Virus record (IMG/VR): IMGVR_UViG_3300007346_000025 | Location: 1-64,000 of that record | Strand: one strand, 5' to 3' | From: a virus | Length of the DNA stretch: 64,000 nucleotides | Shown: positions 1 through 64,000 of the stretch, piece by piece | Layout of the letters: the number at the start of each line of letters is the position of its first letter | Numbering within the stretch: the stretch's first letter is position 1 | The notes under the pieces: model-generated | Database searches by the model: none | The model's input: only the letters and a program-made list of their open reading frames with translations | Told to the model about the DNA's origin: nothing | Position numbers and translations under genes: made by a program

Positions 1-1004
1 ATACTGATAATCCAGTAGCAGGAATTGGTTGTTCTGCAAGTTATGATAATGAAAACAGTATTCTTTATTTTTCTAAAAAAGATTATAAATTAAAAACTGA
101 ATATTCACAATCAATAAGTTATGATAGCAGTATAGATACTTTTATTCATACAGATGAATTTGGATTAAGAACTCCATTTAAAATAGATAGTGATTTTGCA
201 AAAACATATTTTGATGATGCATCTTGGACAGTAAGTTATGATCCTAAGATGCAATACTTTATAAGTTTCCATGATTGGCATCCTGGTTTATACATCCCAA
301 GTAAAGGTAATTTTTCTACTGTACTAAAAAATGGTATCTGGAAACATGGGTATGCATGCAATGACTATTGTAATTTCTATGGTGTACAATATCCATTTGA
401 AATTGAATTACCTTTTATTACCGGTCAAACTGTAACAACATTAAAAGGTGTTGAATACTATTTAGAATGTTATAGAAGAGATGCAAATTATTGTGTGGAT
501 CAATTCCACGTATTAGATTATAACTTTGATAAAGCTGTTGTATATAATTCAGAACAGGTATCTGGATATCTTAATTTAAATATCTTTCCTAAAAACAATG
601 TAACTCTTAGTCAAACTTATCCTAAACTAAATACATCTAACTTACAATCATTTGATATTCTATTTAGTAAAGAAGAGAATAAGTATAGATTTAATCAATT
701 CTGGGATATTACAAAAAATCGTGGAGAATTTCCTATTGGATCAACTTATCCACCAACAGGTCCAGTTATTCCAGGAACTACAGTATTGCAAGGTAACTAT
801 GCTGAAAATAGAATATGGATTACAGAACCTAATGGTTATATTAAACTATTAAATTCAAATGCTGTAGATTATAATAAATCTAATTTACAACGTAAGAAGT
901 TTAGACATTATATTAATTTTTTAACTTTATCTAAAGAAGATTCTAGAAATACTAATATGATTCTAAAAATTATTAATACTAAAAATCAATATTCTCCTAG
1001 ATAA
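1..1004 (+). CDS. Phage structural protein, 3' part (5' end outside window)
   Basis: The reading frame is open from base 3 with no stop, so the gene begins upstream of the window. The internal ATG at 249 is not the true start. The visible ~333 residues are rich in Tyr, Asn and aromatic residues and have no signal peptide or membrane helix. A segment reading DASWTVSYDPK followed by FISFHDWHP resembles a conserved structural protein of crAss-like phages, possibly one at the tail end (muzzle or tail-hub type). That assignment rests on remembered family resemblance and is uncertain. The TAA stop overlaps the ATG of the next gene (TAATG), so the two are probably translationally coupled within the late virion operon. 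Confidence 0.6.
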   Translation, partial: TDNPVAGIGCSASYDNENSILYFSKKDYKLKTEYSQSISYDSSIDTFIHTDEFGLRTPFKIDSDFAKTYFDDASWTVSYDPKMQYFISFHDWHPGLYIPSKGNFSTVLKNGIWKHGYACNDYCNFYGVQYPFEIELPFITGQTVTTLKGVEYYLECYRRDANYCVDQFHVLDYNFDKAVVYNSEQVSGYLNLNIFPKNNVTLSQTYPKLNTSNLQSFDILFSKEENKYRFNQFWDITKNRGEFPIGSTYPPTGPVIPGTTVLQGNYAENRIWITEPNGYIKLLNSNAVDYNKSNLQRKKFRHYINFLTLSKEDSRNTNMILKIINTKNQYSPR

Positions 1005-4000
1005 TGAAAAAAGTTAAAGTAGGAAAGTCTAAGATTCATGGTAATGGTTTATTTGCAAATGAACCAATTAAAAGAGGTGATGTAATTGAGTTGGTACATA
1101 CCATTAGAGAGATTGAGCCAGGTATGATGAAAACAACCCCAACTCTTTTAGGAAGAAATTATAATCACTCTGATGAACCAAATGCATTAAATGTAATTGA
1201 TGGTAATAATAGATATCTTATTGCTTTAAAAGAAATAGAAAAAGGTGGAGAAATTACTACTAACTATAGAAATAATCCAGATCTTGAGCAACCAGATTCA
1301 TTTACTACTAATGATAACTATATTTCATTTGACTATGATGATACTTTAACTACACCAGAGGGATTTAAGTTAGCTCAGCAAATGAATAAGGATGGAAATA
1401 ATCTTTATGTTATTACAGCAAGAGATAAGATTACTCCTGAAATGATTGAAAGAGCAGAAGCTGCAGGTATTCCAAAAGAAAATATTATTGCTGCTGGATC
1501 TGATAAAGAAAAAGTTAGAATCATTAAAGAAAATAATATTAGTAAACATATAGACAACAAAGACTCTGTAATAAAAGAATTGGGAGATAAAGGAGAATTA
1601 TTTTCTCCAGATGCTTATCCGGATTTAAAAGCAGACTTTGTTGAAATGGATTTATCTGAAGAAGATCTAAATAAACTTAAAGAAGGTGGTTTTATTATTG
1701 ATAAATATCCTGGTAAATATAAAAGTTCATATGCAGTTGGTGGTGCAACATCTCCAAAAAATCTAGATCCAGAGCATATGAAAAAATATAAAGAGGGTCT
1801 TAAAATTAATGAGAACTCTATCAAAGCTGGATATAAAAATGGTCTATGGTATCCTCACCATAGTGTAGAAGGTGGTGCTGATACAATTGGATATGGACAT
1901 AAACTTTCTGGATCTAATAATAGTAAGTACTATAAAGGTTTATCAACGGCACAAGTAGAAGATCTACTTGACTCAGATATATTAAAGCATCAAGCTATTG
2001 CTAAAAGTATAGTAGATAAAAAATATGGTGAAGGAACATTTGATAGTCTTCCACAAGATTCACAAATGCTTTTAGTAGACTATGCATATAATGGTGTTCT
2101 AAATCAGTTTCCTACATTTACAAAAGGTGTAGTTGAAGGTGATAAAAACACTATGCTTAAAGAATATAAAAGATACAGTGGAAGTAACCCATTAACTCAA
2201 AGAAATACTTGGACAGAAAATGTAATAAACACTGGAGATTTTAGTATGCCAGTTAATGCACAAGCAAGTGAAGAAAATAGTGGTGGAATACAATCAGCAG
2301 TAAAAAATTATGTTTCTAGTATAGATCTAAATGAATATGCTAAAGGTGGAGATGTATGTCCTGAAGGATATATGAAAGATGAAAATGGTGATTGCATTAG
2401 GATTCAAGATATTCCTGATATAACTGTGACAAATACATATGATGTTAATGGTGGAAAATGGAAAATTAATAATGGTGTTTGGACACAGTTATCAAATGAT
2501 GCTAAAGTAACAAATGCTCACACAAGAGATAGACAATCTGCATATAAGAAAGGTAAATCAGAAAGAGCATTTAGAAATATAACACCTCAAGGATATGGAG
2601 ATCTTCTAAAAAATTTAGAGAGATATAAAAGGTATACAAATAATTTGGGTAGAGATAAAAATGAATTACGTTGGGATATTTCTCCTGAAGGAAAACAAAT
2701 GTATTACAGTATTCCTCGTAGAGATGATATGTTTAGTCTATATTTAGGTTTACCACAGCAAAATAATTCTTTTGTTCCACAATTAATGTATAGACCTACA
2801 AATGAAAAAGATCCAAGTAGTTTATATTATAAGCCTAATTATTGGACAGAAAAAGAAAAACAAGCATTGCTAGATCAGTATTTGCAAATGTCTAAAAATA
2901 ATTATAATAAGAATATTTATAATGAAAGAGATGCAGTATTAAAACCTATTGTAGATAGTTTAAAAAAAGCTGGTGTTCCTGATTGGGATCCACAATACGG
3001 AACAGTATTTGACAATCCTTTAGGAGATTTTACTGTTACAAAAGGTAAAGATGAGTATGGTAATTATATATCTATTTATGATAAAATAGATTTTAATCCC
3101 TTTCAAACAGGTGCAGGTGCATCTATAAATCCTGCAGGTGCAGCATTACAAGCTTATATGCAATTACAGGGTCATAATGTTAATGCAGATACTGAAGCTT
3201 CTTCTCTTTTTGGTGCAGGTAAACCTTATGAAATTTATGATAGAATTTATTATGATCCAAAAACAAAAAAAGTTATAAAGCAAAATAATTTTGATAAAGG
3301 TGGGGAACGTAGAAAGAAAAAATATAAAGAAACGGAGATTCCAGAAGAAGATAAAACCCCATCTAATTACACTGGTGATAAAAAGACTAGAATACAAAAA
3401 GGATATTATGATCCTGAAAATGAGTCTTCTTATATGCTAGAGACACCAGATTTTAGAGTTTATGATCCTAGTTTATGGGGAAAGTATGGTAGAAAGTATG
3501 ATGAATCTCATGACAAACAAGCTTATATTGATAGAAAAAAAAGACAGTACCTTGCATTACATCCTATATTAAATAGAAAGGCTGGTCTTAGTATGGATTA
3601 CTTTCCAGAGAAAGTAGAACAAAACTTTGCAGGTAATTATGATTATGATAAAAATACTCAATTAGTTAAAGATGTTGCTAAAGAAGAAGGTTGGAACCCA
3701 CATAGAAGAGAGTCTTATGTAGATGATCTTACTAAACAAGGACAAAGAATAGTGGGTAATTCTAAATTCGGAAATAAACTTCAAGCAGATTATTGGGCTA
3801 GAAGTTTAGCAGGTTTACAAGAACTTGGAAACTTTCTTATAAAAACAACATTACCTGGAGAACAAGGTGATGTTTTAAAATATAAAATACCAGGACTTAC
3901 AAAAAAAGAACAAAAAGATATTGCAGACTCTAATTTTGGAGCACTTGAGTCTCTTGCTTTTGCAGATATTCCTGGTGCTGTTATTGCAAATGCTGCAAAA

Positions 4001-6478
4001 AATAGAGGACTATCATATGGTTCAGACTATAAAGAATTACCAGGAGTTTTGTCAGGACAAAAAATGCCTAATGTATCAGATCTTGATGCTACAGCACTAA
4101 ATCCATTTACTTGGGCAGGATTAGCAGATCTACCACAAGCAGCTATAAGTTTAGGAAGAGGAGCTGCAAAATTAAGTAAGTCTGGATATACTTTAGGAAA
4201 AGATGCATATGATCTTGGTAAAGATATTTATAGTGCAGGTAGAGGAGATAATTTATATTTTGCTACTTCAGCGGAAGCTCAACTTGCCAGAGACTTAAAA
4301 GAAGCAGGATTATTAGGAGAAAAGGTTGATCCAAAAATATTTGGTAAATATCCTAATCTAGCTCAAACTGCCACTAAGAGAAAGTTAAAAGATTATAATA
4401 CTACATTCAGAGCTGTTGATCCAAATATTGAAAAAGCAGCAACAGAAGATTTAATTGGAATGTATGAAGCAGGTGTTAACATTGAAGATCCTGTAGATGT
4501 TGCAAAATATATGAGCACTCACGTTCCATCTGAACAATACTTCTGGAGAGTAGGTGCAGAAAGTTTAGGTAGCAACCAAGATGCTTTATACACTGCAAAG
4601 TTTCCAAATATAGAAGATGCTTCAACTGGTCTACATAAGTACGGTACATATGTTACTGAAGTAAGACCTCCTATGGATTTTTCAGAAGGAACACCAAGAG
4701 ATTGGTTTAATCAATACTACAGGGATAAGCCTTTTGCTTATGAAAAAGGAATTGAGGAAGGTGCAGGTTGGACCCGGAAACAAGGACCTATTCAGTCAGG
4801 TACTGTTGTTGCACCAGAATTTGCACAATACTGGCCTTATGTTGGAAATAAAGGAGAAAAGGTATTAGAAGCAGTTAGAACTGTACCAACAAAAATGAGT
4901 GCAGAAGCACAAAGACTAAAAGCACTTAGAGACAAAATAGCTGCAAAAAATCTAGAAGATGTTAATGACATTGTTGGTAAAAGGGTAAATGGTGTTACAG
5001 AGTATGTTAGTTCATCTAAAAAATTACCAGGTGTTTCTAATGGAACATTTGCTTATAGAAATCCAACTCCTAGTAAGGTAAGTCCTGCAATTGAATTTAC
5101 AGGACCTATGAAACATTCTTTTGAGGATACTCCTGAAGTATTAACAGCTTTAAGACAAAGAGGTAGTTATTGGGATAATACAGGAATTCCTGGAAAAGAT
5201 CTCTTACATTCAGATATGATTACTTATCATGGAACTTATTCGGGTAGACCTATAGTAGAAGTTAAAATGCCTGATGGTTCTTCTGAGATGTTTTATAAAT
5301 CTTCTGGATGGGCAGGGAAACAAGGATCTGGTGCAAATAATACAACAGAAGGTATGTGGCAAGTATTTGGGGGGCATGCTGATACTCCAAAAACATCTAA
5401 TTGGTTTATTAAAGATTCCGGCTATAAAGATTACTATGGTAGTAAAACTTTTGCTAATATGGCTGAAAATCTGGATAATGCATTAATGCAAAAGTTAAAT
5501 ATTAAATCAGTAGATGAGCTAGATGATGCATTTAATTTTCAAAACAGATTTGGTAATACAGATAGTTTTATACCATCAGATCCAGGTAGGGAATTTGCCT
5601 ATAAAAATATAACTTCTAATAAAGTGCGTCCTACAAATACAGGATTAACTAATGCTGATATAGAAAGAGAGGCTGCTAAAAACATTGAATGGATTACTTC
5701 TCCTGAATATGCAAAAAGAAGAGCTGCTAATACAGGGGAAACTTCAGAAGAAATCCAAAGGAGTATAAATCAGATTATTAAAGATGCTGGTAATGCAAAA
5801 TTTGATTTAAATTCTGATCCACGGATAGCAGACCTCTATGAACGGTCCGGGGTTATGAAAAAGAAAAGATTGTTCCGTCCTGCAAAAGTAGAAGTTTCTG
5901 CTAGTGCTGAACAACCTTTACAAACATTAAGTCATGAAACAAAGCATTTATATTCTCCAGCAGTACATGATAGTAAGAGAGCCTATGATAATTACCCTAC
6001 AATAGGGGATGTCAATGATCCTTATTTTGGTTCAGGTCCTGAACAACAAGTAAGACATTTAAATGCTAGAGAACAAATTTTAGCAGAAAATAATCTTCCA
6101 ATAGATGCTCAACTATCTGAAGAACAAGTAAGAGAATTTGTAGATAAATGGGCAAAAAGAATGAATAAAAATGATTCTAATGTTAAATATCAAGACTATG
6201 ATCAGTTATGGTCAGATGAAGCTGGTAGAATCCAAAAAGAAATGTTAAAAGCAAAATATAATACTGATGATTTAAGTTATATAGGCACTTTACCCTATAT
6301 GCAAAAACTTAGGTTTATGAGTGATTATAAAGATTTACTCACTAGATCTATTACTAATACTTTGAATAAAGCATGGATGACAATTCCTGTAGCTGGAGGA
6401 CTTGAATTAATGAATTCTGAAAGTGTTACACAAAGACATGGTGGATCAATTCATAAACTTAGTAAGTTTATTAATTAA
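1004..6478 (+). CDS. Giant multidomain virion protein: SET-like, HAD-like, GH24 lysozyme, C-terminal HExxH
   Basis: This 1824-residue protein is a mosaic. Residues 1-97 look like a SET protein-methyltransferase domain: GNGLFA near residue 15, NHSDEPN at 54-60, and GGEITTNY at 81-88. Residues 105-195 look like a HAD phosphatase-like domain: DYDDTL with D110 and D112, VITAR at 136-140, HIDNK at 182-186. Residues 258-410 are a T4-type GH24 lysozyme, with E264 a possible catalytic residue and TIGYGHKL at 294-301. The middle is uncharacterised, and H1644-E-x-x-H1648 near the C-terminus is a zinc-protease-like motif. GG motifs (YAVGG, YAKGG, FDKGG) sit at domain junctions. Its place in the late cluster and its lysozyme domain suggest a tail or ejected protein that locally opens peptidoglycan. 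The roles of the SET and HAD domains are inferred only. Confidence 0.75.
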   Translation: MKKVKVGKSKIHGNGLFANEPIKRGDVIELVHTIREIEPGMMKTTPTLLGRNYNHSDEPNALNVIDGNNRYLIALKEIEKGGEITTNYRNNPDLEQPDSFTTNDNYISFDYDDTLTTPEGFKLAQQMNKDGNNLYVITARDKITPEMIERAEAAGIPKENIIAAGSDKEKVRIIKENNISKHIDNKDSVIKELGDKGELFSPDAYPDLKADFVEMDLSEEDLNKLKEGGFIIDKYPGKYKSSYAVGGATSPKNLDPEHMKKYKEGLKINENSIKAGYKNGLWYPHHSVEGGADTIGYGHKLSGSNNSKYYKGLSTAQVEDLLDSDILKHQAIAKSIVDKKYGEGTFDSLPQDSQMLLVDYAYNGVLNQFPTFTKGVVEGDKNTMLKEYKRYSGSNPLTQRNTWTENVINTGDFSMPVNAQASEENSGGIQSAVKNYVSSIDLNEYAKGGDVCPEGYMKDENGDCIRIQDIPDITVTNTYDVNGGKWKINNGVWTQLSNDAKVTNAHTRDRQSAYKKGKSERAFRNITPQGYGDLLKNLERYKRYTNNLGRDKNELRWDISPEGKQMYYSIPRRDDMFSLYLGLPQQNNSFVPQLMYRPTNEKDPSSLYYKPNYWTEKEKQALLDQYLQMSKNNYNKNIYNERDAVLKPIVDSLKKAGVPDWDPQYGTVFDNPLGDFTVTKGKDEYGNYISIYDKIDFNPFQTGAGASINPAGAALQAYMQLQGHNVNADTEASSLFGAGKPYEIYDRIYYDPKTKKVIKQNNFDKGGERRKKKYKETEIPEEDKTPSNYTGDKKTRIQKGYYDPENESSYMLETPDFRVYDPSLWGKYGRKYDESHDKQAYIDRKKRQYLALHPILNRKAGLSMDYFPEKVEQNFAGNYDYDKNTQLVKDVAKEEGWNPHRRESYVDDLTKQGQRIVGNSKFGNKLQADYWARSLAGLQELGNFLIKTTLPGEQGDVLKYKIPGLTKKEQKDIADSNFGALESLAFADIPGAVIANAAKNRGLSYGSDYKELPGVLSGQKMPNVSDLDATALNPFTWAGLADLPQAAISLGRGAAKLSKSGYTLGKDAYDLGKDIYSAGRGDNLYFATSAEAQLARDLKEAGLLGEKVDPKIFGKYPNLAQTATKRKLKDYNTTFRAVDPNIEKAATEDLIGMYEAGVNIEDPVDVAKYMSTHVPSEQYFWRVGAESLGSNQDALYTAKFPNIEDASTGLHKYGTYVTEVRPPMDFSEGTPRDWFNQYYRDKPFAYEKGIEEGAGWTRKQGPIQSGTVVAPEFAQYWPYVGNKGEKVLEAVRTVPTKMSAEAQRLKALRDKIAAKNLEDVNDIVGKRVNGVTEYVSSSKKLPGVSNGTFAYRNPTPSKVSPAIEFTGPMKHSFEDTPEVLTALRQRGSYWDNTGIPGKDLLHSDMITYHGTYSGRPIVEVKMPDGSSEMFYKSSGWAGKQGSGANNTTEGMWQVFGGHADTPKTSNWFIKDSGYKDYYGSKTFANMAENLDNALMQKLNIKSVDELDDAFNFQNRFGNTDSFIPSDPGREFAYKNITSNKVRPTNTGLTNADIEREAAKNIEWITSPEYAKRRAANTGETSEEIQRSINQIIKDAGNAKFDLNSDPRIADLYERSGVMKKKRLFRPAKVEVSASAEQPLQTLSHETKHLYSPAVHDSKRAYDNYPTIGDVNDPYFGSGPEQQVRHLNAREQILAENNLPIDAQLSEEQVREFVDKWAKRMNKNDSNVKYQDYDQLWSDEAGRIQKEMLKAKYNTDDLSYIGTLPYMQKLRFMSDYKDLLTRSITNTLNKAWMTIPVAGGLELMNSESVTQRHGGSIHKLSKFIN

Positions 6479-6489
6479 AATGAAATTTA

Positions 6490-6500
6490 GTATATTTAAT
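6490..6500 (+). promoter_or_regulatory. Putative phage promoter box (GTATATTTAAT type)
   Basis: The 36-base gap between two late genes contains AGTATATTTAATA, with the TATATTTA core starting 24 bases before the ATG at 6515. The same core precedes the genes at 12294, 32612, 56080 and 56775. It resembles the Bacteroidota -7 box TAnnTTTG. No clear -33 TTG partner is visible. Confidence 0.45.
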
Positions 6501-6514
6501 ATATATCCTGTGTA

Positions 6515-9500
6515 ATGAATAAAAAAGTAAGAATATATAATCCTCAGTATGCTCAAGGTGGTATTACTCAACAAGATATACAAAAATATCTAATGATGCA
6601 ACAACAGCAACAACCACAAATTACTGAAAGCAATTTAGTTGACTTAATTTATAATGAGTTAACTTTATTAGGAGATAAAGGTGGTTATGTTGATTCAGGG
6701 TACATTGATGACTTAGCTGAAAAAATAACAGCAATGTACAATCTTGATAATGACTATGTTATGAACTTAGTTACTGAAGTGTACTCAACTATTGCACCTT
6801 CAGAGTTGAAATATCAAAAAGATGTTATCAAAGAAAATTCTCCAAATCCAGAATTAGAAATGCTTGATCAAGAAAATGATGAAGAAAATCTTGAAGAAAA
6901 TATTTCAACTTATGATGATTATTATGGAGATGATATGGAAATGAAATATGGAGGAGTGTCTAGAAAAAAATTTATAAAAAAGTTTATTAAAAAAGCTCAA
7001 GAGGGTTTAGAACAAGAGTCTAATACATCTATAATAGGTAATAATGATATTCCAGATGGTAGAAATGCTTTAGTAAAAGGATTTGAATCTAGTGTTAAAA
7101 ATTCTGTAGTAGAAGCTGTTGCTAAAAATGAATTTGATAAAATGAAACAGCAAAGTTCTTATTTTACAAATGGTGGGTTTTATAATCCTACTAGTTCAGG
7201 TGATGAAGAAGCATATGCTCATCATTTAAATTTAATGGCACAAGCTAATAAAGATATTTTTAATCAACCTGGAATGACTACTGCTAGAGATGGTAGAGAG
7301 CAACGTAGAGCTAATAGGGATCAAAGAAGAGTTGGAAGAGATGTACAAAGAGTACTTAATAATCTTCCCGGGATGTATCCTGGAGGATTTAATGTATATA
7401 CAATGCCTGGACAAATTGTTCCAAATATGAGTCAATTAAGTCAAGGTATGCCGCCATTTACTATTGAAGGTGAGAGAAATATTTTTGGTGGTTTAAAAAG
7501 TTATAGAGCTACATTTGAAGGAGGTTTACCTGTAAACTTTATGGCAGGTATGATGATGCCTAGAACAATGGGAAGAGGAATGAATATGTTATCGTCAATG
7601 TATGGTTATCCATCATCATTCTATAATCAACGAAGTTATACTTATCCTGGTGAAATAATATACGAAGAAGTAAATAAAGAAGCTCTTAAAGAAGTAGATA
7701 AAAGTACACCAAATAATTCTTCAACAGAAGTAAAAGAATCTACAATACCTAGTCCATCTACAACTCCAGTAGTTCCTGGTATTAAGAAAACTAAAAAAAC
7801 TACAGTCCCACAGATAATCCCACAGACAACTCCACCTTATAAACCTGAGATAGATAGAGCAAAGTTTAAAGATGCTCTAGAACCAGATCCAGGAGAAAAT
7901 TATAAAGAGTGGAGAACAGAAGATGGTGGAGTAGGAGTTTCTTATGAAGCTCCCTATAAAACAGGGATGTTCGGTACAACAAAACCAGCAAGATATCAGA
8001 TTATATATAAACCTGATGGCAGTATAGATAAGAAAAAAAGTTTTGTTGCAGTTGTACAGTCAGAAGATTATGGAGGTGTAGTATATGTTCCATGGGATAA
8101 ACAAGGAACATTTTGGTATGATGATGGAGGAATAGTGATGAATACTAATACAAATCCTTTTGGTGAATTACAAAAGTATGTTTATGGTGGTTATGATCCA
8201 TCTGTTGCAGAACTTGACGGAACTAATCTTGTAGATCCATCAGATCCATATACAAGACAATTTTCTAATGGTGGAACAAAAGAAGAATATCAAAAGTATA
8301 TTGATTGGTATAATGAAGATGCTCCAGAAGAAGGAATGCGTAGAGCAGCTCCTCAATCATATGAAGAATGGATGGCAGAAAATCATCCAGAAATTAAACC
8401 TAAGCAAAATATTATTCCAAATTATAATCCTTATAATGCAGCTTTAGCAGCACAATATATGAATCAAGCAATGAACTTAAATAGAGAAATGCCTATGGGA
8501 ACATTAGCAAGATCTATTAATCCCTTCTCAATAAATAGAAGATTAGTTCAAAAAGGTTTGCCTATGATTGCAGGAACTAATATTCCATTTACTGGAGTAT
8601 TTGGTCCTGACACTAGAATATCTGAAATATATACTGAACCAAGAAGATTTGGTAAAGATGCCATACATTATAAATTTATGATTCCTGGTCAAGAAGGTCC
8701 TATGTTAGGAATGGATTGGCAACAACAAGTTCAACAGCAACAACAACAAAATCAACAACAGCAAGAAGGAGTTGTGGATGATTATTCTACTAGAACTAAG
8801 AAAAGAGGTCTTGAGGATGAAAGTCAAATTGCTATAAGACAAGGTGAAGGAGATGTAAGAAGAAGTACAAGAAGAGCAATGCGTCAAGATCCTGATGCTT
8901 TTTATGAAGGAGAACCATTAGAAGGTATGGTTACTCCTACATCTATGGAAGACTACATGGCAAAAATAAATGCTGATAATGCATTTAAAGTATTAGAAGA
9001 AAGGTTAAAAGAGAAAAATATAAAAGAGAAAAATGTAAAACCAAAATCTGAATATAAATCTAAAAGAGCAGCACTCAATGCTGCACTAAAGGGGGAATCA
9101 AGAAAAGACGTTAAAAATTTAGGTAAAGACTTTATTGGTTATAACCAAATACATAAAAATGTTGAAGAGCAAAAAAGAGTTTTTGATGAAATGCGTAAAG
9201 ATAAAACTCCAGAAGGTTTAGAAAAAACTCTTAGATATGGTACTGATATCCTTACACCTAATATGGAGAAAGTTTTAGCTAGAGGAAAATCTATAGAAGA
9301 TTATCAAGCTAATACTTCAAAAAAAGATAAAAGAAAAAATTTCAGAGAATTTAAAAAAGAAGCTAGAAATAGAGCAGAGGGTGGTTTTGTTCCAGACTAT
9401 ATGGCTTATGGTGGTACACCTATGTATCCTGATGGTGGATTTGTATATAACAATCCTGTAGATAATAGAGATAATACTGTAATGGGTGAAGACTTCTTTA

Positions 9501-9955
9501 CTGTAAATACAAATAATAATAATATTCCAGATTATCTTGAATGGCAATCAACACCTCAACAAGAAGTTGATGTAACATATCAGCAAAAAAATAAACTTAA
9601 TTTTCAACCTAGAGGTTTAATGCCTTTCCTTGGTAATATTGCAAGGAATACTAGAAATGCATTAGATGCTAGTATGATAGATAAGTTTAATACTCAAAAT
9701 ATGATGTCTTCTAATGGTAGAGTAGCTCCAACAGAAATGCTTTCTCAAGGTAGATATGATATTAATACTGGTAGAGAAATTGATAAAGGTTTTGAAGGTA
9801 TAATTGGAGCTGGACTTACTCAACAAACTTACTCTAAATTTGGTGGACAATTAAACTATGAAGAAGGTGGGGAATATGACCTTACAGAAGAAGAAATCCA
9901 AGCACTCATTGATGCCGGTGTAGATATTACTTTATTAGAAGATTATGAAGATTAG
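6515..9955 (+). CDS. Gln-rich, GG-motif virion protein (uncharacterised)
   Basis: This 1146-residue protein has no recognised catalytic domain. It is low-complexity in places: a Gln-rich N-terminus (QQQQQPQ), a Gln tract around residues 733-752 encoded by CAA/CAG runs, and many Met/Gly/Pro stretches. Short motifs of the form aromatic-x-GG recur (YAQGG, MKYGG, TNGGF, VYGGY, MAYGG, PDGGF, FGGQL), as in its two neighbours. A KKFIKKFIKK basic patch lies near residue 150. Its location between the lysozyme-bearing protein and the cargo/RNA polymerase genes, plus its composition, point to a virion protein. A structural or cargo role is inference. Its end overlaps the next start by 11 bases. Confidence 0.65.
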   Translation: MNKKVRIYNPQYAQGGITQQDIQKYLMMQQQQQPQITESNLVDLIYNELTLLGDKGGYVDSGYIDDLAEKITAMYNLDNDYVMNLVTEVYSTIAPSELKYQKDVIKENSPNPELEMLDQENDEENLEENISTYDDYYGDDMEMKYGGVSRKKFIKKFIKKAQEGLEQESNTSIIGNNDIPDGRNALVKGFESSVKNSVVEAVAKNEFDKMKQQSSYFTNGGFYNPTSSGDEEAYAHHLNLMAQANKDIFNQPGMTTARDGREQRRANRDQRRVGRDVQRVLNNLPGMYPGGFNVYTMPGQIVPNMSQLSQGMPPFTIEGERNIFGGLKSYRATFEGGLPVNFMAGMMMPRTMGRGMNMLSSMYGYPSSFYNQRSYTYPGEIIYEEVNKEALKEVDKSTPNNSSTEVKESTIPSPSTTPVVPGIKKTKKTTVPQIIPQTTPPYKPEIDRAKFKDALEPDPGENYKEWRTEDGGVGVSYEAPYKTGMFGTTKPARYQIIYKPDGSIDKKKSFVAVVQSEDYGGVVYVPWDKQGTFWYDDGGIVMNTNTNPFGELQKYVYGGYDPSVAELDGTNLVDPSDPYTRQFSNGGTKEEYQKYIDWYNEDAPEEGMRRAAPQSYEEWMAENHPEIKPKQNIIPNYNPYNAALAAQYMNQAMNLNREMPMGTLARSINPFSINRRLVQKGLPMIAGTNIPFTGVFGPDTRISEIYTEPRRFGKDAIHYKFMIPGQEGPMLGMDWQQQVQQQQQQNQQQQEGVVDDYSTRTKKRGLEDESQIAIRQGEGDVRRSTRRAMRQDPDAFYEGEPLEGMVTPTSMEDYMAKINADNAFKVLEERLKEKNIKEKNVKPKSEYKSKRAALNAALKGESRKDVKNLGKDFIGYNQIHKNVEEQKRVFDEMRKDKTPEGLEKTLRYGTDILTPNMEKVLARGKSIEDYQANTSKKDKRKNFREFKKEARNRAEGGFVPDYMAYGGTPMYPDGGFVYNNPVDNRDNTVMGEDFFTVNTNNNNIPDYLEWQSTPQQEVDVTYQQKNKLNFQPRGLMPFLGNIARNTRNALDASMIDKFNTQNMMSSNGRVAPTEMLSQGRYDINTGREIDKGFEGIIGAGLTQQTYSKFGGQLNYEEGGEYDLTEEEIQALIDAGVDITLLEDYED

Positions 9956-12233
9956 AATAAATAAATTACCTAAAAAACTTACTAAAGCATTAGTAGGAAA
10001 ACAAGTACAAGGATCTCTTGCCATTACTCCATCAGCATGGGGTGGTGGAGATTATAATGATAGTCTTGCTAATAAACAAACTCAAGTTAGAGATACTTTA
10101 CAACCAGTACCAAGAAATCTTGCTAATTTAGAAGCAGAAAGAGGAGAGTATGCATATGGTGGAATCTCTGGTGATAATATTCCAGATAACTTTAAAATAG
10201 GTGGTAAGAGACATTCTAAAGGTGGTACACCATTAGATCTTCCGGAAGGGTCATTTATTTTTTCTGACACAGCATCAATGAAGATTAAAGATCCATCTGT
10301 ATTAAAGATGTTTGATCTTAAACCAAAAAAAGGTGGATATACTCCTGCAGACATTGCAAAAAAGTATGATATTAATTCATACAAAAAATTGCTTTATGAT
10401 CCAAATACAGATGAGTTAACAAGAAAAACTGCAACTATCATGATTAAAAATTATATCATGAAGTTAGGATATCTTTCTATAGTTCAAGAAGCAATGAAAG
10501 GATTTCCACAAGGAATGCCTGAAGTAGCAAAACCTGTATTGGAAACTATGGGTTATTCTATGGAGCAATTTGTTCCTGAACCTGTACAACAAGGTCAACA
10601 AGAAATTATGGCTCAAGAGCAATCTGAAAATGAAATGCCAACAGAAATGCCAAATGGAGAACCTATTGCATCAATGGAAACAATGTATGGTGATGATGCT
10701 AATGCTCAACAAATACCAGTAAACCCTTCTATGCCAATGGCAGAGTATGGAATGACTCTTGGTGGTTATGATATGCCTATGTATCCTAATGGTGGTATGA
10801 TAATTCAACCATATGGAAGAGCAAATACACCTGCAGGAAATGAAACACCCACAGCTAAATCAAATACATGGAGTTCTCGTCAGCAACCACTACCTGAATT
10901 TTTAGCAGGATGGGAACAACATGTTCCAGGAATTTCTCAAATGACAGAAGGTCAAGCTCAAAAAGCAATGTATGAGTGGGCTCTTGAAAATAACCCAAGT
11001 GTTATTAGAGATATGTGGAAGGAATGGGGATTAACTGCTGCAGGAAGAGATATACCTAGTCTTGAAAGATTAACAATACCCGGTGATGATTATAGACATA
11101 GTGGTCATACAGGAGTATTTGATGATGCTACATTAGAAGATATTGAAAACTTAAGAGCTTTACAAGAAGGATTTGTTGATAACAAATTTGGTGCAAGACA
11201 GTTGAGTTATGATTATACACCACCTGAAAAGAAAGGATGCCCTTGTGAGGATGGAACTTACTCTGAAGAATGCTGTCCAGATACTCAGAAAAAGGGCTGT
11301 CCTTGTGAAGATGGTACATATTCTGAAGAATGTTGTCCAGATACTAGAAAGAAAAAATGTAAATGTGTAGATCCACAAACTGGTGTAGAAACAATAACAG
11401 AAATAGCTGAAGGTGAAGAGTGTAACTGTCCAGGAGGATCTTTTGAGCAACAAGGATTTCAAGATACTCCTGTATATTCAGACATAGCTTCTAGAAATAT
11501 TCTTACACAAATGACAATGGATCCAACTGTACCAAGAAGTAGTAGTGTGATGCCTAGTTATACTGAAACACCGGGTGCATATAAAGATTATTTAGCAGAT
11601 ATACAAAATATTGGTAGAGGACAATCTGCTATGATGGATATGATTCAAGGTACAGCAGGTAATGAAGGTAGTGCTTTTGCAAAAGCAATGACAACAGCAG
11701 CTCAATCTCAAGCTGCAAATCAAGCTGCTGTTAATGCAACACAAACAGATAACATTAATGCTGCTAGACAAGTTGGTCAGTATAATGCTCAAACTAAAGC
11801 TCTTAATAATGCTCAAAGAGCTGAGATTATGAACCAACAACTTCTTGCAACACAAGGAGAAAAACTTCAAGAAGTAATAAACCGTAATCAACTAGATCAG
11901 AATAAACAGGCAGCACTTCAAGATGCTGAAAGTGAGTTACAAGGTAGACTACTATCTAATTTTACAAATCAGCAATATGGTACAACATATAGAAGAGGAG
12001 TTCCATATTTTAAACAAGGTAAACCAAATGTTCCTGAAAAATCAACTGATGTTAATGAAAGAGTTAAACAGCTTCAAGCAATATATGGTAAAGATGCTAA
12101 AATAGGAGACTTACTTCAAATTATTAAAATGGAGCAGCAGCAGCAGCAGCCAAAACTTGTTAAAAAAGGTGGGCAAGCAACAGGTGGAGGATATATATTA
12201 GGTGAAAATATTTTTCCATTCATGTTTTACTAA
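9945..12233 (+). CDS. Conserved crAss-like virion protein with Cys-rich tandem repeats
   Basis: This 762-residue protein has an N-terminal region (about residues 60-170) containing IGGKRHSKGGTPLDLPEGSF followed by FSDTASMKIKDPSVLKMF. That segment matches my memory of a conserved protein in the late regions of crAss-like phages. Residues ~429-468 are two near-identical 20-residue cysteine repeats, followed by a degenerate third Cys cluster. The C-terminal third is Gln/Ala-rich and predicted helical (AQSQAANQAAVNATQ and similar). GG motifs (YAYGG, LGGYD, YPNGG) are shared with the upstream gene. No enzymatic motif is seen. It is probably a structural or capsid-cargo protein; the role is inferred from context. 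An 11-base overlap with the upstream gene suggests coupled translation. Confidence 0.65.
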   Translation: MKIRINKLPKKLTKALVGKQVQGSLAITPSAWGGGDYNDSLANKQTQVRDTLQPVPRNLANLEAERGEYAYGGISGDNIPDNFKIGGKRHSKGGTPLDLPEGSFIFSDTASMKIKDPSVLKMFDLKPKKGGYTPADIAKKYDINSYKKLLYDPNTDELTRKTATIMIKNYIMKLGYLSIVQEAMKGFPQGMPEVAKPVLETMGYSMEQFVPEPVQQGQQEIMAQEQSENEMPTEMPNGEPIASMETMYGDDANAQQIPVNPSMPMAEYGMTLGGYDMPMYPNGGMIIQPYGRANTPAGNETPTAKSNTWSSRQQPLPEFLAGWEQHVPGISQMTEGQAQKAMYEWALENNPSVIRDMWKEWGLTAAGRDIPSLERLTIPGDDYRHSGHTGVFDDATLEDIENLRALQEGFVDNKFGARQLSYDYTPPEKKGCPCEDGTYSEECCPDTQKKGCPCEDGTYSEECCPDTRKKKCKCVDPQTGVETITEIAEGEECNCPGGSFEQQGFQDTPVYSDIASRNILTQMTMDPTVPRSSSVMPSYTETPGAYKDYLADIQNIGRGQSAMMDMIQGTAGNEGSAFAKAMTTAAQSQAANQAAVNATQTDNINAARQVGQYNAQTKALNNAQRAEIMNQQLLATQGEKLQEVINRNQLDQNKQAALQDAESELQGRLLSNFTNQQYGTTYRRGVPYFKQGKPNVPEKSTDVNERVKQLQAIYGKDAKIGDLLQIIKMEQQQQQPKLVKKGGQATGGGYILGENIFPFMFY
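11229..11348 (+). repeat. Two tandem 60-bp units encoding a four-Cys repeat
   Basis: Units 11229-11288 and 11289-11348 each encode KKGCPCEDGTYSEECCPDT plus Q or R. The protein copies differ only at the last residue, while the DNA copies differ at many third codon positions. This suggests the protein sequence is conserved by selection rather than the duplication being recent. Each unit carries Cys-x-Cys and a Cys-Cys pair. A degenerate cluster with KCKC and ECNC follows. Confidence 0.85.
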
Positions 12234-12235
12234 AC

Positions 12236-12260
12236 TTTATAAGTTTAATAAACTTATAAA
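12236..12260 (+). promoter_or_regulatory. Perfect AT-rich 11-bp hairpin between genes
   Basis: TTTATAAGTTT (12236-12246) and AAACTTATAAA (12250-12260) form a perfect inverted repeat with a 3-base loop. It starts just after the TAA of the upstream gene and is followed by ATTTTAGTATTTTTATAATG. It could be a weak terminator, an operator or an RNA processing site. The lack of G/C in most of the stem argues against a strong intrinsic terminator. Confidence 0.55.
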
Positions 12261-12266
12261 ATTTTA

Positions 12267-12280
12267 GTATTTTTATAATG
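12267..12280 (+). promoter_or_regulatory. Putative promoter box (AGTATTTTTATAAT)
   Basis: AGTATTTTTATAATG lies about 25 bases before the ATG at 12294 and aligns with the TATATTTA boxes upstream of other + strand genes. It matches TAnnTTT but not the final G of the Bacteroidota -7 consensus. It directly follows the 12236-12260 hairpin. Confidence 0.4.
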
Positions 12281-12293
12281 TAAAGAATTTAAT

Positions 12294-15200
12294 ATGGCAA
12301 AGTATCCACAGGGGGTTTCAAGTTTTATTCCACAATATCAACCATACCAGGTTGATTTTAATTATGTGAATAATATGCTTGCAATAAAGCAAGATCAGTA
12401 TGATAGAAATTGGAAAGCTATCAATAAAGTATATGGACAGCTTTACTATGCTGATCTTACTAATCCCGCTAATATTCAAAAAAAAGAACAATTAGAAAAA
12501 CAAATTGATTTTAATTTAAAAAGAGTTGCAGGACTTGATTTATCATTAGATCAAAATGCTACTCAAGCTTTACAAATATTTAAACCTTTCTATGAAGATA
12601 AAAGTCTAATGTATGACATGGCATTTACCAAAAATGCTAAAATGGAAAAACTTACCGGTGAGTCATATAGAACAGCTACTGATGAAAAAATAAGAGAGCA
12701 GGCTTGGTCTGAAGGTATTAAAGCAATAGATTATAGAATTGATGAGTTTAGAAATTCTCCTATAGATGATATATTTTCTATACCTTCTCCTAAGTATGTC
12801 CCTTATCAAAATGTTAGTAAGAAAGCAATGGCTTATGCTAAGGAATTAGGGATTAAAGTAAAAGACTTTGGATTTACACCAGATGGTAGATTTATTATTG
12901 AACAACAAAATGGACAACCATTAGTAGGACCATTATATAAAATGTTTATGTCTGCATTTGGTAATGATGAGTCTATTATGGATGTGTATAGAACACAAGC
13001 ATATGTAAATAGAAAAGATTATATGTATGCTAATAAAGATAAATTAGGTAGTCTTGAAGCAGCAGAAGCTGAGTATTTAAATACAAAATTACAAGGATAT
13101 AAAGCTATTACTCAAGAAAGATATAATTTATTTAAAAATCAAGATAATACTTATACAAAGAATATTCAAAGCTTAGAACGTAGGATTGCTTCTGGAAATA
13201 AAGATCCTAGAGTAGCTGATCAATTAGAAAATATAAGAAAAGCTCAACAGGAAAATCAAGTTTTATTGGCTAAATATCAAAAATCCATAGAAGTAATGGA
13301 TGATGGTATATCTAGAACGGCTAATACTCAAGGAGGGGCTCCATCTAAAGATATAAATGATCTAAGATATAAAGTAGATTTTCTTGAACCTAGTTATATG
13401 TTAGAACAAGATCTTAGAGATGCTGCAGAATCATATGCAACTACAACTTCTGAAAGAACTATTAAAACAAATCAATTTAAACTTCAAGAAGAAAGAGCTG
13501 CACAAGCTAGAAGTTTGGCAATACTTAAAGATAAATTAGATACTAATAGACTTATTTTAAAATATAAACTTGACTCTGGAGAATATGATTTAGTTGAACA
13601 AGACAATCAAAAATTTTTAGTACCTAAAAAAGAACTTAATGAAGTTGAACCTATTAAAACTGAAGGAGGAGAGGGATTTACTAAACAATCAAATGAGTCA
13701 CAACAAGAAGCTCAAAAAAAACAAGAGGAAGTAGAAAGAACAAGAAATGAGCAAAGTGTAAAATCTATGTTTAGTACAATTCTTCAACTTCATGAATCTG
13801 GAGATATGTCTGATGAAGAATTCTTTAGTATAACTCAAGATCTTGGAATGTCTGAAAGATGGAATAGACGGCACCCCACTAAAGAAGCATTTAATTTTGG
13901 TTTTCCATCAAACTCTGATTCTAAAAATGATAGAAGAAGGAAGCTTGAAAACTATTCATCATTAGATATTAATGATATGTCTCCATTCTCTATAGCAGAA
14001 GTAACAGCTGGATTTAAAAATTGGATTACTAAAAAGAATAAACTTCCAGAATATCAAAATAATGGAAATTTTCAAAATGTAATAAATAACTTTAATAATA
14101 TTGAAGATATTGGTGAAGGTCTTATTGCTAAACATGACCTTAAAGTTAAATATGCTGAAGAAACTAGTAGATTATTAAATAAAGAATATAAAACTAATCT
14201 TGGTAAATATCTATTTGATAGTGATGGTAATATGCGAGATGATATTACTATAACTCAAATGATGGTAAATGATGGATTAGTTGTAGATGCAGATGGTAAT
14301 AAAATTGGTGTTGAGGGTGGTAATGATAATGCATATGGAACACAAAATAGAGCTTGGTTGGGTACACCAAAAGGTTTGGCAGCATGGACGGCTGCAGGTG
14401 CATCATTTGGTCTGATGGGTGGACCATTTGCTGAAGTTACAGTTCCTGCTGGTGCTTTCATTGCTGGTGTTGGTTATCTTGGAAGTAGTTTTGGAACAGC
14501 ACTTTATGATAAAATAGTTCAAGGAGATGATCCAAATGTATTAGCTTATGTAAAAGGAGAAAAAGATGGTTGGGAGTATAATAGATCAGTAAAAGATGCA
14601 TTAGAATTTGCAAAAGAATCTTTTGGTGATTTACAAGAAAAAAATATGATTAAAACACCATTATATGGTTATTCAAATACAGGAGGTGGAAAATTTTTAA
14701 CAAGCTCTGGTAGAATTACTGTTATGCCTGGTGCTTTTGGTACAGATAATTTTAAAAGATATTCACAATTAAATAATGCATTTAAAAATTTATCCTATAC
14801 AAAAGATGAAACAAGAGCAAGTGTTTCAGGTTATAGTGAAAATGATTGGAATACTGCAACTGATGAAAAATTAAATTCTGTTACTCAAAGTATACTTAAA
14901 GATCTTTATGAATATTCTAAAAATAAAAAAAATAAAGATAATAAATTTACTTTAGATTTTCATCCAGTTGCAAATGGGTCATTAAATTATTCAGCTGTTA
15001 CAATTGATATACCTGAAAAAATTGCTGAAAAATATAAAATGAAATATGAAGGTAAAGAAAATGAATCAGGTTTCTTAAGTTCACAAGTATATGATAAGTT
15101 AATTACAAATGGTTTAACACTTATTACTAAAAGTTCAAACTTTGCTGGAACAGATCTTTATGATAAGGCATTTATGGATCCTGTAGAAAATAGGGTAAGG

Positions 15201-15455
15201 GCACAATATGCAATTGATGGAACAGGAGTAACATATACAAATCCATACTATGATAATTACTCAATTTCTTTTACACAATTACCAAGTGGAGATATAGAAT
15301 ATAAACAAACAATTCCAATGTGGAATCCAAATACAAAGAGTTATGTGGATGTAGGAGCATCTGCTGTATTATCTGGACAAGGTTTACAACTTCAAAAGTT
15401 TAGAAATAATTTCTGGACTCAAGTTGCAGAGATGAATGAAAAAAATAACCCATGA
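12294..15455 (+). CDS. Putative capsid cargo/ejection protein, 1053 aa
   Basis: The N-terminal half is mostly helical and coiled-coil-like, with Lys/Glu/Gln-rich segments around residues 250-500. Residues ~690-745 are a Gly/Ala-rich hydrophobic stretch (AAGASFGLMGGPF, then AGAFIAGVGYLGSSFG) that could insert into or cross a membrane. The C-terminus is soluble and beta-rich. No catalytic motif was recognised. Its position directly upstream of the giant RNA polymerase genes matches the cargo proteins reported in crAss-like virions, so I infer a role in packaging or delivery of the polymerase. The stop overlaps the next ATG (ATGATGG region, 4 bases). Confidence 0.6.
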   Translation: MAKYPQGVSSFIPQYQPYQVDFNYVNNMLAIKQDQYDRNWKAINKVYGQLYYADLTNPANIQKKEQLEKQIDFNLKRVAGLDLSLDQNATQALQIFKPFYEDKSLMYDMAFTKNAKMEKLTGESYRTATDEKIREQAWSEGIKAIDYRIDEFRNSPIDDIFSIPSPKYVPYQNVSKKAMAYAKELGIKVKDFGFTPDGRFIIEQQNGQPLVGPLYKMFMSAFGNDESIMDVYRTQAYVNRKDYMYANKDKLGSLEAAEAEYLNTKLQGYKAITQERYNLFKNQDNTYTKNIQSLERRIASGNKDPRVADQLENIRKAQQENQVLLAKYQKSIEVMDDGISRTANTQGGAPSKDINDLRYKVDFLEPSYMLEQDLRDAAESYATTTSERTIKTNQFKLQEERAAQARSLAILKDKLDTNRLILKYKLDSGEYDLVEQDNQKFLVPKKELNEVEPIKTEGGEGFTKQSNESQQEAQKKQEEVERTRNEQSVKSMFSTILQLHESGDMSDEEFFSITQDLGMSERWNRRHPTKEAFNFGFPSNSDSKNDRRRKLENYSSLDINDMSPFSIAEVTAGFKNWITKKNKLPEYQNNGNFQNVINNFNNIEDIGEGLIAKHDLKVKYAEETSRLLNKEYKTNLGKYLFDSDGNMRDDITITQMMVNDGLVVDADGNKIGVEGGNDNAYGTQNRAWLGTPKGLAAWTAAGASFGLMGGPFAEVTVPAGAFIAGVGYLGSSFGTALYDKIVQGDDPNVLAYVKGEKDGWEYNRSVKDALEFAKESFGDLQEKNMIKTPLYGYSNTGGGKFLTSSGRITVMPGAFGTDNFKRYSQLNNAFKNLSYTKDETRASVSGYSENDWNTATDEKLNSVTQSILKDLYEYSKNKKNKDNKFTLDFHPVANGSLNYSAVTIDIPEKIAEKYKMKYEGKENESGFLSSQVYDKLITNGLTLITKSSNFAGTDLYDKAFMDPVENRVRAQYAIDGTGVTYTNPYYDNYSISFTQLPSGDIEYKQTIPMWNPNTKSYVDVGASAVLSGQGLQLQKFRNNFWTQVAEMNEKNNP

Positions 15456-18400
15456 TGGAAGAAATGGATTTAAATCAATCATTATCACAAGAGACTAATG
15501 ATCTTTATTCTGGTGTAACGGATTTTAATGAATATTTTCCTATAAGTCCTTCTGAACCACCTACTGTTACAAATTTAGGAACACAGAATTATATTACAGG
15601 ATCTGCTCCAGGAAATCTTCCTTCACAGGTTCCAAAAAATCCAGCATATAATTTTGATGATCATAAAAAAGCTATGCAAAATTATATGTGGAATTTTGCT
15701 CAGCAAAATGCATATGATCCAAATGCTTATGGTAAAATTCAATCTTATGACTTAGGTCCTACTGGTAATGCATATTATCGTAGATATGCTGCATCTGGAT
15801 TAGATGTTATGGATGAACTAGGTTTTTTTCCAACTAAAGATAATGAACAAACTTGGAATGATAATACATCTTGGACAGATGATTTTTCTAGAATGATTAC
15901 CAATTCTTTTGGTACACTTTTTTATGAAGGTGTGGTTTCTGGACCTAAATCATTGTCAAGATGGTTACAGGGAGCTGATTTTTTTGATGTAGATCCAGAA
16001 GCAGCCATGAATTATGAAAGAGCTTCTGCTATAGGTTATAGCTCAAGAAAAGGAGCTGGTGCATTTACAAGTAATCTAGTTATGAACTTTGGTTATACAG
16101 CAGGTATAATTTCAGAGATTATGTTAGAGGAACTTGGAGCTGCTGTATTAGCTCCATTTACTGGTGGTGCATCATCAGCTGCTGTAACTGCAAATGCAGC
16201 TAGAAGACTTAATAGACTTAGTCATATTGATATGAGTACATTAAGAGTTGCAAAAGGATTTGATGCATCTATGGATGGAGCTCGTCAATTTGGTAATGTA
16301 CTTACTGAGTTAAATGATATAAATAATGCAAGGAAAACTTATGAAGCTGTTAAGACATCTAATAATATGCTTAGAGGTGAGAAGTTTTTCTCTAATTATT
16401 TTGTTAAAACTTTAAATCCTGCTACACAAACAGTATCAGAATTATATGATATATACCGTGCACAAGATAATCTTGCTGGGTTTGCCTCTATGTCTAGAAC
16501 TTTAGGAGCTTTTTATAGAGATATTAGAACTATCAATATGGCAAGATCTGAGTCAGCTCTTGAAGCAGGGATGGTTCAAAATAAAGTATTTGAGGATTTA
16601 TATAATAAGTACTATGCAGAAAATGGAGAAGTTGCTAGTGATGAAGAAATGCGTAATATGATGAACCAAGCACATGCTGCTGGTATTGAAACATCAATGT
16701 ATAACTTCCCTCTTATATATGCAACTAATAAAGTTACTTTTTCTAATCTTCTTAGTAAAGGAAAAATTAGTAATTATATAAATCAAAGTATTAGAGAACT
16801 TGGTGAGGTTGAAGCAGGAAGATTTGGAAAACTTGGTAAAGTTGTATATAATCAAAGTACTAAACAATTTGAATTTTGGAAATCAGGTTTAAAAAGTTGG
16901 TGGAAAGGTTGGAGAGCTGATCCTTTTTATAAGTCAGTAGGTAAAACAGTTGGATATTTTAAAGCTAATATTTCAGAAGGTATTCAAGAAACATTCCAAG
17001 AAGTAATTGCAGATGCTGCAGAAAAGTATTATGTAGAAACTTATGATAGTGATCTTGTACAAAAACAAATGTATAAAAATGGTCAGCTACCATATTTAAA
17101 TATTACTGGGGAATATTTTGCTAAAGGTTTTGAAAGATTCAACCCCTTTACAACAGCAGAAGGACTTGATATATTTGCATCTGGATTTTTTATGGGCTTT
17201 TTAGGTGGTGGTATGGATAAAGTCATTAATAATACCTTTATCCGTGCTAATAGAATTGTACAGCCAGAAAAATATAAAGAATATAAAGAAAAGAAATTAG
17301 AAATAACTAGAGACTTAGTTAATAGTTTAAATGGTCAAGGGGTAAGTAACTTCATTAATTCAAGAATGTGGGATGCTGGAGTTCAATCTAAAGCAGCTGC
17401 TGCAAAAAGAAAAGGAAATAAAAAAGAATTAGAAGATGCTGAGAATGAAGCATTTATTGCACATTTTACTGTATTATCTGAAAACGGTGTATTAGATCAA
17501 TATTTAGATGGTTTATTATCCTTAAATAAGTTAGGGGACGAAGAATTTATTGATGCTATGGATAATAGTATTACAGCAGAACAAATACCTCAAGCTAAAC
17601 AAAAAATCACAGATATAGTAGATAGAGCTAAAAAATTAGAAAGTAAATACAACTACTACAAAGAAAAATATCCTAGTCCTGTAGACATGAAACTGTTTGA
17701 TCCAGGAGCTAGTGAAGATTATACAGAAGCATATATCATGAATCAAGCATGGGAATATGCAACTAAGCAAGCAGTATTTTATAATGAGTCATTTGAAAAT
17801 ACTATGCAAAGAATGAAGGACATCATGGAACTGCAATATAATGAACGTCCTGTTAGTAAAATGACTAAAAGACAATCTGATGTATTATTTGTACCAAAAT
17901 TATTATCAAATGAAATAGGTCTTTTACAAAATGAAATTGATGCTTTATCAGAATTAGATGATCCAGCATCAAAAGAATTATTAAAAACAAAGAAAAAAGA
18001 ACTTAACGCACTTATTAAATACAAAGAAAAATTTGATTCATTTGACAGATATTATCATAGAGGTAGATATATTGAGGGTGTAAAAGAAAAATTATCTAAA
18101 GAAAGAGGTGGTGTTGAAATAACTAATGAAGAAGCTTCTGCATATATTCTTGAAGCATTAGGGGTAGATGAAGCTACTGAAGAAAAAGAACTTAAATTAA
18201 TTTCAGAATTAGAGACTGCATATAAAGAATATTTAAGAGGTATTTCTGAAGTAGAAGATGATTATATTTTTACAGATGGTATAGATACTGCATTTGAAAG
18301 ATTACTTGACTATTATAAATTAGACAATGAATCAAGAACTCTTGCAGAAGGTATCAATCTTCTTAATGACCCTATGGGTTATATAAATCTAGTTGAAAGA

Positions 18401-21400
18401 AATAAACAATGGATGACAGATCTTTATTCAAGAAGATCGGAATACTATGAGAAACTTGTAAAAGCTCAACTAGAACAACAGGAAAATAATGCATTATTAA
18501 ATGCACTTGCAGATGAAGGTATTTTTGTTAGTGTGGATGATTTTAAGAAATGGATAGATTTTAGAATCCCACCAAAAGAATTTTATGATCAAGCTAGAGG
18601 TATTGTAATACCAGAAGGCAGCCCAACCTATGATAAATATTATTTTTTATTTGAAAGAGTAGCAAAACTATCTGAAGATACATCCACTGAAATAGTAGAA
18701 GATACTATGGATACTGCTTTAAAGAATGAGCTAGGTAGACTTGATCTTGAAAAACAAGCCAAAATAGATAGTCTTCCTAAAATGACCGTAAGAGAAGATT
18801 TATCAGAAGTATTACCAAACCGTGGTAAAACAATGGGTATCAGAAGAATTGCTGGTCAAATTCCAATTGGTAATTATGCTGATGCTACATATATGGATCA
18901 AGACGTAGAAGAAGTACTTACTTTTTATAAAGATAGTAATGGTAATTTATTCTATGTAGTAGATGGAAATGTAACAAATCAAGTTGAATCTAACCTAGCA
19001 TATAAATTTACAAAAGCTCAAGTATTCAACTTTGCAGAAAAACCAGATCAAGTTGTAGTAGATAATCTTGAAAAAGATTATGAAGAACTTAAAAATGCAG
19101 TAAAAGAAAGATATGCAAAAGCTAAAGAAAATTTAAAACAAGATAAACAAGCTGAAAAAGAAAAAGTCTATACACCAGATACTGATCTAGATGAAATGCC
19201 TAACAGTCTTAAGAAAGAATTATATGAACTCTTTAAAAAAGAAGAGTTTGATAAACTTCCTGAAGAAGTTAGAGTCAACATGAAATACAATCAAGAACAA
19301 AACTTATTTGTTAAATTTATTCAAAGTAATCTTGCTGCAAAAGAAGTTATTGATAACTATAATAAGAAACAAAAAGCTACAAAAGCTACTGCTCCAACTG
19401 GAGAAAAGAATGACTTTACATTTAAGTTCTTGGGTAAAGAAGTAAATACAAAAGACTTAACTGCTGTAGAATTAAGATCTTATCAGAGAAGACTTAAACA
19501 AACAATCAGTGGTCTTACTGAAAAACAAAGAGACAATAGTATTACACCAGAAGAAAAGACTGAGTTAGCGAATGCTAAAGTAGTAAGTATTGATATTGAA
19601 AAATTAATTAAGACAAGATCTAAAAATGAACTTAGTCCTGAATTACAGGAAGCAGTTAAAAAGGTTGAGGATATAGAAGCTAAGCAAGAAAATCTTATTA
19701 CAACTGAACTTGGTGTAGTAGTAGATAACGTAGTGCATAGACCGGTTACACAAGTAACTATTGATAGTACACAAAAAAATGCTGCTAACATAGATGCTAA
19801 GAAAGCTGATGTAGAAAAGTATAAAGGAAAATCTAAATTTTCATATACAATACAAGGAAATAATGTTTATTTGGCTCCAAGTCTATCAGTAGAAAATAAT
19901 CATGAGGAATTAAAAAATACAATATTTGATTTTTTAAATATTCTATCTAAAAATAAAGATCTAAAATATTTAGAAGGAGGTATAAAAAGAGTTATAGAAT
20001 CCAGTAGAACATGGTACCCATTTAGTGTATTAGGTGATTATTTAGCTGGAAGATATAATACTACTATTGATAAAGTAATTTCACAATTTAAGTCTGCAGA
20101 CTTTACTCAAAATGAATTGGATGTACTTAAGTATTCTTTAGAAAATAGAACAAGTCCTTATGCAGAACAAACAACTTTAGAACAATCTTCTACAACACCA
20201 CAATCTACTGCAAATGAAAGTATTAGTTTTATTAATGAACAGTTAGATAATTTATTTACAAAAGACACTAGACCTGTATTTGATGAAACTAAGATAAGTA
20301 GAGAAGCATTTGATAATTTATTTGGGGATAATGGAATCTTTACTACTCTTAAGAAAAGAGAAGAAAATGGAGAGATCTATATTACTAGTAGAAATCTAAA
20401 AGTTTATGACACTGATTTAAAGTTAGCTGGTCAAATTGATTTATTAGTAGCAGACACTAAAAAGAACTTAACTATTGTTAAAGTAGATTTAAGAACTAAA
20501 GAACAGTGGAATGCCTTTGATAAAAAGAATAATGATCAGTTGCTTCCGCAAACACTAAATGCAAATCTGTTACAGAGAATGACTGGTGTAGCACCTAAGG
20601 TTGCTTTAATGCCAATTGAGATTATAACTGATAAGTCAGGTAAAATTACATCAGCAACTAAACCTTCAAGAGAAAATCTTTTAGATACTGAGTTCTTAAT
20701 TACATTAGATAAAAATTTAGTTAAAGACCAAGCTGAAGGAATTGTATCTGCAGTAAAACCAGTTCCTGAGATACAACCTACTGTACAAATGCCTGCTGAT
20801 GCTCAAAGTAGTGATGATCAACAGTCTCCAGCAGTTGAATCTGAAGGTGATCCTGTTGATCCTAAAGATGCATATAAATCAGAAAATGAAAGGATCACTT
20901 CAGAAGATATTGCAGAGAAATTAAAATCTGTAACAACAGAGCCTCAATTACTTAAACTTAAAATCCAGGTTAATCTAGATATTGCAGAAGGTAAAATTTT
21001 ACCAGAAGACATAGATAAAATTACTGAGATGTTAGATAATAAAGATCTTAGTTTATCAGAAGAAATTGATCCTAAAATTTCTCCAGATAACATGATAAAA
21101 GGTACACAACTTGTTGCTAAAAGCCTTATATTTACTGACAAAAATCAGACTGAAATCTTTGCAGAAGAAGATGATACTGTAGTAATTACTTCTACTAATA
21201 AAAAAGAAGGAACAGTAACAGTTCAACCTCTTGGTAAGAAAACACGTTTGAAACTTACTAGAGATGAATTAAATAATTTGTTTACTGAAAAAGAAGCAGT
21301 AATGGAAGCAAAAGAAAAACCAACAACTAAACCAGATAAAGAATCTAAAGCAAATGTTGTAGAAACATTAGATGCTGTAGATACATTTGTAGCTGATCAA

Positions 21401-21487
21401 GATGCTCTTTCTGAAATTGAAAAACAAGCAGAAAAGAAATCTTTGAAAGACTTAGATAATGACTTATTAGATGATATAGATTGTTAG
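15452..21487 (+). CDS. Giant virion protein, 2011 aa, with degenerate PD-(D/E)XK-like region
   Basis: The protein is probably capsid-resident and co-ejected with the RNA polymerase encoded next to it. Residues ~205-250 and ~570-590 contain hydrophobic Gly/Ala stretches (LEELGAAVLAPFTGG; FASGFFMGFLGGGMDK). Long charged helical regions follow. Residues ~1590-1730 resemble a RecB-type nuclease core: GQIDLLV with D1663, then VKVDLRTK with D1679. The usual D-x-K is D-L-R here, so catalysis may be lost. The C-terminal ~250 residues are acidic and low-complexity, and the protein ends DDIDC. It is 4 bases from the next gene. Function is inferred from context; only the overall class is reasonably secure. 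Confidence 0.6.
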   Translation: MMEEMDLNQSLSQETNDLYSGVTDFNEYFPISPSEPPTVTNLGTQNYITGSAPGNLPSQVPKNPAYNFDDHKKAMQNYMWNFAQQNAYDPNAYGKIQSYDLGPTGNAYYRRYAASGLDVMDELGFFPTKDNEQTWNDNTSWTDDFSRMITNSFGTLFYEGVVSGPKSLSRWLQGADFFDVDPEAAMNYERASAIGYSSRKGAGAFTSNLVMNFGYTAGIISEIMLEELGAAVLAPFTGGASSAAVTANAARRLNRLSHIDMSTLRVAKGFDASMDGARQFGNVLTELNDINNARKTYEAVKTSNNMLRGEKFFSNYFVKTLNPATQTVSELYDIYRAQDNLAGFASMSRTLGAFYRDIRTINMARSESALEAGMVQNKVFEDLYNKYYAENGEVASDEEMRNMMNQAHAAGIETSMYNFPLIYATNKVTFSNLLSKGKISNYINQSIRELGEVEAGRFGKLGKVVYNQSTKQFEFWKSGLKSWWKGWRADPFYKSVGKTVGYFKANISEGIQETFQEVIADAAEKYYVETYDSDLVQKQMYKNGQLPYLNITGEYFAKGFERFNPFTTAEGLDIFASGFFMGFLGGGMDKVINNTFIRANRIVQPEKYKEYKEKKLEITRDLVNSLNGQGVSNFINSRMWDAGVQSKAAAAKRKGNKKELEDAENEAFIAHFTVLSENGVLDQYLDGLLSLNKLGDEEFIDAMDNSITAEQIPQAKQKITDIVDRAKKLESKYNYYKEKYPSPVDMKLFDPGASEDYTEAYIMNQAWEYATKQAVFYNESFENTMQRMKDIMELQYNERPVSKMTKRQSDVLFVPKLLSNEIGLLQNEIDALSELDDPASKELLKTKKKELNALIKYKEKFDSFDRYYHRGRYIEGVKEKLSKERGGVEITNEEASAYILEALGVDEATEEKELKLISELETAYKEYLRGISEVEDDYIFTDGIDTAFERLLDYYKLDNESRTLAEGINLLNDPMGYINLVERNKQWMTDLYSRRSEYYEKLVKAQLEQQENNALLNALADEGIFVSVDDFKKWIDFRIPPKEFYDQARGIVIPEGSPTYDKYYFLFERVAKLSEDTSTEIVEDTMDTALKNELGRLDLEKQAKIDSLPKMTVREDLSEVLPNRGKTMGIRRIAGQIPIGNYADATYMDQDVEEVLTFYKDSNGNLFYVVDGNVTNQVESNLAYKFTKAQVFNFAEKPDQVVVDNLEKDYEELKNAVKERYAKAKENLKQDKQAEKEKVYTPDTDLDEMPNSLKKELYELFKKEEFDKLPEEVRVNMKYNQEQNLFVKFIQSNLAAKEVIDNYNKKQKATKATAPTGEKNDFTFKFLGKEVNTKDLTAVELRSYQRRLKQTISGLTEKQRDNSITPEEKTELANAKVVSIDIEKLIKTRSKNELSPELQEAVKKVEDIEAKQENLITTELGVVVDNVVHRPVTQVTIDSTQKNAANIDAKKADVEKYKGKSKFSYTIQGNNVYLAPSLSVENNHEELKNTIFDFLNILSKNKDLKYLEGGIKRVIESSRTWYPFSVLGDYLAGRYNTTIDKVISQFKSADFTQNELDVLKYSLENRTSPYAEQTTLEQSSTTPQSTANESISFINEQLDNLFTKDTRPVFDETKISREAFDNLFGDNGIFTTLKKREENGEIYITSRNLKVYDTDLKLAGQIDLLVADTKKNLTIVKVDLRTKEQWNAFDKKNNDQLLPQTLNANLLQRMTGVAPKVALMPIEIITDKSGKITSATKPSRENLLDTEFLITLDKNLVKDQAEGIVSAVKPVPEIQPTVQMPADAQSSDDQQSPAVESEGDPVDPKDAYKSENERITSEDIAEKLKSVTTEPQLLKLKIQVNLDIAEGKILPEDIDKITEMLDNKDLSLSEEIDPKISPDNMIKGTQLVAKSLIFTDKNQTEIFAEEDDTVVITSTNKKEGTVTVQPLGKKTRLKLTRDELNNLFTEKEAVMEAKEKPTTKPDKESKANVVETLDAVDTFVADQDALSEIEKQAEKKSLKDLDNDLLDDIDC

Positions 21488-21490
21488 ACT

Positions 21491-24400
21491 ATGAAAATTA
21501 CATGTGCATTAAGCCAAAATCAAATTAAGAATCTATACAGTAATGTGTATGGTAACATGCTCAGCTCATTAAAAGAAGATACTCCTTTTGATGTTAATAC
21601 ATACATGGCAAGTGTATTTGATAAGATTAGCCAGAAGTCTAGTCCAGAAAATGCTGCTAAGTTTGTACAACAAATACCTAAAATGGTTTCTGTTGCTGCT
21701 AACCGTGAAGATTTATTTGACCTAGAAATTGACCTCAATGCAGTTAGAAAACTTGTAAAAGAGTTTGCTAATGAAGATACGGGAATTGAATCTGTAATGA
21801 AAAGATTTGCTCCTAAAAAATCTTCAAGTACTAAAAAAGAGTTAACAAATAAAAAAGCTAATGAAGCTTTTGATCCTACACAAACAGAGGATAAACCTGC
21901 AGAAACAAGACCATTATCATTAAAACCTTTCTCAATCTTTAATACAAGTTATCAAGAGTTTGAGGCAATTGATCCTAAAGCAAAAGAAGAAGGATACCAA
22001 GAAGTAGCAGATGAAACTAAAGAATTTATATATACTGCACTTGGTAAAATTGCTGCAGCAAATACTGATCTTGATAATGCTATGGATACCGCACAGTATC
22101 AAGGTAAAGAACTTAGACTTAAACCTATAGTTTTAGCTTCAGCTCCTGTTGAAATGCTTGATAAGTATTCTACAAGAATTAAAAATGTATCTACATTTTT
22201 TAGAAACTCTAATAAGAAAAACAATAGAGTAATTCAAGCCACTGAAATTATCTTAATGGCAATTTCAGATGAACAAGGTCAACTACTCTATTTTGATAAT
22301 GAAGGTAATATTGTAGATACTCCAGAACAAGGAAGAGTTGTTTATCAATTTTTAAGAAATGTAATTCAAGAGAATGGTAAATATGTAGATGTAAATATCT
22401 ATGGTTATTCTAATCAAATTGCATCACCTGAAGAAATATCTAAAGCTACTGGTGTACCAGTAGAAGAAGTTGCTAAAAATCAACAAGCTGACTTTAAAGC
22501 ATTGTATGATTATAAAAAATCTATCTTAGACGGTAATATAGCACTAGCACCATTAACAGGAATTAGTGAAGGAGTTTCTCCTAAACAATCTAAACAAATT
22601 ATAACATTAGCTAATATAAATCAATTTCCTTTTGGTAGTGATTCAATATTTAAATCTATTAAACCAGTTAAGACACCAAGAGGTATATTTAAAGATGGGG
22701 ATACTACAATTACAATTGAAGGTACTGAATATAAAATTGATAGACCAAATGCTACAGATGACATTATTAATAAAGTAGCTGATGTATTTAGTAATCCTAA
22801 TATATCTAATAAACAAAAATACAATTTCTATTTACAGTTTTTTTCAAAAAAAGCATCTCCATATACAAGAAGACATAATGTAGAATATGCTGAATCAACA
22901 GATGAATTAATTTTTACTTATTCTCCCACTACTTATGCTGAAAAATATTCTAAGTTTCAACCAATTGATAATTTAAATACTCCTGAAGCTAAAGAATTAA
23001 TTGTTGATATTTTAAAAAATGCTTCTGGTACAAAAGGAAAGTACTTTTCTGCTAAGATGAATTATGATGAGACTAATTTATCTAAAAATGGTTTTCTAGA
23101 TTATAACTTAGAAACAAGAACAGTAGATGAAGAATTTAGTAATTATATTGAATTACTAAAAACATTACCAAGAACTACTATATACTTTAGTGAATCTAGT
23201 GATCCTAAGAAGTTCAATGCATATATGAACTTTAGAATCCCAACTGAATTTATTAAAAATGTAGAAAAAGCTAAAGAAAATCCTGCTTTAGTAGAACCTT
23301 CTCCAACAAGAAAACAAAAAAATATTCTTGTTGATTATTTAAAAGGTCAACCTAAAATTACTCAGAATCTTAAATTAAATGTATCTGCTACCACTAAAAA
23401 GGGAATGGAAAATATATCTAATGAAGATTCTGAAATAAAAAATATAGATGAATCTAAATTTAAGAGACTAACTAATACTAATGAAAGTGAAAATGGATTT
23501 AGTGTTGAAGATGGTATTCTAAGAATTAGAGTTGGTGGATTAGATGTGTTTGGAAGAACTGGTGGTGCTACTCAAATAAGTTTAAAAGTACCTGAAGGAT
23601 TTAATCCAAATCTTTTTGCTGAAAAACTTAAGGACATAAGTCATGAAGGAGGAATTACAACACCAGAAGCTGTAAATCAAGTTATTACTGATATTAAAAA
23701 TGCTCTTAATCCAAATGTAACTACTGATATATCAAAGCAAGGTGTTGTAAATACTTCTGCTGCAGGCAATGAATTTGGAACTTTTAATATTACTTCTCCA
23801 GTAACAGGAGAATCACTTGTAGTTGCATTAGATAAAAAGTTTTTTAAAGAAGCTCCTTTATTAACTGTTGGTACACCTGTTTCATTAGCATTAACAACTT
23901 CTGAAACAGAAGATATGTATATCCCAGATATTATTGAAGTTAGAAATTCTGAAGGAAAAACTATTGGTCGTGTAATGGAAACAGACTATGGTAAAAAAGA
24001 AACTCCATTAGATAATTATTATAGAGAGCTTAAGAAACAAAGAAGTAAAACTATTGAGGAAAAAATTGAAGAAAGTACTAATACAAAAGGTACTGCTAAT
24101 CCAAAAGATGGTTTAGCTGGTAAGTTTTTCTTAAGAAGTGGACATTTGCAATATGATGCAACACCTGAGCAGGTTAAAAAAGCAGATAGTTGGTGGAATA
24201 CTAGTGATTTAAATAAGTATTTATCTTTTGAACAAGGAGTAGCAATTGTTAACTCAGATGCATTTGCAAGATTTATTGCTTATGGTTCTATTCTGAATGG
24301 TAAGTTAGGGATGATACAAATTGCAAATAAAGGTTCAATGGTAGATATATACCATGAAGCTTGGCATGGTTTCTCTCAGTTATTCTTAACACCTGAAGAA

Positions 24401-27400
24401 AAAACTCGTCTTTATAAAGAGGTACAAAGAAAGTTAGGTAGAAATAAAAAACTTTCATTTTTTGATATTGAAGAAATTTTAGCAGAAGACTTTAGAACTT
24501 ATGCTAAAAATCCAAAGGCTCTTGAAGATAGTCCTGAAAGAAATTCAATCTTTAGAAGAATATTAAATTTCTTAAAAGAGTTATTGGGTATAGGGTCAGT
24601 TACAAATGTAACAGATATTAAAAAAGTAAGAGAACTTTATAATAATCTTTACTTTAATGAAAATCTAAATCAATACACACCAAGTATTGATAATGTAATG
24701 TTTGATCTTCTCAATAGAAATTCTGGACTTCAAACATTAGCAGATGAAAATATTCAAGCTTTAAATAGACAAGATGCAACCACTGTAAAAAATTCAATGG
24801 ATAGTATCATATCTAAACTTACTGATAATTTATACTCAGAAAGAAAAGAAGATATAGAGCAATTGGGTCAGAACAAATCAGCAACAACTAAATTATTAGA
24901 AGATCCAAGAAATAGAAATGCATTGTATTCTTATATCTTTGATCAACTTGACACAAGAAGAATTGAATTACAAGATCAACTTGATAACCTTGAAGATGAT
25001 ACTAAAAACTTTTTAGAAAAACAAAAGTTAGAAAACAATATTAGAATTCTTACTGCTGCATTAGATAACTGGGGTAATCAATCTAATGGTATGATTAAAT
25101 ACCATATAGAAAACTCAGACTTTAATCTTCTAAGAGAAAAGTTTGTAGAAATGACACCTGAACAAGAAGATGCTGTAGAAGATGTTGAAGATACTGATAC
25201 TGAACCAACTGCTGCTGAAGATACTGAAAGAGTAGGTGATAAAAAAATTGGTGATAGATCTTTGCTTGAGTTAGCAGATAAGGAAGTAGTATATATTCTT
25301 AAGAGTCTATTTAAAAAAGATAGATCTGGTAAAGTAATCTTAAATGAACTTGGATTTGAAGAACTTGTAGATTTTAGAAGTACTTGGAATAATGTTGTTA
25401 GAACTATTGGTGGTGAACAAGATCCTATTGAACAATATAAATTATTAAAGGATGCTATCAAAATTCACCCGGAGTTTGAACAGTTGGTAAATTTTAAATT
25501 AGCAGATCCTAATCCAGACTCTGAAAATGCATCTAATAATTTATATGAAGCTAAAGCTACTACAGCATTTTGGCAAACATTTAGTAAACCAAGAGTACCA
25601 CTTTTACAAAGCACTATTTTTACAAATGGTATAACTCAAATTACAGAAGCTTCAATTGAAGCTGTAGATATATTAAGAGGTTTTGAAAATAAATTTAAAG
25701 CTGATATTAATAATGCATATATTATAAGAAGGAATGAAGATAATGTTCCTATGCTTGCACTCCAAGCATTAGTAGAAGATTTTTCAGATAAAAATGGTAA
25801 TCTTGATGATACTAAATACTATGAGTTTGCAAGAAGATTAGGTATATATCTTGATGATATTACTATAATTAAAAGAGCACTTACAAAGAATCAAAAAGCA
25901 GCAGAAGAATATGGTCTTCCTTACATTTTTAAAACAGTAAAAAAAGTTGCTGATTTAGAAGTAAATCCAAATGCCACTGAAAAGCAATTAAAATTTGTTG
26001 AAGATTTTAAGAAAAATCCTATTTTCTATTTAAGAACACAAATTCCTGCAGGAATAATATCTAATAAAGAAGAAACTCAGAAATATGCACTTAAAAAATT
26101 AGCAGAATTACAATCAAAATATGGATTAGATACTTCTAATTTTGGGGTACTTAATGCAGAAGGTAATACAGTATATGAACTTATTGAAAAGAGTACAGCA
26201 AGTAAAATTGCTTATGCTATAAATAAAGCTGAAAAACTTTCTGATCTATGGAATTCTAGTACTCTTAAATACATGAGTTATTTAAATCCAGCTATTAATA
26301 CATTTACAAATAACTCTAGATTTCTTAAAACAATCTTTGACTTTAATGATCCTGAGTTTACTAAAAGATCTGATAAAGAATTAGAATTATTTCTTTCTTC
26401 TGGTACTCAACAAATTGTTAATGAGGAATTCGGAATAAAAGATGGAAATAACACAACTTCATTAGATACAACTAGTAAGTTTCTTCAAGAAATGAACTCT
26501 ATGCTTAAAGCTGGTGTACAAGAATTCATTCGTCATGCATCTAAAAGTTCTGCATTTGGATTAAGAGTTAGCGGTGATATTATTGGTAGACCTGGTAAAC
26601 TAGATAGTGATCCTAGACTTTGGATTGATATAGATATGTTTGCTGATAATACTGCTGACTCATATGCATTAAAGACACATATTGTACCTTATATTGCAAC
26701 TGAAGCCAATAGAATTTATAAGTTTAAACAAAATAGAACTGAATTTGAAAAATATCAAGGATATAATAATGAAACTCCTAGTGGTAAAATGGCTGGAGAA
26801 GTATTTACTGCATTTGATAATGTATTAAGACCTTCAACTAAACAAGCAATATATTCAGCAATTGATAATGCAATACTTAATAAAGAATACTTTGATTTTA
26901 TTTCTTTTATTAAAACTGATCAAACAGGATTAGCTGATAAAATTAGAACTGATGTATTAGATTATTTTAATGAACTAACTGAAGAAAACTATAATATACT
27001 TCAGGAGACCAATTATATTAGTCCTGATATAATCAATAGACTTAAAAAATTTAATTTATCAAAAGAAGAACAAGATAAATTACTTACTAGAGCTTATACA
27101 TTTAACTCTTGGATACATAATTTTGAAACTATCAATCTTATGTATGGAGATATGGCACAGTATAATCATATTAAAGAAGAGTTACATAAAAGAAATACTG
27201 GTTTAACTTCAACAGGTAGATCTTTTAGAACAGACATAGCTGCTCAGAATTTAGTTAAAGGAGCACTTAGAAAAAATTCTTATGCTGAGAAAAAAGGATT
27301 TAACTATGTAGAATATGATGGTACACTTAATACAGCTATCATTCAAGATATAGAAAGATCATCTGTTTACTTACCAGTTATTGAAAAAGCTTTAATTGAA

Positions 27401-30400
27401 GATTATACAAATAAGCTTAAAGAAACAATAAAGGATCCTGCTAAACTTACTGAAGCTGTAGAATATAGAGTTAAGAAGGACTTAGATGCCTACAAGAAAA
27501 TGGTAGAAGGTGATGGTCAAGGGTGGGTTACTTTTGATACTTATAGAATTCTTAAGAATCTAGAGAATGCTTGGTCATATGAGCAAGAAGAATTATTTAC
27601 TAAAATAACTGATGGAGAATTTGTCTCTCCTACAGAAATTATTCAAATGTTCCCAGTATATAAAATACAAAACTTTGGCCACTTAGCTAATACAGGATTG
27701 CCTGTAAATGCTATGCATAAGTTTGCACTTGCTCCATTAATACCATCTATGATTGAAGGATCAGATCTTCAGTCTTTACATGAACAAATGATGGCAAATA
27801 ACATTCAGTATGTTACATTTCAGTCTGGTTCAAAAGTTGGTTCTGTTACTTCAGAAAAAGATTCTAAAGGTAAAGCAGCAGCAGACATCATTTATAAAGA
27901 TGATGAAATGAAAAATCTCAATAGAGATATTAATTTTACTCCAAACACTATTTACGTAGATTATCTTAAAAATGTTACAAATGTAAATAGCTCATATAAA
28001 GAAAAAGCAACATTCTCCACACAGTTAAGAAAATTAATCTTGGGGTCAATGTATCGTGAAGGTAAAATCATTAATCCCAATAATGAAGCAACTGTAAAAG
28101 AATATGAAAAAACTGTTGATGAGTACACTAAACTTTTAAAATTTGAGTTACTTAATGAAATTGGGTATGAAGAAGTAGACGGTAAGTATATTGGTAATCT
28201 TACAAACTTTTTAGATTTAGTTCAAAGAGAGTTAGGTAGAAGAAAATTACCAGAACACCATATTGAATTTGTTGGTCAAAATCTAGATAGCACATTAAAG
28301 ACTGATTTATCATTACACTTAAGAGCTGATGATATAGAAAAAATTCTAGTTAGTCTTATTGAAAAAAGATTTATTAAACAAAAAGTAAAAGGTGAAGCTT
28401 TAGTACAAGTATCCAGTGCTATGACAAATGGAATCTGGTCCACACCAACATTTAAAAAAGCAACAGCTGAAGAAATTAGAAAGTATATTGGCACTAATAA
28501 CTTACCTTTCTATAATCCAAGTAAAGATGGTACTTCAGCAATGAAAGTAGCAATTGCTTTACAGGGAGACTTTATAAAATTATTGAGAAGAAAAGATGTT
28601 GCAGTAATTGACACTGTTGATGGAAAAAGAACTCTTAATAAAAAAGCTAGTCTTGCTAAGTTAAATCAACTTATAAAAGATGAAGCATGGTTAGAAAATA
28701 ATAGAGATTTAATTAGAATGTCTGCTGTACGTATTCCAGTACAGGGTCTTAACTCTATGGAGTTCATGGAAGTCTATGAATTCTTAGATCCTGCAGCAAG
28801 TAATATTATTATTACACCAACAGAAATTGTTGCTAAATCAGGATCTGACTTTGACGTTGATAAACTCATCACTTTTATGCCTAATATAGATAATAGAGGT
28901 ATGTTTATTAAATCTGGTATGTCTGAAGAACAATTCCAAGATTTTGTAAAAAGAAATAAAAACAATAAAGATAGAGTAAAAGAAACAATTAAAACTCAAA
29001 AATCTGCTCTTGAAAATAAACTTATTACAACTATTAATAATATTCTTGCATTACCAGATAACTATGCAAATCTTGTAAGGCCTAACTCTACATATCTACT
29101 TAAAGATATTGCAGATAAACTTCAAGATTTTGTATCTGAGTATGATAGATTTAAAAATAAACTTGGTCAGGAATATGTAACAATAACTGATAAAGAAGAT
29201 AAAAAAGTAAAAGTTATTAGTCCTACAAGAACACTTGAAACTGGATACAATCTTCATAAACATGATGTAAACTTAACTGGTAAGAAAGTATTAGGTATTA
29301 CAGCTATTGAGAATTCATTAAATCCTATTCTTAATTCTTTGGGTGCAGCAATGCCAAAAACATATAAGCATTCTTATTATGATAATGCTATAAAGAAATG
29401 GGTAGAAACTGATACAACTTATAATACCAACTTGTATTTGCCACATAGAAAAATGGCAGATGGTAGAATTTCTCTTTCACATACTGAAAGCTTAGATGGA
29501 GATTCAATTTCTGATGTTCTATCACAAATGATGAATGGTCTAGTTGACGTAGAAAAAGATGCATGGATATTCTTTATACAGGCTAATTTAGAAATTGCTC
29601 CTACTTTATTGTATTTAATTAAAGCAGGTGTACCAAAAGAACATGCAATCATGTTTGTTTCTAATCCCCTTGTTAGAGATTATGCTAAAAATAAAAGGCT
29701 TTACAATAGTGCTTATTCTGAATTATCAGGTAGAAAACTTGATGATAAATCTTATGCTCAATACCAAGCTGCTACAGATGTAATCATTAGTCAACTTCCA
29801 ACACTTATTGAAGATCAGTTATCTAATATTAGAGATACTGAAACTATATATGTAAGAACAGGACGTTTTAATCCATACTTACAAGAAATGGAGTATGAAG
29901 ATATTCCAATGACTAAGTTGCAACTAATTCAAAAAGTAAAAGACAAAAATTTTGCTGAGTCATTTATTAATGTGCGTAAGGATAGTAAGAAAGGTGGGAT
30001 TATATTTAATAAACCATCTATAAGTAATAAAAAGTATTACTTAGACACTAAGTTCTATACTCAAGCATATATAAATAAAAATAAAGAGTTTGACTTAGAT
30101 CTTATGAAAAGAGTTATTCTTGATCCAAAGTCTTCAAAATATAGAGGAGCAGCAATGGCTATGTTTATGCACTTTATAGAAATTGAAAAACAAATCCGTG
30201 GTCTCCAAACATTAAAAAGACTTGCTAATCCAGATACTAGAACTTCTAAAACATTAGAAGAAGTAATTAGAAGAGGTGTATCACTTGAAGAACTTAAAGA
30301 ACTTTCTAAAGTAGATCCTGAGTTAGTAAGAAAATTAGTTGAAGAATCAATTCTTGGAAGCTTCTTTGATAATAAACTCATTGGAGAATTAGTAAAACCA

Positions 30401-32581
30401 TTGTTTCCACTAAGAAATAATGATAAGGTTACTAATTATGTAATTGCATTGCTTCAAACAAAAGCAGGATCTCTAGTTAAAAAATATGGTACTGGTCCTG
30501 AAGCAACAAGAGCATTTATTTCAGAATATAAAAACTCTATTGTAAACTATGTCTTCCAAAACTATATGTCAAACTTTATTGACGGTAAAGGAAACATAGT
30601 AAATGTTCCTACAGAGTATAAAGAAATGCCTGTAAAAATTAAAAAAGGAATTAAGAATGGAGCTCAAGTAGTTGATAATGTTGTCTATATAGATGAAGCT
30701 AGAATTTCTAAAGACTATGCTGAAAAATTATTTGCAGCAGAATCTGAAGCAGAAAATAGCTATAGAGCCCGTGGTCTTAGACCATTTAGAGCAGCAGAAA
30801 ATGTTTTTCCAACTGAATCTAGCTTCTTTAAATATGTAGTAGAAAGAGAGTATCAAAGATCTATGATACCTTTAGAAAAAGCATTGGAAAATAAAACATT
30901 TAAATATCTTAGAAATGTACTTAAATCATCTATTAAAGATGTTAAAACATTAAATGAACAAACTTATGAGGCATTTTTAAATCAAAGAGCTATGATCTTT
31001 GCATTTAATAGAGAAGCTCTTATGAAAACTATTAACTATTCTTATTCAGATCAGTTAATGGCATTAATTAGAGAATTCTCACAACTCAAAGATAAGTACC
31101 CAATATTAAATCAACTTACTAAACCTGCACTTAAAACAGGTGAAAAAGTAATCTCATTAAATGACTCCAGAATGTTAAAAGATCCACAGCTTGCTGAGAT
31201 CTATTATCAGAACATTAAAGATCTTGGGGATCCTACAGTTAAAAAAGTAGCTTTAGAATCAGACAATGAAAGAATAAGTGAGATGTTTGGTATACTTCCA
31301 TTAGTAGCTGTCTACCAACACGGTATTGGTTATAGCAGATTTGGATTTAATGAAGCACTTCCTTATGATAAATTCTTAGAAGTAATGGATTCTGCATCAA
31401 AGATATTCTTAGAAAAACAACTTAATAATGCTACTCTAGGAAATATCTATTTAAAGCTAATGGATCCTAAGAATAAATTATTTAAAGACTTTGTGGTTTC
31501 TCCAAAAGACTTTAATAATCCTACAGAAGAAACATTAGAACCTGAAGTTACAAATGAAGAGGTTGATGTTGAAGAAGAGGTTATTACTACACCATCAACT
31601 CAATTAGATTCTGAAAATACAATTAATATCTATGCAGGTACAGGAGAGAATGCTGAGTTAAGTAATTTTGCTGTAAGACCTTTTTCTCCAGTTATTGATG
31701 GAGTAGAATTAGGCCAATTTAACACTGTTGAGGGAGCATTTCAAGCAATGAAAATACTTAACTACTCAAGTGATAGACAAGTACAGACTGATAAATATAA
31801 AGCATTAAAAACAGCTACTGGTGCAAATGCTAAAGCTATAGGTCAAAAGGTTACTGGTTTAGACAAAAAATCTTGGGATAAAAATTCTTCTAGAATTATG
31901 AAAGAATTATTATTACAATCATTCCAACAAAATCCAGACGTTCTTGCTAAACTTCTTGCTACAGGTAATGCTACTCTCACTCATGTAGGTACTGAAAAAC
32001 CTAATAGATGGACTACAGAGTTTCCTAGATTACTAATGGAAGTAAGAGAAGAACTAGGTGGTACTCAACCTACAGAAATAAATCAAAAAATAAAAGATAT
32101 TATTGATAAAAGTAATTTAGAAAAAGATGAATATGAAGTAGTATTAGTTAATGGTGTTCAAACTTTTGTTGATTTAAGATTAATGCCAGAAAGCATTAAA
32201 AAAGGATATGGTGTATACTATTCTTTACAGAAAGATGGTTTACTTAAAAGAGCGGGTAAAAAAATAATAGTTCCTGGATATGAAGATATACAACTAATAT
32301 ATGATCAACTTGATGGTTCAATAATAGAATTAAGCACAGGATTGTTAATTCCAACACAAGAAAAAACACAAAGTAAAGTTATAAATGAATTACAGGATAT
32401 GTTTGAATTTAGAAATATTAGACTCGTATTAGAAAAATCTGATAAAATAACTGCTAATGAACCTAATACTGTTATCTCAAGTTTGGAAGGTCTATCTACT
32501 CAACCTACTCAAGAAGAATCTAAGAAAAATGCACCGGAAGGTCTACCTCCAATTGACAGATCTATAGACTCTTGTAGTTAA
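21491..32581 (+). CDS. Giant virion RNA polymerase with zincin-like motif and C-terminal NADAR domain
   Basis: This is the largest gene in the window (3696 aa). D2453-F-D2455-V-D2457, in the context SGSDFDVDKL, matches the DxDxD Mg-binding loop of the crAss-like single-chain RNA polymerase. The preceding RIPVQGLNS and VYEFLDP segments parallel the layout around the beta-prime NADFDGD loop. H955-E-x-x-H959 (IYHEAWHGF), with EEILAEDF ~30 residues later as a candidate third ligand, looks like a zincin-type protease. Residues ~3376-3525 are a NADAR (YbiA-like) domain: LSNFAVRPF, VEGAFQAMK with E3414, LLATGNATLTH. The polymerase would transcribe early phage genes after ejection. The NADAR domain may remove ADP-ribose from nucleic acid. 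The intact fusion is seen directly; in-virion processing cannot be judged from sequence. Confidence 0.85.
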   Translation: MKITCALSQNQIKNLYSNVYGNMLSSLKEDTPFDVNTYMASVFDKISQKSSPENAAKFVQQIPKMVSVAANREDLFDLEIDLNAVRKLVKEFANEDTGIESVMKRFAPKKSSSTKKELTNKKANEAFDPTQTEDKPAETRPLSLKPFSIFNTSYQEFEAIDPKAKEEGYQEVADETKEFIYTALGKIAAANTDLDNAMDTAQYQGKELRLKPIVLASAPVEMLDKYSTRIKNVSTFFRNSNKKNNRVIQATEIILMAISDEQGQLLYFDNEGNIVDTPEQGRVVYQFLRNVIQENGKYVDVNIYGYSNQIASPEEISKATGVPVEEVAKNQQADFKALYDYKKSILDGNIALAPLTGISEGVSPKQSKQIITLANINQFPFGSDSIFKSIKPVKTPRGIFKDGDTTITIEGTEYKIDRPNATDDIINKVADVFSNPNISNKQKYNFYLQFFSKKASPYTRRHNVEYAESTDELIFTYSPTTYAEKYSKFQPIDNLNTPEAKELIVDILKNASGTKGKYFSAKMNYDETNLSKNGFLDYNLETRTVDEEFSNYIELLKTLPRTTIYFSESSDPKKFNAYMNFRIPTEFIKNVEKAKENPALVEPSPTRKQKNILVDYLKGQPKITQNLKLNVSATTKKGMENISNEDSEIKNIDESKFKRLTNTNESENGFSVEDGILRIRVGGLDVFGRTGGATQISLKVPEGFNPNLFAEKLKDISHEGGITTPEAVNQVITDIKNALNPNVTTDISKQGVVNTSAAGNEFGTFNITSPVTGESLVVALDKKFFKEAPLLTVGTPVSLALTTSETEDMYIPDIIEVRNSEGKTIGRVMETDYGKKETPLDNYYRELKKQRSKTIEEKIEESTNTKGTANPKDGLAGKFFLRSGHLQYDATPEQVKKADSWWNTSDLNKYLSFEQGVAIVNSDAFARFIAYGSILNGKLGMIQIANKGSMVDIYHEAWHGFSQLFLTPEEKTRLYKEVQRKLGRNKKLSFFDIEEILAEDFRTYAKNPKALEDSPERNSIFRRILNFLKELLGIGSVTNVTDIKKVRELYNNLYFNENLNQYTPSIDNVMFDLLNRNSGLQTLADENIQALNRQDATTVKNSMDSIISKLTDNLYSERKEDIEQLGQNKSATTKLLEDPRNRNALYSYIFDQLDTRRIELQDQLDNLEDDTKNFLEKQKLENNIRILTAALDNWGNQSNGMIKYHIENSDFNLLREKFVEMTPEQEDAVEDVEDTDTEPTAAEDTERVGDKKIGDRSLLELADKEVVYILKSLFKKDRSGKVILNELGFEELVDFRSTWNNVVRTIGGEQDPIEQYKLLKDAIKIHPEFEQLVNFKLADPNPDSENASNNLYEAKATTAFWQTFSKPRVPLLQSTIFTNGITQITEASIEAVDILRGFENKFKADINNAYIIRRNEDNVPMLALQALVEDFSDKNGNLDDTKYYEFARRLGIYLDDITIIKRALTKNQKAAEEYGLPYIFKTVKKVADLEVNPNATEKQLKFVEDFKKNPIFYLRTQIPAGIISNKEETQKYALKKLAELQSKYGLDTSNFGVLNAEGNTVYELIEKSTASKIAYAINKAEKLSDLWNSSTLKYMSYLNPAINTFTNNSRFLKTIFDFNDPEFTKRSDKELELFLSSGTQQIVNEEFGIKDGNNTTSLDTTSKFLQEMNSMLKAGVQEFIRHASKSSAFGLRVSGDIIGRPGKLDSDPRLWIDIDMFADNTADSYALKTHIVPYIATEANRIYKFKQNRTEFEKYQGYNNETPSGKMAGEVFTAFDNVLRPSTKQAIYSAIDNAILNKEYFDFISFIKTDQTGLADKIRTDVLDYFNELTEENYNILQETNYISPDIINRLKKFNLSKEEQDKLLTRAYTFNSWIHNFETINLMYGDMAQYNHIKEELHKRNTGLTSTGRSFRTDIAAQNLVKGALRKNSYAEKKGFNYVEYDGTLNTAIIQDIERSSVYLPVIEKALIEDYTNKLKETIKDPAKLTEAVEYRVKKDLDAYKKMVEGDGQGWVTFDTYRILKNLENAWSYEQEELFTKITDGEFVSPTEIIQMFPVYKIQNFGHLANTGLPVNAMHKFALAPLIPSMIEGSDLQSLHEQMMANNIQYVTFQSGSKVGSVTSEKDSKGKAAADIIYKDDEMKNLNRDINFTPNTIYVDYLKNVTNVNSSYKEKATFSTQLRKLILGSMYREGKIINPNNEATVKEYEKTVDEYTKLLKFELLNEIGYEEVDGKYIGNLTNFLDLVQRELGRRKLPEHHIEFVGQNLDSTLKTDLSLHLRADDIEKILVSLIEKRFIKQKVKGEALVQVSSAMTNGIWSTPTFKKATAEEIRKYIGTNNLPFYNPSKDGTSAMKVAIALQGDFIKLLRRKDVAVIDTVDGKRTLNKKASLAKLNQLIKDEAWLENNRDLIRMSAVRIPVQGLNSMEFMEVYEFLDPAASNIIITPTEIVAKSGSDFDVDKLITFMPNIDNRGMFIKSGMSEEQFQDFVKRNKNNKDRVKETIKTQKSALENKLITTINNILALPDNYANLVRPNSTYLLKDIADKLQDFVSEYDRFKNKLGQEYVTITDKEDKKVKVISPTRTLETGYNLHKHDVNLTGKKVLGITAIENSLNPILNSLGAAMPKTYKHSYYDNAIKKWVETDTTYNTNLYLPHRKMADGRISLSHTESLDGDSISDVLSQMMNGLVDVEKDAWIFFIQANLEIAPTLLYLIKAGVPKEHAIMFVSNPLVRDYAKNKRLYNSAYSELSGRKLDDKSYAQYQAATDVIISQLPTLIEDQLSNIRDTETIYVRTGRFNPYLQEMEYEDIPMTKLQLIQKVKDKNFAESFINVRKDSKKGGIIFNKPSISNKKYYLDTKFYTQAYINKNKEFDLDLMKRVILDPKSSKYRGAAMAMFMHFIEIEKQIRGLQTLKRLANPDTRTSKTLEEVIRRGVSLEELKELSKVDPELVRKLVEESILGSFFDNKLIGELVKPLFPLRNNDKVTNYVIALLQTKAGSLVKKYGTGPEATRAFISEYKNSIVNYVFQNYMSNFIDGKGNIVNVPTEYKEMPVKIKKGIKNGAQVVDNVVYIDEARISKDYAEKLFAAESEAENSYRARGLRPFRAAENVFPTESSFFKYVVEREYQRSMIPLEKALENKTFKYLRNVLKSSIKDVKTLNEQTYEAFLNQRAMIFAFNREALMKTINYSYSDQLMALIREFSQLKDKYPILNQLTKPALKTGEKVISLNDSRMLKDPQLAEIYYQNIKDLGDPTVKKVALESDNERISEMFGILPLVAVYQHGIGYSRFGFNEALPYDKFLEVMDSASKIFLEKQLNNATLGNIYLKLMDPKNKLFKDFVVSPKDFNNPTEETLEPEVTNEEVDVEEEVITTPSTQLDSENTINIYAGTGENAELSNFAVRPFSPVIDGVELGQFNTVEGAFQAMKILNYSSDRQVQTDKYKALKTATGANAKAIGQKVTGLDKKSWDKNSSRIMKELLLQSFQQNPDVLAKLLATGNATLTHVGTEKPNRWTTEFPRLLMEVREELGGTQPTEINQKIKDIIDKSNLEKDEYEVVLVNGVQTFVDLRLMPESIKKGYGVYYSLQKDGLLKRAGKKIIVPGYEDIQLIYDQLDGSIIELSTGLLIPTQEKTQSKVINELQDMFEFRNIRLVLEKSDKITANEPNTVISSLEGLSTQPTQEESKKNAPEGLPPIDRSIDSCS

Positions 32582-32587
32582 AAATTC

Positions 32588-32600
32588 GTATATTTATATA
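32588..32600 (+). promoter_or_regulatory. Putative promoter box (GTATATTTATATA)
   Basis: The 30-base gap before the ATG at 32612 contains GTATATTTATATA. The TATATTTA core starts 23 bases before the start codon, at a spacing close to that upstream of 6515 and 56080. The match is to TAnnTTT-type Bacteroidota -7 boxes. No -33 box is evident. Confidence 0.45.
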
Positions 32601-32611
32601 AATAAGAAACA

Positions 32612-35600
32612 ATGCCTTGTAAGACTCAAATAAAAAACAAACTAACCGATCAAGTATATGATCTCGCACAACCTGGTTTAGGTATGTCTCAAGCTAATGC
32701 TAATGCACTTGCTGCTGATATAAATAGAAGTTTTGGTACACAGGTGGTTAGATTTAATAGTTATGTTACAGATGATCTTCTTGAAATGGATATTAATATC
32801 CCGCAAAGTTTAATAGATGTTTACTATGATAATGAACTTATATTAGAAGCAAAAGAACTAGAACAAAGCATTGAAGATGCAAGAAGAGCTCAACAAGAAG
32901 ATGCTGCTCGTTCAGGTGTAGAATATACAGATCAGTATTTATTTGATAATTCTTCTGCGGTAGAGGTAGCACTCTCCAGAGAAGGTATTGAAAGAAGGAG
33001 AGATATACAAATAGCAGAAGCACTTGGTGAGAAATATAGTAAAGCATTTAATATTCCTTATCAAATTATTACTGAGGGTCAAGCTATAGAAATTTTATCT
33101 GAAAGCCCAACACCATATAAAGGTAATATGTCTTCTTTTTTCTATGGGGACATAGTATACTTTGTTGAAGGTAAGTTTAAAGCCGGTAATGTAGTGCATG
33201 AGTATGCACACCCTTTAGTAAAAGGTATTCAGTTTCAGAACCCAAAGTTATTTGATAACTTATTTAATCAACTTAGTTTAAGTGAAACCGGAAAAAGAGC
33301 TTTACAGATTGTAAAAGAAAGATATCCTGAACTTGGAACAGACACGGTAAGATTTAAAGAAGAAGCCATTGTTACTGGAATAGAATTAGATTCTAATAAA
33401 AAACTGGATGAGACTATCAAAGATGATAATTTATTCCAAAGATTCATTACTAATGTAATGGCAGCTATTAAAAAAGTTTTAAGGGCTTTATCCACTAAAG
33501 TAAATCTTAAATCTTTGGATTCTACCACTACTAGAGATGAATTAGTTGATATGCTATTAGATGAAGACTTTGTAATTGAAGATTTAGAATATCAATTGTC
33601 TTTACTTCCAGAGTTTAAAAAAGAAGCTGAAAGTTTTCTAAATGATCTAGAAAAAGCTAAGAGTAAGGAACTTCTAACTGTAATTGATAGATACTATGAT
33701 AATGTTAACTTTCAACTTAATAAATTACGTAAGTCTCCTGATCAAGTAAAAAGTTTATTAGAAGGAAAAGTTGGAGAAGATATTTTAAAAAATATTGAAT
33801 CTTTTCTATCCCCATATATTGTAAGAAGTAAAAACTTAACAGCTGAGGAAGTTGAAGAAATTATCAATGCTATTGAAGAGAGTGAAGAAGATACTAGACT
33901 TAGAGCAATTGCATTTGTAAACAGTTTAGCTGAATCACAAGTTTATGCTGAAAGAATTAATAATGCCTTAGAAAAATTAGTTAGTACAAAAAGACACCTA
34001 ACACCAGAAGGAATTACCCAGGTAATTTACTATAAAGATATGTTGTCTGGACAATTTGCATTTTTTGAAGAAGCTGTAAAACAGTTAAATATTCCAAGAG
34101 ATAGTTCTATTATTCAAAAAATTCTTTCTGTAAAACAAGTTATCAAAGATGATCTAGAAGAAATAAATGAGATAATGTTTGATTTTTCTAAAGATTTAAT
34201 GAATGATGCTACTAAAAATATGCAGGAAAATTTAAATGCAGAATTTAAAGATAGGATAACTCAAATACTTAAAGCAGACGGTTTTAAAGAGGCTGATATA
34301 AATAAATTTTTAAACTCTGTTATTGATCTGATTGATATAAATAATAAAAAAGATTTTAAGGAAAGTGAACTTAATGCTTTACTTCCAAAAGCTTCTCCAA
34401 GAATAAGGTATATATTGAGAGCTGTAAAAAAATATGTAACAAAACATATTACACCAGATGTTATTCAAGATTTTCTTACAGGATATACACAAGATATTGG
34501 TCAAATTGGTTCTAGTTTGGTTCCACTTGGTAATATTGATGATGTATTAGGTGCTGTATTTAACTTTATGAAAGATAGAGCTGCAGATACAGATGTAGAA
34601 TCTCAACGTCAGTTAAATCAAATGGCTGATAGTTTATATCCATTCTTAGAAAAAGTAGGTTGGAATCCAAATAAAACTACTCAGCTTGGTGACCTTTTAT
34701 TATTTAAGGATACTGTTAAATTAGAAAGAAATGGTGAGTTAGTTGAAAAAGAAGTATACTCTTTTATTGATAAGTTTAAAAACTATAGAGCTGATAAAAC
34801 CCAATTAGAGTATGATCTTAAAAGAGCTAGAGAATTAAAGGATCAAGAACTTATTGATAGAGCAACTGAAGCTTTATGGGATTTTCATGAAAAATATATG
34901 CATAGAACTTTTACTCCTGAAGTGTATAAAGTTTTAAATATGTTTAAACAAGAAAATACTGTTATACATCCAGAAACAGGTGAAGTTTTAACGGTATCTA
35001 AAGAACTTTCTATGGAAGCATACCGAGAAAGAAAGAAAGCTTTAGAAACTTTAAATACTCAGAATAAAAGAGACTTTACAGAACTTGATGATTTGTTTGA
35101 TTACAATGAAGCTAGTGTAGCTAAAATACAGTATGAAGAACTATATAGTGTTATTGAACCAACAACCGGTGAATACAAACAAGGTGATGAATTAAAAAAA
35201 GTATTACTTAGAATTAAGTATAGAAATGATTCTAGAAAATTCTATGACTTTGATGTAAACTATGATAGAGTTCAAAGAGATCTAGATAATTTTATTAATG
35301 TAAGACTTGCAGCTAGAGGTATTACTCTTGATGCTACACCAGAAAGATTTCAAGCAGAGTTAGATAGATATCTACGTAAAAATTTTAGAGTTGCATACAC
35401 TGAAGAATATTATAAAGAATTAACAGCAATTTTTAATGAAATAGCTAGAATTAATGCTAAAGCTTCTGAATCAGATGTATCTAAAAAACTTGCTAGTTTA
35501 TATGATCAAAGAAAAACATATGTAAATATGGTTACTGATAAAGATGGAGAACCTAATGCTCTTAATCTTGACAGAGTTCAAATTGATCAAGTTAAACTTA

Positions 35601-38485
35601 TAGAAGATGAAATTGTTTCATTACAAAGTCAATTTGATAAAGCTTCTGGATTAACTAAAGAAGAAGCTGCTAGGTTACAGTTTTATGAAGTAAGATATAT
35701 TTCTAAAGGTAAAACTAATGAGTTATCTGATGAACAAAAATTAGAGTACTATAATCTTTCTAACAAATCAAATAAGTTTGGTTTATCTTCACAAGAAATG
35801 ACCAATTTAAGAAACTTATATAGACGTTTATCTGAACTTACTGATTTAATCCCTACTGATTATTATTTTGAAGCTTTTAACACAGCTGTAAATGGTGTTG
35901 ATATAGAGGAAATAAATTTTGAAAATGCTGATCAATGGATTAATTCTGATAATGTAGTATTAGCAAAAGCAGAAAGTGAAAGATTTGCAGAATGGTTTGA
36001 TAGAAATCATTATCAAAAAATGGTATATAATCCAGAAATAAATAGATATGAGAAAAAATATTTTAGAATTAAAGTATGGAGTGTATCAAGACCAACTGAC
36101 CCAAGATATTACAAAAAAACAGAAGTAATTAATCCTGCAACAAAAGAAAAAATAGAAGTATCTGGTGTTCCAGTTTCTAGATACACTATATCTAAAATTA
36201 AAGATAAATATAGAACAGGATATAATCCACAAACTAAAAAAGTTGAACTTAAAGTTGGAGTTCATATTAACAATAAAGGACAGTTTTTACCAAGAGAGTA
36301 CAATCCTAGTTTAGAAAATTCAGCATATGATAATAAGTATATGAATGAAAAGTATTATAAATTAAATACTAATAGTTCTACTTATAAATTACTTCAAAAA
36401 GTTAAAGAAGAATTTCTAAAAATTCAAGAAGGATCAGGAGAATATGAAAAATTATATTTAGATCTTCCAAGATTTAGAAAAAGAACTAATCTTGAAAGAA
36501 TTCAATCTGGTGATATACAAAGAAAGGGGGCTGCTTTTAAAGGAACATTGAAAGATGTTAAAGCCTCATTTAAAGCAGCAGAGGATGATCAAGACAAAGG
36601 TTTTAATGCTAATATTGATCCTTCATTTGTTCCTACGGATATGGATGGAAATCCAATATCAAGAATCCCAGTTCGTGGTCTATTTGCATTAGATGTTACT
36701 GAAACTTCTACAGATGTGTTAAGAGCACTTGGAGAATATATGTATTCAATAAATAAAACTAATGCACTTAAAAAAGATGAACCATTGTATTTAGCACTAA
36801 GAAATGTTTTATCTGATCCTAAAAATGCTGCTAAAAATATTAATCAAGCAAGTTCTACTCTTAGAAACTCTGGGTTAGGTGTAATGAGACTTCTACCTAA
36901 AAGTGAAAACCGTAAACTTAGACTTTTTAATGAAATACTTGAAAGAGAACTTTATGGTCAAGTAACTGATGATTTTCAACAAAATTTTAAATGGTTTGCA
37001 AAAGCTAGTGGAAAAATAATGGGTTTAGCAAGTTTATCTTTTTATGCTTTAGATGTTCAATCTGCAATGAAAAACAGATTTGGTATGACTGTGCAGAAAA
37101 TGATTCTTGCAGCTGGAGGCAGATTTATTAATACTAAATCATTAGCTACTGGTAAAATAAAAGCAGTTAAAGCTATGACAGAACTTACAACTTCTGGAGT
37201 ATATGAAAGAGGAGCTAAAAGTTTAAATATGCAAATGATGGATGCATTTGATTTAATACCTGGTAGAGCTCAATCTGATTTTGCACAATCTCTTACAAGA
37301 ACTATCTTATCAGATGCTAGTAATGCAACATTTTTATATGATTTTAGAAGATGGGTTGCAAATGAAGCATCATTAGAAGTTGGATATGCAGTACTGGATT
37401 ACCAAATGATAGAACAAAAAATGCCTAATGGTAAGTCTAGAATGATTCCATATTCAGAAGCTTTTGAAATAGGACCTGATAAATTATTAAAACTTAAAGA
37501 TGGCATTAATCCTGAATATGGTATGACTCAAATTAAACATACTTATGTTGATGGAGAAACCTATGAAGATTTGGCTAAGATGTATAACACAACTGTAGAA
37601 AATCTTAAGGATTACAATAAAGTAGAAAACTTATCTGAGTTAGACCCTGGTACAGAAATAATAATTTCCAATGCTAAAGAATTTAAAAATATACGTAGAA
37701 GATTAGCTGGTATAAATAAAAAACTCAATGGATATATTATAAGTATTGATAATCCGTCATTAAGTAGAAACTTACTATATAAACTATTTACTTATTCACG
37801 TAACTATGCTACGGGAATGTTTTTACAAAGATTTCAATTTGATACAGATAAAGATAATTTCTTTGGAGAAGTATATGACTGGGATTTAGATACTACATCT
37901 AGAGGTTTTTATATTACAGGAACTATTGCAATTATTAATTTAATTAGAGACTTTCAAAAATATAAAGGAATAATGACTGCTGATGAAGTAGCAGCTGTTA
38001 AACAAATGATATTTGAATTTGCATATTTATTCTTACTTGCTGCTGCTATTTATTTTGTATTTGGGTATGATCCTGGTGATGAAGATAGATGGGAAAAATT
38101 AAAAGGAAGAGAAGAAGAATACGGTAAGGCTGGTTGGATGGCTAATCAAATTCTTTATCAATTAATTATGGTAAAAAGAGAAAATGAAACATTTATTCCT
38201 ATACCAGGAGTAGGTTATGATGAATGGACTGAATATGTATCTACATCAACTATTGCTCTAGGACCTACACTTGAAGTTTATGAAGATCTTGCAGTAGATT
38301 TGTATCGTCTCTTAACAAACAGTGAAAAAGCATACTATAAACAAGATGTTGGTCCATATAAATGGCAAGAAAAAGGTTCTGCAAAAATATGGAATGATAT
38401 AGGTAGAGTATTTGGTATTAAAGGTAAAAATGTTTCACCAGTATGGGCAATTAAAAAAGCTGAAATGGCTGAAAATCTTAAATAA
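32612..38485 (+). CDS. Giant virion protein, 1957 aa: HExxH motif, LysM-like segment, C-terminal membrane helices
   Basis: The N-terminal region carries H196-E-Y-A-H200 (VVHEYAHPL), with EEAIVTGIE downstream as a possible third zinc ligand. This suggests a zincin-type peptidase domain. The long middle is Lys/Glu-rich and helical. Residues ~1643-1688 (GETYEDLAKMYNTTVENL, then GTEIIIS) look like a LysM-type glycan-binding repeat. Two hydrophobic segments near residues 1766-1782 (FYITGTIAIINLI) and 1800-1822 (FAYLFLLAAAIYFVFGY) may insert into the inner membrane. Together these suggest an ejected protein that contacts peptidoglycan and membrane during genome and polymerase delivery. This is inference from motifs and from position as the last gene of the late block. 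A bidirectional terminator follows immediately. Confidence 0.65.
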   Translation: MPCKTQIKNKLTDQVYDLAQPGLGMSQANANALAADINRSFGTQVVRFNSYVTDDLLEMDINIPQSLIDVYYDNELILEAKELEQSIEDARRAQQEDAARSGVEYTDQYLFDNSSAVEVALSREGIERRRDIQIAEALGEKYSKAFNIPYQIITEGQAIEILSESPTPYKGNMSSFFYGDIVYFVEGKFKAGNVVHEYAHPLVKGIQFQNPKLFDNLFNQLSLSETGKRALQIVKERYPELGTDTVRFKEEAIVTGIELDSNKKLDETIKDDNLFQRFITNVMAAIKKVLRALSTKVNLKSLDSTTTRDELVDMLLDEDFVIEDLEYQLSLLPEFKKEAESFLNDLEKAKSKELLTVIDRYYDNVNFQLNKLRKSPDQVKSLLEGKVGEDILKNIESFLSPYIVRSKNLTAEEVEEIINAIEESEEDTRLRAIAFVNSLAESQVYAERINNALEKLVSTKRHLTPEGITQVIYYKDMLSGQFAFFEEAVKQLNIPRDSSIIQKILSVKQVIKDDLEEINEIMFDFSKDLMNDATKNMQENLNAEFKDRITQILKADGFKEADINKFLNSVIDLIDINNKKDFKESELNALLPKASPRIRYILRAVKKYVTKHITPDVIQDFLTGYTQDIGQIGSSLVPLGNIDDVLGAVFNFMKDRAADTDVESQRQLNQMADSLYPFLEKVGWNPNKTTQLGDLLLFKDTVKLERNGELVEKEVYSFIDKFKNYRADKTQLEYDLKRARELKDQELIDRATEALWDFHEKYMHRTFTPEVYKVLNMFKQENTVIHPETGEVLTVSKELSMEAYRERKKALETLNTQNKRDFTELDDLFDYNEASVAKIQYEELYSVIEPTTGEYKQGDELKKVLLRIKYRNDSRKFYDFDVNYDRVQRDLDNFINVRLAARGITLDATPERFQAELDRYLRKNFRVAYTEEYYKELTAIFNEIARINAKASESDVSKKLASLYDQRKTYVNMVTDKDGEPNALNLDRVQIDQVKLIEDEIVSLQSQFDKASGLTKEEAARLQFYEVRYISKGKTNELSDEQKLEYYNLSNKSNKFGLSSQEMTNLRNLYRRLSELTDLIPTDYYFEAFNTAVNGVDIEEINFENADQWINSDNVVLAKAESERFAEWFDRNHYQKMVYNPEINRYEKKYFRIKVWSVSRPTDPRYYKKTEVINPATKEKIEVSGVPVSRYTISKIKDKYRTGYNPQTKKVELKVGVHINNKGQFLPREYNPSLENSAYDNKYMNEKYYKLNTNSSTYKLLQKVKEEFLKIQEGSGEYEKLYLDLPRFRKRTNLERIQSGDIQRKGAAFKGTLKDVKASFKAAEDDQDKGFNANIDPSFVPTDMDGNPISRIPVRGLFALDVTETSTDVLRALGEYMYSINKTNALKKDEPLYLALRNVLSDPKNAAKNINQASSTLRNSGLGVMRLLPKSENRKLRLFNEILERELYGQVTDDFQQNFKWFAKASGKIMGLASLSFYALDVQSAMKNRFGMTVQKMILAAGGRFINTKSLATGKIKAVKAMTELTTSGVYERGAKSLNMQMMDAFDLIPGRAQSDFAQSLTRTILSDASNATFLYDFRRWVANEASLEVGYAVLDYQMIEQKMPNGKSRMIPYSEAFEIGPDKLLKLKDGINPEYGMTQIKHTYVDGETYEDLAKMYNTTVENLKDYNKVENLSELDPGTEIIISNAKEFKNIRRRLAGINKKLNGYIISIDNPSLSRNLLYKLFTYSRNYATGMFLQRFQFDTDKDNFFGEVYDWDLDTTSRGFYITGTIAIINLIRDFQKYKGIMTADEVAAVKQMIFEFAYLFLLAAAIYFVFGYDPGDEDRWEKLKGREEEYGKAGWMANQILYQLIMVKRENETFIPIPGVGYDEWTEYVSTSTIALGPTLEVYEDLAVDLYRLLTNSEKAYYKQDVGPYKWQEKGSAKIWNDIGRVFGIKGKNVSPVWAIKKAEMAENLK

Positions 38486-38516
38486 AAAAAGGGGGTCATT
38501 AACCCCCTTTTCTTTT
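38484..38516. terminator. Bidirectional intrinsic terminator between convergent blocks
   Basis: A GGGGGT/ACCCCC stem (38491-38496 with 38502-38507) is flanked by seven A on the left and TTTTCTTTT on the right. It works as a rho-independent terminator in both directions. It separates the + strand late genes from the - strand genes, and the final codon of the - strand thioesterase gene reaches into its T-tract. Confidence 0.9.
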
Positions 38517-38928
38517 ATGTAGTAGTTGTTGTTTGCTCTATTAAGTTTTTAATTGACCTTCTACCTTTTTCTCCTATTGGAATAGGATTTCCCTCTTCAT
38601 CTATATGTACAAATGTAATATTTGTTTTTAAAACTAGAGACTGAACTCCAGTATAAACATTGTGTGCCCTTGCTTCCATATAAAGCATGACAGAAGTATT
38701 ACCTACTTTACTAGGTTTACCATATATTTTAAGTAACTGACTCTCTCTTGCAGGTTTTTCAAAGTTACATTTATCAATACTTACTGTGACCATTCTAGGT
38801 GTATCACATAACTGCATAGCATAACCTGCAGCAGCTGCATCAATCCATGCTAATAATTTACCTCCAAAGAGATTACCGTGGAAGCCAAGATCTGACTTCT
38901 TAATGGGATGAGAATTTAAGAATTCCAT
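38515..38928 (-). CDS. Acyl-CoA thioesterase, hotdog fold (BFIT/YciA-like)
   Basis: This 137-residue protein matches the single hotdog domain of acyl-CoA thioesterases. It has HGNLFGGKLLAWIDAAAAGY near the N-terminus, then VTVSIDKCNFEKP and FVHIDEEGNPIPI at the C-terminal side. Family members hydrolyse acyl-CoA to free acid plus CoA in the cytoplasm. The length is normal for the family and the motif region is intact, so activity is plausible. It is the last gene of a - strand unit, and the upstream oxygenase-like gene overlaps its start by 13 bases. A phage-encoded thioesterase is uncommon. It may remodel host lipid or CoA pools, which is inference. The family call is strong; the substrate is unknown. 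Confidence 0.88.
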   Translation of the reverse strand: MEFLNSHPIKKSDLGFHGNLFGGKLLAWIDAAAAGYAMQLCDTPRMVTVSIDKCNFEKPARESQLLKIYGKPSKVGNTSVMLYMEARAHNVYTGVQSLVLKTNITFVHIDEEGNPIPIGEKGRRSIKNLIEQTTTTT

Positions 38929-39533
38929 TGATTAAAAAAGAATATTTGAAACAGTCTTCCTGTTTCTCTGTTGTGACCAAAGTAATCATTACCTGAGTGG
39001 ATTAAACCACCATCAAAAATAACTAGTCTATTGAATACATTACCTACTGTATCCTGTCTCTCAAATGGAGTGGGATCTAGAAATGTATCTTTAGAAAATG
39101 CATTACCATTCTCACCCACTGACCAATCTATCTGAGAATTATGAAACACTTTTGATTTCTTATTTCTGTAGAAACTAGTCCCTGATTGAGGTGGAGCATC
39201 TGGAGTTAGATATATAACAGCAGCCCATTGTTGTGCATCACAGTGGAATACTTGTGGTACACCACCAATGCAACTCTGATATCTACCGTTAATACCTACA
39301 TCATACCATCCATAACCATCATCTGTATGGTCTGCAATCTTTATCTGCATAATCTCTTCAAATCTTTCCTTAAGACCTTCAAATAAAAACTGCTGACGGG
39401 TTCTTTCACCCACAGCCCCTTCTCCTGGAAAGTATGTCTGAGCTAATGCATGTTCTCTTACAGCCATAGGATCTTCATAGAAGTCATCTACTACAAAGAA
39501 TCTCTTACTTTGGTTTGGATTAATATTAAACAT
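38916..39533 (-). CDS. 2OG-Fe(II) oxygenase-like protein (DUF6445-like)
   Basis: The 205-residue protein has H97-C-D99 and a distal H179 (LIHSGNDYFGH) followed by R193 in GRLFQIFFF. That is the layout of the iron-binding HxD...H facial triad and 2-oxoglutarate-binding Arg. WAAVIYLTPDAPPQSGTSFY is typical of a family seen in phages and marine bacteria, which I recall as DUF6445. Members probably hydroxylate a still unknown substrate. The gene lies 2 bases downstream of the MazG-like gene and overlaps the thioesterase gene, so these three genes form one operon. Confidence is good for the fold class and low for any particular reaction. Confidence 0.7.
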   Translation of the reverse strand: MFNINPNQSKRFFVVDDFYEDPMAVREHALAQTYFPGEGAVGERTRQQFLFEGLKERFEEIMQIKIADHTDDGYGWYDVGINGRYQSCIGGVPQVFHCDAQQWAAVIYLTPDAPPQSGTSFYRNKKSKVFHNSQIDWSVGENGNAFSKDTFLDPTPFERQDTVGNVFNRLVIFDGGLIHSGNDYFGHNRETGRLFQIFFFNQWNS

Positions 39534-39535
39534 AA

Positions 39536-39922
39536 CTATTTGATTTCTATAAATTTACTAAGATCTGGTCTAAAATAACCAGGTCCCTTCAAAATTTTTC
39601 CATCTTCACGAAGAATGGGTTTACCATCTTCTCCTAACTTACTCATATTACTTGCTTGTATCTCATTAAATACATCTTCTATAACATGTTGCATACCATG
39701 TTTAAGGATTGTACCACATAGAATATATAACTGATCACCAAGTGCATCAGCTATTTCTACTAATGAGTTCTTATGACATGCTTCTAGATATTCATCATTC
39801 TCTTCTTTCATTAAAGAGTGTCTGAGATTAAATTCATGTTCTTCTAATGGTCTTGGGTACTTACCATTCTCTTGCCCAAAGGCATTGTGGAATGTTTCCA
39901 CAGCTTTCAATTGTTCTCTCAT
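39536..39922 (-). CDS. MazG-like nucleotide pyrophosphohydrolase
   Basis: The protein is all-helical, with the EEND-EY...EIADALGD pattern of MazG / phosphoribosyl-ATP-pyrophosphohydrolase folds, whose acidic residues bind Mg. Such enzymes cleave (d)NTPs or alarmone-like nucleotides to the monophosphate and PPi. I place the start at ATG 39922 (MREQLKAVETF). It lies one base after the stop of the small upstream gene, and family members usually begin near this point. An in-frame ATG at 39958 would add MMMMDVYIVEVS, but those methionines come from a GATGATGATG run that encodes DDDD of the upstream gene. The domain call is strong; the nucleotide substrate is not known. Confidence 0.8.
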   Translation of the reverse strand: MREQLKAVETFHNAFGQENGKYPRPLEEHEFNLRHSLMKEENDEYLEACHKNSLVEIADALGDQLYILCGTILKHGMQHVIEDVFNEIQASNMSKLGEDGKPILREDGKILKGPGYFRPDLSKFIEIK

Positions 39923-39923
39923 A

Positions 39924-40097
39924 CTAACTTCCACAATATAAACATCCATCATCATCATCTAATTCTGGATTAGATTCAATCTTAGGATTAAGTTGTTTCT
40001 TAAGTTCATAAATCTGCTGCATAAGCTCTAAGTCCTGGAACATATCACCAGACAGCTTTGCTTTTAATTGTTCTATTTGTTCTTCTAGAGTTGCCAT
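39924..40097 (-). CDS. Small acidic coiled-coil protein, 57 aa
   Basis: ATG at 40097 opens a 57-codon frame. It starts MATLEEQIEQLKAKL, a clear short coiled coil, and ends with a DDDD run and a Cys-x-x-Cys (CLYCGS). It is followed after one base by the likely start of the MazG-like gene, the tight spacing expected of a coupled pair. No family was recognised. The CxxC tail could bind a metal or a partner. It sits just downstream of the terminator at 40109-40140, so it would be the first gene of the thioesterase operon. Confidence 0.6.
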   Translation of the reverse strand: MATLEEQIEQLKAKLSGDMFQDLELMQQIYELKKQLNPKIESNPELDDDDGCLYCGS

Positions 40098-40108
40098 AAA
40101 ACAAAGTT

Positions 40109-40140
40109 AAAAAAAAAGGGGATGACTAAAAAGCCACCCC
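40109..40140 (-). terminator. Intrinsic terminator (- strand)
   Basis: Read on the - strand: GGGGTGGCT, loop TTTT, AGTCATCCCC, then nine T. The stem has one bulge and one G-U pair. It lies after the DUF932-like gene and before the MazG-like operon. Confidence 0.75.
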
Positions 40141-40180
40141 CCTCTCTTTTGTGTATTATTGTTTACCCTTTTACAGGATC

Positions 40181-41401
40181 TTAGAAGAATGCTGCATCAT
40201 CATCCTCATCATCTGAGAAATTAAATGCAAAATCATCTTCCATTTCTTTCTCAAATTGTGTATGATTTTCTGGAGTAGGCTCTAAAGATGCACTATGTGC
40301 ATTTTCTCCTGTCCATTCTTGATCTTCAGCAATTTGAAATTCTTCTTTTTCTTGTTCTACATTCTCACTGATATCATCCATCCAGTCTTCATCCTCTGGG
40401 TCACTGTTGTGAACTTCAGGAATAACAGGAACTTCAAATGTGTTTCCAACTGGATCTGTATAGATAACTGTTTCTTCTATAGCTTCACTAGCACTTTCTT
40501 CAATTTCAAGGTCCTCAAGGATCTCAAGGTTCTCAAGGTCTGTTTTTGGTTCTAATTCTAATGAAGTTTCCTCAGCTTCTGTTCTCTCAATTTCAGTCAA
40601 AATATTAAGCTGATTTTCTGGTTGACCATAATTTTCAGTTAATGGATCTACCTCAGCTTCTATAACTGGTTGTGGTACTGAAGCTGCAGAAAAGTTATTA
40701 ACACTTGATATAAAGTAATGTAATACTCTCTGGTCTTCCATCCAAGTTTTAGGATGTGAAGCCTGGAGTGCTGTAGTTACATAATTATAAAAAGCCCATA
40801 GACTACTTGAGTCTTCAAATACATGTGAAGGTTTACTCATTTCAGATCTTACCATACTAGCCTGCTCAGTAGATAGAATCTGGTATTCAGCAAATAAGAT
40901 ACCAAGAAGTTGAGCTTGTTTTCTCTTGTTCATCTTGATCTCTTTCATTGCATCTTTATCAGACTTTAACTGATCATAATACATCTGAGCATCTTTAAGT
41001 TGATCTTTAATTGTTGCTATCGTTTCTTCATCTGCTGTACCAGTATGTTTTCTGGACCAGCTTCCCATATCTCCGTGTACCATGAATGTACCCGCTTGGT
41101 TTACATAAGCACCAACCCCGCATTTAAATCTTACTTGCTTGTTGTAACTATTAGTCCAAGCAAACATCATAGATAACTCAGGGTCAGAATTATATTGTAG
41201 CACATGGATACCATGTGCAATTTGTCCATCAGCAGTTGCTCTGTATGTTTCAGAGACTACTTTAAAACCTGCATTAGCAAGTTCTGTATATACATAATCA
41301 ATAACAGATTGATGACTAATTACTGTGTAAGTGTCACCATGTGTTGGTAAATCCACAGATACTAACTGTGCTTTTGTCCATTCCGTGATTTTCTTTGGCA
41401 T
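40181..41401 (-). CDS. DUF932-like phage protein with acidic C-terminus
   Basis: This 406-residue protein resembles the DUF932 phage/plasmid family in its N-terminal ~240 residues: VSVDLPTHGDTYTVISH, MMFAWTNSYNKQVRFKCG, and SLWAFYNYVTTALQ. The C-terminal ~150 residues are very rich in Glu/Asp and probably disordered, ending in FSDDEDDDAAFF. The family's biochemical role is not established. A DNA-metabolism role is suggested here by its place next to DNA polymerase: the polymerase's stop lies at 41403, just before this gene's start at 41401. An acidic, aromatic-ended tail recalls SSB-type interaction tails, but that is only an analogy. A terminator follows the gene. Confidence 0.6.
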   Translation of the reverse strand: MPKKITEWTKAQLVSVDLPTHGDTYTVISHQSVIDYVYTELANAGFKVVSETYRATADGQIAHGIHVLQYNSDPELSMMFAWTNSYNKQVRFKCGVGAYVNQAGTFMVHGDMGSWSRKHTGTADEETIATIKDQLKDAQMYYDQLKSDKDAMKEIKMNKRKQAQLLGILFAEYQILSTEQASMVRSEMSKPSHVFEDSSSLWAFYNYVTTALQASHPKTWMEDQRVLHYFISSVNNFSAASVPQPVIEAEVDPLTENYGQPENQLNILTEIERTEAEETSLELEPKTDLENLEILEDLEIEESASEAIEETVIYTDPVGNTFEVPVIPEVHNSDPEDEDWMDDISENVEQEKEEFQIAEDQEWTGENAHSASLEPTPENHTQFEKEMEDDFAFNFSDDEDDDAAFF

Positions 41402-41402
41402 T

Positions 41403-43301
41403 TTAAAATAAACTTAGTTGGTTATTAATAGGTTCTAAAGACCTTATTTCTTTATAGATATTCTCCAAATAGTATTTGAAGTTAATATCATATTCAGAAA
41501 AGTCTTTCTCTTCATAGTCAATCATAACAGTTTGCATCCATTTCCCGGCTTCTATCTGAATTTGTCTTCCATCAGAATTATTTTCTTTAATAATTTTAGA
41601 ACCAGAATTAGATACAAAATATCTTATAGTATGTTGTAAAGGAGTAACTGAATGTTCCCCATCAACAATAGCATGTTGATAGAAACTCCAATCACCTTTA
41701 ATCTTTACACCACCACAATAATCAAATATGTTTTGGTTTTGAGCTAGATAACTTTCAGGCTCAATACCATCTACAAAATAAGCATGTATTGCTTTAGGAA
41801 TAATTAAGAAACTTTTGTTCTTATGTAGGGCCAGGTTATCATATTCAAACCTACCCTTGCATTTAGACTTACCATCTTCTGTAATAGCAATATAATTATT
41901 TACATCACCCAGAATGATCTTGCTATACTTATCATGCTCTAATTGAAGACTTGTAATATCTTCCCATCTCTTGCAGATATCCATATACTTATCTACATAT
42001 TCTCTTGGGATCATTGTCTCAAGACCATCTGTATTTTGCATTAGTGGAATTGCATTAGGAATCTCTTCACAAATCATCTCATACAACATAGATAAACTTA
42101 GCTGACCATTAATAGTAATCCTCATAGTAAATTCAGGATCATACAAGAAACTATTCTCATCATTACTCAAACCATAGGTTGAATTAAGAATAATCTTATA
42201 TACATAATTCTTGGGGTCTTTCTTAGGAATCTTCTTTCTCTCTTCAAAGAACCACTCATACAAGTCACAGAATTCTTCTTGTGGTAAATGTGCTGGAGCC
42301 CACTTATTTCTAATAGCTAAGTTAGGATAGAAACTAGTAACATCAGATGTCATAATTACCATATCATCATTAGCTTCATAGACCTTAGTAGATCTAGCAC
42401 CATGAATACCACCAAGACCATAGTCAGTCTTAACTCCCTTATACTGTACTGAATATTTAAAACCTCCTTTAGTCTCTCCAGGATAGATAACTACTTCCTG
42501 GAACTTCTTTAGAAGATTTTGAAATGTTGCAGTTTTAAATTCAATATAAGGTAGAATAATATCTTTGACTGTAATCCTAGCTCTATGTGTCCGTGCTTGT
42601 CTGAGATCCCATTTCTTTACCTCAAGTTTCTGACTCAAGAAATGTAAGAATAACTCTTTAGAAATTCTTGGTTCAGATGCAGAATAGAGATTAATACCAT
42701 ACTCTGCTGTCAAGTTTCTTCTAAGATTAATCTGCTCTTTGCTGAGCTGCATAATCTGTTTAGTAGACTTAACATCATTAATACAATATTTAATAATCTC
42801 AGGAATCTGTTCTACTGTAATATGTTCAGTGTGACGGATTGGCATGTCAATAATATTTTTCCAATCCATTGTATACTGAATCCATTTGAGTGAACTCTTC
42901 TTAGCATTATTATCCCAGTGGTTTAGTTTGAATACATCTACCTGGTTAATTTGTAGATCTCTTGGACTAAACTCTAAGAACTCTCCTGAATTATGTTTCT
43001 CAATTACATTCTGTGCTTTACCATAAATCCATTTAGCAATTGTCTCTCCTGTGTTATGAATAACAGAGTCTTTGTTTCTTAGGATATACTCAGTAATCTG
43101 ACTGTCAAACCCAAGACCATTAAAACTAACATGCCATTCTTCAGAACTAATATTCTCTTGGAGAAACTCTACTAGTTCTAGGATATCATTCTGGCTCTCA
43201 TGAACCACAAAGATCTTCTGCTCTTCAGAATTTACAGCTTCAAATACTGCTATGAAACAATTACTAAGAGTTTCATAGTCCATTACCCAATGTGTTCTCA
43301 T
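41403..43301 (-). CDS. Family B DNA polymerase with 3'-5' exonuclease domain
   Basis: The 632-residue protein has exonuclease motifs at the N-terminus: D8-Y-E10 in MDYET, N61 to D66 in FNGLGFD, and D176 in YCINDV. The polymerase motifs are complete: A (SDVTSFYP, D320), B (K369 to YG377 in KIILNSTYG) and C (QNTDGLE, D425). Motif C has Asn where the first Asp of DTD usually sits, so catalysis depends on D320 and D425. The size is small for family B and matches compact crAss-like polymerases. It is the probable replicative polymerase, acting with the primase, helicase and SSB-like proteins encoded to the right. No terminal-protein signature was recognised. Confidence 0.92.
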   Translation of the reverse strand: MRTHWVMDYETLSNCFIAVFEAVNSEEQKIFVVHESQNDILELVEFLQENISSEEWHVSFNGLGFDSQITEYILRNKDSVIHNTGETIAKWIYGKAQNVIEKHNSGEFLEFSPRDLQINQVDVFKLNHWDNNAKKSSLKWIQYTMDWKNIIDMPIRHTEHITVEQIPEIIKYCINDVKSTKQIMQLSKEQINLRRNLTAEYGINLYSASEPRISKELFLHFLSQKLEVKKWDLRQARTHRARITVKDIILPYIEFKTATFQNLLKKFQEVVIYPGETKGGFKYSVQYKGVKTDYGLGGIHGARSTKVYEANDDMVIMTSDVTSFYPNLAIRNKWAPAHLPQEEFCDLYEWFFEERKKIPKKDPKNYVYKIILNSTYGLSNDENSFLYDPEFTMRITINGQLSLSMLYEMICEEIPNAIPLMQNTDGLETMIPREYVDKYMDICKRWEDITSLQLEHDKYSKIILGDVNNYIAITEDGKSKCKGRFEYDNLALHKNKSFLIIPKAIHAYFVDGIEPESYLAQNQNIFDYCGGVKIKGDWSFYQHAIVDGEHSVTPLQHTIRYFVSNSGSKIIKENNSDGRQIQIEAGKWMQTVMIDYEEKDFSEYDINFKYYLENIYKEIRSLEPINNQLSLF

Positions 43302-43341
43302 AAGCTTTATGTTCAGTTAAGCTGTTCCCCCTTCTATCCAC

Positions 43342-43364
43342 AAAAAAAGGCAGCTATTGCTACC
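43342..43364 (-). terminator. Intrinsic terminator (- strand)
   Basis: On the - strand GGTAGC-AATA-GCTGCC forms a 6-bp stem (43349-43364) followed by seven T (43348-43342). It lies between the 113-residue gene and DNA polymerase, so the polymerase probably needs its own promoter or read-through. Confidence 0.75.
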
Positions 43365-43392
43365 CTTTTCTGCTGTTAACCTTTAACATCAA

Positions 43393-43734
43393 TTATGAAT
43401 TGATAATGCTAAGATAATCAAAATCTGGATTAACTGCAATAAGATTAATAAATTCTTTAATAGAATCTACATTGCTGATATAATATTCTTGAAATACTTC
43501 AAGCTTATGTCTATCTTGTTTCATTCCTTTAGTACCTGTAATAGCTTGACCATACTCATCAAGTTTAGGAAGCATCTGTAATGTATTTCTCTTTGTTTTA
43601 GAAATTACTACAAATACTTTGCTCTCTGGGTCAAAGATACATTCTACATAGGGACAATTTGCCGTCATTGGGATTGTTCTAAAGCTTGGTTTACCATTCC
43701 ATTCTGAGGCAACAAGCATCATATTTTTTTCCAT
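43393..43734 (-). CDS. Uncharacterised protein, 113 aa
   Basis: No family was recognised. The protein is a compact mixed alpha/beta sequence (MLVASEWNGKPSFRTIPM, then VECIFDPESKVFVVISK) with no signal peptide or membrane helix. A basic patch (KTKRN) lies mid-protein. It sits upstream of the DNA polymerase with a terminator in between and 21 bases downstream of another unknown gene. A small replication-accessory role is possible but unproven. Confidence 0.6.
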   Translation of the reverse strand: MEKNMMLVASEWNGKPSFRTIPMTANCPYVECIFDPESKVFVVISKTKRNTLQMLPKLDEYGQAITGTKGMKQDRHKLEVFQEYYISNVDSIKEFINLIAVNPDFDYLSIINS

Positions 43735-43755
43735 ACTGGTTTATTTTTACACAAA

Positions 43756-44322
43756 TTAACTTATAATCTTTAAATTTTCCAAATTAGCTACTTCAATTAA
43801 TAAAATTTCTTTTTCCATATTTGGTTTACTACATAACTCACCAACTGACTCAAGCATATTAATTGGTACATCTAGTAGTTCAGCATATTTTATAAAATAT
43901 TTTTCAGGAAAAAGATAACTTTCAATATAAAAATAGTTTCCACTATTTTTTGCAAAGTATGTTAAAATTTTATTTTTTCTTTCTAAATTAATTTTACTAT
44001 ATTTTCCATTTATAAAATGGAACCAATCTTGTTCTAAATCAGAAAAATCAAAAGTAAATACAGCTGTTTCATCATCTACAATAATATAATCACAGAGTCT
44101 TGTATGCTTTAATAAAATATTTTTTTCAAATTGTCTATATTCAGCATCTGTTCTTATTTTGTAAACACAAATTAGCTTCATATCCTCAGGAGTATAAGAT
44201 GTTCCCCAACCCAAATAGGTTTCTTGAGGAACAGTGCTTACCCCCCTTTTAATATCCAAGAGCGGATATAAAAATATCTTGGACTTTTGAAAATATTTCT
44301 TATAAATCCCAGTTATTGCCAT
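43756..44322 (-). CDS. Uncharacterised protein, 188 aa
   Basis: No domain was recognised. The sequence is soluble, rich in Tyr/Phe/Ile/Lys and likely alpha/beta. It has a central acidic-aromatic stretch (DLEQDWFHFINGKYSKINL). Base composition is even more AT-rich than its neighbours, which may mark a recent arrival. It starts 2 bases after the PD-(D/E)XK nuclease gene, so it is probably co-expressed with it. Confidence 0.55.
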   Translation of the reverse strand: MAITGIYKKYFQKSKIFLYPLLDIKRGVSTVPQETYLGWGTSYTPEDMKLICVYKIRTDAEYRQFEKNILLKHTRLCDYIIVDDETAVFTFDFSDLEQDWFHFINGKYSKINLERKNKILTYFAKNSGNYFYIESYLFPEKYFIKYAELLDVPINMLESVGELCSKPNMEKEILLIEVANLENLKIIS

Positions 44323-44324
44323 AA

Positions 44325-45344
44325 TTATAGTGTTACATTACCTAAAGCTAATTGATACGGTAAACTATATTCTTTGTTTTCATAGTGGTATCTTAATACA
44401 TCTTCTATTTCATCAAATCTAGCTAACCACATCTCCATTGTTTCCATGCTAACTTGGTAAGGATACACTTGATTATACTTGTCAATTACAATGAATGTTA
44501 CCATTATGTTCCATTCTGCTGAATCTTCAAGCTCTCTCAAGAACTCATACCAAGCCATTTTATAGTATATAGACGCTTGAATCCAGTACTTGTAATACTC
44601 TACAGACTCAGGAAAAGATGCAATATCTTTACCTGTTGTCTTTAAGTCATTGATAAACAAGGTCTTAGATGCATAATCTATAACTACATTATCTAGAATA
44701 CCTTTAAAACCATATGGTAAATAATCCAAATCAACCTTGATTTCATGCTCACTAAATGTTTTAATGTGCTTGTCATCATCTGACTTATCTAGTTGTAAAA
44801 GTGTTCTAACTGCTTGATTGGACTTTAGTTCAATAACTGATTCTCTGCAGCCATTCAGAGTAACTTCATCTACTACAGTCTTATCAAGACTTTCTTTGAG
44901 AAAATTAAAATAATTTTTGTTTTCTTCCGTTAGTACTTTATCTAATCTTTGTTGATCAGTTTTAAGACTTTGGTAAAGATTTGCTGTGAGTAGTTGTGTA
45001 AGTATCTCTTGTAAGTAGTCTTCCAAAGATAAAGAATCATTTCCAACTGTACAATGATATTTGAAAATATTATCAATAATTTTTCTTTGGCTATCAGTTG
45101 GGAACTTACCCTGCATACTGATAAAATACTTGTCATAGTTCTCAGGTTCAAATAAAAGACAGTGTAAGACACGACCTGCTACCAGGTGCGTGTCTGTACT
45201 GTCTTCTCTTTGGTTGAGCACATAATGACTGTAAAACATTCTAGGTGAGAACAACAGCTTATTAATGCTACTGTAACTAAAATAGAATTTGTTTTTATAA
45301 AATAGTTCTAGTTCATCAGAACCAGTCAATGTCGGTAGACTCAT
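44325..45344 (-). CDS. PD-(D/E)XK exonuclease (RecB/YqaJ-type)
   Basis: The 339-residue protein starts with a helical segment typical of this nuclease class (SYSSINKLLFSPRMFYSHYV, then GRVLHCLLFEP). The catalytic core follows: GILDNVVIDY, then FINDLKTTGKD, giving the D...D-x-K triad. YWIQASIYYKMA downstream is the conserved Gln/Tyr helix. It probably resects or processes DNA ends for recombination, together with the Sak4-like ATPase and SSB-like protein. The start overlaps the end of the 413-residue gene by 29 bases. The motifs are intact, in contrast with the degenerate copy in the virion protein near 20.4 kb. Confidence 0.85.
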   Translation of the reverse strand: MSLPTLTGSDELELFYKNKFYFSYSSINKLLFSPRMFYSHYVLNQREDSTDTHLVAGRVLHCLLFEPENYDKYFISMQGKFPTDSQRKIIDNIFKYHCTVGNDSLSLEDYLQEILTQLLTANLYQSLKTDQQRLDKVLTEENKNYFNFLKESLDKTVVDEVTLNGCRESVIELKSNQAVRTLLQLDKSDDDKHIKTFSEHEIKVDLDYLPYGFKGILDNVVIDYASKTLFINDLKTTGKDIASFPESVEYYKYWIQASIYYKMAWYEFLRELEDSAEWNIMVTFIVIDKYNQVYPYQVSMETMEMWLARFDEIEDVLRYHYENKEYSLPYQLALGNVTL

Positions 45345-46557
45345 TTGTTTCTATTTGATGGTTATTTGATACAAGTTCTGGCTCAGTTTCTACTACAGAT
45401 TCAACTGTTTCTGGCTCAATGTTGAGCTCTATTACTGCAGGAGGATCTGGTAACATCTCTTTTTCTTCAGATTCAATTTCTTTTTCTGGAAGAACATTTA
45501 GTTCAGTTACAGTAATAGCTTGATTATTTTCATCATACTCTACAATACCGGAATATGGTTCATTTATAGCAGTTTCAACTGCAGGTGTAGGAACAAACTC
45601 TCTTACATTAAAAGTTTTACTCCAATAAATATTTCTAATAAACCAATCTATTCTCTCTTGAAGTAGAATATGTGTCCAATCTCTAGTAAGTAAACTAAGA
45701 TCTATAAGCTTGCTAGCAACTCTATCTGGATCTAGATTTCCAATTTCTTTAACTGCCATATTAAAATAACTTACCATAGACTTAAAATTTACATGGTTTC
45801 TAGTATTGCAGGATGAGATTTTATGTTCAAATCCTTCAAGAAGTAGTAGAAGATACAAGGCACTATCTACATAATTAGAATTTGCCATAATCTCCATAGC
45901 CATGATATGATTATCCTGGTCAGAACTCTCAAACATCTTAACTAGTTGTTGATATACCTCAGCTGTAATAGTAACAGCATCATCACCATTAATTAGAGCA
46001 AGTAACTCTGATTCATCAAAAATTGGTTTGTTCTGAATACTATCAAGCATACTTCTATATTCATCTTCAACAAAATAAACACCAGAAGAATATTGTTCAG
46101 ATATTTTAAATCCTGAACTAAGCATATGACTTTTTGTACTATACTCAAGGTATATTACATCTGGATTACATGCATCTACAGCGGTCTTATACTTATCTGT
46201 ATAGTACATATCAAGTCCCTTATCGGTCTTTAACCACTCTACATATTTAGTAAACTCTTCAGTTTCAGCATTGTGCAACCAACGGTAACCTGTAATCTTA
46301 TTTAAAGTTGCTTTACCTGAAATAATAACATTAGCTCTTTCAGGATCTCTAACTATTTTTACTCCAAGATCTAATGCTAGATCTCTAAGTTTAACCCTAG
46401 GAATATTAACTCCTGGCATTAAGTATATACTATCTCCTTGTGCGGGAACATATCCCTTATCTACTGTATAAATATCACTCCTATTCTTTGGTATACCATA
46501 CAATAGTTCTACATCTAATGTATCATCGTTTTTGTTACAAATTATAATTTGTTCCAT
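45316..46557 (-). CDS. Uncharacterised protein with DxDNH motif, 413 aa
   Basis: No known enzyme family was recognised. The N-terminal ~150 residues look alpha/beta (LMPGVNIPRVKLRDLALDLGVKI). Residues ~205-270 contain LVKMFESSDQDNHIMAMEIM. The same signature occurs in the proteins encoded at 48926-49333 and 58455-58868, so the three share a small domain. The C-terminal ~80 residues are acidic and Pro/Glu-rich. The end overlaps the nuclease gene by 29 bases, and a terminator lies upstream of its start, suggesting its own promoter in the TATATTTTTATATT stretch before the ATG. Confidence 0.65.
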   Translation of the reverse strand: MEQIIICNKNDDTLDVELLYGIPKNRSDIYTVDKGYVPAQGDSIYLMPGVNIPRVKLRDLALDLGVKIVRDPERANVIISGKATLNKITGYRWLHNAETEEFTKYVEWLKTDKGLDMYYTDKYKTAVDACNPDVIYLEYSTKSHMLSSGFKISEQYSSGVYFVEDEYRSMLDSIQNKPIFDESELLALINGDDAVTITAEVYQQLVKMFESSDQDNHIMAMEIMANSNYVDSALYLLLLLEGFEHKISSCNTRNHVNFKSMVSYFNMAVKEIGNLDPDRVASKLIDLSLLTRDWTHILLQERIDWFIRNIYWSKTFNVREFVPTPAVETAINEPYSGIVEYDENNQAITVTELNVLPEKEIESEEKEMLPDPPAVIELNIEPETVESVVETEPELVSNNHQIETNESTDIDWF

Positions 46558-46561
46558 AATA

Positions 46562-46590
46562 TAAAAATATAGGGGGCTGCTACACCCCCT
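46562..46590 (-). terminator. Intrinsic terminator (- strand)
   Basis: AGGGGG/CCCCCT (46571-46590, 8-base loop) is followed on the - strand by ATATTTTTATA. It ends transcription after the AAA+ ATPase gene. The same AT stretch lies just before the ATG at 46557 and could hold the next promoter. Confidence 0.7.
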
Positions 46591-46596
46591 GGTTAA

Positions 46597-47766
46597 TTAT
46601 TGAATTGCCATCTTTACTACTGCAGTATCTGCCATTAATGCAGAGAACTTAACTTTGTTACCATTTACAATCTCCTTGACCATATAATATCTCAAGTCAT
46701 TTGTAAATCCATCAAACTCAGTAGTAACTTTAGCCAATCTATCAATCATAGCTTTAGGAACTACTCCCTTATCAGCTACAGTAAGTGCATAGTTAATTAC
46801 ACGTGTTGCAATTACACTAGACAAATCTGCACGGAAATCATCTCCTTCACCAACTGAAGCTAACAAAGCACCTTTTACATATACTTCATCTTTAGTTAGT
46901 AAATCTTCCGGAGAAATCATCTTATCAAGCTTGTTATTGATAAACATAGTAAACATGCTAGAGAAATCTGCACCAACAGAACCCTCACCAATCATCTGAA
47001 CAAGAGGTAACTCATCTTCAAACTTTGGAATAGAACTGATAGCATTAAAGAAAGTAGTAATAGATCTTGGATTCACACGTTGTGTTACAAGTTCTGGATT
47101 CATCAACATAAAGTTGATACATCTACCATCAATACCTGCTTTCTCAGCCCACTTAGCCCATACATTGACATCATATTTCATCTCAACAGAAATAAATCTG
47201 GTCTTCTGAGCTACGTCAAGACTAGTAACATTATAGTCACCATTGTCTGGATTAGTAGTCAAAATAACATGCCAGTTCTTTGGAAGTTTCCAAGAGACAT
47301 ATTCTTGTCTATCTAGAATCTCCATAGTAGCTTGCATAAATCTGTGGTCAGCACGAGTATAGTCATCCAAGATTAGGAAACCACCCTCACTTTTACCCTG
47401 AATCCATTCAGGAGCAGCATGAGCCATTCTCTTATCTACAACAGTATAACCTGCTTTAAGAGCACCATTTACTTGAGCTTCAGTAATCCATCTTTGTTTA
47501 CCTTCTTGATTCTTTACAAGAAATTCTTTTACAGGAAAACCAACAAGGTCACCTAATTCTTCTATCTGAGATAGATTAAGTTTTACTACATCCATACCAA
47601 GTTCTTTACCCAACTGCAAGATTGCAGAAGTTTTACCAAGACCGGCATCACCTTCAATATTAATTGCAACAGGAACTTTTCCTTCTGCTTGTATATGCTG
47701 ATTATTCTTAACCATGTGACGGATGAAACCTTTCAACTCATCTACGTTCAATTGTACTGTGCTCAT
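46597..47766 (-). CDS. MoxR-type AAA+ ATPase
   Basis: The 389-residue protein has Walker A GDAGLGKT (39-46), Walker B with FLILDDYTRA, and sensor-1-type HVILTTNPDNGDY. This fits the MoxR/dynein-like AAA+ class that usually acts with a von Willebrand A partner as a chaperone. The partner gene lies immediately upstream (3-base gap), so the pair most likely works together to assemble or remodel a protein complex or load a metal cofactor. Its target in the phage cycle is unknown. AAA+ identity is secure; the MoxR subclass is inferred from motif style and the VWA partner. Confidence 0.82.
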   Translation of the reverse strand: MSTVQLNVDELKGFIRHMVKNNQHIQAEGKVPVAINIEGDAGLGKTSAILQLGKELGMDVVKLNLSQIEELGDLVGFPVKEFLVKNQEGKQRWITEAQVNGALKAGYTVVDKRMAHAAPEWIQGKSEGGFLILDDYTRADHRFMQATMEILDRQEYVSWKLPKNWHVILTTNPDNGDYNVTSLDVAQKTRFISVEMKYDVNVWAKWAEKAGIDGRCINFMLMNPELVTQRVNPRSITTFFNAISSIPKFEDELPLVQMIGEGSVGADFSSMFTMFINNKLDKMISPEDLLTKDEVYVKGALLASVGEGDDFRADLSSVIATRVINYALTVADKGVVPKAMIDRLAKVTTEFDGFTNDLRYYMVKEIVNGNKVKFSALMADTAVVKMAIQ

Positions 47767-47769
47767 AAT

Positions 47770-48951
47770 TTATAATTCTAATTTTATTACTTGACCTGGT
47801 AATTCTTCATTCATGTCTGATCTCTCTGACAAAACCCACAGAACTCTGCTTCTTGGTTTTACAGATGTATAACACTCACCGTCAGTAAAATACACCAGGC
47901 TAGTATATTTCTTAAGGTTTGCATTGTAATAGTCTAGGACGGGATCAAATTCAGTCCCACCTCTTCCATGTACTTTTAGATCATTTTTACCCTTATAAGG
48001 CTCAATAGACCGGATACTTGTATCACATTGTACTATAGTAATATCAACACCTGCTTTATGGATATGATGTATCTCATTCATAAACTCAGCAAGTTCATCA
48101 TTACTTACAGATCCAGAAGTATCAATAGCCAATAACATATGTTGTTTCATCTTGATTTTAAGACCAGGATTCTCTTCATATCTACGGTTCTCTTTTCTTC
48201 TAATCTTCTTTGTAAAGATTTTAGTACTTGTGCCAGTGAATCTTCTAAGATATCCTTTCCAATCAAACTTGGGCTTGGTAAACTCTTCAACAACAATAAG
48301 TCCTTCAATCTCACCAGGAACATTACCACGTTTCTTAATGGTCTGTTCTTTAGCATCACTTAGAATCTTTTGTACTTGTTTCTCAATGAGTTTCTTCTCA
48401 GCTTCAGAAAGATCATTAAACTCTTCCCATGTAGAATGATCTGGTATGTCTCCATTTGCTATATCATCAAGCAATTGGTCCATACCCTGATTACCTGTAC
48501 TACCTTTCTTTTCTTTCTCATCTTGAAGACGGAGAAGCTGGTCATAGTAATATCTACAACCAGCTTTTTTATCTAGATTGAGTTCTGCATAGTCATCAAT
48601 ATTGATACCTCCTTCTGGCAGCCAAGAGGCTTCAATATACTGATTAATCTCCATATCCATTGCAACATTTGCAAGTTTTTTGTTACTAAAAGAACCAAAA
48701 CTTACAAGGTGTCCAAATGCAATATGAAGTAATTCATGTTTCAGTAAACCCATTTTATGATCATCACTTAGTCCAGTCCAGAATTCTTCATTAATGGCTA
48801 ACTGATAATTAATATTGTGCTTACTTACACCTGCAGTAGGGAGATCTTTTCTCCATACTTTATTCAACATAATGAGAAAGAACCCATAATAGGGCTCTTT
48901 CAACATTAGTTCTTTACTTATTTTACTAAGGCTTTGTACTTTGTCCATCAT
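47770..48951 (-). CDS. VWA-like protein with N-terminal metallopeptidase-like domain (DUF2201 type)
   Basis: The 393-residue protein begins with a zincin-like segment, H72-E-L-L-H76-IAFG-H81, matching the HExxHxxxxH motif of the DUF2201 N-terminal domain. The C-terminal half is a von Willebrand A-type domain: AIDTSGSVSNDE carries the DxSxS MIDAS motif. A charged linker separates the two. Such proteins pair with MoxR ATPases, and here the ATPase gene follows after 3 bases. It probably recognises the substrate of the pair. The phage-specific target is unknown. The upstream gene overlaps its start by 26 bases. Confidence 0.82.
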   Translation of the reverse strand: MMDKVQSLSKISKELMLKEPYYGFFLIMLNKVWRKDLPTAGVSKHNINYQLAINEEFWTGLSDDHKMGLLKHELLHIAFGHLVSFGSFSNKKLANVAMDMEINQYIEASWLPEGGINIDDYAELNLDKKAGCRYYYDQLLRLQDEKEKKGSTGNQGMDQLLDDIANGDIPDHSTWEEFNDLSEAEKKLIEKQVQKILSDAKEQTIKKRGNVPGEIEGLIVVEEFTKPKFDWKGYLRRFTGTSTKIFTKKIRRKENRRYEENPGLKIKMKQHMLLAIDTSGSVSNDELAEFMNEIHHIHKAGVDITIVQCDTSIRSIEPYKGKNDLKVHGRGGTEFDPVLDYYNANLKKYTSLVYFTDGECYTSVKPRSRVLWVLSERSDMNEELPGQVIKLEL

Positions 48952-49333
48952 CTTTGATTTTCACATCAATGCTTATTTGATTCATATCATACCCTATCTG
49001 ACCCAACATACTTGTTAGATCTCTGACAAAGTTTTCTATGAACAGCTCAACCAAAAGCTTATCAGCTCCGTGTGTAGTTAATAATCCTAGTACTCTTGCA
49101 CTAGATAGTGCTCCTATTTGTTCAGATATAACTGGCATAAGTACTTTATAAGATTTTGGTGCTTGTTTTTCCCATTCACCATGATCTCTTTTAGAATACT
49201 TATATAATACAATTAACTCCGGTGCAGTTAAACCACTACTTTCTATTGCCTGAAAAGCAATAACATGGTTATCTGCATCTGAAGAGTTAAACATAGAAAT
49301 CAGATTGTTTAATTCAGCTTTACTAAGTTTCAT
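48926..49333 (-). CDS. Uncharacterised helical protein with DxDNH motif, 135 aa
   Basis: The N-terminal ~35 residues (LNNLISMFNSSDADNHVIAFQAIE) match the signature in the 413-residue protein at 45316-46557 and the 137-residue protein at 58455-58868. The rest is helical (ELFIENFVRDLTSMLGQIG). No catalytic motif is seen. It overlaps the VWA gene by 26 bases and shares a base with the 49333-49674 gene, so it is embedded in the ATPase/VWA operon. It might be a partner or adaptor of that pair; this is inferred from position only. Confidence 0.65.
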   Translation of the reverse strand: MKLSKAELNNLISMFNSSDADNHVIAFQAIESSGLTAPELIVLYKYSKRDHGEWEKQAPKSYKVLMPVISEQIGALSSARVLGLLTTHGADKLLVELFIENFVRDLTSMLGQIGYDMNQISIDVKIKDDGQSTKP

Positions 49334-49674
49334 TAGTCTTCAATTTTAAGTGTTTTAATCATCCATTCTGTGGGTTTGTTTATATTATCTACCCACTCTT
49401 TTGCACTTGGGATATATCCATTACAGTCTTCTTTTACATGCTGTTCTCCAATATATCTTACGTACACTTTCTTACCATCAGAGTTTTCAATTATTTGACC
49501 GAAGACTTTCTCACATTCAAATATTCCCTCACTATGGTGACGGAACATTCTATGTTTACTATGACCAATCCATGCTTTTGTAGCATCAAACCACTCATGA
49601 ATCTCTAAATAATCTAACCAAGAACCACCAAACTTTCTAGCTGATGATTTTGCATGTTCTACAGGATGTGACAT
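49333..49674 (-). CDS. Conserved phage protein, 113 aa (DUF6915-like)
   Basis: HAKSSARKFGG, then YLEIHEWFDATKAWIGHSKHR and HHSEGIFECEKVFG match a small His-rich family common in phages and plasmids that I recall as DUF6915. The many conserved His/Asp residues hint at a metal site, but the function is unknown. Its stop shares a base with the next gene's start, so it belongs to the same coupled unit as the VWA/ATPase genes. Confidence 0.65.
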   Translation of the reverse strand: MSHPVEHAKSSARKFGGSWLDYLEIHEWFDATKAWIGHSKHRMFRHHSEGIFECEKVFGQIIENSDGKKVYVRYIGEQHVKEDCNGYIPSAKEWVDNINKPTEWMIKTLKIED

Positions 49675-49676
49675 AA

Positions 49677-50093
49677 TTATAAAGATTGATCAATTAAAGA
49701 ACCATCATGATTAAATGTTTCCACTTCAGTGATTCTAATATTATTTTCTAATTGATACTTACCAGATGGTATTAGAATGCACATTGTACCATAGCCACCA
49801 TCATTGTTCCACCAATCTTCTACATCATTCAAGATCTTTTCTTCAGCAAAATTTGAAATATCAGAACATAAACCTGAGTCAAGAACACTTAGATTTTGTG
49901 GTCCTGGATCCCATGGATTTAATGATTTAATTTCATCAAATGCATCTTCTTCATTTTCAGGTAGTTTATCTGTTGTATAAAGTACTTCCTCTATTGCTCC
50001 AGAGTCTCCACCGCCTTCATAACGTACTTGGATACCAGTCACACCAAGGTCAGCCAACTGAATCAGGAGGCTTGTCATCATTGTTTCATTCAT
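49677..50093 (-). CDS. Conserved phage protein, 138 aa (DUF6878-like)
   Basis: GIQVRYEGGGDSGAIEEV near the N-terminus and DWWNNDGGYGTMCI toward the C-terminus match the shape of a small family I recall as DUF6878, found in phages and plasmids. Function is unknown. There is no membrane segment. It lies 2 bases from the upstream GIY-YIG-like gene and 2 bases from the downstream 113-residue gene. Confidence 0.6.
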   Translation of the reverse strand: MNETMMTSLLIQLADLGVTGIQVRYEGGGDSGAIEEVLYTTDKLPENEEDAFDEIKSLNPWDPGPQNLSVLDSGLCSDISNFAEEKILNDVEDWWNNDGGYGTMCILIPSGKYQLENNIRITEVETFNHDGSLIDQSL

Positions 50094-50095
50094 AA

Positions 50096-50521
50096 CTATT
50101 TAATTTTGTAAAACCTGCCAAGGATATTGGCATTTAAATATTCTTCTTTTTCTAGTACCTCTCTTGTAAATTGGTACTTAGTCTCATGATATGTTAGTTC
50201 TGTCTTAGAAAAACAGATTCTTACCATGAACCTTTTAATGGGAATTCCATTCTTATGTGCATCTTGTAGCACTTTATTGCTACTGTAATAATTCTGATAG
50301 TTAGGTTTTACCTGGATAGTATACTTCTTTGCACGTTTGTCTTCCATATTAGCAACAGCTCTCTTACCAAACTTCTTTTTAGTTGTGGAATAAAAGTTCT
50401 TCTTGCCAACATATCTAACAGACTTACCATCAATGATAGCTTCCATCTCATATATAAACCCAACGGCTCCTTCTGGGATCTTGCTATCATTAAATACTTC
50501 TCCTTTGTATAACCAACTCAT
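50096..50521 (-). CDS. GIY-YIG-like nuclease, 141 aa
   Basis: GFIYEM plus YVGKKNFYS give a GIY-YIG-type beta strand pair in which YVG is kept. YYSSNKVLQDAHKNG follows, then ELTYHETKYQFTREVL with the likely metal-binding Glu and a terminal ANILGRFY Asn. This layout recurs in T4-like and other phage proteins of the GIY-YIG superfamily. It could be a host-DNA-degrading, homing or repair endonuclease. The stop of the upstream primase gene overlaps its ATG by 4 bases. Confidence 0.7.
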   Translation of the reverse strand: MSWLYKGEVFNDSKIPEGAVGFIYEMEAIIDGKSVRYVGKKNFYSTTKKKFGKRAVANMEDKRAKKYTIQVKPNYQNYYSSNKVLQDAHKNGIPIKRFMVRICFSKTELTYHETKYQFTREVLEKEEYLNANILGRFYKIK

Positions 50522-51495
50522 ACTGCTTGTTTTAGTAAAGATAATAATTTATCTCTAACAGCTTCAACACCATGATCTTTCACAGAATCTGATAGATCTT
50601 TAGACATGTCAAGATTAATAGATTTAATACCATACTTATCTTGATATCTTTTAGCAGCCTTAAGACCAGGTTCATCATTATCAAACAGTACAATTATAGA
50701 ATTATACCGTTTACTAAGTGATTTGATGATAGACTCACCTATCATAGTATTCTCACTGTCTGGAGCAATGCATTCTATATTACCAATACCAAGTCTTCTA
50801 AAGCTCATAAGGTCTTTAAGAGAAGACACAATCAGTAAATACTTAGAATCATACTTCAGTTGATCCATACCTTGAGTATAGTTCTGGATCTTAATAAACT
50901 TTTTCTCAGGAACCTTTGGCATATAAATTTTATAGAGCTCACCATCTTCACGGAAATAACCATAAACATAGGGTCTAGAAAACTTATAGCTTGTAATAGA
51001 ACCATCTGGTTCAGTCTTAGACATTGTAAAGAATTCCAATGGAACTACATTATACTGACTTAAGATACTAGAACCAATTTTAAATTGTGTCCAATACTTT
51101 TGGTCTAATGTATTCCAGTGTCTCATTTCAAAATCTACAACTTTGAACTTATCATAGAACTGTATAGGACCTCTTTCTACAGGTGCATTATGTTTTAAAT
51201 ACTCCTGATAATCACTTAATATGCGTGAAATAGACTTAATTCTAGTATCATATTGAAATAAATACTTAACAAGTTCTATTTGGTCACCCTGAAATCCTGA
51301 AGAAAAATCCTTGAACTTATACTTACCATTATCTTGATAAACAAACATGCTAGGCACTTTATCTTTAACATTAAATGCAGATAGCATCTTTATGTTCTGT
51401 CCTGTAAGTTTTTCTCTTAAGTTCAAATAATACTCAAATACCCATTCTTTAGGTACTTCATCTAAATCAGATATAATATTCCTTGTTAAAATCAT
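50518..51495 (-). CDS. DnaG-type DNA primase (TOPRIM)
   Basis: The C-terminal third carries a TOPRIM-like core: YLLIVSSLKDLMSF, then IVLFDNDEPGLKAAKRY with the D-x-D pair. The first TOPRIM motif normally has a Glu (VEG); here it reads VSS, so metal binding may differ. The middle region (FGYF/YIYMPK-like segments) resembles the N-terminal part of phage primases. No N-terminal zinc finger is evident. I place the start at ATG 51495. A TTG two codons upstream (51501) is possible but less likely. It probably primes DNA synthesis for the family B polymerase alongside the DnaB-like helicase. Confidence 0.75.
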   Translation of the reverse strand: MILTRNIISDLDEVPKEWVFEYYLNLREKLTGQNIKMLSAFNVKDKVPSMFVYQDNGKYKFKDFSSGFQGDQIELVKYLFQYDTRIKSISRILSDYQEYLKHNAPVERGPIQFYDKFKVVDFEMRHWNTLDQKYWTQFKIGSSILSQYNVVPLEFFTMSKTEPDGSITSYKFSRPYVYGYFREDGELYKIYMPKVPEKKFIKIQNYTQGMDQLKYDSKYLLIVSSLKDLMSFRRLGIGNIECIAPDSENTMIGESIIKSLSKRYNSIIVLFDNDEPGLKAAKRYQDKYGIKSINLDMSKDLSDSVKDHGVEAVRDKLLSLLKQAV

Positions 51496-51509
51496 AACCA
51501 ATAAAATAT

Positions 51510-51564
51510 AAAGGGGGAGCCCTTGATTTCAGTTGAAATGTTATTAACTAAAAACTCCCCCTTT
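51510..51564 (-). terminator. Long G-rich hairpin, terminator or RNA element
   Basis: A perfect 10-bp inverted repeat, AAAGGGGGAG (51510-51519) and CTCCCCCTTT (51555-51564), encloses a 35-base loop. The loop itself contains ATTTCA-GT-TGAAAT. On the - strand it is followed by ATATTTTATTGG, then the primase start. It could be a terminator between the SSB-like and primase genes or a translation-control element. Confidence 0.6.
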
Positions 51565-51578
51565 AAAAAGAGTAAGTA

Positions 51579-52259
51579 TTAGTCTAAACTAAAATCAGAA
51601 GATGTCTTTGAACTCTGAAAAACATCATCATCCCCAAAAGATTTAACTTCTTTAACTTCTAATTTCTTAAGATGTTTAGTTTCATCATAAGGAATAACTA
51701 CACCACCCTCAATAGCACCAAAGGCATATTTCTTACCTTCAGCTTTTGGAAGCCACATGTCATAATTAGTATAACCTGTCTTGCCTTCATATTCTTTACC
51801 AGCAACACAGAATTCTAAGAACTTACCTCTAAAGTCTGCAGTATCATTGAATGCTTTAACAAAGTCTTCAATTGTTTCATGCTGACCATCTTGTTCAAGA
51901 AACCATGAGTCAAGTTCCATAGCATGAGCCAAAGTCCTTAAGAAAATCAAAATAGATCTATCTCTCTGAATTTTAATACCAGATTTAGTTTCACCATCTG
52001 CAAATGCATATTGACTTGCTTTAACTCTACCAATCTGACCCTCATATCTTCCTTTGCTTTCATCATCTTTGTCAATAAGAAAACCTTCAAAACCTTCAAT
52101 AGGTTGAGTTTCTACATGTAACATAAGATGATATGCACCATCAATAAATCTAAAATCTTCTAGCTCAATGCTATTAATTTTTAATACATGATTACCTGGG
52201 GTAATTGTTTTTGGTAGTCCTGAGCCTCCTGTGCCCAAATCAGTTGTGCTTAATGCCAT
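51579..52259 (-). CDS. Putative single-stranded DNA-binding protein, 226 aa
   Basis: The N-terminal ~200 residues look like an OB-type beta barrel (GNHVLKINSIELEDFRF, then LMLHVETQPIEG). The tail is short and acidic with an aromatic (DDDVFQSS, DFSLD), similar in style to SSB interaction tails. Position between primase and the Sak4-like ATPase matches the SSB slot of crAss-like replication modules. No direct family signature was identified, so this is a context-supported assignment. A G-rich hairpin follows it. Confidence 0.65.
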   Translation of the reverse strand: MALSTTDLGTGGSGLPKTITPGNHVLKINSIELEDFRFIDGAYHLMLHVETQPIEGFEGFLIDKDDESKGRYEGQIGRVKASQYAFADGETKSGIKIQRDRSILIFLRTLAHAMELDSWFLEQDGQHETIEDFVKAFNDTADFRGKFLEFCVAGKEYEGKTGYTNYDMWLPKAEGKKYAFGAIEGGVVIPYDETKHLKKLEVKEVKSFGDDDVFQSSKTSSDFSLD

Positions 52260-52278
52260 TTTTCTTAAAATTTAATTG

Positions 52279-53001
52279 TTAAATAAAAACTTTGTCCCAG
52301 TGAAATTCTAACTCACCAGATTCATTCATCTCTGTTACCACTATTTCTTCATTACGTAAGTGTTCAGGTCTTGCACCGCAAGTTACCTCTTCACTTGTTT
52401 TAAATGACAAAATAGTTTTGTTTCCTTTTCTATACATATAACCTATTGCATCTGCGTTAGCACAGATCAAAGACTTAATCTTACCTGTCAAATCAATGTT
52501 TGCAGCAAGAACCATCTCACCTTTATCATCTACCTGTTTGTCTTTAATGTGACCAGATAGAATAATATGGGGTGCTAATGTATCAATAAAATCTAAAACT
52601 TGAAAGAAAGCTTGTCTTAAATATAAATATCCTGCACCATTTGGTAAGGATAAGACATTATCTCCATCATAGTTTTTACCCATGCTTGTAGCACGGTAAA
52701 GTTTAATTGCAAGAGGCATAACCATATCTTCTAATGCAGTTACAGTATCTATTGTAACATACTTGTATGGATTACCTGCTGCTTTGATTGCTTTTCCTGC
52801 ATCTAACAACTCTTGTAAAGAACCAATCTTTACTTTGAGTGCTTCTACATAATCAGCACCATTCTCTAAATCAAGAATTAAATTGTCTTCAAGACCAGCA
52901 AATGCTGTAGTCTTACCAGTCTTTGGCTTTGAATAAATAATTAATCTCTTTGGATTAACTCTCTCAGCTTTGACTTTCTTAGTTGGAAGTACTATACTCA
53001 T
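52279..53001 (-). CDS. Sak4-like RecA-type ATPase (single-strand annealing)
   Basis: The 240-residue protein has a Walker A loop (SKPKTGKTT, residues ~25-33), Walker B with YVTIDTVTAL, and ILSGHIKDK downstream. This is the layout of the AAA_24 / Sak4 group of small RecA-like ATPases in phages. They bind ssDNA and promote annealing during recombination and replication. Neighbours are the SSB-like gene (downstream, 19-base gap) and an unknown 195-residue gene ending 1 base before this start. The first Gly of the usual GxxxxGKT is Ser. Confidence 0.8.
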   Translation of the reverse strand: MSIVLPTKKVKAERVNPKRLIIYSKPKTGKTTAFAGLEDNLILDLENGADYVEALKVKIGSLQELLDAGKAIKAAGNPYKYVTIDTVTALEDMVMPLAIKLYRATSMGKNYDGDNVLSLPNGAGYLYLRQAFFQVLDFIDTLAPHIILSGHIKDKQVDDKGEMVLAANIDLTGKIKSLICANADAIGYMYRKGNKTILSFKTSEEVTCGARPEHLRNEEIVVTEMNESGELEFHWDKVFI

Positions 53002-53002
53002 A

Positions 53003-53590
53003 TCACTTTAATTTTTGTGCTAGTTTTTGAAAGTCTCCAGCTATTCTTAAAAGTATATCAGATGCAGACTCATCAATAGATAAATCTTCTTTAGTATCTT
53101 TAAGTTTTGGAATATACTGTTCTTCAAAATCTGGAAATACTGATAAAGTAACTTGTTCTTTAGGAGCTTCAGCTTTTCTTTTCTCATAAAGATTATAAGT
53201 AATCTCTTCACCATCAGGCATAATAACCATTAATTCAGATATTGGAACTATATAAGCTTGATATGATTCACCTGCTGTATTTGTACCATCCCTAACATCA
53301 TATTCTTCTGAATAATAAGGATTGAATTTACATTTAAAAAGAGGTCTGTCATCATAGGCAGGTTCAATGTTTTTGTCTCTACCAGATTCATCTCTAACAA
53401 TATCAATGAATTCAATATAGACATCCTCACCTCTCTTTAATTCACTTTCAAATAACTGAACCTGTTTGCCATACTTACCTTTCTGAAAGAAAGCAGTTTT
53501 TAGGACAAAATAAGGATCAGAAATTTGAGCTTTTCTAAACTTATCAGCTTGATAAGCAAAGAACTCTTTTTCTTTTTCTTTTCTGGTCAT
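53003..53590 (-). CDS. Uncharacterised replication-module protein, 195 aa
   Basis: No domain was recognised. The N-terminus is basic and helical (RKEKEKEFFAYQADKFRK), the middle is beta-rich (VYIEFIDIVRDESGRDKN), and the C-terminus is helical (ASDILLRIAGDFQKLAQKL). It lies between the Sak4-like and DnaB-like genes with 1- and 2-base gaps, so it is almost certainly co-translated with them. A replisome-accessory role is inferred from position only. Confidence 0.6.
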   Translation of the reverse strand: MTRKEKEKEFFAYQADKFRKAQISDPYFVLKTAFFQKGKYGKQVQLFESELKRGEDVYIEFIDIVRDESGRDKNIEPAYDDRPLFKCKFNPYYSEEYDVRDGTNTAGESYQAYIVPISELMVIMPDGEEITYNLYEKRKAEAPKEQVTLSVFPDFEEQYIPKLKDTKEDLSIDESASDILLRIAGDFQKLAQKLK

Positions 53591-53592
53591 AA

Positions 53593-54588
53593 TTATAATT
53601 TAATTTTAGTTGCTTGTGGAGGTGTTTCTATTTCAACTATCCTCATGTTTTCTCTATCTAGCTTAAAGAAGCTTAACCTAGTTGTTCCATTCCTGGATTT
53701 TAAGAAGTGAAATGCAAGAAGATCTTCATCATTCACTATAAATCTTTCAGGACCATAGAACCTAATCTTTCTGATAGAAGGTTTATTAATACCAAGTACT
53801 ACATCAGCATGTTGTAATAGAGCATCTGCTCCAAATAAATCAGAATCTAATACATAATTACCATAGTCACCATCTTTGGATCTCTCCGGATTATCTATAT
53901 TTCTATTCAACTGACTCAATATAAGAAATGCCACAGGATAGTGTTTTTTCATATATGTCATGGCTTCACCAAGAGCATATAGTACTTCAAACTTATCTCT
54001 CTGACCTTTTCCTACTTTAAGTAAAGCTGAGTGGTCAATAGTAACCAGAGCATTTGTGTAGTTACCTGCATCATCCTTATGTGCTTCCATATAATAATGT
54101 ATAGTAGCACACATTTCATCAACAGTACACGGATCATATACTACATCTATGACATCAGTATTTTCTGTTTGTTCATAATACTGCACACACCTTAGGTATA
54201 GATCCTTATCCACAGGTTCACCCTTGCTCATTAATGTATTGTAATCAGAACCTGTATTCAGACTCAGCTTTCTGATACCATTGGTCTCATCAAGCATTTC
54301 AAACTGGAACTTAAGGACTCTAAACTTATGGTCTTTATTCTCTTCAATAATATCAGAAATTAACTGTTCCATAAATAAAGTCTTACCTGTTCCTGGTCTA
54401 GCACCAACTACGGTGATAGTTCTCCATTCCAATCCATCACAGAAGGCATCATTAAACTTGGGCCATGAACTTTTGAGGGATTTGAGTTCACCAGATCTCC
54501 TAGCCTTCATCTTAAGGATAGCTTTTCTTAGAGCATCTCTCTCACTCACAGGCTTCAGAGCCCGGGCACCGTTAAATAATTCTGCCAT
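53593..54588 (-). CDS. dnaB: DnaB-like replicative helicase
   Basis: The 331-residue protein carries a RecA-fold helicase core with Walker A GARPGTGKT (62-70), a KFQFEML segment after it, Walker B region VTIDHSALL and the LILSQLNRN motif (H4). DSDLFGADALLQHADVVLGI matches the H5 area of DnaB. The DnaB N-terminal domain is missing, as in other compact phage helicases. It would unwind the fork for the family B polymerase and primase. It starts 11 bases downstream of a small membrane-protein gene's stop. Confidence 0.88.
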   Translation of the reverse strand: MAELFNGARALKPVSERDALRKAILKMKARRSGELKSLKSSWPKFNDAFCDGLEWRTITVVGARPGTGKTLFMEQLISDIIEENKDHKFRVLKFQFEMLDETNGIRKLSLNTGSDYNTLMSKGEPVDKDLYLRCVQYYEQTENTDVIDVVYDPCTVDEMCATIHYYMEAHKDDAGNYTNALVTIDHSALLKVGKGQRDKFEVLYALGEAMTYMKKHYPVAFLILSQLNRNIDNPERSKDGDYGNYVLDSDLFGADALLQHADVVLGINKPSIRKIRFYGPERFIVNDEDLLAFHFLKSRNGTTRLSFFKLDRENMRIVEIETPPQATKIKL

Positions 54589-54599
54589 AATTAAGGATT

Positions 54600-54770
54600 T
54601 TATTCTTGTAGTTTAAGTTTTATGTCATTATATGCATAATGAGAAAAACCTACTATAAACTCAATTGCTAAGAACTGTAGAAAGTTCATATCAATTAGAG
54701 CTGTTTTAACTAGTAGCCAAGATAGAATACTACCTACACATGCTACTATAAACATTTTAAATCTAATCAT
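54600..54770 (-). CDS. Small membrane protein, 56 aa
   Basis: ATG at 54770 overlaps the TGA of the upstream gene by the ATGA arrangement and opens a 56-codon frame ending at 54600. It has two hydrophobic segments (FIVACVGSILSWLLVKTALI and FLQFLAIEFIVGF) and a Lys-rich tail. The tight coupling supports a real gene. A holin-like or membrane-anchoring role is possible, but the position inside the replication module argues for a membrane-associated early function. No homologue was recognised. Confidence 0.65.
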   Translation of the reverse strand: MIRFKMFIVACVGSILSWLLVKTALIDMNFLQFLAIEFIVGFSHYAYNDIKLKLQE

Positions 54771-55354
54771 ACTATATTCTCTTTAAAAAATACTGTTTGT
54801 TGATAATCATCTCTTAAAATCATATCACAATAAGTTGCTAGAGTAGAATCCCAGGTTTTATCTGTATTCTGTTTTCTAATAAAATATTGTGAGTTTCTCA
54901 TGTAGTTGTATTTAGTTATAGAATACTCCTCTACATATAACTCAGTAGCTTGAATAACTGTATCCCAAGTATAATCAAATTCCTGAAAGAACCATCTAAA
55001 TGCATTTTCTAAACTCTTTACATTAACTCTTGCATAAACACCACTTGGCAACTTGGTTGCTGGAAATAGTTCATTATAAGTTTTAATGTTCTCTAGGAAA
55101 CTATCACCCATAAGGGCTTTAGATGTTTTCTTCTTAGATTTCTTGAAATAGCCTTCAATTTCTTGTATAAATTTAAGGGTATTACCTGATAATTCCAAAT
55201 TTTCTGTAAGGTAATTACCTGATTTTAATCTAGAAACTTCTAGAGAAGCATTAACTGATTTATCAGGTACAACTTTATTATACATACAGTACAATACATA
55301 AAAAGAATTAGGTGTTAAACCTGCTTTAATTAGTTTATTAAATACTTCTTGCAT
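54767..55354 (-). CDS. Uncharacterised protein, 195 aa (possible helicase loader)
   Basis: No firm family. The N-terminal ~35 residues (KLIKAGLTPNSFYVLYCMYN) look like a winged-helix start, followed by a basic middle (GYFKKSKKKTSK) and a helical C-terminal region with many aromatic residues (RWFFQEFDYTWDTV). Phage replisome organisers and helicase loaders often have this shape. The gene lies between the uracil-DNA glycosylase and the DnaB-like helicase; its start shares a base with the stop of the glycosylase. The loader idea is inference. Confidence 0.6.
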   Translation of the reverse strand: MQEVFNKLIKAGLTPNSFYVLYCMYNKVVPDKSVNASLEVSRLKSGNYLTENLELSGNTLKFIQEIEGYFKKSKKKTSKALMGDSFLENIKTYNELFPATKLPSGVYARVNVKSLENAFRWFFQEFDYTWDTVIQATELYVEEYSITKYNYMRNSQYFIRKQNTDKTWDSTLATYCDMILRDDYQQTVFFKENIV

Positions 55355-56049
55355 TACCAGTGAATTGTGTAATTATACAAATGTTTAACAGTAGTCTGTA
55401 CATCTTGAAAGACTCCTTTAGAATCCCATTTACTACCATTATAAGCAGCACTTGCAGGATGTGAGACTATAAATTTAGTACAATTTTCTCCACATACCTC
55501 TACCCACTCTTGAGATTTTTTACCCATATAAACATAAACTAGTCCAGGACAAAAGTTTTTGAGATAGTCAAATACATATGCAACAAATGGAGCCCACAGT
55601 TCATAATGCTTACCAATCTTACCAACTTCAGTTGTAAGAGCTGTATTAAGCATAAGTATACCCTGTCGGGACCATTTTGATAGATCCAGTGGTCTTTCAT
55701 ATCCGTCTGGGTATAATTTTTCAACTTCATTAAGAATAAACTTTAAAGAAGGCTGTTCTTTTTGAGACTTACTACAACTAAATGCAATACCATCTGCTAC
55801 ACCTAATGTAGGATAAGGATCTTGTCCAACCATTACAACTTTTAAATCATCATAAGGACATTCCTCAAATGCTCTAAATAAGTCTTTAAGCACCGGAGTA
55901 AATCTTTGCCCACTATTAGACATATTGTATAAATCAGTTAGAATCTTTTCAAATTCTAAACTAAATATAAATGGTTTAAGAACTCTTCCCCAACCACTAG
56001 GTTCAAGTTTATTAAATATTTTTTGTTTATATTCTTCAATATCAATCAT
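55354..56049 (-). CDS. ung: Uracil-DNA glycosylase, family 1
   Basis: The 231-residue protein has the family 1 catalytic water-activating motif GQDPYP (75-80, D77), GIAFSCS soon after, LMLNTALT, and the C-terminal HPASAAYNG motif that corresponds to HPSPLS of the canonical enzyme. It excises uracil from DNA for base-excision repair. The length is usual. It is the first gene of a long - strand run. A divergent gene starts 31 bases away, so a promoter for this unit should lie in 56050-56079. Confidence 0.93.
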   Translation of the reverse strand: MIDIEEYKQKIFNKLEPSGWGRVLKPFIFSLEFEKILTDLYNMSNSGQRFTPVLKDLFRAFEECPYDDLKVVMVGQDPYPTLGVADGIAFSCSKSQKEQPSLKFILNEVEKLYPDGYERPLDLSKWSRQGILMLNTALTTEVGKIGKHYELWAPFVAYVFDYLKNFCPGLVYVYMGKKSQEWVEVCGENCTKFIVSHPASAAYNGSKWDSKGVFQDVQTTVKHLYNYTIHW

Positions 56050-56055
56050 ATTAAT

Positions 56056-56064
56056 GTATATTTG
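56056..56064 (+). promoter_or_regulatory. Putative promoter box (GTATATTTG)
   Basis: TATATTTG (56057-56064) matches the Bacteroidota -7 consensus TAnnTTTG exactly and lies 23 bases before the ATG at 56080. It sits in the divergent gap with uracil-DNA glycosylase. Confidence 0.5.
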
Positions 56065-56079
56065 TTAAAAGTAATTACA

Positions 56080-56382
56080 ATGGCCACAGTAAAAGAATTA
56101 AAAGATGATGCATTAGTTGAAATTAAAATCAATAAATCATTTTACTATATGCTTAAAAATACCCTATATAATTTATTTGTAAATATTAAAGGGGATAAAC
56201 CAGAAGAAAAAGAAGAATACATAAAAGAAATTATGTCTAAATCTTATTCTGAATTATCTGAAGAGCAAAAATCTTTTTTTACAGTTACTCTTGCTATTCT
56301 TGAAGTTGAAAGAGTAGCTCAAGAACAAAATCTTTTTGAAGAAAAAGAAATTACTCTTCCTAAAGATATTAAGAAAGATTAA
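56080..56382 (+). CDS. Uncharacterised helical protein, 100 aa
   Basis: Start is placed at ATG 56080 (MATVKELKDD). An upstream ATG at 56023 would overlap the divergent glycosylase gene and swallow the promoter box. The protein is charged and helical (LVEIKINKSFYYMLKNTLYNLF; EEKEEYIKEIMSKSYSEL), with no known domain. It is the first gene of a short + strand island, and its end overlaps the convergent 56369-56743 gene by 14 bases. The style recalls small conserved proteins of crAss-like phages; function is unknown. Confidence 0.65.
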   Translation: MATVKELKDDALVEIKINKSFYYMLKNTLYNLFVNIKGDKPEEKEEYIKEIMSKSYSELSEEQKSFFTVTLAILEVERVAQEQNLFEEKEITLPKDIKKD

Positions 56383-56743
56383 TATTAAACTCCTTACCAA
56401 TTTCTATACAAGCTTCAATAGCTAGTATTAACTGACTCTTACTACAGTCTCCAAAAGACTTACAGTATTCCATGCCATCATCATCAAAACAGAGACCGGC
56501 ATGTTTCTTTACAATTACTTTCATCTCACTAAAAGTATATCCTGATTCCTTTGCCAGTTCACGGATACAAGCATGCACTTTAGCAATCTGTGCAGCAGAT
56601 TTATCATTAGAAGAAAGGTCCATAAATACTTCTATTTCCTGTCCTTCAGAAAGTTTATCAAGAAAAATCTGGTAATTTAATTTGGATTTGTCATCTGGAT
56701 AAACTAACTTCCCGGCACGTTTCACTAATTTTGAAGTAAACAT
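56369..56743 (-). CDS. Uncharacterised protein, 124 aa (possible NinB-like)
   Basis: The sequence has a beta-like start (IEVFMDLSSNDKS) then helical IAKVHACIRELAKESGYTFSEMKVIVKKHAG, an arrangement loosely similar to phage NinB recombination proteins. FDDDGMEYCKSFGDCS carries two Cys that could bind metal. The match is weak and rests on the overall shape. The gene starts 31 bases from the divergent metallophosphoesterase gene. Confidence 0.5.
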   Translation of the reverse strand: MFTSKLVKRAGKLVYPDDKSKLNYQIFLDKLSEGQEIEVFMDLSSNDKSAAQIAKVHACIRELAKESGYTFSEMKVIVKKHAGLCFDDDGMEYCKSFGDCSKSQLILAIEACIEIGKEFNINLS

Positions 56744-56756
56744 AAGCTGATTTTTT

Positions 56757-56768
56757 AGTATATTATTA
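56757..56768 (+). promoter_or_regulatory. Putative promoter box (AGTATATTATTA)
   Basis: TTAGTATATTATTAATAG precedes the ATG at 56775, with the TATATTAT core starting 16 bases upstream. It is a variant of the GTATATTT boxes found before other + strand genes. Confidence 0.4.
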
Positions 56769-56774
56769 ATAGAT

Positions 56775-57800
56775 ATGGCAGTAACAAAAAACTCAAGTCA
56801 TCCACAAAAAGATACTGAAATCATTCTAGAGTATCTAGAAAAATTCCCAGAAGCACCTTCTAAAACTCTTGCTAGAAAAATCTATTCAGAAAATACATTT
56901 CTTAGGTCTCTTGAGAGTGTCTATAGTAAAGTTAGGTATTACCGTGGACAATGTGGTACAAAACATAGAAAAGATTTAAAGAATAAAAAATTCCAGAAAG
57001 AACTTAAAGTAGAATTTACTATGAAAGAAAAATTCTTACCAGAGTCTTATGCTAACAGGCGTGATACTTTTATATTTCCAACAGGGTGCAATACACTAGG
57101 AGTTATTGGAGACCTGCACATACCATATCAAGATAATGATGCTATTGAAGCAGCATTTGCAGAAATGGAAGAACAGAACATTGAATCTCTATTCATTAAT
57201 GGTGACATGTTGGACTTCTATCAGCTCTCATTTCATGAAAAAGATCCAAGAATGGTTCATTTCAAACAAGAAATAGAAGCTGGTAGACAGTTTCTTGAAT
57301 ACTGTAGATACAGATTCCCAGGAATTCCAATTTACTTTATACCAGGTAACCATGAAAATAGATTTGAAAGATACCTTAGAGTTAAGGCATCTGAACTATT
57401 AGACATGGATGAGTTCAGACTAGATGTACTTCTACATGTAGCTGAATATGGTGTACAGTATATTCCATTTAGATCTAAAGTTGTCTTTGGTGACTTCCTT
57501 ATAGAACATGGAGATAAAATCCCAGGTGCAGGTGGTGTAGTACCAGCCCGCACTGCTCTAATGAGACTAAAAACTAATTGTCTTATAAATCACTTTCACA
57601 AAACTAGTTCTAGTTCACAAAGAGTTTATGGTCCAGGAGAGTCTACAACTATCCGTGGATATAGTCTTGGATGCTTATGTGAACTAACACCAGAATATTT
57701 AGAAATAAATGAATGGAACCATGGATTTGCTATTCTAAAAAGAAATGGTAACTTAGTACAAGTTAACAATTATAAAATAGAAGGTAATCAAATAGTATAA
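56775..57800 (+). CDS. Calcineurin-like metallophosphoesterase
   Basis: The 341-residue protein has the full metal-binding set: GDLH (112-115), INGDMLD with GD at 143-144, PGNHE near 195, EHGD and a later HFH. An N-terminal ~65-residue helical region (EYLEKFPEAPSKTLARKI) looks like a small HTH-type domain. Substrates could be phosphodiesters in DNA/RNA or cyclic nucleotides; the enzyme class alone does not decide this. A promoter-like box precedes it and the next gene's ATG overlaps its TAA (TAATG), so the two form an operon. Confidence 0.85.
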   Translation: MAVTKNSSHPQKDTEIILEYLEKFPEAPSKTLARKIYSENTFLRSLESVYSKVRYYRGQCGTKHRKDLKNKKFQKELKVEFTMKEKFLPESYANRRDTFIFPTGCNTLGVIGDLHIPYQDNDAIEAAFAEMEEQNIESLFINGDMLDFYQLSFHEKDPRMVHFKQEIEAGRQFLEYCRYRFPGIPIYFIPGNHENRFERYLRVKASELLDMDEFRLDVLLHVAEYGVQYIPFRSKVVFGDFLIEHGDKIPGAGGVVPARTALMRLKTNCLINHFHKTSSSSQRVYGPGESTTIRGYSLGCLCELTPEYLEINEWNHGFAILKRNGNLVQVNNYKIEGNQIV

Positions 57801-58111
57801 TGTTTCTACCAATTGAATTTCAAGACTCTGATGGTCCATACTTTGAACACTTAAATGTTGTTCATATAACAAGAATTTCCTTCATTAATCCTAGAAACCC
57901 TGATGCTGGTGCAAGAATACACCTAAGAACAGGTGAAGTCTTATCTACTAAAATGCCTTTTGATCAGCTATCCCAAGCTATTGATGAAGCTTGGGAATCT
58001 GCATCTGCTCTTGTACTAAGTACTCTTCTATCTGAAAAAGCACAACTTATACCCTCTGGTAGCCTACAGTCTGGAGAAAAGAAAGTAATTCTTGGGGACT
58101 CTGAAGTCTAA
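57800..58111 (+). CDS. Uncharacterised protein, 103 aa
   Basis: No family recognised. The start overlaps the stop of the metallophosphoesterase gene by one base, which supports it as a real coupled gene. The middle (RIHLRTGEVLSTKMPFDQL) is mixed alpha/beta, and the C-terminal half is helical then Gly/Lys-rich. The last ~65 bases overlap the end of the convergent 58047-58301 gene, unusually long for this compact genome. Confidence 0.55.
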   Translation: MFLPIEFQDSDGPYFEHLNVVHITRISFINPRNPDAGARIHLRTGEVLSTKMPFDQLSQAIDEAWESASALVLSTLLSEKAQLIPSGSLQSGEKKVILGDSEV

Positions 58112-58301
58112 AATTATCAGGCCAATCTAAGTTCATAACATACCAATTACCATCTTGTACTCTATCACTGTCTACTGAACAAAGGGTTAAATTTTCAAAT
58201 ATTTCTAATGTGTAATAGAAATAATCATATCCATTTTGACTCTCTAAGTCATTGACTTCCACTTTGTTAAAGCCAAGATTTGTTAAATCACTTTCTGTCA
58301 T
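58047..58301 (-). CDS. Small conserved-looking phage protein, 84 aa
   Basis: LTNLGFNKVEV, YDYFYYTLEI and WYVMNLDWPDNFRL followed by ELLSFLQTV resemble a small beta-rich protein common in phage early regions. Function is unknown. It ends convergently inside the 57800-58111 gene, and its start overlaps the small 58288-58455 gene by 14 bases. Confidence 0.6.
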   Translation of the reverse strand: MTESDLTNLGFNKVEVNDLESQNGYDYFYYTLEIFENLTLCSVDSDRVQDGNWYVMNLDWPDNFRLQSPQELLSFLQTVGYQRV

Positions 58302-58455
58302 ATGTTAATTGTTTAGCAATCTTCTTAGCTAAGTAAGGAGTGCATTTATATTTGTACATCACATAACCTGCAATAATCCTAGGATTGTTTACTTTAATGT
58401 CTGTATACTCTAATCTCATTGCTTTCACTATGTGATCTACTATTACATTTGCCAT
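58288..58455 (-). CDS. Small basic protein, 55 aa
   Basis: ATG at 58455 overlaps the TAA of the upstream gene by one base (TAATG), and a 55-codon frame ends in TGA at 58288. The protein is basic (YKYKCTPYLAKKIAKQL) and may bind nucleic acid. The coupling to both neighbours is the main support. No family recognised. Confidence 0.6.
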   Translation of the reverse strand: MANVIVDHIVKAMRLEYTDIKVNNPRIIAGYVMYKYKCTPYLAKKIAKQLTYDRK

Positions 58456-58868
58456 TATTTAGCTGCCATTGTTTGCATGAATATTTCATGGTTGAGTATC
58501 TCATGTGCATAGTTCTTAGCAACTTTCCAGTATGCTTGGTTTACTTTGCTATACTCACCATGCTCTTCTAATCTGAGTTTTCTAAAGTTCTTGATGGATA
58601 ATGTAACCATATGAAGATTATCTTGGTCTTCAGACTCAAGCATATGTATCATATTTTTTATCTCAACATCATTTATATAACCCATGTGTTTTAGCAACTG
58701 CAGTTCTGCCATATATACAAATGGTCGGAACATACCTGCTTTACTACCTTTATGGTACATATACCATAGATAATGTAGATTCTGATCTACACCATCTGTA
58801 ATGTTATAATGCTCTTCTGCAATCTGTGCAGAGAGTGATTCCATTTCTCTTCTAATATCTTTTTCCAT
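58455..58868 (-). CDS. Uncharacterised helical protein with DxDN motif, 137 aa
   Basis: The open frame reaches 59075, but that would overlap the radical SAM gene by ~200 bases. ATG 58868 lies one base after the radical SAM stop and is the better start (MEKDIRREMESL). The protein is helical. EIKNMIHMLESEDQDNLHMVTLSI matches the MFxSxDxDNH signature of the proteins at 45316-46557 and 48926-49333. No catalytic motif. It is probably coupled to the radical SAM gene. Confidence 0.65.
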   Translation of the reverse strand: MEKDIRREMESLSAQIAEEHYNITDGVDQNLHYLWYMYHKGSKAGMFRPFVYMAELQLLKHMGYINDVEIKNMIHMLESEDQDNLHMVTLSIKNFRKLRLEEHGEYSKVNQAYWKVAKNYAHEILNHEIFMQTMAAK

Positions 58869-58869
58869 C

Positions 58870-59739
58870 TTAAAACATGTACCTAATTGTATTCCACGGA
58901 AGTATTCCAGTGTGAATCTGTCTAAACTGATCAATGTATTGAGCTTTTCTTTTGTGCTCATACCTAACATTACTCCCTCCATATTGGGAAATCTTAGCTT
59001 CTTGAATCTCAGGAGTCCAAAGAAATTCTTCACCAGGGATTTTATGTTCCACATTGTACTTGTGTTTTGCTTCATTATGTGTTAAAAAAATTACCTCAGC
59101 TTTAACTCTATCATCAGCCCAACCATTTAATTTTGCTACTCTGTCTATAAGATTAAATAAAGACATGTAGCTCTGTAGCCAATTATCATGTACAATGACA
59201 GGACTAAAGTTCAAATGAACTTCATATCCTGCATTTAGAAAAAGCTTCACAGCAAAAAGTCTGTCATATATATCTGCAGTATTAGGTTCTAGTATTCTTT
59301 GTAACTCTACAGGCATTATACTAAATCTAATTCTGATTTTACCTTCAGGATTAAAATCTAGTAGATCCTTATTAACACACTTAGTAGCAAATGAACCCAT
59401 AGCAAGTGGATGATCTCTAAAGAACTTAAAGATAGTCTTCCAATCATGATACTTAGCATGCAGAGCAAAGTCTTCATTACAAGAGATATCATATGTAATA
59501 TACTCTCCTGTCTGATTTGGTTTGTCTACAGTAGCAAAGAATGCATGTGAATTTATTTCTGTCAGGATATCCGTGGTATTTGTTGCCACAGTTAGTCCTT
59601 CCGGTTTATTCCTCTTCATATAACAGTAACTACAGTTATACAAACAGCCATGACCAAAAGACGGAGCAATAAAGTCTGTGCTCCGTCCTGAGGGTCTAAT
59701 AATCATACTCTTTCTTACAACCTCTTCTACAACACTCAT
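58870..59739 (-). CDS. Radical SAM protein, spore-photoproduct-lyase-like
   Basis: The 289-residue protein has the 4Fe-4S cluster motif C32-LYN-C36-SY-C39 in GHGCLYNCSYCYMKR. It also has EYITYDISCNEDFALHAKY, FATKCVNKDLL, RIRFSIMP and a C-terminal YIDQFRQIHTGILPWNTIRYMF-type ending, as in the SplB family. That family reverses the spore photoproduct thymine dimer in endospore formers. Here a repair or modification role on phage or host DNA is possible, though Bacteroidota do not form spores, so the substrate may differ. The motifs and length are intact. Confidence 0.82.
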   Translation of the reverse strand: MSVVEEVVRKSMIIRPSGRSTDFIAPSFGHGCLYNCSYCYMKRNKPEGLTVATNTTDILTEINSHAFFATVDKPNQTGEYITYDISCNEDFALHAKYHDWKTIFKFFRDHPLAMGSFATKCVNKDLLDFNPEGKIRIRFSIMPVELQRILEPNTADIYDRLFAVKLFLNAGYEVHLNFSPVIVHDNWLQSYMSLFNLIDRVAKLNGWADDRVKAEVIFLTHNEAKHKYNVEHKIPGEEFLWTPEIQEAKISQYGGSNVRYEHKRKAQYIDQFRQIHTGILPWNTIRYMF

Positions 59740-59785
59740 AATCTCTTAATCCGTTGCACTTTTCCTAACACTTCTGTAGAAAAGG

Positions 59786-59965
59786 TTATTTTAGAAAGTT
59801 AATATATGCTTGTGCAGATCTTTTTGTAATGTGCACAGAATCACTTCCTGATTTATTCTTTGCAGTTTTCCAGAAGAAACATAATACTCTCTTCTTCACA
59901 ACATACCTGGTCTCATAACCATATTGCTCTTCTACAATTTTGTAGTTCTTTTTATTTACACTCAT
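59786..59965 (-). CDS. Small basic protein, 59 aa
   Basis: ATG at 59965 opens a 59-codon frame ending in TAA at 59786. The sequence is basic and aromatic (YVVKKRVLCFFWKTAKNKSG) with a helical end (AQAYINFLK). It lies 3 bases after the 29-residue peptide gene, continuing a run of tightly packed small frames. No homologue recognised. Confidence 0.55.
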   Translation of the reverse strand: MSVNKKNYKIVEEQYGYETRYVVKKRVLCFFWKTAKNKSGSDSVHITKRSAQAYINFLK

Positions 59966-59968
59966 AAC

Positions 59969-60058
59969 TTAAAATATATAATTAAACAATATATAACCAA
60001 AGCCAATTCCGGCTGAAAAGTAAACAAGATTGTTTACCCATTTAGGATAATTTTCCAT
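59969..60058 (-). CDS. Very small membrane peptide, 29 aa
   Basis: ATG at 60058 overlaps the TGA of the upstream peptide gene (TGATG). The predicted peptide is MENYPKWVNN followed by a hydrophobic LVYFSAGIGFGYILFNYIF segment able to cross a membrane. The size is at the limit of what can be called. The exact coupling to the upstream frame is the main support. Confidence 0.45.
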   Translation of the reverse strand: MENYPKWVNNLVYFSAGIGFGYILFNYIF

Positions 60059-60180
60059 CATAGATCAAATATAAAGTGTATAATCAGACCCAATGATACT
60101 ACAGTAATTAATATCATTGTGCCTATAGCTGCTAGGTATTCTTTGTCTTTTCTGTCTTTCATTTTATTCTGATTTATCAT
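60058..60180 (-). CDS. Small membrane protein, 40 aa
   Basis: ATG at 60180 lies 9 bases after the stop of the metallopeptidase gene and opens a 40-codon frame. A charged N-terminus (MKDRKDKEY) is followed by one clear transmembrane segment (AAIGTMILITVVSLGLIIHFIF). TGATG coupling to the next peptide supports both. It could act at the host membrane in early infection; this is inference. Confidence 0.55.
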   Translation of the reverse strand: MINQNKMKDRKDKEYLAAIGTMILITVVSLGLIIHFIFDL

Positions 60181-60189
60181 TTCTATTAA

Positions 60190-60597
60190 CTATATGTGGT
60201 AATTTTTACCCCTTTTCCTTTTTAGTTCGTGTTTTACTATTTCAAAAACTTTATAGGATTCCTCTTCTGCCCATGTAATTATATCTTCTTCATCATCATG
60301 CATGTCAAAAGATTGATGCATTAACTCATGCATTATAAGACCAAAGGTTTCTATATCTGTTGTACATCTTGTAAGATTAATGTACACAAATTTAGGGTCA
60401 CCTTTTTCATAAATACCATCTTCTTGTGGTGCATAATTACACCACCCTGCTATATAAGCACTATCTGGAGTATTATGGTATGCATTACATTCTACAAGAG
60501 ATAGTCCATGCATTTCATCTACATTATAATAAGTAAATACATCACAAGGATTATAACTTAATAAAAGTATATAAGCTCCCCTAATTATTGTTATCAT
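60190..60597 (-). CDS. Small zinc metallopeptidase-like protein, 135 aa
   Basis: H90-E-L-M-H94-QSFDM-H100 gives a zincin-type HExxH with a further His as candidate ligand. The frame is open to 60639, but ATG 60597 (MITIIRGAYILLLSY) is the better start because it limits overlap with the upstream gene to 17 bases. The acidic, helical C-terminus (DEEDIITWAEEESYKVFEIV) is typical of compact phage metallopeptidase-like proteins. The target is unknown; a host regulator or repressor would fit an early gene. Confidence 0.7.
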   Translation of the reverse strand: MITIIRGAYILLLSYNPCDVFTYYNVDEMHGLSLVECNAYHNTPDSAYIAGWCNYAPQEDGIYEKGDPKFVYINLTRCTTDIETFGLIMHELMHQSFDMHDDEEDIITWAEEESYKVFEIVKHELKRKRGKNYHI

Positions 60598-60781
60598 TCT
60601 TTGAGTCTTTGTAATCAATAATAAAACCAATTGCCACAATTATATTCATACCAAAGGACATTATAATCTCATGTATATCTTCATAAACTGTTGTCATTAG
60701 ATGTACATGACCTACCATCCAAAAAGGTATGGACAAGTTTTGGCTTATCCATACCACTGTGTATTTAATAAAATGTTTCAT
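60581..60781 (-). CDS. Small membrane protein, 66 aa
   Basis: The frame 60781-60581 encodes 66 residues with a hydrophobic central and C-terminal segment (FGMNIIVAIGFII) and a possible N-terminal one (YTVVWISQNLSIPFWMVG). It ends in an Asn/Asp/Lys-rich tail. The gene lies in the short interval between two coupled genes and overlaps the metallopeptidase start by 17 bases. No family recognised. Confidence 0.5.
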   Translation of the reverse strand: MKHFIKYTVVWISQNLSIPFWMVGHVHLMTTVYEDIHEIIMSFGMNIIVAIGFIIDYKDSKNDNNN

Positions 60782-60796
60782 TAGTCACCTTCTTCA

Positions 60797-61063
60797 TTAT
60801 TCACCCTTAAGAATGATTTTAGTTTCTGCTCTTTTAAATTGGTTGTCCCAATATTCTTTAGTTTGAGCAGCCTTTGTAATCTCTCTTGGGTTCTCTTGTT
60901 TAATCTTGAAAACTCTAATTTTCTCTTGTTCTCTCTCATACTCTTGCCAGTTATAGATTCTTAACTCTTTCATTCTTGCTACATCTGCAATAGTAAGTTC
61001 TTCTGGAATCTTGCCATCATTGGCTTCCATGATTTCCATATAATACTCTTTCATTCTTCCCAT
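60797..61063 (-). CDS. Uncharacterised charged helical protein, 88 aa
   Basis: Strongly charged and probably coiled-coil (WQEYEREQEKIRVFKIKQE; DNQFKRAETKI). It overlaps the upstream regulator gene by 13 bases, so they are likely co-translated. No domain recognised. Confidence 0.55.
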   Translation of the reverse strand: MGRMKEYYMEIMEANDGKIPEELTIADVARMKELRIYNWQEYEREQEKIRVFKIKQENPREITKAAQTKEYWDNQFKRAETKIILKGE

Positions 61064-61506
61064 AACTTCATAGATTTTTTAAGTAAAGTTTTAATTGTTG
61101 TAGATATCTTATCATCTCCCATAACATCACCATATGCTTTTATTTTTTTATATGTCTTGATGTCAAGGGATAAAACTACTGTAGTTCCTCTTCTTAATTT
61201 GTTTGCTGAAGAAGGAAAGTCATAGGGAAACCTTTGAATAAACTCACAAGCATTTGCTGTAAAAGTAATATCATTATAACTTAATAAGTTATAAGCATGT
61301 GCTTTACTTGCACGTACAGTAGAATCATCTATATTAAATAGATCTGCTATGTACTGTGATCTCTTACCATACTTATAATGTAATAGTCCAATTAAATAGT
61401 TTCTCTTATCAAGATACCCTCTCTCACGTTTCTTCTTAGATGTTCTATTTTGAGCAGCTAAGATCCGACATTCTTCAAGAATATCTTCTAATTTATAATC
61501 TTCCAT
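61051..61506 (-). CDS. Putative DNA-binding regulator: HTH-like plus ribbon-helix-helix, 151 aa
   Basis: Residues ~35-75 (NYLIGLLHYKYGKRSQYIADLFN followed by DDSTVRASKAHA) look like a helix-turn-helix. The C-terminal ~45 residues (GTTVVLSLDIKTYKKIKAYG and ISTTIKTLLKKSMKLW) read as a ribbon-helix-helix: a beta strand then two helices. The basic linker (SANKLRRG) suits DNA contact. It may control the early - strand genes. The combination is inferred from pattern, not from a database hit. Confidence 0.6.
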   Translation of the reverse strand: MEDYKLEDILEECRILAAQNRTSKKKRERGYLDKRNYLIGLLHYKYGKRSQYIADLFNIDDSTVRASKAHAYNLLSYNDITFTANACEFIQRFPYDFPSSANKLRRGTTVVLSLDIKTYKKIKAYGDVMGDDKISTTIKTLLKKSMKLWEE

Positions 61507-61511
61507 AATTT

Positions 61512-61787
61512 TTAAATTAAATCTAGATCAGCTTCTAATACTTCTGGTTCTTCTTCTTGTAGTTCATAAACTCTTAGGTCTAATGGAATGAACCTATCTG
61601 CATCATAGTACTCATAGGGAAAACAATCAGCAGACATTTGTACTTCTTTAAGAAGTACTCCATGTTTACCATTCTGTAATCCCATTTGTACTATTTTAAT
61701 AATAGTATATACTTCACCTTCTTTTATCCACTGTTCTACAGGGACTTTAGCAGGTTTATTAGTACTATCAATGCATATCACCCTCAT
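61512..61787 (-). CDS. Uncharacterised conserved-looking protein, 91 aa
   Basis: MRVICIDSTNKP, then WIKEGEVYTIIKIVQMG and SADCFPYEYYDADRFIPLD resemble a small beta-rich protein that recurs in Bacteroidota phages and mobile elements. Function is unknown. The C-terminus is acidic. Its start overlaps the ClpS-like gene's end by 20 bases. Confidence 0.6.
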   Translation of the reverse strand: MRVICIDSTNKPAKVPVEQWIKEGEVYTIIKIVQMGLQNGKHGVLLKEVQMSADCFPYEYYDADRFIPLDLRVYELQEEEPEVLEADLDLI

Positions 61788-62022
61788 AAGGTTCCATTTT
61801 AACTTTTAAATCTACTTTCTCAAGGAATTCTCTCATAGTTTCAATTTGTGCCCAACAACCATATTTTATTGTACACTGACCAGCTAGATCAGCTACAAGT
61901 GCACACTGTTCTGCTTGTATTGGTTCATGACCACAGAATTTAATGAGACAAGCTATAACATAATCTATACTATGTTCATCATCATTAAATAGTATTAACT
62001 TATGATCTTCAGGTAGTTCCAT
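61768..62022 (-). CDS. ClpS-like adaptor, 84 aa, with altered N-degron pocket
   Basis: The sequence aligns without gaps to the ClpS core: KLILFNDDEHSIDYVIACL matches the KVILVNDDYTPMEFV region, with N13, D14 and D15 in place. The helix ALVADLAGQC replaces LAVHYQGKA, so the key His (H66 in E. coli ClpS) is Asp (D45) here. IETMREFLEKVDLKVKMEPYE fits the C-terminal part. ClpS delivers N-degron substrates to ClpAP. A phage copy could redirect host proteolysis or block the host adaptor. The fold is well supported; the outcome is inferred. Confidence 0.78.
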   Translation of the reverse strand: MELPEDHKLILFNDDEHSIDYVIACLIKFCGHEPIQAEQCALVADLAGQCTIKYGCWAQIETMREFLEKVDLKVKMEPYEGDMH

Positions 62023-62032
62023 AACTGCTAAT

Positions 62033-63124
62033 TTACAATTTTACTCCGTAATCTTTCCAAATAATCTTACTCTCATCAAAAGACTCTAGTGCTTCTTTAA
62101 CCCATCTTTCATCTACAGTACCCTTATAACATAGTATATGTACAATAGCTTTTTCATCAGGATTAAGTCTCAAAAGTCTTCCAATTCTCTGACTTGCTTT
62201 TCTTTCATTACCATAAGCATGCATAATAATACCTTGTCTTAATTGAGGAATATTAACACCTTCATTTAACTGTAGTACACATGATAGCTTATTAATTCTA
62301 CCTTCTTTAAATGCAATAAGATTATCTTCAGAATTACTATTACCACTATGATAACTAAATCTGCAAAGTCTGTCAGCCTGTTCTTGAGTATTAGCAAACA
62401 CAATACACTTAGTATTAATGCTTTCCATTAATTTTTTAGTGTATTTTTCTTTACTTGGATACTCCATCATGGCCTTCATTCTCATTACTCTTAGCATCTG
62501 AATGGGACCTTGACCCATATCTATTCTACCACCCCAGTACTGATAATTCAATTTTTCTGAAGTAACAAAAGATTTAGTCTTCATATCTACTTGATAGTTC
62601 TTTGCTTCATCTAACTTAAGCTCATGTACAATAATTTGGTAATCATTAATGATTCCATTATCAATTGCATCATCAGCTTTAAAGGTATAGACTACAGGAC
62701 AGAACTGTGCTACCATTATTCCCTTCTCAGAGCTTTTATGTTTAGGTGGTGTACCTGTTAAACCCAGGATCCCACCTTTGTACAGATCAAGAAAAACTCT
62801 ATGAGAGTCAAGAAGTGAATGGCACTCATCAAGATAGATATAGTCATACTCATTTGGATCACGTTTAGGTAGACCAATATAGGTAGAAAAAGTAATTCTT
62901 TTTAGCAAATCTTCTTTACCAAATTTTACAGCATCATCAGACCAGGACTGAAAAATAGATTTCTTAGGAGCTACTACTAATACGTTGTGTAGCTCATTAG
63001 TATTATTTTCAATATGTAATAGCCCAACAAGAGTCTTACCAACTCCTGTTCCTAATACTACTGAACACCTTCTTCTTCCTTCAGTTGCCTTTAATGCTTC
63101 TTCTTGAATCTCTTCTCTTGTCAT
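62033..63124 (-). CDS. SF2 DNA helicase (DEAD-like, DECH box)
   Basis: The 363-residue protein has motif I LGTGVGKT (24-31), motif Ia VVAPKKSI, motif II LDECH, motif III LTGTP, and the C-terminal half with KCIVFANTQEQA, LNEGVNIPQL and QRIGRLLRL (motif VI). This is an intact superfamily 2 helicase of the UvsW / type III restriction-like style. It could act in branch migration, transcription or replication restart. It follows the 73-residue gene by a 4-base overlap and precedes the ClpS-like gene by 10 bases. Confidence 0.87.
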   Translation of the reverse strand: MTREEIQEEALKATEGRRRCSVVLGTGVGKTLVGLLHIENNTNELHNVLVVAPKKSIFQSWSDDAVKFGKEDLLKRITFSTYIGLPKRDPNEYDYIYLDECHSLLDSHRVFLDLYKGGILGLTGTPPKHKSSEKGIMVAQFCPVVYTFKADDAIDNGIINDYQIIVHELKLDEAKNYQVDMKTKSFVTSEKLNYQYWGGRIDMGQGPIQMLRVMRMKAMMEYPSKEKYTKKLMESINTKCIVFANTQEQADRLCRFSYHSGNSNSEDNLIAFKEGRINKLSCVLQLNEGVNIPQLRQGIIMHAYGNERKASQRIGRLLRLNPDEKAIVHILCYKGTVDERWVKEALESFDESKIIWKDYGVKL

Positions 63125-63342
63125 TTTTCAAGTGCTTTTTGTTCTGCTCTCATTTTAAGTTTAACATCAGTTGCAATATGATCTTTAACTATAAATGATT
63201 TTTCATTTAATTTAACTAACCAACTATTTGGTAACCAAATTTGTATTCTAGGTATAATCTCAAATAGAGTTGCTTTATCTGTTTTCTTTACAATTCTTTT
63301 AAAAGAAAACTTACTATACCCTTGTTCATAATAACGTCTCAT
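63121..63342 (-). CDS. Uncharacterised basic protein, 73 aa
   Basis: Basic, beta-rich N-terminal half (KFSFKRIVKKTDKATLFEI; IQIWLPNSWLVKL) and a helical C-terminus. The ATGA overlap with the helicase gene start suggests translational coupling. It may be a helicase-associated or nucleic-acid-binding protein; no family recognised. Confidence 0.6.
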   Translation of the reverse strand: MRRYYEQGYSKFSFKRIVKKTDKATLFEIIPRIQIWLPNSWLVKLNEKSFIVKDHIATDVKLKMRAEQKALEK

Positions 63343-63347
63343 TATAA

Positions 63348-63758
63348 CTATTTTAAATAACCAAGTATTCTAGCCTCTTCAGGATGTTCATGAACCCAAT
63401 TGTGACAAACTCTACAAGTAGCTTTCCAGGTAGATTGAACTAAATAGAAAGCATCTCTGTTGGAACCGGCATATGTATGGTGTACATCAGTAGCACCATT
63501 CATACAACCGGCAACAGAGATCTGACATATTGGATTCTCAGTAAGAAACCTTTCTCTTAACTTAAGATACTCAGCATCCTTCTTCTTTCTTTTAGAAGAA
63601 ACCTGAGGGACTACAGAACGTTTGGTTGGTTTCTGTGAAATCTCTTTACTATTGTGGCAACTCCAGCAAAGTTTACAGTATCTGAATCCCTCATGGTTCT
63701 TCCATATTTGTGATAGTTTGCCACAACCATCACATTCTTTTAGTTTAACCTTTATCAT
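63348..63758 (-). CDS. HNH/NinG-like nuclease with N-terminal zinc ribbon
   Basis: An N-terminal zinc ribbon (CDGCGKLSQIWKNHEGFRYCKLC plus WSC) precedes a basic linker. The C-terminal part has ENPICQISVAGC, then ATDVHHTYAG, and CRVCHNWVHEHP: the Cys pairs and DVHH of an HNH fold. This combination is frequent in Bacteroidota phages and resembles NinG-type recombination nucleases. It probably cuts DNA or RNA structures during replication or recombination. It overlaps the next upstream gene by 14 bases. Confidence 0.75.
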   Translation of the reverse strand: MIKVKLKECDGCGKLSQIWKNHEGFRYCKLCWSCHNSKEISQKPTKRSVVPQVSSKRKKKDAEYLKLRERFLTENPICQISVAGCMNGATDVHHTYAGSNRDAFYLVQSTWKATCRVCHNWVHEHPEEARILGYLK

Positions 63759-64000
63759 TTTTAAGTCTTGGTAGTGCTAATGGAGCATCTTTTAAATCCA
63801 AAAAGTTTTTTGGTAAGATTCCTTCAGCAATAAAGATAGTAATAATATCTTTCTTTTCAATACCTAAATCTTTAAAAGTTAAAGTGTTCTTGAACTTCTC
63901 ATCTGTCTCATTATCAGCCAATAAGAACTGTGTAATTGGACTTTTTGGAAACAATTTCTCAAAGATTAAGTTAGAATATTTAATGGTTACTTGCTGTTTA
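63745..64000 (-). CDS. Uncharacterised protein, C-terminal part (5' end outside window)
   Basis: The - strand frame is open from 63745 to the window edge. A TTG at 63954 is unlikely to be the start because the frame continues upstream without a stop (KYSNLIFEKLFPKSP). The visible ~85 residues are soluble and alpha/beta (DIITIFIAEGILPKNF). No family recognised. Its stop overlaps the HNH gene start by 14 bases. Confidence 0.55.
   Translation of the reverse strand, partial: KQQVTIKYSNLIFEKLFPKSPITQFLLADNETDEKFKNTLTFKDLGIEKKDIITIFIAEGILPKNFLDLKDAPLALPRLKNDKG

What the first reader, a model, noticed from the sequence alone, without database searches (positions are those of the whole stretch)
1004..2240. 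SET-like methyltransferase fused to HAD, lysozyme and an HExxH motif in a phage virion protein
The first ~97 residues show SET hallmarks (GNGLFA, NHSDEPN, GGEITTNY) directly followed by a HAD-like domain (DYDDTL) and a GH24 lysozyme (TIGYGHKL). A SET domain at the front of a probable ejected or tail protein is unusual. Together with the lysozyme it suggests a multi-enzyme entry protein that could modify host or phage proteins.
Basis: partly seen in the sequence, partly recalled or inferred. Interest (0 to 1): 0.75.

Follow-up and report, generated by a model that had tools for sequence, protein, structure and literature searches.

The report
SET methyltransferase module on phage cargo protein
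A crAss-like phage carries a complete miniature SET domain, the enzyme type best known for methylating histones, at the front of a giant protein probably packed in the virion and shot into the bacterium, and relatives swap this module in and out at the same position.

Summary
The gene is 1004-6478 (+), 1824 aa; the finding covers only its first quarter. Residues 1-97 are a real SET domain (Pfam E 4e-8; family profile vs MLL1 E 8e-13; AlphaFold2 pLDDT 91.6; structural Z 12-13 to MLL1, EZH2 and viral vSET), lacking the SET-I insert but keeping the GxG, NH and catalytic-Tyr residues, invariant in 18 aligned rows. A HAD-like domain (104-200), a GH24-type lysozyme (about 255-410) and a zincin motif (1644-1648, outside the stated range) follow. 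It is not a chimera: the SET start directly follows the tail 'muzzle' gene in many independent contigs, under purifying selection. In a muzzle-anchored survey (85 loci) 18 post-muzzle genes begin with SET and 57 with another leader; the muzzle tree needs at least 8 label changes, while C-terminal payloads turn over. Neighbours match virion-packaged phicrAss001 RNA-polymerase cargo. Best reading: a catalytically competent mini-SET carried as a swappable N-terminal module of an ejected cargo protein, comparable to virion-packaged vSET of chlorovirus PBCV-1. Packaging, ejection, catalysis and substrate are inferred. I found no paper describing it, though databases hold automatic 'SET domain-containing protein' names for phage proteins.

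The parts
3..1004 (+). C-terminal 333 aa of the tail 'muzzle' protein homologue (gene runs off the window start); its stop overlaps the next start (ATGA)
   Evidence: 80% identical to L007 muzzle; muzzle family profile hits csAssE-Sib 'Muzzle protein' E 2e-104 and phi4:1 gp042 E 2e-99
1004..6478 (+). post-muzzle cargo protein, 1824 aa, carrying SET, HAD-like, GH24-type lysozyme and a zincin motif
   Evidence: single open frame; same junction in relatives
1004..1294 (+). mini-SET domain, aa 1-97
   Evidence: Pfam E 3.9e-8; profile vs MLL1 E 8e-13, vSET 1.5e-8; AF2 pLDDT 91.6 for aa 1-205; VIA Z 12.8 to MLL1 7u5v, 12.1 to vSET 3kma
1040..1048 (+). SET GxG motif, aa 13-15 (G13 and G15 invariant)
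   Evidence: alignment A7
1163..1183 (+). SET NHSDEPN motif, aa 54-60 (N54, H55 invariant; PN variable)
1250..1267 (+). SET EITTNY motif, aa 83-88 (E83, Y88 invariant; Y88 aligns with the Tyr of vSET EITISY)
1283..1294 (+). LEQP, aa 94-97: recurrent flank after the catalytic Tyr, aligns with vSET LSRP
1313..1603 (+). HAD-like phosphatase domain, about aa 104-200 (D110, D112, T138, D184 region)
   Evidence: phrog_4256; 52% identical in L001, 82% in L007; AF2 model; BFVD HAD-like phage proteins
1766..2233 (+). GH24-type lysozyme, about aa 255-410; candidate catalytic E270, then EGGADTIGYGHKL
   Evidence: Pfam aa 290-392 E 0.0019; conserved block in related cargo proteins
5933..5947 (+). HExxH zincin motif HETKH, aa 1644-1648
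   Evidence: related HEIKHILSPA in L085
21491..32581 (+). 3696-aa ORF similar to the phicrAss001 virion RNA polymerase protein gp50 (context)
   Evidence: blastp E 6e-10
32612..38485 (+). 1957-aa ORF similar to phicrAss001 RNAP-associated gp49 (context)
   Evidence: blastp E 3e-9

Best explanation
The front of this gene is a genuine minimal SET lysine-methyltransferase domain, used as a swappable N-terminal module of the cargo protein encoded directly behind the tail muzzle of a crAss-like phage. The protein is probably packed in the virion and ejected N-terminus first; the SET domain would refold after delivery and methylate lysines of a host protein (or of co-delivered phage proteins) early in infection, while the HAD, lysozyme and zincin parts serve entry. 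Shown here: the fold, conserved catalytic motifs, purifying selection, conserved position, and swapping with another leader. Inferred from relatives: packaging and ejection. Inferred from motifs alone: catalysis. Unknown: the substrate.
For: SET homology is unequivocal and the AF2 model matches MLL1, EZH2 and vSET at Z 12-13. S9, G13, G15, N54, H55, A74, E83 and Y88 are invariant in 18 rows, including rows found through the muzzle and not through SET. dN/dS is about 0.09 between the window and L007 and 0.07-0.10 within the L048/L063/L066 group. The post-muzzle position is that of phicrAss001 cargo C1 gp45, detected in virions, part of it lying in the tail, proposed to be ejected N to C (PMC10172136; gene order). 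Window ORFs downstream resemble the virion cargo proteins gp50, gp49 and gp47. Post-muzzle proteins of phi4:1, gp041 and gp040, are annotated from virion MS/MS, and gp040 bears the alternative leader. SET needs at least 8 changes on the muzzle tree. Stand-alone or cupin-fused mini-SETs sit among virion or ejection genes in other phages: PH1 between an internal virion protein and a DNA ejection gene, P-RSM6 beside baseplate wedge genes, MW202744 between stabilisation protein and terL. Precedent: PBCV-1 packages vSET (PMC3946773, PMC7019647).
Against: No activity, substrate or virion proteomics exists for any member that I found. The SET-I insert is absent and the aligned position of a second vSET Tyr (YGDDY, Tyr109) is Pro, so substrate binding must differ. 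The PN of NHxxxPN is not conserved. No sequence similarity to gp45 was found, and the family's muzzle profile does not reach gp44. Passage through the tail would require unfolding.
Confidence: 0.5

Rival explanations
1. The SET domain is active but works before release: it methylates phage virion or cargo proteins during assembly in the producing cell, for packing or stability, and is then carried along.
For: Mini-SET genes of unrelated phages lie among structural and packaging genes and are often stand-alone or fused to a cupin-like domain, not to cargo.
Against: In this lineage the domain is fused to the N-terminus of a cargo protein, the part predicted to leave first, and is swapped for leaders with no sign of being a methyltransferase.
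Confidence: 0.27
2. The SET fold is used as a non-catalytic beta-rich leader for packaging, docking in the tail or starting ejection, interchangeable with other beta-rich leaders.
For: It alternates at one position with a beta-rich domain that has no detectable SET relation; SET-I is missing; PN is lost in several members.
Against: GxG, NH, Glu and catalytic Tyr are invariant over sequences down to 32% identity, which a pure scaffold would not need.
Confidence: 0.18
3. The multi-domain ORF is an assembly or frameshift chimera.
For: Pfam and structure searches see unrelated enzyme families in one ORF.
Against: SET-HAD fusion with the same muzzle junction recurs in L007 and L001, SET alone in at least ten more distinct sequences.
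Confidence: 0.02

Closest known systems
vSET (A612L) of chlorovirus PBCV-1
   Same: Minimal viral SET domain (119 aa), GxG, NH and catalytic Tyr align, Z 12.1; packaged in the virion and delivered at entry (PMC3946773, PMC7019647)
   Different: vSET is a separate protein methylating histone H3K27 of a eukaryote; here SET is shorter, lacks the insert and the Tyr109 equivalent, and is fused to a phage cargo protein for a bacterial host
phicrAss001 gp45, cargo protein C1
   Same: Encoded directly behind the muzzle gene and ahead of RNAP cargo genes
   Different: No detectable sequence similarity; no SET domain reported for gp45; window protein is 1824 aa against 842
Cellulophaga phage phi4:1 gp041 and gp040
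   Same: Post-muzzle virion proteins by MS/MS; gp041 opens with a phage lysozyme domain, gp040 with the alternative leader
   Different: No SET domain detected
Phage mini-SETs (phrog_34170, phrog_28741; Pseudoalteromonas phage PH1 gp49; MW202744)
   Same: Compact SET without insert, in virion gene clusters
   Different: Stand-alone or C-terminal to a cupin-like domain, not leaders of giant cargo proteins
A0A218ML49 'SET domain-containing protein', uncultured virus, 971 aa
   Same: 38% identity to the SET part, in a large protein; probably the same kind
   Different: Known only as an automatic database name; context not examined here

Membership tests
SET-domain protein | Significant SET profile match | tested here: met
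   PF00856 34.1 bits, cut-off 22.4; MLL1 E 8e-13
SET-domain protein | SET fold | tested here: met
   AF2 pLDDT 91.6; VIA Z 12-13 to MLL1, EZH2, vSET
SET-domain protein | SAM-site motifs GxG and NH | tested here: met
   G13, G15, N54, H55 invariant in 18 rows
SET-domain protein | Catalytic Tyr | tested here: met
   Y88 invariant, aligned with the Tyr of vSET EITISY
SET-domain protein | SET-I insert present (common, but not needed for the SET fold; shapes the substrate groove) | tested here: inconclusive
   About 33 residues missing against MLL1, i.e. absent here; not a strict defining feature of the family
SET protein lysine methyltransferase | Methyl transfer to lysine | not testable with these tools
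   Needs an assay
HAD superfamily | DxDxT, Thr/Ser and C-terminal acidic motif | tested here: met
   D110, D112, T114, T138, D184 read from the sequence and conserved in L007 and L001
HAD superfamily | HAD profile or fold match | tested here: inconclusive
   No Pfam hit; alpha/beta model; viral structure matches named HAD-like; VIA rows for this part show only a universal stress protein
GH24 lysozyme | Family profile match above the curated cut-off | tested here: not met
   18.9 bits against 22.3; a relative, L049, passes with 25.6; hence called GH24-type only
GH24 lysozyme | Candidate catalytic Glu and TIGYGH block | tested here: met
   E270 and TIGYGHKL aligned with related cargo proteins
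Crassvirales-like virion cargo protein | Position between muzzle and RNAP cargo genes | tested here: met
phicrAss001 gp45 (C1) family | Sequence similarity to gp45 | tested here: not met
   No blastp hit at E 0.1; same position, not filed as a gp45 homologue
Crassvirales-like virion cargo protein | Detected in virions | not testable with these tools
   Only by analogy with phicrAss001 (PMC10172136) and phi4:1

The most novel reading that the evidence does not exclude
Some crAss-like phages inject a lysine methyltransferase as the leading part of an early ejected protein, and this module is exchanged among phages with other leaders: a virion-delivered protein-modifying effector system in bacteria parallel to chlorovirus vSET.
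Probability: 0.35. Interest if true: 0.85.

Novelty: new variant of a known kind. Interest (0 to 1): 0.64.

Why it matters
Virion-packaged SET enzymes are documented for an algal virus but I found no description for a bacteriophage. If active, it would mean that phages deliver a lysine methyltransferase with the ejected proteins, giving a direct way to ask what protein methylation does in the first minutes of infection. The swappable leader with turnover of the C-terminal payload also offers a natural experiment on how ejected proteins are loaded and diversified.

Tried and rejected
Frameshift or chimera: rejected by recurrence of the junction. Chance motif match: rejected by profile, fold and invariance. 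Sequence search of the lysozyme piece against PDB gave nothing at E 0.1, and the HAD profile gave only spurious repeat and designed-protein matches. Whole-ORF search of phage records and viral contigs found nothing, probably because the payload is too variable. The alternative leader could not be assigned a fold: only weak cupin-like matches, Z under 5. VIA listed a universal stress protein for the HAD part (Z 11.3); I read this as shared Rossmann-like topology. Literature searches for SET domains in crAss-like phages, cyanophages or virion proteins found no relevant paper.

Full report
Observation. The gene behind the finding is one ORF of 1824 aa at 1004-6478 on the + strand; its ATG overlaps the stop of the preceding gene. 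The reported interval covers only aa 1-412. Pfam assigns aa 13-88 to SET (E 3.9e-8, above the cut-off) and aa 290-392 weakly to phage lysozyme (E 0.0019, below it). By sequence alone the SET part already matches PBCV-1 vSET in PDB over aa 4-97 (E 5e-4). The HExxH motif is real but at aa 1644-1648, outside the stated range.

Is it SET? Using 18 related phage domains (A7), the profile hits MLL1 at E 8e-13 and vSET at 1.5e-8, with about 33 residues of the SET-I insert missing. S9, G13, G15, N54, H55, A74, E83 and Y88 are invariant, matching the GxG, NH and Tyr positions of SET enzymes. The AF2 model of aa 1-205 has pLDDT 91.6 and pTM 0.83. Foldseek's top PDB match is vSET, and VIA gives Z 12-13 to EZH2, MLL1 and vSET over aa 1-102. 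Residues 104-200 form a separate alpha/beta domain with HAD motifs; close structural matches are uncultured-phage proteins named HAD-like or XkdF.

Is it one gene? L007 (87% identical SET) and L001 (48%) carry SET followed by HAD at the same place, directly behind a muzzle homologue. Window and L007 are 83% identical over aa 1-236 and then show no similarity; L001 aligns with the window clearly only over aa 1-200. L025 has SET without HAD. The start is therefore conserved and the rest turns over. dN/dS is about 0.09 for the SET part of window against L007 (dS near 1, so rough).

Survey. A scan with the muzzle C-terminus gave 80 loci, the best of 154. With loci found earlier and two duplicates removed, 85 loci have a readable post-muzzle gene: 18 begin with SET (three of them, L115, L118 and L124, after a short helix of the type seen in the other leader), 57 with a different beta-rich leader marked by ITM(Q/K)GV..PG..Y.FPG, and 10 with others, two of which look lysozyme-like by eye. 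In the 79 muzzle-anchored loci alone, 12 have SET, five of them near-identical. On the muzzle tree the SET label needs 8 changes, 7 forced by well-supported branches (quick tree, single support measure). The label is therefore exchanged, though gain cannot be told from loss. Sampling of the best 80 by similarity to this group is not a random census.

Is the gene product in the virion? Direct evidence is lacking. In phicrAss001 the gene behind the muzzle (gp44) is cargo protein gp45, found in virions, part of it in the tail barrel and proposed to be ejected N to C (PMC10172136; gene order). Large window ORFs downstream resemble gp50, gp49 and gp47, the RNAP cargo proteins. In phi4:1 the two genes behind the muzzle, gp041 and gp040, are annotated from virion MS/MS; gp041 starts with a phage lysozyme and gp040 with the alternative leader. 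Lysozyme-type blocks occur in 10 of 66 complete post-muzzle proteins, and diverse HExxH motifs in many. These support a role as entry/cargo protein. The cargo ORF itself has no detectable similarity to gp45, and the muzzle profile reaches csAssE-Sib and phi4:1 but not gp44, so the assignment rests on gene order and on those intermediates.

Other mini-SETs. Compact SETs also occur in Pseudoalteromonas phage PH1, cyanophages P-RSM6 and P-SSM7, Pelagibacter phage Kolga, podovirus-like contigs and gammaproteobacterial contigs. In PH1, P-RSM6 and MW202744 they lie among virion, ejection or packaging genes. This fits either delivery with the virion or action on virion proteins.

Mechanism. I favour an active methyltransferase delivered with the cargo protein (0.5), over methylation of phage proteins during assembly (0.27) and over a non-catalytic leader (0.18). 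The vSET precedent, a SET protein packaged in a virion and linked by circumstantial evidence to host transcription repression (PMC3946773, PMC7019647), shows that the strategy exists. Conserved catalytic residues argue against a scaffold. The missing insert and the Pro in place of vSET Tyr109 mean that substrate recognition must be different, and catalysis is not proven. The roles of individual vSET tyrosines are from general knowledge, not tested here.

Novelty. A SET domain as such, and even phage proteins named SET domain-containing, are in databases. I found no paper on SET in crAss-like phages or as an ejected module (the library is open-access only). I rate it a new variant of a known kind.

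Noticed in passing
L046-L124 post-muzzle genes (e.g. L049:8633-8959): A second, commoner N-terminal leader of about 90 aa (ITMQGV..PGQDYxFPG) occupies the position of SET; AF2 core is confident but only weak half-cupin matches were found. It also heads phi4:1 gp040, an MS-detected virion protein.
   Followed up: partly
window 1004-6478 and related cargo proteins: Post-muzzle proteins carry many different HExxH motifs, lysozymes and an amidase; the C-terminal payload turns over while the start is conserved, as in polymorphic delivery systems.
   Followed up: partly
window aa 446-466 of the ORF (about 2339-2401); L001 ORF 6977-12508: Recurrent short Cys motif KGGxxCPxGYxxDxxGxC, present once in the window protein and repeated in L001.
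   Followed up: no
window aa 214-232 of the ORF (about 1643-1699); C-termini of L007, L040, L041 cargo proteins: Recurrent tail or linker motif like LTEEEIEEYRKGGWIVEE, possibly a packaging or ejection signal.
   Followed up: no
L005:2530-3291, L006:2419-3297, L020:4449-5300, L125:5449-6291: Podovirus-like phages fuse a cupin-like domain (by eye) to a C-terminal mini-SET, next to ejection or packaging genes.
   Followed up: partly
L028:23422-25056: csAssE-Sib encodes a Ro/TROVE-domain protein directly behind the muzzle and tRNA genes.
   Followed up: no

What the first reader, a model, noticed from the sequence alone, without database searches (positions are those of the whole stretch)
31600..32070. 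NADAR domain fused to the C-terminus of the virion RNA polymerase
Residues ~3376-3525 of the 3696-aa polymerase match YbiA/NADAR (LSNFAVRPF, VEGAFQAMK, LLATGNATLTH). NADAR domains remove ADP-ribose from nucleic acid in DarTG1-type systems, and a NADAR-type anti-DarT factor is known from phage. Delivering it with the polymerase could protect incoming DNA or early transcripts from ADP-ribosylation.
Basis: partly seen in the sequence, partly recalled or inferred. Interest (0 to 1): 0.8.

Follow-up and report, generated by a model that had tools for sequence, protein, structure and literature searches.

The report
ADP-ribose-removing domain on phage polymerase
A crAss-like phage carries an ADP-ribose-removing enzyme (NADAR) as a swappable add-on to the giant RNA polymerase that its relatives inject with their DNA; the same add-on has jumped, domain by domain, between distantly related phage polymerases, which suggests an early counter-defence tool rather than a polymerase part.

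Summary
Confirmed and extended. The 3696-aa ORF (21491-32581) is a crAss-like virion-type RNA polymerase (DFDVDK at aa 2453; profile match to phi14:2 gp66, E 1e-40). It carries a full NADAR domain at aa 3372-3528 (Pfam E 7e-13; model pLDDT 90; Z 17.0 to the ADP-ribose-bound P. nicotianae NADAR). Catalytic positions E3414, K3421 and H3498 are present; the His is the phage gp30.3 type, not the Asp of DarT1-linked antitoxins.

At least 55 of 65 IMG/VR contigs with this NADAR type encode it in the polymerase ORF, mostly C-terminal, sometimes N-terminal. It is optional: 2 of the 80 nearest polymerases have it, and a 76%-identical relative has a clean empty site. Near-identical NADARs (97.5% nt over 471 bp) sit in polymerases 24% identical, under purifying selection. 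Of two sister Kolpueviruses one polymerase carries NADAR, the other a TARG1/DarG-like macrodomain.

In passing: these giant proteins are almost cysteine-free except one Cys at each facing end of neighbours, suggesting end-to-end disulfide coupling.

The parts
21491..32581 (+). Giant crAss-like RNA polymerase ORF (3696 aa) carrying the NADAR cassette near its C-terminus
   Evidence: profile match to phi14:2 gp66 at E 1e-40
28847..28864 (+). DFDVDK, the RNAP catalytic DxDxD motif (aa 2453-2458)
   Evidence: invariant D-F-D-x-D-K across 17 diverse RNAPs
31528..32525 (+). Segment (998 bp) without counterpart in the 76%-identical relative L074, where 128 bp join the same flanks: acidic linker + NADAR + unidentified module + linker
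31604..32074 (+). NADAR domain (aa 3372-3528); 471 bp, as long as the segment shared between L021 and L022
31730..31732 (+). Catalytic E3414 (= E43 of P. nicotianae NADAR, E88 of E. coli C7 NADAR, by alignment and spacing)
31751..31753 (+). Catalytic K3421 (= K50 / K95)
31832..31834 (+). K3448, by spacing the counterpart of K75 / K115 (K115 is needed for DarT1 rescue in vivo in E. coli C7 NADAR); K in 55 and R in 9 of 67 relatives
31982..31984 (+). H3498, the charged position E125 / D171; His as in gp30.3-type phage NADARs; TH invariant in 66 of 66
32075..32525 (+). Unidentified ~110-aa module plus linker after NADAR, part of the same insertion; no relative among the other RNAP ORFs collected
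32526..32581 (+). Conserved C-terminal tail (NAPEGLPxIDRSIDSCS) shared with the empty-site relative, with the terminal Cys
15452..21487 (+). Upstream giant protein (2011 aa; gp67 position); its only Cys is the last residue
32612..38485 (+). Downstream giant protein (1957 aa; gp65 position); its only Cys is residue 3

Best explanation
[quoted passage not shown] It is packaged with the polymerase, ejected into the host as part of the same polypeptide, refolds in the cytoplasm and works from the first moments of infection. It most likely strips ADP-ribose from guanine bases of phage DNA or early transcripts near the polymerase, as a counter-defence. Shown here: the domain, its fold (by model), its catalytic positions, its recurrent and mobile fusion to this class of polymerase, and purifying selection. 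Known for homologues from the literature: the RNAP proteins are virion cargo, and NADARs hydrolyse guanosine-ADPr. Inferred: enzymatic activity of this copy, its ejection, and the nucleic-acid substrate.
For: NADAR over the Pfam cut-off; model pLDDT 90.2, Z 17.0 to ADP-ribose-bound 8BAU with rmsd 2.1 over 143 residues. E3414, K3421 and T3497-H3498 are present in all 66 comparable relatives, with the spacing of the P. nicotianae enzyme. The NADAR lies in the RNAP ORF in at least 55 of 65 viral contigs, C-terminal or N-terminal of the catalytic motif, and positions are intermixed on the NADAR tree. Domain-precise transfers: L021/L022 share only 471 bp at 97.5% while their RNAP cores are 24% identical; L029/L034 share 447 bp at 92.6% at opposite sides of the RNAP motif. 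dN/dS 0.08-0.33. Empty site in L074. Kolpuevirus siblings: cr126_1 has NADAR at the N-terminus, frurule (87% identical RNAP) lacks it and has instead an A1S_2505 domain with a TARG1/DarG-like macrodomain fold. RNAP proteins are virion cargo in phiCrAss001. All four E. coli-related NADAR subtypes tested, T4 gp30.3 included, hydrolyse guanosine-ADPr in vitro.
Against: No activity has been measured. T4 gp30.3, also His-type, did not protect E. coli from DarT1. The DarT1-type Asp and the N-terminal ssDNA-binding extension are lacking. Iyer et al. argue that phage NADARs mainly hit soluble ADPr derivatives (PMC9503650). Most close relatives do without the domain, so it is not needed for transcription. 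Presence of this RNAP in virions is by homology only.
Confidence: 0.5

Rival explanations
1. Same ejected cassette, but the substrate is a soluble NAD+/ADP-ribose signal or toxic metabolite made by host immunity (TIR, SLOG or NADase-type systems), not ADP-ribosylated nucleic acid.
For: General argument of Iyer et al. for phage NADARs (PMC9503650); cassettes on related RNAP tails include cpYpsA SLOG, DUF7831, ART-PolyVal and macrodomain-like A1S_2505, which fits ADPr metabolism at large; no DNA-binding extension beside this NADAR; T4 gp30.3 does not rescue DarT1.
Against: A soluble substrate gives no obvious reason to sit on a polymerase, except that the polymerase is a ride into the cell; all tested NADARs act on guanosine-ADPr in nucleic acid in vitro; other cassettes on the same tails (2OG-Fe(II) AlkB-like oxygenase, RecD2/PIF1-like helicase) point to nucleic-acid repair.
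Confidence: 0.3
2. The domain is specifically an anti-DarT1 factor.
For: DarG1 antitoxins are NADARs; E3414 and K3421 conserved; K3448 lies at the position of K115, which E. coli C7 NADAR needs for DarT1 rescue, and is Lys in 55 and Arg in 9 of 67 relatives.
Against: His instead of the essential Asp171; no ssDNA-binding extension; fold closer to the non-DarT1 NADAR 8BAU (Z 17.0) than to the G. lovleyi NADAR 8BAT (Z 8.9); T4 gp30.3 fails to rescue; no DarT in the contig, and the host is unknown.
Confidence: 0.12
3. A non-enzymatic role: the domain is a spacer or template/transcript-binding part of the polymerase.
For: It is covalently part of the polymerase in very different phages.
Against: Optional in close relatives; moves between the two ends of the protein; E, K and H of the active site invariant; flanked by linkers richer in disorder-prone residues than the protein as a whole.
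Confidence: 0.05
4. A metabolic enzyme (riboflavin-intermediate N-glycosidase like YbiA) carried by chance.
For: Sub-threshold NCBIfam match to the riboflavin N-glycosidase domain TIGR02464 (51.9 bits, cut-off 73.7); YbiA fold (Z 13.9).
Against: Catalytic Glu of the YbiA family replaced by His; below the equivalog cut-off; repeated fusion to an ejected protein makes a housekeeping role odd.
Confidence: 0.03

Closest known systems
Phage NADARs of the gp30.3 type (T4 gp30.3; PF08010/PF08719)
   Same: His at the third catalytic position; YbiA core without N-terminal extension; phage-encoded
   Different: gp30.3 is a stand-alone protein of a T4-like phage; here the domain is embedded in a 3696-aa polymerase
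DarG1 (NADAR antitoxin of DarTG1, BC4488 family)
   Same: Fold; Glu and Lys of the catalytic centre; Lys at the K115 position
   Different: His instead of Asp171, no N-terminal ssDNA-binding extension, no DarT partner in the contig
Virion RNA polymerase of crAss-like phages (phi14:2 gp66, phiCrAss001 gp50)
   Same: DxDxD RNAP core, one giant ORF, same three-gene neighbourhood as phi14:2
   Different: neither phi14:2 nor phiCrAss001 came up in the NADAR searches; this protein carries an extra ~1-kb insertion with NADAR before the C-terminal tail
Polyvalent proteins / virion-packaged NADAR, Macro and ART domains (Iyer, Burroughs, Aravind; PMC9503650)
   Same: Accessory ADP-ribose-handling domain on a large protein of the virion class
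   Different: That survey describes viral NADARs outside RNA-virus polyproteins as typically stand-alone and does not mention crAss-like phages; here the carrier is an RNA polymerase and the domain moves as a precise cassette
P23-45 tail-tape-fused virion RNAP (PMC10770324)
   Same: Giant phage protein combining a virion RNAP with another function (title and abstract only)
   Different: There the partner is the tape-measure protein, not an enzyme acting on ADP-ribose

Membership tests
NADAR superfamily (PF08719) | Profile match above the curated cut-off | tested here: met
   49.5 bits against 35.1, E 7.2e-13
NADAR superfamily (PF08719) | YbiA/NADAR fold | tested here: met
   Model pLDDT 90.2; Z 17.0 to 8BAU, 13.9 to 2B3W, 8.9 to 8BAT
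NADAR superfamily (PF08719) | Conserved catalytic Glu and Lys seven residues apart | tested here: met
   E3414 and K3421
NADAR superfamily (PF08719) | ADP-ribose hydrolase activity | not testable with these tools
   Needs protein
gp30.3-type phage NADAR | His at the E125/D171 position | tested here: met
   H3498, 36 residues after W3462 as E125 is after W89; TH in 66 of 66 relatives
gp30.3-type phage NADAR | PF08010 profile above its cut-off | tested here: inconclusive
   35.5 bits against a cut-off of 36, E 1e-8
DarG1 / BC4488 NADAR antitoxin | Catalytic Asp at the D171 position | tested here: not met
   His at this position
DarG1 / BC4488 NADAR antitoxin | Operon with DarT | tested here: not met
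   No PF14487 match in the 72.8-kb contig, which may be incomplete
DarG1 / BC4488 NADAR antitoxin | N-terminal extension of the YbiA core for ssDNA binding | tested here: not met
   Domain preceded by an acidic linker (TEETLEPEVTNEEVDVEEEV)
YbiA family | Glu at the E125 position | tested here: not met
   His
crAss-like virion RNAP | DxDxD motif and homology to phi14:2 gp66 | tested here: met
   DFDVDK; profile E 1e-40 to gp66
crAss-like virion RNAP | Presence in virions and early-gene transcription | not testable with these tools
   By homology to phiCrAss001; phi14:2 results as reviewed in PMC10136315
Polyvalent proteins | Large injected protein carrying several unrelated effector or counter-defence domains | tested here: inconclusive
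   RNAP tails of relatives combine NADAR, AlkB-like oxygenase, helicase, SLOG, ART and macrodomain-like cassettes; injection is inferred

The most novel reading that the evidence does not exclude
crAss-like phages eject a coupled train of almost cysteine-free giant proteins, joined end to end by disulfides between a C-terminal Cys and the next protein's N-terminal Cys. The polymerase in this train is a cargo bay for exchangeable, horizontally moving single-domain cassettes (NADAR, TARG1/DarG-like macrodomain, AlkB-like oxygenase, helicase, SLOG, ART) that neutralise host defences or repair nucleic acid during first transcription.
Probability: 0.45. Interest if true: 0.88.

Novelty: new variant of a known kind. 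Interest (0 to 1): 0.72.

Why it matters
It shows a way for a phage to have an ADP-ribose-removing enzyme in the cell before any phage gene is expressed, welded to the enzyme that makes the first transcripts. Because the cassette is optional and swappable, with sister phages carrying either a NADAR or a macrodomain-like unit, it makes the question of what host ADP-ribosylation does to an incoming genome directly testable. One culturable member of the sister pair exists (frurule on Bacteroides cellulosilyticus). Domain-precise transfer between polymerases of about 24% identity also shows how giant phage proteins acquire new functions.

Tried and rejected
Assembly artefact or chance frame: rejected (Pfam and fold matches; the same fusion in at least 55 other contigs). 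A vertically inherited polymerase part: rejected (2 of 80 nearest RNAPs have it; positions do not cluster on the tree). A toxin-antitoxin unit of the phage's own: no DarT in the contig. Nucleotide search of INPHARED for the RNAP region: no match. phmmer of the 1000-aa RNAP region against the PDB: no hit, so homology to gp66 was shown with a profile instead. Pfam scan of the frurule insert: no family; NCBIfam and fold search identified it. Composition does not set the cassette apart strongly: GC 33.5% against 29.1% in the rest of the RNAP gene. A single-sequence NADAR scan of viral contigs found one locus; the alignment-based scan found 65. Papers on crAss-like phages searched for NADAR, DUF1768 or YbiA gave no description of this fusion; the main paper on the phi14:2 RNAP is not held, so prior mention cannot be excluded.
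Full report
OBSERVATION. The window (64 kb of a 72.8-kb IMG/VR virus record) holds one ORF at 21491-32581 of 3696 aa. Pfam NADAR matches aa 3387-3498 at E 7.2e-13, above the curated cut-off; PF08010 (gp30.3) matches the same stretch. It is the only NADAR in the record. The polymerase motif is DFDVDK at aa 2453. A profile built from ten RNAPs of this clade finds Cellulophaga phage phi14:2 gp66 at E 1e-40, with none of 50 shuffled copies reported.

FOLD AND ACTIVE SITE. With 51 aligned relatives (A4) AlphaFold2 gives pLDDT 90.2, pTM 0.87. Foldseek finds YbiA (E 1.4e-7) and P. nicotianae NADAR bound to ADP-ribose (E 5.8e-6); nothing else is significant. VIA-align gives Z 17.0 (rmsd 2.1, 143 residues, 27% identity) to that NADAR, 13.9 to YbiA and 8.9 to the G. 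lovleyi NADAR. The ligand-binding positions of the P. nicotianae enzyme listed in PMC11543638 fall on E3414 (E43), K3421 (K50), K3448 (K75, the counterpart of C7 K115), G3451 (G78), W3462 (W89) and H3498 (E125), with identical spacing between W and the third catalytic position (36 residues). E, K and TH are present in all 66 comparable relatives. Caveat: the collection scan used FNTVEGA as one of two patterns, so invariance of E is partly by selection; K, W, H and R are not. The papers class the third position as Glu (YbiA), Asp (DarT1-linked) or His (phage gp30.3). This is the His type.

DISTRIBUTION. The alignment-based scan of viral contigs returned 65 contigs. In at least 55 the NADAR lies in the same ORF as the RNAP DxDxD motif; most others are cut by contig ends or recoded (the cr131_1 RNAP is split by TAG codons). 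In INPHARED the RNAP-associated cases are cr126_1, cr130_1 and cr131_1. In 84,980 species genomes the NADAR scan found only three loci; L154 is an RNAP fusion in a MAG contig and so probably a misbinned phage. The scan patterns were chosen from crAss-type NADARs, so these numbers describe this subtype, not NADARs in general.

OPTIONAL CASSETTE. I searched with the RNAP core instead. Of the 80 nearest RNAP loci only two carry NADAR, both already known from the NADAR scan. The nearest, L074, is 76% identical over 2677 aa and ends in the same tail, NAPEGLPxIDRSIDSCS, without NADAR. At DNA level the flanks align at 79% and 80%; 998 bp in the window (31528-32525) stand against 128 bp in L074. A second pair is independent: Kolpuevirus cr126_1 has NADAR near the N-terminus of its RNAP; the cultured phage frurule (87% identical RNAP) has the empty site there, but carries a different ~140-aa insert in the C-terminal part that cr126_1 lacks. 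That insert is A1S_2505 (NCBIfam E 1.8e-30). The model of its relative in L014 matches macrodomains, best TARG1 (Z 11.2) and also DarG (Z 10.1). So one sibling carries the fold of DarG1, the other the fold of DarG2/TARG1. L057, L007, L014 and L041 carry both.

MOBILITY. L021 and L022 share 471 bp at 97.5%, the NADAR and nothing else in 18-20 kb, while their RNAP cores are 24% identical. L029 and L034 share 447 bp at 92.6% although the domain lies after the DxDxD motif in one and before it in the other. L026/L057, L052/L068, L031/L057 and L019/L033 behave alike. L021's arrangement is confirmed by an independent contig, L066 (99.9% over 10.9 kb). N- and C-terminal cases are intermixed on the NADAR tree; starred branches force at least four changes (quick tree, many weak forks). 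dN/dS of the transferred domains is 0.08-0.33. Whether the domain inserts anew or replaces resident NADARs by recombination inside the domain is not settled.

OTHER CASSETTES. In 106 RNAP C-terminal tails Pfam finds, besides NADAR, 2OG-Fe(II) oxygenase (AlkB-like, 10), PIF1/UvrD-type helicase (10), cpYpsA SLOG (10), DUF7831 (9) and ART-PolyVal (4); the set was enriched for NADAR, so these are not prevalences. Some proteins chain them, e.g. L019: RNAP - oxygenase - NADAR - helicase.

MECHANISM. Shown: domain, modelled fold, active-site residues, fusion, optional and mobile nature, selection. Literature: RNAP proteins are virion cargo of phiCrAss001 and are modelled to be ejected partly unfolded (PMC10172136); NADARs of four subtypes, T4 gp30.3 included, remove ADP-ribose from guanosine in vitro, but gp30.3 does not rescue DarT1 (PMC11125620). 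Inference: the domain is injected with the polymerase and removes ADP-ribose during first transcription. I favour nucleic-acid-linked ADP-ribose because of the seat on the polymerase and the repair-like companions, but soluble ADPr signals, as argued in PMC9503650, remain a strong rival. DarT1 in particular is not supported beyond plausibility.

CYSTEINE SIDE-FINDING. The three consecutive giant proteins of the window (7664 aa) hold four cysteines: last residue of the first, residue 5 and penultimate residue of the RNAP, residue 3 of the third. The minus-strand genes have 1.05% Cys. phi14:2 gp67-gp66-gp65 has the same pattern (only the C-terminal part of gp67 was read). Over the collected loci, RNAP C-terminal Cys and N-terminal Cys of the next ORF agree in 105 of 107 junctions (103 both, 2 neither); upstream 60 both, 7 neither, 8 with only the RNAP Cys, four of these with a Cys 9-10 residues from the end. 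Several small ORFs intercalated after the RNAP have Cys at both ends, followed by an ORF that starts with Cys (L077, L084, L021, L033, L145, L146). In ORFs where NADAR precedes the motif and the upstream protein appears fused to the RNAP, the N-terminal Cys is lacking (L043, L051, L054). The phiCrAss001 virion has known disulfides elsewhere. This reads as end-to-end disulfide coupling of ejected proteins; I found no paper on it. It would also fit that 64 of 66 of these NADARs are Cys-free.

NOVELTY. Phage NADARs and virion-carried ADPr enzymes are known; a NADAR as an exchangeable cassette of a virion RNA polymerase was not found in the held literature, with the caveat that the primary phi14:2 paper is not held.

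Noticed in passing
window 15452-21487, 21491-32581, 32612-38485; L072; L074-L153: Giant RNAP-block proteins are nearly Cys-free, except one Cys at the C-terminus of each protein and one at the N-terminus of the next; RNAP/downstream junctions agree in 105 of 107 cases, and several intercalated small ORFs have Cys at both ends. Suggests end-to-end disulfide coupling for ordered ejection.
   Followed up: yes
L073 12010-12441; L014 9539-9964; L057 9521-9964: A1S_2505 (NF049995) domain inserted in RNAPs, predicted to have a macrodomain fold closest to TARG1 and DarG; alternates with or accompanies NADAR.
   Followed up: yes
RNAP C-terminal tails, e.g. L019 8999-12598, L069 9830-14515, L087 12950-16222, L098 12950-17455: Other accessory domains on the RNAP C-terminus: AlkB-like 2OG-Fe(II) oxygenase, RecD2/PIF1-like helicase, cpYpsA SLOG, DUF1848, ART-PolyVal.
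   Followed up: partly
window 32075-32525: About 110-aa module after NADAR, part of the same insertion, without relatives among the collected RNAP ORFs.
   Followed up: partly
L003, L002, L053 (TAG), L048 (TGA): NADAR-bearing RNAP ORFs read through in-frame TAG or TGA codons, suggesting stop-codon reassignment; in cr130_1 and cr131_1 the NADAR is followed by DUF7831-like sequence.
   Followed up: partly
L154 8001-8444 (WLWP01000004.1): A contig binned as a Pseudomonadales MAG carries a crAss-like RNAP-NADAR fusion, so it is probably a misbinned phage contig.
   Followed up: no
L155 (JAFUZI010000038.1) ORF of 2136 aa; L055 ORF of 2630 aa: NADAR in ORFs without the RNAP motif but with the C-terminal or N-terminal Cys of the upstream or downstream block protein: the cassette may also ride on other members of the block.
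   Followed up: partly
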